This document shows, piece after piece, positions 1 through 21,218 of a DNA stretch of 21,218 bases. The stretch spans positions 1-21,218 of IMG/VR virus record IMGVR_UViG_3300042549_005258; one strand, 5' to 3'. The notes beneath the pieces were generated by a model that did no database searches, had not been told where the DNA came from, and was given only the letters and a program-made list of their open reading frames with translations. This stretch comes from a virus. Numbering within the stretch: position 1 is the stretch's first letter; the number at the start of each line of letters is the position of its first letter. A program made the position numbers and the translations under genes.

Positions 1-619
1 GGCTAAGTTCTGATTCATTTTCAGATGCTATAACTATTCCATTTGCCTTATCATAAAATACATTTTCTAAAACTGTCTCGTCTCCCTTGATAACATCTAC
101 GCCATCAACTTTTTCTACTGAAACGATGTTTGCAAATTGATTTGCTGGGGAGTCTACAAGACTCAACTCAACCAAATCATATTCCTTAATAACTCTAATT
201 GTCTTGTCTGCTTTTTCATCATAAGCGTCATCCCATTTATTCATTCTTCCGCCAATTGAAAAACCAGTTAAAGTTCCATCTAAAACTTTTTCCCAAGTAT
301 CTTGTGCACCCTTTGAAACATATGCGGATACAAAAACACCCTTATAAAACTTCTTTGTTTCTGGATCGAAATACTTATCTTCTTTAAAGTCTACCATCTT
401 GCCTACTGCTACTGGCTGATGCATTTCTCTAATGTTCCCACGGAATTTTGCAAAGGCTGTCATAGACGCTTCTGCTGTTACAATGTCATCCTGCTTGTCA
501 ACATTATCAAGGGATGCAAAACCAGAAACGATTCTACGCTCTTTATCTACCTTAGTTAAAGGCATAGATAGGCGAAGATTATCACCATCTGAATTCCAAT
601 GCGCTTTTGATATAATCAT
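1..619 (-). CDS. XkdF-like prohead serine protease, N-terminal part (runs off left edge)
   Basis: I translated this from the minus strand: ATG at 617-619, then 206 codons open to the window edge. The protein matches the XkdF-type (S78-related) prohead protease pattern: VSGFASLDNVDKQDDIV (residues 31-47), a histidine in REMHQP (H67), a GFSIGG box (S121, preceded by DTWEKVLDGTLT) and LVELSLVDSPAN (149-160). H67 and S121 are the likely catalytic pair. Such proteases cleave scaffold and capsid precursors during head maturation. It follows the portal gene after a 38-base gap, the usual portal-protease order, so scaffold and major capsid genes are expected beyond position 1. There is no Shine-Dalgarno sequence near the ATG. 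A perfect TATAAT sits 9 bases before it, suggesting a leaderless transcript. The C-terminus is not in the window. Confidence 0.85.
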   Translation of the reverse strand, partial: MIISKAHWNSDGDNLRLSMPLTKVDKERRIVSGFASLDNVDKQDDIVTAEASMTAFAKFRGNIREMHQPVAVGKMVDFKEDKYFDPETKKFYKGVFVSAYVSKGAQDTWEKVLDGTLTGFSIGGRMNKWDDAYDEKADKTIRVIKEYDLVELSLVDSPANQFANIVSVEKVDGVDVIKGDETVLENVFYDKANGIVIASENESELS

Positions 620-628
620 GGTTATTCT

Positions 629-658
629 ATTATATACCCTTTTTTATTGAAGTATCAC
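629..658 (-). promoter_or_regulatory. Putative promoter for leaderless prohead protease mRNA
   Basis: On the minus strand a consensus TATAAT (634-629) lies 9 bases before the ATG at 619. A GTGATA (658-653), 4 of 6 matches to TTGACA, lies 18 bases further upstream and overlaps the portal stop codon. The expected start of transcription is at or next to the ATG. The gap has no Shine-Dalgarno sequence at a usable distance. Confidence 0.5.
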
Positions 659-2265
659 TATTTGGACATATCGGACACATCATCAGACTTACGACCTTCG
701 CCCTTTGGATTTCTTCCACTTACTGTGGCTGGTCCATCAGACTGATTGTTAGTTCTTTCTGTATCCCTTTGTCTATTTGCATTATCATTTGCTGTGTCTT
801 GAGGCTTTGGATCAAATGGCTCGTTACCGCCTTCAATCTGAGGCAGACCAAGAAGTTCTCTTCCTTCATTAGGAAGCATAACCTGTGTTTTAACAAGTCT
901 TTCAATGATCTGTGACTGAGCAATTTCATCTGTTAAAGTAAGTTCGTTAAACTTAAACTCTAAGATATCTGTTTTTTCTCTTACAATCTTATTGATCATT
1001 TTTTCAAGATTTCTTTGTGCTGGTCTAGCAACTTGTTCTTTAAATGTGCGGTCTTGAGAAAGCGCTGCTGCAATTGCTGCAGAATCAGATCCGCCAATCT
1101 TAGAAAGAGGAACCTGATGTGCAACAAGAATATCATCCCTGTTTTGTTTGCGGTACTCCTTAAAGGATGCCTCTTGAATTCCATTTTCTACAGGATCCAT
1201 TTTAAACTCTACCTTGTTGGTGTCAGAATCTCCTGGGAGTGGGATGTACAGGGTTCTATGATTTTGCCCTTTAAGACCAGTCTGCAAGAATCTAAACATC
1301 TTGTCTTCTGCTTCAGCAGATAATTTAGCACCCTTTAAAGTTACAACATATCTTGGTGTTGCTTTGTTTTGGAAGTAGTCAATGTTATATTGTGATGCAA
1401 GTTGATCTCCGTGAAGTGATCCAATTGCAGACATAATATCTGGAACACCATAAAATGTATTCAGTGGTGAGTATTCTTTAAAGTGAATAATTTCATTTGG
1501 TCTTGCATCTGTTCCAAGAGGGTTTGCATTTGTTGCTCCAAAGTTACGGAAGTAAACTACCTTGTTTGCAATAACCTGAACAAAGCCATCACGAAGACGA
1601 CGAACACGCATTGTCGTAGATGGAATATGACCAACATATCCAATGTCTCCACGTACTGTTCTTCCTACTTCAAGATATCCATTTCCTGTTGCTTGTAGAT
1701 CAGTAAAAACTTTTTCCATAGTTGTAGTAAAAGAGTCTTCTGTGTTTAGAGATTCTAGCCAATCGCTCAACTCAATCTTGGCTCTTTCAATTCTTCTACG
1801 TGCATTTTCTGCTGTCTTTGGTTCGGATGCTTCTAATTTAAGCATTGTTCTTTTAGAAACTTTAAACTCATATCCAAGACCAACAATGTTTTCTACCTTG
1901 GCATCAATTGCTGCATGGTTTGCAAATGAAGTATCATAGAAACTTGCAAGTTCGTAAAGATTCCATGGTGGAGTAATTACATCGAATAGTCCGTAAGCAT
2001 TTCTAAATACTGTTCCTGAGTTAATTTCTTTAGACTTTGCTCCGTCACGACCAATGCTTTCTGCTCGTGAACTTTCTATGTATGCTGGTGTTGCTTCTCC
2101 TTTTAGTACACGAGTTGTTCTTCTTTTAAAGTTGCTGTCAAGTCCCTGCAAATCTTTGATAACATCCCAAGACTGATTGAAGGGGTCTTGCTTTGTAAAT
2201 GTATCGTCTTCTGGAAGTGGGCTATCTGTTTTTGCTCTAATAAAAAATTCTTTGTCTTCAGACAT
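658..2265 (-). CDS. Phage portal protein, PBSX/HK97-like family
   Basis: This 535-residue protein should form the dodecameric ring at the portal vertex, through which DNA is packaged and to which the neck attaches. It shows the family core: NHAAIDAKVENIVGLGYEF (about 116-134), a GNGYLEV segment (194-200), HFKEYSPLNTFYGVPDI (261-277) followed by a conserved helix and ATPRYVVTLKG (302-312). The last ~50 residues are polar and low-complexity (Asn, Asp, Lys rich), probably disordered. The ATG overlaps the stop of the 134-aa gene upstream in a TAATG junction, implying translational coupling. The prohead protease follows immediately. The length is normal for PBSX-type portals. No terminase gene lies directly upstream, which is unusual. 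The family call is firm from sequence pattern, but the exact Pfam family was not computed. Confidence 0.9.
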   Translation of the reverse strand: MSEDKEFFIRAKTDSPLPEDDTFTKQDPFNQSWDVIKDLQGLDSNFKRRTTRVLKGEATPAYIESSRAESIGRDGAKSKEINSGTVFRNAYGLFDVITPPWNLYELASFYDTSFANHAAIDAKVENIVGLGYEFKVSKRTMLKLEASEPKTAENARRRIERAKIELSDWLESLNTEDSFTTTMEKVFTDLQATGNGYLEVGRTVRGDIGYVGHIPSTTMRVRRLRDGFVQVIANKVVYFRNFGATNANPLGTDARPNEIIHFKEYSPLNTFYGVPDIMSAIGSLHGDQLASQYNIDYFQNKATPRYVVTLKGAKLSAEAEDKMFRFLQTGLKGQNHRTLYIPLPGDSDTNKVEFKMDPVENGIQEASFKEYRKQNRDDILVAHQVPLSKIGGSDSAAIAAALSQDRTFKEQVARPAQRNLEKMINKIVREKTDILEFKFNELTLTDEIAQSQIIERLVKTQVMLPNEGRELLGLPQIEGGNEPFDPKPQDTANDNANRQRDTERTNNQSDGPATVSGRNPKGEGRKSDDVSDMSK

Positions 2266-2669
2266 TAGTCATCACTTCCATATTTTGCAATTGTATCTTT
2301 TGCTGCCTGAACTGCTCCAAGGTCATTCATTGATGGAATGAGTCCTTCGGATAGTCTTTGCTTTTGCTCAGAGTACTCTTCTTCTGAAATTCTTGTAAGT
2401 CCTGGAACGAATACACAAGTTCCGTCTCCTTCATCCCCGTAATATTTTGCCGCTTCTTTAAGTTTAGATATCTGAAAGATGTCGCCCTTCATTGATTCAA
2501 TGTTCAGAACAGAACCATTTCCATCTGTAAACCATTTACCATTGGCTTTTTTGTAAACATATAGACCCCATTCATAATGTTTTTCAATAATTTTTGCACG
2601 GGATTCTCCCACTTGCCCTTTCATTTTGGGCAATTGCTTCTTCTTTTTACGCGGATCTTGAGGATTCAT
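2265..2669 (-). CDS. Hypothetical protein upstream of portal
   Basis: This is a 134-residue protein I do not recognise. The N-terminus is very basic (DPRKKKKQLPK, residues 4-14). The middle contains aromatic-rich HYEWGLYVYKKANGKWFTDGNG (about 32-53), which looks like a small beta-sheet unit. The rest is acidic and helical (SEEEYSEQKQRL and AAKDTIAKYG). There is no signal peptide or membrane segment. It is coupled to the portal gene by a TAATG overlap and lies 18 bases after the LamG-like gene, so a role in the virion or in head assembly is a guess from position only. No Shine-Dalgarno precedes the ATG at 2669; an extended -10 (TGTGGTATACT) ends 7 bases before it. Coding status is supported by length, tight junctions and sensible composition. 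Confidence 0.75.
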   Translation of the reverse strand: MNPQDPRKKKKQLPKMKGQVGESRAKIIEKHYEWGLYVYKKANGKWFTDGNGSVLNIESMKGDIFQISKLKEAAKYYGDEGDGTCVFVPGLTRISEEEYSEQKQRLSEGLIPSMNDLGAVQAAKDTIAKYGSDD

Positions 2670-2676
2670 ATCAACA

Positions 2677-2687
2677 AGTATACCACA
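2677..2687 (-). promoter_or_regulatory. Putative extended -10 promoter (TGTGGTATACT) before the 134-aa gene
   Basis: On the minus strand TATACT (2682-2677) is preceded by TGTGG, which includes the TGn of an extended -10. It lies 7 bases before the ATG at 2669 and overlaps the region of the LamG-like gene's stop codon (2690-2688). There is no Shine-Dalgarno sequence, so a leaderless message for this gene and the portal is likely. No -35 hexamer is visible. The same TGTGGTA string occurs at 6424-6430 and 17053-17059. Confidence 0.5.
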
Positions 2688-5600
2688 TTAGACGGCACTA
2701 GAGGTTATTTGTTTCGAAGTAATACCTTTATACACGGTATACTCGTATCCATTAACCGTAAATACCTTATCAGTATCAATAATAATCTTGTTGGTTCCTG
2801 TGTAACTCTTATAGATTGTTGAGGGATCTACTCCATAATAACTTGTTGAAGATAAGATCAAAACCCCACGCCAAACAAAAGAAGATGTCTTCCAGTCATC
2901 CCACTCAAGGGTAAGTGGCAGAGAGTATTTAACTCCAAACCAAGGGCGCACATCAACCTTTTGAACCTCTTGCAGGTTTGTTGACTGATAGTAAGAAATT
3001 GTATTAAATGTTATCGGTCCATTTAGATTAATAGATCCAACTCTAGAATCAAAGTTTAATAGGTTTGGGAATGATATGCCCAAAAATCCCCACTCTTTTA
3101 TAGTTATAACTGGTTCTTTAACAAGTTTTCCATTCCAATAAAACCCTATATTGTCTTCTAATCTTCCAGTTCTTACATTTATAGCATAAACCTTGGCTCT
3201 TTCTCCAGTTGGGTGAATCGCTACCATGTAAAATTTTATATGGGTATCTTTTGACTGAATCTCAAATATTTCTGTTGGAGCATAAGGGAATGCATCCTGA
3301 TCATATCTTAATGCTATTTGCATGGCCATAACTTTATAGTTACTAGACATTTCTTTATTGATTGGAATAGATAAACCACGATTAATTATTGGATCAAATG
3401 TACCCTTTAACTCTATTCCAGTATATCTTGTTAGGTATAGGTATGGAGAACTGCCCTTGTAAATTGAAAAAGGATTTCTTTCTTTATAGTCATAGTAGAA
3501 TCCAGATTTTTTGTATGGATAGATTTCGTTTCCAAATCTTGTTCCAATTGGATTTGGAGATGTTGAGTTAAATGCTTGAGAAGCATACTCAAGGTTTCTA
3601 ACTTTAACCTTATTGTTTATGATGCCCTTTACATTAAAATCTAAATGCGTTACAAGTGCAAGATCCAAAACTCTAACATCTTTTGGTGGATAGATTATCA
3701 TATTGTTTATAACTTCATATTTTGTAATCATCCAGTTATCTCCTGGAACAACAATTGAATCATTAGATGGCTTTTCTATATTAAAAAAGTTTGACTCTAA
3801 AAGGTTTGCACCATTTTTAATATACTGAAATGTGACATAAGACTTAACCAATGAACCTGAAGTGTCATACTTATAGTTTTTAGACGCTCTATTTTTTAAA
3901 TCATCATAATTTAAGTAACCTGTAAATAATTGATTATCTAAAGACTCATAGGTTCTTTGTATTGGAACATTGTACTCATCTGATAATTCTGCATATGTCC
4001 ACTCATCTGTCTGTTCTTCTTCAACAAAATTTGAAGGTGCTGGATAGTTAATGTTAAATTGAATTAGATCAAGATCATAGTATGAGTTATTCTTTTTATC
4101 TTTTACAAACTGAGAAAAATATGTCAGAGGAATGTAGTCTTCCCAGTATCCTTGTATGTCAATATCCAATGTATAGTTGTCGAAGTAAGAAGATGGGGAT
4201 AGTGTGTAACTTGCGGTATGATCCTGAAAGTTATTTATAGGATATGAGTCCACTGCTCCTGAATCAATTAACTGATCCCACTCTGCATTATTATTGCCAA
4301 AATAATCATCTGTAGAACTGTATTCTACATCTACTGTGTTTGAGTATAATTGAAAAACATTTTCATCATTTACAGGAATTCCTCGCTCATTAAACAAGTA
4401 CTCGATTTTTTTATGGTTCCTTGCGGTGCAAAATCCAACCTTGTATATTTTGCCAGTAAAGGTTTGTGTTAAGTTTGACTTTCCACCTATATAAAATTTT
4501 AATGTGTTTATGTTTCCAAAGAAAGAAGCAACTCTGCCCCCAAAATATTTAGATGCTTTATCTATATCTATTCCAGCAGCAAACATTTCTTCTAGTGCTA
4601 TTCCAGTAAAAGGATCTACGCCTGACCAAGAAAACTTTGCAAGAATTTCTTCTGTATTTCCATAATTTAATTTATAGAATATGTCTTTGTTTTGTGTAGA
4701 TATTTCAAAGTAATCAGATGAGTTTTCTGATTCTACTCTAAACAAAATCTGTGTTTGAGTTGGTTCTTCTAAAAACTTAAAAGAGCCATAGAAAGATCTA
4801 ACTCTTTCATTTAAAAAATTTAAATTATCAAAATACATATATCCGCTTGTAACGGAGTCAAAAGAAAAGAATTTATCTGATTCATCCTGGATCTCTCCAA
4901 GGTCAGAATATAACTGATCAAGGTTTGAAGACCCTAAAACTATTTCTGGAAGTTTGTAGTCTGGGGTACACAAAAGATTATTTTCAACACTTAAGTTATC
5001 AACAATTGCCTGGTCCCATTTTCCTATATTTGGGTATGAGTAATTATTTGTATAGTCTGCAAAGGGATAGTCTATGTATATTGATGAACCACTATATGCT
5101 TGATTAATCCCCTCTGGAAATTCAACCCCTTGGCCATAAACAAACCTTTTTTTAGCAAGAATAATTGGAACAACATATGTGTATATAGCAACACAATCAA
5201 TTTCTATAGGAGAAACATCTTCGTATGCATAAAATCCAATCCAGTCCTGCTCCTTGTCATTTAAAATACTTACAGGAAATACTAACTCTGAAGTTAGGTA
5301 GTTCAAAGAAATTACTTCTTCTCCGTTTATAAGAAGAGATGCATTGTTTTCAGAAAGTCTTATGTGTATAAGCATTGGCCTTGTCCATTCGCCAATATAA
5401 TAAGATCCAGAATTATTTCCAACTTTTAAAATAATAAATGGTCCTTCAACATACAGTCCGTCTGTAGAAGAAATTGGACCAAGAATTCTTTTCTTTGTAA
5501 CCGAGTCTGAATTAATTCTCATCCACGCTTCTAAGGTGTATTCTTTATACTGACCAGCCTCAGATAAAAATCCAAGACCTGGGATAATAACAGATGGCAT

Positions 5601-6410
5601 ATCTGTATTTGGCAAAAGTTTTGTTAAATTTGATGCGCCGTATACAAGTGGAATTCCTGTGTTCTTTGCCATAAGGCTATTATCTTTAACCAAATAGTAG
5701 CCTTTGTTTTCTTCAAGACCATAGGCATCTGCTGGAATTGCAAAAGATGGAGGTAAATCAATAGTTGAAGGAAGTGAAATCTTTTGAACACCAAGTGAAG
5801 ATGAGTTAAACTCTTCAGACCATTGTCCAACAGTAATTCCATTTACCAAAAACTCATAGTCTTCTTCGTTAAGCGCTCCACCAAGATAGTTAATTTTTAT
5901 AACAACTCTAAACTCTGTATTGTCTTGTGGAATATCAAATGTCTCTGATATAAAAAACCATCTGTCTTGAATTGATGTTGTGTAAGACTTTAGTCTTTCT
6001 ATTTTACTTCCAGAAGTGGTGTCAAAATACTCGTAGCCAATTTCAAAACTAGAGGCATAAGCACTTAAAGAATTAAAAAATGCCCCTACAGAAAATGTTG
6101 ATAGGTTTTGGTTTAGGGTTGAAAAGTTAGCGATGTCATTGCTTATGCAAGTTATCTGACTAAAGGCATTATTTGTCAAAGCACCAGTTATTTTTGTGGT
6201 CTTGCTTTCTGGAAATGGTTCATCAGTGATGTCTGTAACAGTAACTGCAGAAAGACCAAGAGATTCTCCTGAAGCATCTTTCCAATTAGAAACATCCCTG
6301 CCAGCCTCATCTATCAAACTTATATAGTCAGCCTTGTCATCCAAAGCCCACAAAGCGATTGGATGTTCTGCATATATTTTTTCCGCATAGAGGTTTGATG
6401 GGTTAGACAT
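2688..6410 (-). CDS. Giant LamG/ConA-like virion structural protein
   Basis: This 1240-residue protein is rich in beta-forming, aromatic and Asn/Ser residues. It opens with YAEKIYAEHPIALWALDD (8-25), a start common in phage proteins with laminin-G/concanavalin-like domains. A first sandwich-like region spans about 60-220. A clearer LamG-type domain lies around 285-370 (EYTLEAWMRIN at 290-300, LLINGEEV at 359-366), and another around 510-690. The remainder is more repeated beta structure with no enzymatic motif. In tailed phages such proteins are tail or baseplate components, often carbohydrate-binding adhesins, so receptor or glycan binding is the likely role. It starts 25 bases after the reductase stop. 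No Shine-Dalgarno precedes the ATG, but TGTGGTAAAAT ends 9 bases before it. The exact number of LamG domains is uncertain. Confidence 0.75.
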   Translation of the reverse strand: MSNPSNLYAEKIYAEHPIALWALDDKADYISLIDEAGRDVSNWKDASGESLGLSAVTVTDITDEPFPESKTTKITGALTNNAFSQITCISNDIANFSTLNQNLSTFSVGAFFNSLSAYASSFEIGYEYFDTTSGSKIERLKSYTTSIQDRWFFISETFDIPQDNTEFRVVIKINYLGGALNEEDYEFLVNGITVGQWSEEFNSSSLGVQKISLPSTIDLPPSFAIPADAYGLEENKGYYLVKDNSLMAKNTGIPLVYGASNLTKLLPNTDMPSVIIPGLGFLSEAGQYKEYTLEAWMRINSDSVTKKRILGPISSTDGLYVEGPFIILKVGNNSGSYYIGEWTRPMLIHIRLSENNASLLINGEEVISLNYLTSELVFPVSILNDKEQDWIGFYAYEDVSPIEIDCVAIYTYVVPIILAKKRFVYGQGVEFPEGINQAYSGSSIYIDYPFADYTNNYSYPNIGKWDQAIVDNLSVENNLLCTPDYKLPEIVLGSSNLDQLYSDLGEIQDESDKFFSFDSVTSGYMYFDNLNFLNERVRSFYGSFKFLEEPTQTQILFRVESENSSDYFEISTQNKDIFYKLNYGNTEEILAKFSWSGVDPFTGIALEEMFAAGIDIDKASKYFGGRVASFFGNINTLKFYIGGKSNLTQTFTGKIYKVGFCTARNHKKIEYLFNERGIPVNDENVFQLYSNTVDVEYSSTDDYFGNNNAEWDQLIDSGAVDSYPINNFQDHTASYTLSPSSYFDNYTLDIDIQGYWEDYIPLTYFSQFVKDKKNNSYYDLDLIQFNINYPAPSNFVEEEQTDEWTYAELSDEYNVPIQRTYESLDNQLFTGYLNYDDLKNRASKNYKYDTSGSLVKSYVTFQYIKNGANLLESNFFNIEKPSNDSIVVPGDNWMITKYEVINNMIIYPPKDVRVLDLALVTHLDFNVKGIINNKVKVRNLEYASQAFNSTSPNPIGTRFGNEIYPYKKSGFYYDYKERNPFSIYKGSSPYLYLTRYTGIELKGTFDPIINRGLSIPINKEMSSNYKVMAMQIALRYDQDAFPYAPTEIFEIQSKDTHIKFYMVAIHPTGERAKVYAINVRTGRLEDNIGFYWNGKLVKEPVITIKEWGFLGISFPNLLNFDSRVGSINLNGPITFNTISYYQSTNLQEVQKVDVRPWFGVKYSLPLTLEWDDWKTSSFVWRGVLILSSTSYYGVDPSTIYKSYTGTNKIIIDTDKVFTVNGYEYTVYKGITSKQITSSAV

Positions 6411-6419
6411 TATAAGTCT

Positions 6420-6430
6420 ATTTTACCACA
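6420..6430 (-). promoter_or_regulatory. Putative extended -10 promoter (TGTGGTAAAAT) for the LamG-like gene
   Basis: On the minus strand TAAAAT (6425-6420) with upstream TGTGG (6430-6426) sits in the 25-base gap between the reductase stop (6436) and the ATG at 6410. The spacing to the ATG is 9 bases, the same as at the protease gene. The gap has no Shine-Dalgarno sequence. This suggests leaderless transcription of the virion gene block separately from the reductase. Confidence 0.5.
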
Positions 6431-6435
6431 GAAGG

Positions 6436-8469
6436 CTACTTGTTTATTTTAATTTCACAGTAGTCTGTTGTACAGTACATCTCTCCTTGAGCCTCAAGAT
6501 TTTCTGCTCCATCATAAATAGCACCAAAATCAATGTGCTTTAGTTTGCCAATATATGACTCATACTCTTCTTCAGTAATCTGAGTGTATGGCTGCTGAGG
6601 GTAGACAGTGTTTCCCATTGGAAGGAATGAAACTGCCTTTAGTTGTCCCTCGTACATGTGAAGTGCTGGAACAACATGCTTTGACTCTGTTTCTTTGTCA
6701 AATGAAAGTGTTACAGAAACTCCATTATCAGACCAGTACTTCTGAGCAGTTGCAGCAAGTGCAATCTTTTCAAATAGGGTTACATCCTTTTCAGATCTTG
6801 GATGACCTGACTTAATTGGGAAATAAACTACTGATGTGTTTGCTGACACTACGTCATCTTCAATTGTGTACCCCGCTGCTTTAAACAAATGGATCATTGG
6901 ATCTGTAGTTCCAAATCGAACTGCACGAAGGAAGAAGTTTCCTCCAGGTCCCCAGTGAACTCCAGGAGTTGCACCAGAAAGAATTGAAACTGATCCTGAT
7001 GGCTTGACTGTTGTTACACGAATTGATTCACGAACACATAGCCATTCTGAATATTGGTGGTCATAGTGACGAATTTTGTTGTAGCCTTCATCCATCCATT
7101 CACGAACAATTGGCAAACCTTTTTGATCTGCAAATGATGCAATACCAGTAAGAGATGTACCAATACGACGATTGCGTTGCATAATACCGTTTGTTTGTGG
7201 CCAGTGTGTTGGAACAAGTGTTACAGTCTTTCCATATAAGTATGCAAACTTCAGGGTACGCAGGAAGTCTTCCTTAGATTCGTGACGATTTAAGTGCACT
7301 TCTACAAGTGTACATAATTCATATGATTCCAATGGCTGCTCCGCACAAGGGTTAAAGCCCATCACACGATAATCTTTCCCATCTGGCGCATCCTTTAGTC
7401 TGCCATAATTACGAGCAACATCAAGCCAGATAAAACCTGGTTCTCCATTTTCTGTAATTAAATCTACATAGTCTTCATACTTTGTTCCTACTTCTGCTGA
7501 AATAGAATTGTTAGACATCCAAGCCCAACCTGGATTTTCTGGATCAAATGAGTTGCGCTCTGGGAATAGTTCTGAGTTCTTTAGATTCATAAATGTTTCA
7601 TCCCCTGCATTACCTAAAGCAAGAGTTGCTGATCTACGAACATTGCCTGATACAACGCAAGTACCAATAAGGTTTACAAGGTCTACGATGGCACGAGAAT
7701 CTAGTGTTTCTCCGCCTCTGGAGCCGATTACACGGTCTATCTGGTCGTGTAACTTGATAAGAGGTGCAGGTCCTGATGCAACGCCTCCAAAGCCCTTAAT
7801 GGGGGCTCCAAGAGGTCTAATCAAATCATAGTTAAACTTCTGGATACTCTGGTTTGCTCTAAGGTATGAGTTGATAAGAAGTCTGACTGACTCTACCCAG
7901 CCTTCACGAGTGTCTGGAATTTCAAACACCTGTTCTGGTTCTGTTGGGGCATAGATTGAGAAATTCTTATCCTGTCCTACTGTATCAAACCCTACACCAA
8001 TACCAAGCATCAGTGCATCCATAACCCAAGCAAACAAGGCTCCTGGATCATTCTTATCAAGGTCTTTTGTAGATACCATTGCACAGTTTTGTAGTGCTGC
8101 TGAGTTCTTCTTTTCCATAGTCATAGGGGTTCCGAATGCCCACATACCGCGACCTGGTGGGGTCCACTTTAATTCAAACATTCTTTGAAATGCTTCTTGT
8201 GCAGACTTCTGAGCCTTGTAGTCATTCCAAGGTAAACGGTTTTCTTTAGCGTGATTCTTTTGTACTGAATACATGCCCTCAATTACACGACGACAAACTT
8301 CGTGCCATCTTTCCTTAGTTCCATCTTCTTTCATACGAGAATAAGTACGAATAAAAGTAATTTCTCCAAGTGAATTTTCTGCTGCATCCTTAAAACCAAA
8401 CGGGCTTTCTTGGCTTTTATACTTTTCTACAAAGTCCTCTGGAAGTTTAAAACTAAAAAAATCTGACAT
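6436..8469 (-). CDS. nrdJ: Adenosylcobalamin-dependent (class II) ribonucleoside-triphosphate reductase, monomeric
   Basis: This enzyme reduces ribonucleotides to deoxyribonucleotides with a coenzyme B12-generated thiyl radical, supplying dNTPs for phage replication. The 677 residues match the monomeric Lactobacillus leichmannii-type enzyme. The N-terminus has SPFGF...FIRTYSRMKEDG. C129 (ALQNCAMVST) and C386 form the redox pair. NPCAEQ gives N373, the radical C375 and E377. The C-terminal CTTDYC (C666, C671) is the disulfide-exchange pair. The C375-C386 spacing of 11 equals that of the L. leichmannii enzyme (C408-C419). All key residues are present, so it should be active. It has a good Shine-Dalgarno sequence (AAAGGA, 8 bases before the ATG) and a plausible promoter in the 88-base gap upstream. 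The host must supply cobalamin. It sits between the oxygenase run and the virion genes. Confidence 0.95.
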   Translation of the reverse strand: MSDFFSFKLPEDFVEKYKSQESPFGFKDAAENSLGEITFIRTYSRMKEDGTKERWHEVCRRVIEGMYSVQKNHAKENRLPWNDYKAQKSAQEAFQRMFELKWTPPGRGMWAFGTPMTMEKKNSAALQNCAMVSTKDLDKNDPGALFAWVMDALMLGIGVGFDTVGQDKNFSIYAPTEPEQVFEIPDTREGWVESVRLLINSYLRANQSIQKFNYDLIRPLGAPIKGFGGVASGPAPLIKLHDQIDRVIGSRGGETLDSRAIVDLVNLIGTCVVSGNVRRSATLALGNAGDETFMNLKNSELFPERNSFDPENPGWAWMSNNSISAEVGTKYEDYVDLITENGEPGFIWLDVARNYGRLKDAPDGKDYRVMGFNPCAEQPLESYELCTLVEVHLNRHESKEDFLRTLKFAYLYGKTVTLVPTHWPQTNGIMQRNRRIGTSLTGIASFADQKGLPIVREWMDEGYNKIRHYDHQYSEWLCVRESIRVTTVKPSGSVSILSGATPGVHWGPGGNFFLRAVRFGTTDPMIHLFKAAGYTIEDDVVSANTSVVYFPIKSGHPRSEKDVTLFEKIALAATAQKYWSDNGVSVTLSFDKETESKHVVPALHMYEGQLKAVSFLPMGNTVYPQQPYTQITEEEYESYIGKLKHIDFGAIYDGAENLEAQGEMYCTTDYCEIKINK

Positions 8470-8502
8470 GTGTATCGTCCTTTCAAAAACGGAATAGTCT
8501 TA

Positions 8503-8530
8503 AGTATAGCAGAGTTTTTAAAAAAGTAAA
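8503..8530 (-). promoter_or_regulatory. Putative promoter of the ribonucleotide reductase gene
   Basis: On the minus strand TATACT (8508-8503) is preceded by TTTACT (8530-8525, 4 of 6 matches to TTGACA) with a 16-base spacer. The ATG at 8469 follows after about 33 bases that include the AAAGGA ribosome-binding site. The 88-base gap between the methyltransferase stop (8558) and the reductase is the largest in the window, which also favours an independent promoter here. Confidence 0.45.
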
Positions 8531-8535
8531 ACTCT
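8511..8535. repeat. AT-rich inverted repeat in the reductase leader
   Basis: AGAGTTTT (8511-8518) and AAAACTCT (8528-8535) form a perfect 8-bp stem around a 9-base loop. It overlaps the putative -35 and spacer of the reductase promoter. On the minus strand it is not followed by a T-run, so it does not look like a classical terminator. An operator or weak transcript-end hairpin after the methyltransferase gene are the options. Confidence 0.4.
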
Positions 8536-8557
8536 CCCCTAAAGTTATAGTTTATAG

Positions 8558-9172
8558 TTATAAGGTCTGCCAGTGCAAATATTTTCTGTAGTCTCCGTGA
8601 CCAATAATATTTGAGTCAACCCACCAATCTTCGTGAAAAGATCTGTGAACTAAAGAGTATCCAAAAGAATCTAAAATTTCTCTCTGTGCATCCCTAATTG
8701 AATCATTTCTCCAATACATATTTGCATCGTGCTCAAAAGTAATTAAAGTAAATCTATATGTATTTAATGGTACTGCTATTAAGCCTTGAAGTGTCCAATG
8801 ACTATTTCCTACTGGCCTACCGTGATTATCATAGCCAGCATCTATATCTAACTGCAAGTAATCAATCTGTTTTGGAAAGTTATTTTTTTCAAAATGTTCT
8901 ATATAGTTAAAGGCAAGAGCATCACCCATACAAGGATTTTTTCGATTTGCATTAAACTCATCTCTCATAGACTCAACTATTTCAAATGATACCCCAGTCC
9001 AGTCATACTCTTTTTCTAGTAAATAAGTATTGTTTCCATTGCTATAGTGTGCTGCTCCCAACTCAACATAATACCCATTTTTCTTTTTATTTAAAATTCC
9101 AAGAATGAACTGCTCTTGCTCTGTCATTTGATGAGAGTTAAAGTCTTCATTTGTAAATCCAATATTTGTCAT
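8558..9172 (-). CDS. FkbM-family (class I SAM-dependent) methyltransferase
   Basis: This 204-residue protein probably transfers a methyl group from S-adenosylmethionine to a hydroxyl, as FkbM-type enzymes do on sugars and polyketides. The SAM-binding motif I is YYVELGAAHYSNGNNT (34-49). The acidic strand-2 end is SFEIVE (62-67), a later GDAL (83-86) follows, and the strand-4 motif is YLQLDIDAG (105-113). These are in the order and spacing seen in the FkbM/Methyltransf_21 family, and the length is typical. It is the last gene of the oxygenase run and overlaps the upstream oxygenase by four bases (ATGA). AAAGGAG, about 10 bases before the ATG, serves as ribosome-binding site. Position suggests it modifies the same molecule as the oxygenases and dehydrogenase, but the substrate is unknown. 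Confidence 0.85.
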   Translation of the reverse strand: MTNIGFTNEDFNSHQMTEQEQFILGILNKKKNGYYVELGAAHYSNGNNTYLLEKEYDWTGVSFEIVESMRDEFNANRKNPCMGDALAFNYIEHFEKNNFPKQIDYLQLDIDAGYDNHGRPVGNSHWTLQGLIAVPLNTYRFTLITFEHDANMYWRNDSIRDAQREILDSFGYSLVHRSFHEDWWVDSNIIGHGDYRKYLHWQTL

Positions 9173-9735
9173 TTAAATAAATCTCCTTTTAATTTTGTTG
9201 GCTGCTGCACTGTTCCACGTATAAAAACAGTAGAGAAGTATCTTATTGTATCATCTAGTACTGGCAGTGAGCCATGAACTATGTGCCCTCCGTGAATGTA
9301 TAGGGCATTTGCTTTTGGCTTAATTGTAATTTTTAAATCTGGATAATCTAACTCCCCGCCTAAATAGTCATTATTATAGTATAAGCAAAATCCATATCCT
9401 ATGTAATATGGTAGATCTGGAATCCATTGATCTGCGTGGTGCTTAATAAAATCACCTTTTTTATATCTTTGCAGATGTGTTTTTTCAGGATAATACGAAT
9501 AAGACTCAAAAAGATTTCTCATCTTCTCGTTTATTAAATCAAAAACAGTTGCTGACTTAAAGTATAAATTTTTTCCGAACCAGAAATCTGAAGTGTTATT
9601 TTCATTCCTGGCTGATTCATCAAACCAATCATCCTCTGGAGTGTTATTAATTATAGCATAAACATCAGCGAGTTCCTGCTCTGTTAAAAATTCTTCTACT
9701 TCGTATACATCATCGTAAAGTTTATTTATTTTCAT
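9169..9735 (-). CDS. 2OG-Fe(II) oxygenase, prolyl-4-hydroxylase-like (copy 8 of run)
   Basis: This 188-residue enzyme has the double-stranded beta-helix fold of 2-oxoglutarate/Fe(II) hydroxylases. The iron ligands are H100 and D102 (KHHADQW) and H154 (IVHGS). The 2OG-anchoring basic residue is R165 in DTIRYFSTVF. A YYNNDYLGGELDYPD strand (119-133) matches the NDDYxGGE signature shared by the run. It is the shortest of the eight, with only about 90 residues before the core. It starts 11 bases after the dehydrogenase stop with GAGGAT as ribosome-binding site, and its stop overlaps the methyltransferase ATG. It should hydroxylate a peptide or small molecule; the substrate is not visible. Confidence 0.88.
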   Translation of the reverse strand: MKINKLYDDVYEVEEFLTEQELADVYAIINNTPEDDWFDESARNENNTSDFWFGKNLYFKSATVFDLINEKMRNLFESYSYYPEKTHLQRYKKGDFIKHHADQWIPDLPYYIGYGFCLYYNNDYLGGELDYPDLKITIKPKANALYIHGGHIVHGSLPVLDDTIRYFSTVFIRGTVQQPTKLKGDLFK

Positions 9736-9746
9736 ATATCCTCAAA

Positions 9747-10409
9747 TCATTTACCACTAAGTATGTGGTTTACCTCTATATGATTTATATTTACATGGCT
9801 TGGCAACTCAGATACCCACCTGATGCACTCTGCCATGTCTTCTGCTGTTAATGCAGCGTTCTTTTTTTCTACTTGAGTGTCTATTGTTCCTGGACAAATT
9901 TCAGTAACCTTAATTCCATATTCTGGAAATTCTAGTCTCATTGTATCCACAAGAGCCATCATTCCTCTTTTAGCATTTGTATAGTTTCCACCTGATCTGT
10001 AGGCAAACTTGCCACCTAAAGAACTAATGAATATAATTGTAGGAGATTCTGACTTCTTCATAGAAGGAACAAAAAGTTGAGACAAATACATTGGCCCAGA
10101 AACATTTATGTCATACGCTCTTCTAAAGTTATCCATTGTTTCATTAACTATGTATGTAGGGCTTGCGCCTCCACCAGCATTATTAACAAGAAGGTCAAGA
10201 GTTATATTGCTATACTTTTCGTGAAACCTTTTAATCTCATCAGCGCTAGTTACATCCAGTCTATAAACTTCAACATTATCAGAAACTAGATTAATAATTT
10301 TAGACAGATCTCTTGAAACAGCAATAACCTTGTAGCCACTTTCAGATAAAAGTTTTACAGTTGCGTACCCAACACCCTTACTTGCTCCTGTAACAATTGC
10401 TGTTTTCAA
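9747..10409 (-). CDS. Short-chain dehydrogenase/reductase (SDR)
   Basis: This 220-residue classical SDR oxidises or reduces a hydroxyl/carbonyl with NAD(P)(H). The cofactor motif TGASKGVG is at 7-14, with an Arg at 33 (VSRDL) suggesting NADP(H). LDVT (51-54) and NNAG (76-79) follow. The catalytic S130, Y143 and K147 (YTNAK) have the standard 13- and 4-residue spacings. The start is a TTG directly after the TAA of the upstream oxygenase, in the same reading frame (TAA at 10410-10412, TTG at 10407-10409). The motif needs this N-terminus, since the first strand begins at residue 2, so TTG is the best start. No Shine-Dalgarno sequence is evident, which suggests termination-reinitiation coupling. 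In this run it could act on hydroxyls created by the neighbouring oxygenases or on a sugar. Confidence 0.88.
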   Translation of the reverse strand: MKTAIVTGASKGVGYATVKLLSESGYKVIAVSRDLSKIINLVSDNVEVYRLDVTSADEIKRFHEKYSNITLDLLVNNAGGGASPTYIVNETMDNFRRAYDINVSGPMYLSQLFVPSMKKSESPTIIFISSLGGKFAYRSGGNYTNAKRGMMALVDTMRLEFPEYGIKVTEICPGTIDTQVEKKNAALTAEDMAECIRWVSELPSHVNINHIEVNHILSGK

Positions 10410-11144
10410 TTACATAGCACCGTTGCGATTAAGATCCATACCGTTATGAATCCAGTGTGATGGAACCATATATTTAAATCCAGACTTTACAACATGTGCT
10501 GTGTGGAAATATGGAGGAAATGCTGGAAATATGATAACACTATTTGCTTTTGGCTTTAATCCAAAATCAATTGCTTTCTCTGCTACTGCTATATCATAAT
10601 CTAAGTCTACTGCTGGGGCCGATCCTTTAGAAAACCCATCAGTGCTTGTCCAACCGCCATCGTAGTCTTTTAATTGAAAAGATATTTCTCCACCCTGACA
10701 GTCGTCATTTAAATACATTACAAGAGAGTATCGCAAGGTCTTATCTCCATCTAACTGATCAAAGTGTGCCCCCATACCTATTCCAGTATTGTATTTCTTT
10801 ATATTAAAGGTTGGAAAAATTCTTGGCTCGTCAAAGTCCCCAATAGATGTGGCGTAGTCTTTACAAACATCATAAAGTGTAGTCATTATTGAATCATAAA
10901 TATACTTACTTTTTTCTGCTATATCGCCATCTAACCTATTTATCGCATTGATGTCAAATGTCTTTGTTTCTCCATAAATAAAACTTTTGTCATTAGATGC
11001 TGTCCAGGTATTCCAAACATTTACATCAGATCCGTTTACTGATTCCAAGGAATCTAATTCTGTTAAGGTACTTTGAAATTTATCAAAATCCTTTATTGCA
11101 TCTGTATAGTAGTAAACCTTTGGGTCTAATATCTCTTTATTCAT
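10410..11144 (-). CDS. 2OG-Fe(II) oxygenase, prolyl-4-hydroxylase-like (copy 7 of run)
   Basis: This 244-residue enzyme has iron ligands H127 and D129 (GAHFDQ) and H214 (YFHTAH). The 2OG anchor is a Lys, K224 (SGFKYMVPS), as in animal and plant prolyl 4-hydroxylases. YLNDDCQGGEISF (144-156) is the shared strand signature. A loop of about 30 residues (160-190) between that strand and KPKANSVIIF is longer than in the other copies. The N-terminal 100 residues are not similar by eye to the neighbours. It has the strongest ribosome-binding site of the run, AGGAGG about 7 bases before the ATG, and is followed in the same frame, directly after its TAA, by the SDR gene. The substrate is unknown. Confidence 0.88.
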   Translation of the reverse strand: MNKEILDPKVYYYTDAIKDFDKFQSTLTELDSLESVNGSDVNVWNTWTASNDKSFIYGETKTFDINAINRLDGDIAEKSKYIYDSIMTTLYDVCKDYATSIGDFDEPRIFPTFNIKKYNTGIGMGAHFDQLDGDKTLRYSLVMYLNDDCQGGEISFQLKDYDGGWTSTDGFSKGSAPAVDLDYDIAVAEKAIDFGLKPKANSVIIFPAFPPYFHTAHVVKSGFKYMVPSHWIHNGMDLNRNGAM

Positions 11145-11154
11145 TTAACTCCTC

Positions 11155-11814
11155 CTAGTACCTATTCTTTTTATAGTGATCAGTTTCTTTAATAAAGCCA
11201 ACAAGGACATATCTAATAGGACCTTCTCCTACGTGTCTTACTCCGTGTTCGTATTCTTCGTTACCTGGGAAAAATAGCATAGTTCCTGGCTTAGGTTTTA
11301 ATTCTATACCAAGTTTTGGAAAAAATAACTCTCCATCAACATATTCATCATTTATATATATAATTGTGGCATATCTAATAGATGGGTCTGTATGTTGATC
11401 AGTATGTGACTTTAGTTCTACTCCAGTTTGCATTCTTTGAATGGTTCCAAGACCACTTAAGTGTAGGGTTGAGTCTGAGTTGATGACCATTGAATTTAAA
11501 TTATCATACATCGGCATGTACATCTCATGATCTGATATATTAAAATTTTTATCTTTCCAGTTTTGAGTAATTTCAAACTTGCCTTCAGCGACAAGATTAT
11601 CAACATCGTCTCTGCCAAATTTTTCTAAACAAAAACTTTTTAAATTTGAAAGATACTCAACTTCCCATTCTTCCTGAGACGTATTATCTATAATATTATT
11701 CAGGGTATCTAACTGCTCTTTTGATAAAAAGTTTTCAACAGAAATTAGTTCTGTAGTAAGTTCTTTAAATGAATATCCATTTTCTAATAAATGCTTTTTA
11801 AAAGATTCAATCAT
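11155..11814 (-). CDS. 2OG-Fe(II) oxygenase, prolyl-4-hydroxylase-like (copy 6 of run)
   Basis: This is a 219-residue 2OG-Fe(II) hydroxylase. The proximal ligands are H137 and D139 in KSHTDQHTD, where a second HTD follows at 141-143. The distal ligand is H190 (YEHGV) and the 2OG anchor R201 (IRYVLVGF). The strand signature is YINDEYVDGELFFP (153-166), and KPKPGTMLFFPG precedes the distal His. The N-terminal half carries a VENFLSKEQLDTLNNII helix (26-42) similar in style to copies 4, 5 and 8. Its ATG overlaps the end of the upstream oxygenase by eight bases (11807-11814). It is compatible with peptide or free amino-acid hydroxylation; no partner can be named. Confidence 0.88.
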   Translation of the reverse strand: MIESFKKHLLENGYSFKELTTELISVENFLSKEQLDTLNNIIDNTSQEEWEVEYLSNLKSFCLEKFGRDDVDNLVAEGKFEITQNWKDKNFNISDHEMYMPMYDNLNSMVINSDSTLHLSGLGTIQRMQTGVELKSHTDQHTDPSIRYATIIYINDEYVDGELFFPKLGIELKPKPGTMLFFPGNEEYEHGVRHVGEGPIRYVLVGFIKETDHYKKNRY

Positions 11815-12562
11815 TTTGAATACTCTCTACCTTATACTTGTTGCCATCTTTATCCAACTTATATCCTTCTTTTAATAAGTTTTGCCACTCTGATCGCTCA
11901 ATCTCTTGTTTGGCTCTTGTTTCTTTCATTTCTGCTGCCCAGGCATCTCGTAGTTCTTGAGGATATGCATCTTCTTCTCTATCATCCCAGAAAGATCCTA
12001 TGGTATATCTTACTCCGCTTTCGATTAGTGAGACTTCGTGCATATTGTTAAATCCCCCGTCAAAAACAGCAAGCATTCCAACCTGTGGCTTAATCTCTAT
12101 ATTCTGATCTGGAAACTTTAATAGTCCACCTTCAAAATTATCATTTAAATAAAGGAATCCAGCATATCTACTTCTTGTGAATGCTCCTGAATTTCCTTCA
12201 GCATCTGTATTATCAGAGTGGATTCTTGCGTATGCTCCTGGCTCCCATTTTTGTGTATGGTATCCAATCTTAGAAATTATTTTTGGGTCAAGATCGTGAA
12301 CTGAAGCAATTGCTTCTGGCATTGCCTTTTCAATGTCTGAAAAAATAGTTGGAGATAATCCAGCATCAAGTAATTCTTGATCATTATCTTGTGGCAATAT
12401 TGAGGAGTATGACTCATAAAATGAAATAGGCATCCAAGAAATTGCACCATTATCTGCTTGAGCGTCTAAGGCTTGAATCATTTTTTTACAATCTTCTTTG
12501 CTTATAAAGTTTTCATAAACAACTATATCTTTTGTTATTCTTTTTTTGTTTTCTAGATTCAT
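11807..12562 (-). CDS. 2OG-Fe(II) oxygenase, prolyl-4-hydroxylase-like (copy 5 of run)
   Basis: This 251-residue enzyme has iron ligands H115 and D117 (RIHSDN) and H175 (NMHEV). The 2OG anchor is R185 (GVRYTIGSFW). FLYLNDNFEGGLLKFPD (136-152) replaces the usual GGE with GGL, unlike the other seven copies. After the catalytic core it has a C-terminal extension of about 55 charged residues (195-251) predicted to be helical, rich in Glu, Lys and Arg, not seen in most neighbours. The N-terminus has YENFISKEDCKKMI (16-29), the helix that opens several copies in the run. Start and stop are both overlapped: TAATG with copy 4 upstream, eight bases with copy 6 downstream. Confidence 0.87.
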   Translation of the reverse strand: MNLENKKRITKDIVVYENFISKEDCKKMIQALDAQADNGAISWMPISFYESYSSILPQDNDQELLDAGLSPTIFSDIEKAMPEAIASVHDLDPKIISKIGYHTQKWEPGAYARIHSDNTDAEGNSGAFTRSRYAGFLYLNDNFEGGLLKFPDQNIEIKPQVGMLAVFDGGFNNMHEVSLIESGVRYTIGSFWDDREEDAYPQELRDAWAAEMKETRAKQEIERSEWQNLLKEGYKLDKDGNKYKVESIQND

Positions 12563-13431
12563 TATATTCTTACTCCATTTTCTATTACAGATCTTTGGGG
12601 ATGCTTTTCCCTAAATGCTTTTTCTAGTTCTGGCTGCATAGAAGCCCAAACTTCTTTACCAAACTCTTTTTCTTTTTCATACCACTCATCTGTTCCTTTT
12701 TGGTATTTTTGCCAATACATTCTTGACAAAAATTTATTTTTATTGTATGATGGCATAACTCCGTGCAAATATGGTTGGCCTTCTTCTGTTAGATAATCTG
12801 GATGCCCTGATGGGAAAACCAAAAGATCTCCTGCTTCTGGTTTGTATTTTATAAGTTTGTCTCCCATAGCAAAATCAATCTCTCCGCCTTCATAGTCATC
12901 ATTAAAATATATTGTACAAGTTATTACAAACTTATATCCTGGAGCATATCCTTGTTCTCTAATATAGTCTGAGTGATACCTCATTCCAACCTTTTGTTCT
13001 TCATCACTCATATGATATTTTCCTATTGTTCCACCTGTCCATCTCCAAGTTTGTGTGCTATTTCCATTTTCGTCTATAGAGGTTTCATTTAAATCTACAG
13101 TAATGTTATATTTTTTAATATAGTCTTCTGTAACTAAGTGAAAATTTTCCATCATCTCTATACCAAAATTTTTTTGATCTTCTTCAATCTGTGTTTTTGT
13201 TTTTATATTTTTTAAATTTCCATACTTATCAGACATAGAAAACTCAGGAACTATAGGATTGAGATATTCTCCAAAAATAGACCACTGTGTCCAAGGATTA
13301 AAAAGCCTATCTTCTGTTTCTACTAAAGAGTCTGTTAAAACTTTGTAAGATTTTGATATGTCTTTAAAAAGATTTTTGTATACTACAATGTTTGGATACA
13401 GTTCTATTGATTCAAGATGTTTGTCTGTCAT
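12562..13431 (-). CDS. 2OG-Fe(II) oxygenase, prolyl-4-hydroxylase-like (copy 4 of run)
   Basis: At 289 residues this is the longest oxygenase of the run. Iron ligands are H153 and D155 (RYHSDY) and H223 (YLHGV). The 2OG anchor is probably K233 (NKNKFLSRMYW). The strand signature is IYFNDDYEGGEIDF (174-187), and KPEAGDLLVFPSGHPDYL precedes the distal His. A WRWTGGTIGKYHMSD stretch (129-143) just before the core is peculiar to this copy. About 45 residues follow the core (Trp- and Glu-rich helix). It lies one base after the stop of copy 3, and its TAA overlaps the ATG of copy 5. It is predicted active; the substrate is unknown. Confidence 0.88.
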   Translation of the reverse strand: MTDKHLESIELYPNIVVYKNLFKDISKSYKVLTDSLVETEDRLFNPWTQWSIFGEYLNPIVPEFSMSDKYGNLKNIKTKTQIEEDQKNFGIEMMENFHLVTEDYIKKYNITVDLNETSIDENGNSTQTWRWTGGTIGKYHMSDEEQKVGMRYHSDYIREQGYAPGYKFVITCTIYFNDDYEGGEIDFAMGDKLIKYKPEAGDLLVFPSGHPDYLTEEGQPYLHGVMPSYNKNKFLSRMYWQKYQKGTDEWYEKEKEFGKEVWASMQPELEKAFREKHPQRSVIENGVRI

Positions 13432-13432
13432 A

Positions 13433-14104
13433 TTAGGGCTGCCTGTCTCCTGTATGCTTTGTAATCTTCCAAAAAAATGGACAAGTAAATCTTAAACCAC
13501 TTTTAATCTCAGTCACTCCGTGAATATAGTTTTTATCTCCTGGGAAAAAATAAGCAGCACCTCTTTTAGGTTTAAACTGTACACCCTGTAAAGGAAAATA
13601 CAACTCTCCGCCTTCATAGTCGTCATTTAGATAAAACAAACTTGAAAGATCATAGTTTGGAAAATCATTTGGTAATCCAGCATCTGGACCTTCGTGAAGT
13701 TCTTTGTCTGCGTGTGGTCTCTGAAATTGTCCTGGAAGCCATTTAACAATAGTTGTTCCAGTTGGGACAACTTCTACTTTATAAAACTCTTCGATAATTG
13801 GTTTTAGTCTTTGGAATAGTCCAGCAATTATTGGAGATATTGATGGATCATTTTTGTCCAATGTTGGTTGGGTTGCAACTCTGTCTTTCCAGTAATCTGA
13901 ATCGTATACAACTGTACCATTTTCATTTACGTGGCTCTGTGTTACGTCCCAAATAGTTAAAGACTTTGCAGCCTTTTCTAAAAATTCCATTTCTTCTTGA
14001 GTCATAAAGTTTTCTAACTCAACTATCATATCTTTGCTGTCTCCAAACCATCCAGACGGAGTTAGGGATGGCTTTCTTATTACAACATTTTCGTTATTGT
14101 TCAT
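13433..14104 (-). CDS. 2OG-Fe(II) oxygenase, prolyl-4-hydroxylase-like (copy 3 of run)
   Basis: This is a 223-residue enzyme. Iron ligands are H131 and D133 (RPHADK) and H195 (YIHGV), with 2OG anchor R205 (GLRFTCPFFW). The strand signature is FYLNDDYEGGELYFP (157-171). A roughly 20-residue acidic/proline loop (135-152) follows the HxD motif and is longer than in copies 1 and 2. The N-terminus opens with basic residues and VELENFMTQEEMEFLEKA (28-45), the common opening helix. Its ATG follows the DUF6065-like gene's TAA by two bases. An alternative TATAAT lies 6 bases before the ATG but within the upstream coding sequence. Confidence 0.89.
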   Translation of the reverse strand: MNNNENVVIRKPSLTPSGWFGDSKDMIVELENFMTQEEMEFLEKAAKSLTIWDVTQSHVNENGTVVYDSDYWKDRVATQPTLDKNDPSISPIIAGLFQRLKPIIEEFYKVEVVPTGTTIVKWLPGQFQRPHADKELHEGPDAGLPNDFPNYDLSSLFYLNDDYEGGELYFPLQGVQFKPKRGAAYFFPGDKNYIHGVTEIKSGLRFTCPFFWKITKHTGDRQP

Positions 14105-14106
14105 AA

Positions 14107-14835
14107 TTACATTATACCATTCTCTTTATTTTTTGTATTATCTACTACAGATAACTTTAAAACCCTAACTTCGTGCTCACCTAAAGTTTCTCCCTTTTCG
14201 TTTACAGCGTCTCTGTACCAGTCTGTCCATTTTCCAGATGAATTTATAACCTGTGCTGCATCTCCGTAAGATATGTTTGCATCTATTCTTTTTCTATCTT
14301 CATCTTTGTAGTCAACAATTTCTATTGAAGTGTTGTTTAACTCTGAAAGAGAAATAGGAATTATTGTTGCAATTGGAGTTCCTGCTTTAATAACCACGTG
14401 CTTGTTGGGTGATTTTGCTTTTATTGCTAACGGCAAGGGATTATCATAAAATGATGTGCTAATCAAGTTAGACATTGTTTCAAAATCATTGCTAAAGTAA
14501 TTTACTGGATTAATAGTAAATATACTTACATGTTTGTCTGTTTTAAATATTAGGTCAGTATTAAGACTTATAGAGGACTGTCCTCTTCCCCCATATGATC
14601 CTTTTGGTGCTTTAATTATTTCAATATGATCTGGAGTTTGATCATTTATACCGTCCCAAATAAACTCAATATCTTCCTTACAAGACAGATTGTATCCAAT
14701 AACATTTGCCTGTGTTACTGGAAAACATCTGTATGCATGGTTTTCATAAGTTTGATCCATCCAATCTCTTTTTATAGACATTGGAGATATATCAAAAAGA
14801 GATCCTGGAGTTTTTTCAATTAGTATGTTATACAT
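14107..14835 (-). CDS. DUF6065-like beta-rich protein of unknown function (copy 2)
   Basis: This 242-residue protein has no recognised catalytic motif. The pattern YRCFPVTQANVIGYNLSC (about 35-52), then D-I-E-F-I-W-D-G, a central IFTINPVNYF, and IKAGTPIATIIPI resembles the uncharacterised DUF6065 family. It also matches the gene at 15528-16307 in order and spacing: C-P-x(n)-G-Y-x(3)-C-x-D-(I/L)-x-F and AGTP...(I/L)P. I therefore read the two as diverged paralogues. Both follow an HxD oxygenase and are translationally coupled to it (here TAATG at 14833-14837). No membrane or signal segments are visible; the fold is probably a beta-sandwich. A partner, carrier or substrate-binding role for the oxygenase is inference. 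The family name is from memory of the motif layout and is tentative. Confidence 0.7.
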   Translation of the reverse strand: MYNILIEKTPGSLFDISPMSIKRDWMDQTYENHAYRCFPVTQANVIGYNLSCKEDIEFIWDGINDQTPDHIEIIKAPKGSYGGRGQSSISLNTDLIFKTDKHVSIFTINPVNYFSNDFETMSNLISTSFYDNPLPLAIKAKSPNKHVVIKAGTPIATIIPISLSELNNTSIEIVDYKDEDRKRIDANISYGDAAQVINSSGKWTDWYRDAVNEKGETLGEHEVRVLKLSVVDNTKNKENGIM

Positions 14836-15518
14836 TACTCATTATCCCACTTAGAATCATACATGTCTGGGGTATGAAACTTTTTGCTGTAATCTAACAT
14901 CGTTACAATAGAATACTTTGTTCCAGAGTGAACTGGCATTGCTTGGTGAGGATACATAAAATTAGAAGGAAAAATATAAAGATCTCCAGCCTGTGGTTTT
15001 ATATTTAAATCTTGTAATCTAAAATATAATTCTCCGCCCTCGTAGTCATCATTGATATACGCGACAAGAGACACTGTACAGTTGTAAGAATATCCGTGAT
15101 CATGATGTTCTTTAAAGTGCTGGCCTGGACCATACTTGATAAAGTTAAATGCTTCCCAATACTTTAGTGGCATGATATTATGGTCTCTTCGATAGTCTTC
15201 AACTGCTGCAAATTGAGCATCATAGACATCTTGCCATAAAGCCTGTAGGTGTAAAGACTCTTCGCTGGTGTCTTGTTCTATGTCTGTTTTTTTAAATTTA
15301 AAATCTACGCAATCTCGATACTCTGGCATAAGTTGCTGATATCCAACATAGGCTGGAAACCAATGATATCTTTTACCTTCTGGAGATAAGTCTTCATATC
15401 CAGCAACTGATCCAAGGGTATTCTCAAGCCTGTTTATTAAATCAAACTCTTTTTTTATTACTCCTCGATAACAGGTTATTCCATTACCTAAGTTAATTTT
15501 TTCTGTCCATGTTTGCAT
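14835..15518 (-). CDS. 2OG-Fe(II) oxygenase, prolyl-4-hydroxylase-like (copy 2 of run)
   Basis: This 227-residue enzyme is the closest relative of copy 1. Both share RDCVDFK(F/Y)K (68-76 here), (Y/W)EAFNF(I/V)KY before the core, the HxDHGxxYNCTVS motif and the SGTKY ending. Iron ligands are H138 and D140 (EHHDHG) and H191 (YPHQA). The 2OG anchor is K201 (GTKYSIVTM). The strand signature is YINDDYEGGELYF (154-166), and KPQAGDLYIFPSNF precedes the distal His. AGGAG lies 8 bases before the ATG and overlaps the stop of the upstream DUF6065-like gene. It is followed by the second DUF6065-like gene, repeating the gene order of copy 1. Confidence 0.9.
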   Translation of the reverse strand: MQTWTEKINLGNGITCYRGVIKKEFDLINRLENTLGSVAGYEDLSPEGKRYHWFPAYVGYQQLMPEYRDCVDFKFKKTDIEQDTSEESLHLQALWQDVYDAQFAAVEDYRRDHNIMPLKYWEAFNFIKYGPGQHFKEHHDHGYSYNCTVSLVAYINDDYEGGELYFRLQDLNIKPQAGDLYIFPSNFMYPHQAMPVHSGTKYSIVTMLDYSKKFHTPDMYDSKWDNE

Positions 15519-15527
15519 TTATTTCTC

Positions 15528-16307
15528 CTATTTGTATTCTCTTCTTGACCAAACGTTGTTCTTATATACCCCGCCATCTGGCTGACGGTAAAACTGCATG
15601 TTCTTAACCATTTTATCATAAATTTGAGACTGATCTAAAATATCTACTTCGTGTTCCCAGTTTTCCCTCTTAAATGGAAGGACTTGTAGATACGGAGTTC
15701 CTGCTGGAATAGTTCCTTCCCATCCATCTACTATAAAGAATGGAAAACTACCAAGTAAATGAACATTATCAGAGTCAACAACACCTGTTGTATTTAAAAA
15801 TGGAAGATCAAACCTATTCATTGGTGTCATAAATAAAGCACTGTAGCCTTCGGGAAGTTCTAATCCCCAGTCAGCAGACCAAGCAAAGTGATGTTTATAA
15901 TATCCAAGTGGGTGCTCAAACTGTGGCATTGGTGGCCTTTGTGTACAAAAATCTTGATTATTAGCATCTTCAGTCTTAACATTAATTATTCCCTGAGCAT
16001 TTTTAAAAAAGGTTAAATCGCATGGTGTTTTAAAAACATATCCAGTTGAGAAAGCATCCATAATTGCAGGACAGGCTTTCCACGTAGGAACCTTACCATA
16101 ATCATCTGTAGTACCTTCTTTTGGAAATGGACAAACCTCTTTTGGTGCTTTATAGTATTCTCCATTTGGCATCTTGGCAAATCTATCTGCATCCTTATAC
16201 CATTCAGGAATGACACTTTGAGTTGGAGATGGAAGAGATTTGCTGTCTTTGTTTAGCCAGGGCCTAAAGGATCTGAATATTGCTAAATTAGATTTTGCAT
16301 CAGGCAC
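15528..16307 (-). CDS. DUF6065-like beta-rich protein of unknown function (copy 1)
   Basis: This 259-residue protein starts with GTG at 16307, which overlaps the upstream oxygenase stop by one base (TAGTG). It has IPEWYKDADRFAK near the N-terminus, four to five cysteines including CPAIMDAFSTGYVFKTPCDLTFF (about 79-101), FAWSADWGLELPEGYSALFM, then IPAGTPYLQVLPFKRENW near 200-220. The layout parallels the protein at 14107-14835 and resembles the uncharacterised DUF6065 family, as judged from memory of the motifs. Numerous Trp, Phe and Pro residues suggest a compact beta-sandwich. No catalytic residues can be assigned. It sits between oxygenase copies 1 and 2, tightly coupled to the former. A role as accessory or substrate-presenting subunit is a guess from this repeated pairing. 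Confidence 0.72.
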   Translation of the reverse strand: MPDAKSNLAIFRSFRPWLNKDSKSLPSPTQSVIPEWYKDADRFAKMPNGEYYKAPKEVCPFPKEGTTDDYGKVPTWKACPAIMDAFSTGYVFKTPCDLTFFKNAQGIINVKTEDANNQDFCTQRPPMPQFEHPLGYYKHHFAWSADWGLELPEGYSALFMTPMNRFDLPFLNTTGVVDSDNVHLLGSFPFFIVDGWEGTIPAGTPYLQVLPFKRENWEHEVDILDQSQIYDKMVKNMQFYRQPDGGVYKNNVWSRREYK

Positions 16308-17014
16308 TAGTGACTCAGTTCATTAATGTCTGTCATAATGACAACACAATACTTTGTACCTGATTCCATTGGAAGTGACGCATGCTCATAAATATAATTT
16401 GATGGAAAAACTGCAATATCTCCAATTCTTGGCTTATGAACATAATTATCTAATCTTGGAAACTTAATCTCTCCACCTTCATAGTCATCATTGATGTATA
16501 TAACGGCAGAAACTGTGCAGTTGTATGCTGGACCATGATCTGCGTGAATATTAAAGTGAGTTCCCTCTCCTTCATATTTTACAAAATTAAAGGCTTCATA
16601 ATACACAACACTAATACCCCAGTATTTTGCATAGTCATCTATACACAATTTTAGTTTTTGATATATCTCTTCGTGTAGGTCAATTAGTTCAGAGTTTGTA
16701 TTGTCTTTTGGTCCTAAATTTTCTTGTTTGTATTTAAAGTCTACACAGTCTCTTGCTTTTTTAATTGGCGTTGTAGAGTTTGTTACTTGGGCTTCTGACC
16801 ACTTATACTTACTGCCATTTGAAAGATTGGATTCAAGAATGTTGATATATCTTTTAGAGTCTTCTACTGAAAAAGTATTTCGGTAAATATTTAATCCAAG
16901 TCCTGGATTTTCTACGGTAATATTTTTATCAATTTCTCTGTGAACCCTATTTGATACTGTTTCAGATCTATCTTTAGTAAACCAAGGGTTTGAATTTTCA
17001 TCATAGCCAGACAT
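16307..17014 (-). CDS. 2OG-Fe(II) oxygenase, prolyl-4-hydroxylase-like (copy 1 of run)
   Basis: This is a 235-residue enzyme from the chosen ATG at 17014. An upstream in-frame ATG at 17089 would add 25 residues. I reject it because a TGTGGTATAAT promoter element (17049-17059) lies inside that extension and an AGGA Shine-Dalgarno sequence sits 5 bases before 17014. With the short start, iron ligands are H157 and D159 (IHADHG) and H211 (YEHAS). The 2OG anchor is K221 (GTKYCVV). The strand signature is YINDDYEGGEIKFP. RDCVDFKYK and YYEAFNFVKY pair it with copy 2. It is the first gene of the 12-gene run, and its TAG overlaps the GTG of the next gene. Confidence 0.89.
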   Translation of the reverse strand: MSGYDENSNPWFTKDRSETVSNRVHREIDKNITVENPGLGLNIYRNTFSVEDSKRYINILESNLSNGSKYKWSEAQVTNSTTPIKKARDCVDFKYKQENLGPKDNTNSELIDLHEEIYQKLKLCIDDYAKYWGISVVYYEAFNFVKYEGEGTHFNIHADHGPAYNCTVSAVIYINDDYEGGEIKFPRLDNYVHKPRIGDIAVFPSNYIYEHASLPMESGTKYCVVIMTDINELSH

Positions 17015-17048
17015 TTTTATCCTATTCTTATGTAATGTACTTAAGAAA

Positions 17049-17059
17049 ATTATACCACA
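17049..17059 (-). promoter_or_regulatory. Putative extended -10 promoter (TGTGGTATAAT) of the 12-gene oxygenase run
   Basis: On the minus strand a consensus TATAAT (17054-17049) is preceded by TGTGG, giving the TGn of an extended -10. No -35 is visible at 16-18 bases upstream. Transcription should start near 17042, leaving about 28 bases of leader with AGGA before the ATG at 17014. It is the only good promoter signal ahead of the twelve genes from 17014 to 8558, whose gaps are all 11 bases or less. Confidence 0.55.
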
Positions 17060-17065
17060 GAAAAC

Positions 17066-17112
17066 ATCTAAGATTTTTAGATCAATCAACTGTGAATTAG
17101 TTTAAAACTAAT
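17066..17112. repeat. Two AT-rich inverted repeats between the FFPP gene and the oxygenase run
   Basis: ATTAGTTT (17096-17103) and AAACTAAT (17105-17112) form a perfect palindrome with a one-base centre, immediately after the FFPP gene's stop. ATCTAA (17066-17071) and TTAGAT (17077-17082) form a 6-bp stem with a 5-base loop, followed on the minus strand by GTTTTC. Both are A/T only or nearly so and lack a long T-tract. They may be a weak terminator or protein-binding sites near the promoter at 17049. Confidence 0.35.
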
Positions 17113-17113
17113 C

Positions 17114-18004
17114 TTAAAGCATCAGGCCACTCTTGAACGTTGGGAAGAACGGTGGTGCTGGAGAGAATGATGGTGGGAAGAACGGTGGGAAGAATGGGAA
17201 GAATGGTGGGAAGAATGGTGGGAAGAACGGTGGGAAGAATGGGAAGAACGGAAAGAATGGTGGGAAGAACGGTGGGAAGAATGGGAAGAACGGAAAGAAT
17301 GGTGGGAAGAATGGTGGGAAAAATGGCGGGAAGAACGGCGGGAAGAATGGTGGAGTAGTAGTAACATTTTGAGATGCTGCTGATGTTAGTGAGTTACCAT
17401 TAGCATTTGTTGCATAAACTGTATATGTCTGAGAAGTACCACCTTCTTGAGTAACTGCAACAGTTGTAGTACCTGAACCTACGGTTGCACCCTTTGCATC
17501 TGATGATGCCCAAGTATAACCAGTAATTGCAGATCCACCATTTGCTGGGGCAGACCAAGTTATTGTATCTTGATTAACCTGAAGAGTTACAGTTGGTGCT
17601 GCTGGTTGGGCTGGAACTGTTGTTGCGGTAATTGATGATGAAGCAGAAGATGCAGCAGATGTTCCTGCAGCATTTGATGCCGCTACTGTAAATGTGTATG
17701 CGGTATTAGAAGCAAGGCCTTCAAAAGTATAACTTGTTGAAGATGTTCCAGTTGTAACTGTATAAGTTTCTGGATTTGACACAATAGTATAAGATGTTGC
17801 TGCAGGAGAAAGTACTGGCAAAGTCCAGGATAAAGTTGCAGATCCACCAGTTCCTGCTGCAGATGCAGCAGATGTTGTATTGGCAGTCAACAGGTAAGGT
17901 CGTGCAGTCCCAACGTTAGTTGCTGTAACGCTTGTTGGTACTAATGGCTCTAGAAAGTCATTTGCTGCTTGTGACTTCTTGCCTGACTTCTTACCTGCTG
18001 CCAT
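17114..18004 (-). CDS. Fibronectin-III-like virion protein with C-terminal FFPP/FFP repeat tail
   Basis: This 296-residue protein begins with a basic stretch (AAGKKSGKKS, 2-11). Two fibronectin type III-like domains follow: about 35-130 (TLSWTLP, SYTIVS, TSYTFEGLASNTAYTFTVAA) and about 132-215 (DTITWSAPANGGSAITGYTW, YTVYATNANG). Residues 218-278 are sixteen uninterrupted FFPP or FFP units, then a degenerate SFSPAPPFFPTF and a short end. FnIII domains are common in phage tail and surface proteins, so an exposed fibre-like role is likely. The Phe/Pro tail could form an extended hydrophobic polyproline-type segment, for instance for adhesion or as a hydroxylation target. AGGAG lies about 8 bases before the ATG. 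It follows the fibre gene by 32 bases and directly precedes the oxygenase promoter. Confidence 0.8.
   Translation of the reverse strand: MAAGKKSGKKSQAANDFLEPLVPTSVTATNVGTARPYLLTANTTSAASAAGTGGSATLSWTLPVLSPAATSYTIVSNPETYTVTTGTSSTSYTFEGLASNTAYTFTVAASNAAGTSAASSASSSITATTVPAQPAAPTVTLQVNQDTITWSAPANGGSAITGYTWASSDAKGATVGSGTTTVAVTQEGGTSQTYTVYATNANGNSLTSAASQNVTTTPPFFPPFFPPFFPPFFPPFFPFFPFFPPFFPPFFPFFPFFPPFFPPFFPPFFPFFPPFFPPSFSPAPPFFPTFKSGLML
17171..17353 (-). repeat. In-frame 12/9-base tandem repeats encoding FFPP and FFP
   Basis: The plus strand reads alternating GGTGGGAAGAAC/T (12 bases, FFPP) and GGGAAGAAC/T (9 bases, FFP) units with very few substitutions, mostly in third codon positions. Unit order in the protein is four FFPP, two FFP, two FFPP, two FFP, three FFPP, one FFP, two FFPP. 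The block FFP-FFP-FFPP-FFPP occurs twice in succession, showing higher-order duplication. All units are multiples of three, so slippage would change tail length without shifting frame. Confidence 0.9.
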
Positions 18005-18036
18005 TTTATTCTCCTAGTTTCTTATTCAATTTTGTA

Positions 18037-19788
18037 TTACGCTGTCAAATCGCCGAAAACAACCCATGTGTCTGCTGCTCTCTTCATAAGAGTTGCAGAT
18101 GACCATCTGGTTCTCAACTTTAGTCCAGGAGTTGCATTGACTGTTACGCCTGCTGCACCTGCGATTGTTACTTGACCTGTATTGGTCTGAAGAATATCAA
18201 TAGTAGTTCCGACTGGATAGTTTACTGATGATTCTACGGGGATTGTGATTGTTGTTCCGCTTGTTGATGAAACTTCAATCATAGAGTCTCTGTGTGTTAA
18301 TTGTGATAGTGAGTATGATGCAGTCTTTTGAACAATAGGGGTTCTTGATGGAACGCCTTCTTTTGTCTGTGTACCGTCTGTAAAGACAACTCCTGCTGCT
18401 ACCAAGTTGTTCAGTTCAAGGTTATCGAGTGATCCTTGACCAAAGTTAACTGTAGTTGTAGGCTCTGTAGTTACACCCTTAAAGAGTTTCCATTCATCAT
18501 CAGATACGTCTCTTACAAGACCTGAGTGCTTTGCTGCTCCATCATTGTAAGCAACTACAAGACCAAGGTCTACTGTGTTTGCTGCATTCTGGTGAGCAAG
18601 TTGTAGCATGTTATCTTCAATTGTGATAGAAGTTGATGATGCGTTAAATGTTGTACCGTTTACAGTTAAGTTTCCATCAACTATAAGGTCATTTGTAGAT
18701 GTAACTGTTCCAGTAAATGTTGGAGCAGATGATGGAGCCTTTGCATCAATCTGTGTCTGGATTGCTGAAGTTACACCATTAAGGTATCCAATTTCAGTAT
18801 CTGAAACATCTGCAACTCTAAGTTGTAGGGTGCCTGAAGCATCTGGCAGAGTTACTGTATTGTCAGAGGTTGGTTCTCCAGCCGTCAAAGTTGTTTCAAA
18901 ATCATTTGCTGTTGTACCTTCAAAAATGATAGTATGTGGTGCTGGAAGATATATACCATGAATTGTTGGTGTCTGTCCAGTATCAGTAATTGTTGGTCCA
19001 TTGATTGTTGGTGTAGTTAAAGTTTTATTAGATAAAGTTTGTGATCCAGTCGTTGTTGCAAGAATTGATGTATCTGAAATTCCGTGTACATTTGTTGTGT
19101 CATCGTTATGTGTTGATACTGCTGTGCTAACTCCTGATGTAGTAGCAAGTAGTGAAGTATCAGCAATGCCGTGAACTGAAGTTGTATCTGAAGAGTGATT
19201 TGAAACTGCTGTAGAAATATCAGTTGCAACAGTTGCTGTTAAAGCAAGTGCTGAAGTATCTGCAATTCCATGTACGCTTGTGGTGTCTGAACTGTGTGTT
19301 GATACGGCAGTATCTGCATAGGTCTTTGTTGCTATTGTAGTATCAATTAAAAGTTCTTCTGCTTCTGAATCCCACGAAAGTCCTGTTCCAGCAAGTGATG
19401 AATAATCGTTTGTAATTCCATTAATTGCGTCTGTAACATATGATTGAGTTGCAAGAGCAGCAGTGTCTGCAATTCCGTGAATACTTGTTGTATCGTTTTG
19501 ATGGTTTGTTAGGTTTGTTGAAACTGTTGTAAAGAATGTTGCATCATCATTAATTGCCGCTGCAATTTCATTAAGAGTATTTAGTGCTGCGGGTGCTCCA
19601 TCATTAAGGAGTGCTTCAAGGGCTGTTGTATTAGAAAAATAGGATAGAGCAGTCCAGTTTGAAGAACCGTTACCTATTTTAAACTTATTTGTGTCGGTCT
19701 CAAAACCGATTTCACCTGCTGCAAGTGTTGGGTTTGCTGCTGTCCATTGGGATGCAGTTCCTCTTCGCTGTTGCATTCTTGTTGCCAT
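18037..19788 (-). CDS. Tail fibre / virion protein with HGIxDT repeats
   Basis: This 583-residue protein opens with MATRMQQRRGTASQWTAANP and AAGEIGFETDTNKFKIGNG (23-41), the N-terminal module common in phage tail fibres. Four imperfect repeats of the form HxxDTTxVHGIxDTSxLA lie around 96-245. TGSQTLSNKTLTTPTING (247-264), DLIVDGNLTVNGT and a beta-rich region follow. The C-terminal ~95 residues (GTTITIPVE, GTTIDILQTNTGQVTI, RTRWSSATLMKRAADTWVVFGDL) resemble C-terminal domains of actinophage and cyanophage tail proteins. The role is host recognition or distal fibre structure. The ribosome-binding site AAGGAG lies 10 bases before the ATG, and a small hairpin lies just upstream. No intramolecular chaperone or hydrolase motif is visible. 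Confidence 0.82.
   Translation of the reverse strand: MATRMQQRRGTASQWTAANPTLAAGEIGFETDTNKFKIGNGSSNWTALSYFSNTTALEALLNDGAPAALNTLNEIAAAINDDATFFTTVSTNLTNHQNDTTSIHGIADTAALATQSYVTDAINGITNDYSSLAGTGLSWDSEAEELLIDTTIATKTYADTAVSTHSSDTTSVHGIADTSALALTATVATDISTAVSNHSSDTTSVHGIADTSLLATTSGVSTAVSTHNDDTTNVHGISDTSILATTTGSQTLSNKTLTTPTINGPTITDTGQTPTIHGIYLPAPHTIIFEGTTANDFETTLTAGEPTSDNTVTLPDASGTLQLRVADVSDTEIGYLNGVTSAIQTQIDAKAPSSAPTFTGTVTSTNDLIVDGNLTVNGTTFNASSTSITIEDNMLQLAHQNAANTVDLGLVVAYNDGAAKHSGLVRDVSDDEWKLFKGVTTEPTTTVNFGQGSLDNLELNNLVAAGVVFTDGTQTKEGVPSRTPIVQKTASYSLSQLTHRDSMIEVSSTSGTTITIPVESSVNYPVGTTIDILQTNTGQVTIAGAAGVTVNATPGLKLRTRWSSATLMKRAADTWVVFGDLTA
19051..19515 (-). repeat. Four imperfect HGIxDT repeats in the fibre gene
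   Basis: Within the 583-aa fibre protein, units starting at H96, H165, H198 and H227 share H(S/N/Q)xDTT(S/N)(V/I)HGI(A/S)DT(A/S)xLA. The last three are spaced by 33 and 29 residues, while the first is separated by a 69-residue interval holding YSSLAGTGLSWD. The pattern indicates internal duplication of a fibre segment. The nucleotide copies are diverged, so this is not recent. Confidence 0.75.
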
Positions 19789-19804
19789 ATTTTTATTTCT
19801 CCTT

Positions 19805-19819
19805 ATGGGTGCTACCCAT
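19805..19819. repeat. Small GC-containing hairpin in the leader of the fibre gene
   Basis: ATGGGT (19805-19810) and ACCCAT (19814-19819) form a perfect 6-bp stem around a 3-base loop, placed directly next to the AAGGAG ribosome-binding site (19799-19804) of the 583-aa fibre gene. There is no T-run after it on the minus strand, so it is not a typical terminator. It could limit ribosome access or protect the message end. Confidence 0.5.
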
Positions 19820-19829
19820 TTACTATCTT

Positions 19830-19835
19830 ATTATA
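19830..19835 (-). promoter_or_regulatory. Possible -10 box before the 583-aa fibre gene
   Basis: TATAAT (19835-19830) on the minus strand lies in the 57-base gap after the 150-aa fibre gene's stop, about 42 bases before the ATG at 19788 and upstream of the hairpin and ribosome-binding site. I find no TTGACA-like box at 16-18 bases; a TAGACA is 21 bases away. Evidence is the hexamer and its intergenic position only. Confidence 0.35.
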
Positions 19836-19845
19836 ACCCCTGTTT

Positions 19846-20298
19846 TTAATTGAAGTTGTCTACTGCACTACCGCCATCAAACACAACTGTCCACTCTGTT
19901 GTAGATGGTCCACCTGCGTCTATCCCCACACCTAGTGGGCTATTAAAACTTCCTGCTTCATAGAACTGGGATACTATAAAACCAGTTCCATCAATTGCAG
20001 TATCGTGAATGTGCTGTGGAAGTGTATTTGTATCATCAATAGTTGCTTGGGTATACCAAGTTCCATCGTAATAGAAATTAACTCTGTTTGTTAGAGTATC
20101 TAACCACTGTGATCCGTTTGTTGGTGAAGAAGGAGCAGTTGAAGATACAGTCATCCCTGCTAAAGAATCTACATATGCTTTTGTTGCTAGATGTGTACTC
20201 TCTGTTGGGGTTGCTGCTGTTAAGGTCCCTCCAAAACTACCAGATCCTGTGACCTGTAGTCCATTCTTGACCTTAAAGTCTTTATTGACTGTTGCCAT
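19846..20298 (-). CDS. Short tail fibre / virion protein
   Basis: This 150-residue protein has MATVNKDFKVKNGLQVTGSG (1-20), GTLTAATPTESTHLATKAYVDSLAG (24-48), and NGSQWLDTLTNRVNFYYDGTWY (61-82). These three motifs recur, in this order, in fibre and baseplate-associated proteins of aquatic tailed phages. The PTxxxHxATKAYVD segment is usually where a fibre shaft joins a head domain. The C-terminal third is Gly/Thr/Asp rich and has no motif I recognise. AAGGAG lies about 7 bases before the ATG at 20298, and the gene lies 35 bases after the upstream fibre gene. No enzymatic residues are seen. Confidence 0.78.
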   Translation of the reverse strand: MATVNKDFKVKNGLQVTGSGSFGGTLTAATPTESTHLATKAYVDSLAGMTVSSTAPSSPTNGSQWLDTLTNRVNFYYDGTWYTQATIDDTNTLPQHIHDTAIDGTGFIVSQFYEAGSFNSPLGVGIDAGGPSTTEWTVVFDGGSAVDNFN

Positions 20299-20333
20299 TT
20301 ACTACTCCTTCTTCCAACTATTTTTATTTTTTA

Positions 20334-21218
20334 TTATGCAAGCAATGTTCCAACAACAGTTACTGTTGAAGTATTATTTGCAGTTGTTACACGAAGTCTT
20401 ACATCTGTTCCTGAAACATCTGCTGAAATCGTTGATGCTGATCCAGTAGTTGTTGAAACAATTCCATACTCTGTGATTGCAACGTTATCGTTGGCATCAA
20501 GTGTTAGAAGTACCTTTGAGATTTCTGTGTGATCTCCATAGGCAACCTTTACAAGATATTCTGCTGAACGATATGTAGCCTTTGCAAAAGCGTGTGCTGT
20601 CTGAACTCCTGCTGTTGGTGCTGATAGAGTTGCTGCAACCTGCTTAGCAACTGAGTTAATCGCAACTGATGTAAATGAACGATCTGTTCCATCTACCGCA
20701 GTACGAGCACGAGCATCTGTGAAGTAAAGGTTTGTACCTTCTGCAAGGTTAGTGGTTGTAGAATCTGCTACACCGTTTTCTGCGGTAATAGTAAGTCCTG
20801 AACCATTTCCTGTAATTGTAATGTTTGTAAGTGTTGCACCAGTCAAAAGACTTGCTGCTGAAGTCTTAGCACGAGCATCTGTAAAGTACTGTGCTGTTCC
20901 TTCTGCTACATCAGATGTTGTGAGTGCATCTGCGTATGCAATTGCTGCAGTCTGTGCTGCGTCAGCCTCTGCCTTGGCAAATGCTGTTGTAGCAATCTGA
21001 GTTGTGCTTGTATCTGCTGCTGCAGTAGGTGCTGTTGGTACACCAGTAAGATCTGGTGATGCAAGTGGAGCCTTAGCAGCAAGGTCTGTAGTTAAATTTG
21101 CAATCTTAGATTGATCAATTGCTGCTGATGCATTAATATCAGCATTAACAATTGTTCCATCAAGAATTTTTGCTGAAGTTACTGCTCCATCTGCTATATC
21201 TCCAGCAACAATTGTTCC
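20334..21218 (-). CDS. Tail fibre protein, N-terminally truncated by the window edge
   Basis: The reading frame stays open from the right edge (21218) to the TAA at 20334-20336, giving 294 visible residues with the true start outside the window. A TTG at 20846 is an internal leucine codon, not a start. It contains GTIVAGDIADGAVTSAKI-type repeats, a DLTGVPTAPTAAADTSTTQI segment with QIATTAFAKAEADAA, and two AEGTxxYFTDARA motifs followed by a C-terminal domain (SAEYLVKVAYGDHTEISKVLLTL, ITEYGIVSTTTGSASTI). These are hallmarks of tail fibre and structural proteins of cyanophage-like and other aquatic phages. It is probably the most upstream fibre of this cluster. The full length cannot be known. 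Confidence 0.85.
   Translation of the reverse strand, partial: GTIVAGDIADGAVTSAKILDGTIVNADINASAAIDQSKIANLTTDLAAKAPLASPDLTGVPTAPTAAADTSTTQIATTAFAKAEADAAQTAAIAYADALTTSDVAEGTAQYFTDARAKTSAASLLTGATLTNITITGNGSGLTITAENGVADSTTTNLAEGTNLYFTDARARTAVDGTDRSFTSVAINSVAKQVAATLSAPTAGVQTAHAFAKATYRSAEYLVKVAYGDHTEISKVLLTLDANDNVAITEYGIVSTTTGSASTISADVSGTDVRLRVTTANNTSTVTVVGTLLA

Follow-up and report, generated by a model that had tools for sequence, protein, structure and literature searches.

A phage-encoded Phe-Pro repeat protein as the probable target of a co-swapped oxygenase cassette

The stretch of DNA analysed here (the window; all 21,218 nucleotides, positions 1 to 21,218 of the IMG/VR virus record IMGVR_UViG_3300042549_005258) carries what is probably an exchangeable module of a tail and its modifying enzymes, with several prolyl-hydroxylase-like enzymes that would modify a phage-encoded, and probably virion, repeat protein. 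Eight intact PF13640-type 2OG-Fe(II) oxygenases lie within one tight gene run, and the gene just upstream of it encodes a tail-like protein with a C-terminal (FFPP/FFP)n repeat. In related phages this repeat and the oxygenases are exchanged jointly, so that the most likely role of the oxygenases is hydroxylation of a protein of the phage itself and not a change in host metabolism. The original prediction had described a dedicated pathway with an unknown target; a candidate target is available in the (FFPP)n-tailed protein, which is encoded with the enzymes and swapped with them.

Organization of the locus

The genes across positions 8558-17014 are all on the minus strand, and neighbours overlap or lie no more than about 11 bp apart; a promoter and terminator scan gave results at chance level. 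Read along that strand, the run comprises ox1 (16307-17014; PF13640, 42 bits), a paralog of ox2, then DUF6065-like protein a (15528-16307; phrog_7084, E 1e-33), ox2 (14835-15518; 58.6 bits), DUF6065 protein b (14107-14835; PF19541, E 2e-24, 86.9 bits), ox3 (13433-14104; 35.2 bits), ox4 (12562-13431; 36.1 bits), ox5 (11807-12562; 35 bits), ox6 (11155-11814; 42.7 bits), ox7 (10410-11144; 32 bits) and an SDR oxidoreductase (9747-10409), which is usually the last gene in the conserved core order. Two variably present genes follow, ox8 (9169-9735; 23 bits) and a possible FkbM-like methyltransferase (8558-9172), and a class II ribonucleotide reductase (RNR) gene neighbours the cassette in the window. 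The start of ox1 was placed at the ATG at 17014, and an in-frame TTG also occurs at 17089.

Most of the originally predicted gene content was borne out, including a clear SDR (PF00106, E 1e-40) and two DUF6065-like proteins, with copy b above the Pfam cut-off and copy a recognized by phrog_7084 only. The FkbM methyltransferase is a weaker assignment than predicted, as the window copy has no Pfam, PHROG or NCBIfam match and its homologs match Methyltransf_21 only at E 0.1-0.2.

The adjacent gene (17114-18004, minus strand) encodes, in translation, a protein with an fn3 head (E 3e-13) and a C-terminal FFPP/FFP tail of about 79 residues, 36 of them Phe and 33 Pro. This protein, the proposed substrate, probably sits in the virion. 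The interval originally highlighted, 8558-17014, ends just before this most informative gene. The FFPP tail also occurs attached to other heads and in one instance stands nearly by itself, and some tails continue into a C-terminal stretch that appears Hint-like by eye and has no profile match.

Oxygenase families and their partners

All eight oxygenase ORFs match PF13640 (2OG-FeII_Oxy_3) and phrog_61, and seven exceed the curated PF13640 cut-off of 27 bits, with ox8 falling below it. The HxD motif, the distal His and the 2OG-binding Arg or Lys are kept in 8/8 window oxygenases, and the iron site together with the basic 2OG-binding residue is present in 100% of the ungapped orthologs of each family (ox1, site HDHK, 101/101; ox2, 132; ox3, 144; ox4, 97; ox5, 106; ox6, 88; ox7, 89; ox8, site HDHR, 29/29). 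The strong divergence noted originally corresponds to eight old, separate paralog families, each forming one clade across phages, and recent duplication or decay is ruled out by the intact sites and the old, separate clades. As to whether the families arose by one expansion or by separate acquisitions, the deep branches of the tree are weak.

The closest solved structures by profile are prolyl 3- and 4-hydroxylases, PHD2, the lysyl hydroxylase LH3 and PKHD-type oxygenases, that is, mainly peptidyl prolyl or lysyl hydroxylases. Examples are the matches of ox3 and ox5 to prolyl 3-hydroxylase 1 (E 3e-10 and 3.5e-11, respectively) and of ox4 and ox8 to P4H (E 8e-4 and 2.6e-8, respectively), although such matches partly reflect which PF13640 members have solved structures, and the same lists contain PKHD-type oxygenases with other or unknown substrates. 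The model of ox2, the only oxygenase modelled, shows the double-stranded beta-helix (pLDDT 93) and matches the folds of P4H bound to (Ser-Pro)5 and of PHD with a Z score of 18.6. These nearest relatives suggest peptidyl prolyl hydroxylation as the putative activity of the cassette enzymes, each of which may plausibly act on a different position.

The AlphaFold model of DUF6065 protein a (pLDDT 95) resembles the dUTPase and dCTP deaminase fold (Z 9.6 over 121 residues, rmsd 4.9), and a sequence search of the PDB returned no relatives of DUF6065. Unlike the known enzymes of that fold, the DUF6065 set has an invariant Cys79 and Gly89, and the motif-III-like Asp of dUTPases, mapped by sequence only, is found in 43/87 of its members. 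The DUF6065 proteins are perhaps scaffolds or substrate-presenting partners, and the SDR may oxidise hydroxylated residues further.

Association of the repeat with the enzymes

The association was seeded in three independent ways, from a DNA pattern for the repeat, from the enzymes and from DUF6065, and the counted loci are not independent of one another. A scan with a DNA pattern for FFPPFFPPFF, in which enzymes were ignored, found oxygenase and DUF6065 genes next to the tail gene at most FFPP loci, and showed divergent phages that have only FFPP, ox3, ox2 and DUF6065, with order and strand rearranged. In 23 FFPP records the examined stretch had no oxygenase near the tail; PF13640 was found elsewhere in 17 of them, compared with 6/50 random records (P 3e-7), and the six in which it was found nowhere are all fragments. 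In relatives the FFPP-tail gene lies directly upstream of the oxygenases, and enzyme-seeded loci with room upstream had it in 43/43 cases, at a median gap of 144 bp. The minimal group seeded from DUF6065 contained ox2 and ox3 in 76/77 loci and the repeat, within the stretch, in 57/77, while among random viral stretches ox2 plus ox3, DUF6065 and the repeat were each found in 0/80.

Relatives were also inspected for the possibility that these genes are scattered and never co-occur, and they instead keep the cassette gene order across dozens of contigs, as a dedicated pathway would. The cassette is common among uncultured phages. When ox2, ox3, both DUF6065 proteins and the minimal-type ox2, ox3 and DUF6065 were used as queries, the 50,697 phage records deposited yielded no more than distant matches to single genes, the best being from cyanophages (partial-length matches at up to about 45% identity) and haloviruses (about 28%). 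The gene run is therefore exceptional, as originally claimed, as a cassette among deposited phages, but not among uncultured ones, and not in its number of oxygenases, since cyanophage S-SCSM1 is reported with 24 2OG genes (PMC9602691). In 257 Gb of bacterial genomes the FFPP pattern gave 28 matches, with cassette-type oxygenases at only a few loci; these matches are probably phage contigs in MAGs.

Exchange of tails and enzymes between sister phages

Sister phages carry the same head protein and the same flanking fibre and RNR genes with other tail repeats, namely xSFTP, GAFGAF and FGVFGFSP. On this shared background, cassette oxygenases occur in 39/39 distinct FFPP-tailed loci, at 4-8 each, and in 0/33 with other tails (P 3e-21). 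In a DNA tree of the adjacent reductase gene, 8/8 independent pairs whose branches are strongly supported show a joint switch of tail and cassette (P 0.008), as do 16/16 in the best tree. One sister phage, L034, has an RNR 97.6% and a portal 94.0% identical, and the same head; its tail is (xSFTP)n, all eight oxygenases are absent, and a sulfotransferase-like gene is present in their place. Different tails come with chemically different enzymes, a sulfotransferase-like one, which can accompany xSFTP tails, or an Asp/Asn hydroxylase, and FGVFGFSP tails are carried with other oxygenases.

Alternative explanations

The joint exchange could reflect neighbourhood only, with a recombination hot spot between conserved genes swapping whole stretches that have no functional tie; recombination there would move neighbours jointly, and hitchhiking alone gives co-swapping. 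Nevertheless, hitchhiking leaves unexplained the one-to-one pairing over 16 swaps, the persistence of the repeat with ox2, ox3 and DUF6065 in far phages despite the rearrangements, and the occurrence of the tail near the same enzymes on very different heads, so that this explanation appears very unlikely. It is also unlikely, if a little less so, that the enzymes act on a host glycan, lipid or small molecule, with the FFPP protein as a partner (carrier, scaffold or delivery vehicle) rather than the substrate. The SDR, the possible methyltransferase and the PiuC-like PKHD matches would fit such a role, but the minimal-cassette stretches examined hold only ox2, ox3 and DUF6065 beside the repeat, the matches are dominated by peptidyl hydroxylases, and the pairing of different tails with chemically different enzymes points to the tail. 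Moreover, the tail register tracks ox1, as single-Pro (xFPxF) units occur in 77/78 distinct tails with ox1 and in 0/48 without it, a link that reflects only two independent changes and is not significant as an independent test. Host glycans are thus the less likely target.

A hypermodified nucleotide or modified phage DNA, made by TET/JBP-type oxygenases with the dUTPase-fold DUF6065 proteins and the adjoining RNR, is highly improbable. The fold of DUF6065, the sub-threshold Tet_JBP matches in two oxygenases and the position of the class II RNR are in its favour. The cassette, however, tracks the protein repeat and not the RNR, which stays when tail and oxygenases swap out and does not follow the cassette in many relatives; no nucleic-acid oxygenase is among the oxygenase profile matches, and the dUTPase motif-III Asp, as mapped by sequence, is kept in only part of the DUF6065 proteins. 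Modification of the phage's own repeat protein remains the preferred reading, and the original prediction is confirmed as an observation and partly supported as an interpretation.

Relation to known systems

2OG-Fe(II) oxygenases are found widely among aquatic phages, where the usual view is that they reprogram host metabolism (PMC3037559, PMC9602691). Those of cyanophages are likewise PF13640 members (phrog_61), occur several per phage and in some cases adjoin tail fibre genes, as in S-SCSM1, where oxygenases 240-243 lie next to tail fibres 244 and 245, but they share only the limited identity given above with the cassette proteins. No FFPP repeat was seen in the cyanophage stretches examined, and no convincing Pro-rich repeat beside the oxygenases in the S-T4, Melnitz and AG-345 virus stretches. 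In the open-licence literature searched, neither 'FFPPFF' nor DUF6065 occurs in phage papers.

The viral use of prolyl 4-hydroxylase 'remains cryptic' (PMC9301287), and the PBCV-1 enzyme vCPH (5C5T) is thought, as that source relays it, to hydroxylate proline-rich viral proteins (Eriksson et al. 1999, via PMC9301287). The fold of this virus-encoded P4H is one of the closest to that of ox2, and the cassette would resemble the PBCV-1 system in that the same virus encodes a tied proline-rich repeat protein, here the adjacent, co-swapped FFPP gene. PBCV-1, however, is an algal virus, whereas in the present phages a single FFPP tail gene is accompanied by as many as eight or more paralogs plus DUF6065 and SDR, and this set is exchanged along with the tail. 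Collagen prolyl 3- and 4-hydroxylases, HIF PHD2 and bacterial P4H share fold and iron site, and the ox2 model aligns with them over nearly its full length, but they act on collagen, HIF or EF-Tu, while a phage Phe-Pro repeat is proposed for the cassette.

In RiPP-type and serine-rich-repeat adhesin loci, a repeat substrate is encoded beside dedicated modifying enzymes. The cassette resembles them in gene layout, in that a repeat gene lies beside modifying enzymes and head plus repeat recalls leader plus core; it differs in being phage-borne, in having oxygenases rather than glycosyltransferases or cyclases, and in whole-repeat swapping.

Proposed mechanism and implications

The module would lie in the phage structural region, where an fn3-domain head bears an interchangeable low-complexity C-terminal repeat. 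The genes behind the (FFPP/FFP)n repeat encode a multi-enzyme, peptidyl-prolyl-hydroxylase-like set that would act on the tail, with proline the probable and phenylalanine a possible site, and with different enzymes at different positions or registers. The two dUTPase-fold DUF6065 proteins may assist the oxygenases, and residues once hydroxylated could then become substrates of the SDR. The biological benefit may be that the repeat, very hydrophobic as encoded, becomes an appendage that is soluble, stiff or adhesive once hydroxylated. On balance, though with modest confidence, a large group of uncultured phages appears to run a repeat-and-enzyme code. A surface protein would bear an interchangeable low-complexity tail, and each tail type would travel as a unit with a dedicated enzyme set, FFPP with prolyl-hydroxylase-like enzymes, some xSFTP tails with sulfotransferase-like ones and FGVFGFSP with other oxygenases, so that swaps would diversify the modified surface chemistry of the phage.

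A specific phage-encoded substrate is thus proposed, and the comparative evidence, swaps between near-identical genomes, is strong enough for a bench test. If the proposal is true, DUF6065 would gain its first context, materials based on Phe-Pro repeats would gain a source of hydroxylases, and part of a large class of 'auxiliary metabolic genes' would be reassigned to the self-modification of phage proteins.

Oxygenase run and adjoining tail protein

Genes for a portal, a head protease, a class II RNR and fibres all occupy the minus strand of the record (21,218 bases). Alongside its eight oxygenases, the oxygenase run (8558-17014, minus strand) contains two DUF6065-type proteins, an SDR and a gene with a weak FkbM-like assignment; neighbouring genes overlap or lie no more than about 11 bp apart. 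In profile searches 8/8 oxygenases (ox1-ox8) matched PF13640 and phrog_61, and their iron and 2OG residues are intact, as they are in every ungapped ortholog, which bears out the original prediction of eight intact 2OG-Fe(II) oxygenases in one run; among the accompanying genes it named, the two DUF6065-type proteins and the SDR are present, whereas the FkbM-like assignment is weak. The class II (B12-dependent) RNR (6436-8469) is embedded in the structural module and is retained when the adjoining module swaps.

Directly upstream of the run is an fn3 protein (17114-18004, minus strand) whose final 79 residues hold 36 F and 33 P and almost nothing else (PPFFPPFFPP...FFPFFPP). The third bases of F codons (TTC/TTT) and P codons (CCA/CCG/CCT/CCC) vary in FFPP-type tails, a pattern that points to selection acting at the protein level. 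A hybrid tail (L564) has few FFPP and many PFFPNFCPAFCP units, with ox1-ox5 genes still present. By eye, a Hint domain-like stretch follows several FGVFGFSP tails of sister phages and some FFPP tails (repeat and Hint/intein-like C-terminal stretch at L123:5233-6537, L125:2771-4099, L249:8066-9304 and in L524); a Pfam search gave no confirmation of it after the L123 tail.

Enzyme identity

The nearest PDB profile matches of the oxygenases are prolyl 3-hydroxylase 1, prolyl 4-hydroxylases, PHD2, lysyl hydroxylase LH3 and PKHD-type oxygenases. Structure models cover ox2 and one DUF6065; the predicted ox2 fold (pLDDT 93) aligns over most of its length with an algal P4H with bound (Ser-Pro)5 and a Trichoplax PHD (Z 18.6). 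A tree, built like the others by a quick method, resolves eight old, separate families, paired as ox1+ox2, ox3+ox5, ox4+ox7 and ox6+ox8. The PHROG labels 'DNA endonuclease' and 'ferrochelatase' on related families look like misannotations.

The DUF6065 model has a predicted dUTPase-like fold, with Cys79 and Gly89 invariant and the dUTPase motif-III Asp not kept across the set, and the protein may be a scaffold, chaperone or presenter. A homolog about 28% identical (Halorubrum virus HRTV-22 gp35, L314) lies, in archaeal viruses, near adhesin, tail fibre and class II RNR genes, with no 2OG gene among the annotations nearby.

Association of tail and enzymes

The compared loci are contig fragments and non-independent; ORFs were defined between stop codons, cassette genes were called with HMMs built here, and scan counts are among the matches listed. 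Seeding with ox4 returned dozens of contigs with the constant order FFPP-ox1-D6065a-ox2-D6065b-ox3-ox4-ox5-ox6-ox7-SDR, ox8 and FkbM-like genes being variable, and the FFPP gene was present in 43/43 listed loci with room for one (median gap 144 bp). An enzyme-blind DNA scan for FFPPFFPPFF listed mostly oxygenase and DUF6065 loci, and also far phages with a minimal ox3, ox2 and DUF6065 set in altered order and strand. In the far group listed by a DUF6065 seed, 76/77 stretches carry ox2+ox3 and 57/77 the repeat (0/80 in random viral control stretches); several repeat-less contigs end before the expected tail position. Of the 23 FFPP records whose fetched stretch showed no oxygenase close to the tail, 17 had an above-cut-off PF13640 match elsewhere in the record, compared with 6/50 random records. 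Four FFPP contigs (L292, L298, L307, L309) binned into Verrucomicrobiales, Gammaproteobacteria or Chitinophagaceae MAGs are probably phage contigs; cassette-type genes occur in the fetched stretch of 3/4.

Among the loci examined, single-Pro xFPxF spacing marks 77 of the 78 distinct tails that accompany ox1 (the exception, L148, is cut by the contig end) and 0/48 of those without it. Because the ox3 tree contains just two independent changes, both concordant, this link is a prediction, not proof.

Co-swapping in sister phages

Sister loci, gathered with head-protein and RNR seeds, share one head flanked by the same fibre gene and RNR, and carry four tail types (FFPP, xSFTP, GAFGAF and FGVFGFSP). 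With duplicates removed and the entire head-to-RNR interval visible, 4-8 cassette oxygenases were found in 39/39 listed FFPP-tailed loci and any at all in 0/33 other-tailed loci. Tail and cassette switched concordantly 19/19 times on the RNR protein tree (strong branches 5/5) and 16/16 times on the better-resolved RNR DNA tree (strong branches 8/8; sign test, P 0.008).

The clearest single case is L034, a sister locus identical to the window at 97.6% in RNR, 94.0% in portal and 58% in head, with an (xSFTP)n tail and none of the eight oxygenases. Behind the tail, where the oxygenases would be, lie a DUF6171-like protein (L034:1447-2163), a Sulfotransfer_2-like protein (L034:2165-2956; E 3e-4, marginally under the cut-off) and one DUF6065. 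Ser, Thr and Tyr abound in the L034 tail. The 1240-aa product of window 2688-6410, which has a weak LamG-like match, is only 53% identical between the two, despite 98% for RNR and 94% for portal.

FGVFGFSP tails occur with a Pfam-less family, and sometimes with an Asp/Asn beta-hydroxylase family protein and sulfotransferase-like genes. The Pfam-less family (L571:9079-9774, L596:7883-8539, L603:9152-9784, L039:2227-2889; phrog_2696 in one copy), mostly beside such tails, has HxD...H motifs by eye, shows WHDHG, GHPHA and PRITVAYD motifs, and is probably another oxygenase.

Interpretation and known relatives

Phage 2OG genes have been treated as host-metabolism genes (PMC3037559, PMC9602691). A host glycan or small molecule as the enzymes' target explains less than modification of the tail does, and the same is true of a role in nucleotide modification and of pure hitchhiking of tail and oxygenases. 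Tail modification is, overall, a reading in which we place considerable confidence: the cassette oxygenases would hydroxylate residues of the FFPP tail, whose protein would be located in the virion, and the modified tail would presumably benefit the phage.

Seven proteins of the window and minimal types, queried against 50,697 deposited phage records, gave at most distant single-gene matches, some none, and the cassette was not found there; no phage paper with FFPPFF and no paper with DUF6065 turned up in the open-licence literature searched. Synechococcus phage S-SCSM1 (L478, 205796-228827) has four successive 2OG oxygenases (240-243) adjoining tail fibre 244 and short tail fibre 245, the latter with a low-complexity NFRQP/RAPFNFRAP repeat, and is a candidate cultured phage bearing on a wider oxygenase/repeat rule. 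Synechococcus phage S-CAM7 (L476) has a lone 2OG oxygenase in the vicinity of two collagen-like proteins with 22 and 14 GXY triplets in runs. Among known systems, the closest is the chlorella virus P4H, thought to act on viral proline-rich proteins; unlike it, the FFPP cassette is multi-enzyme, swappable and in phage, and may form, with its repeat tail, a swappable module in which prolyl-hydroxylase-like enzymes would act on that tail.
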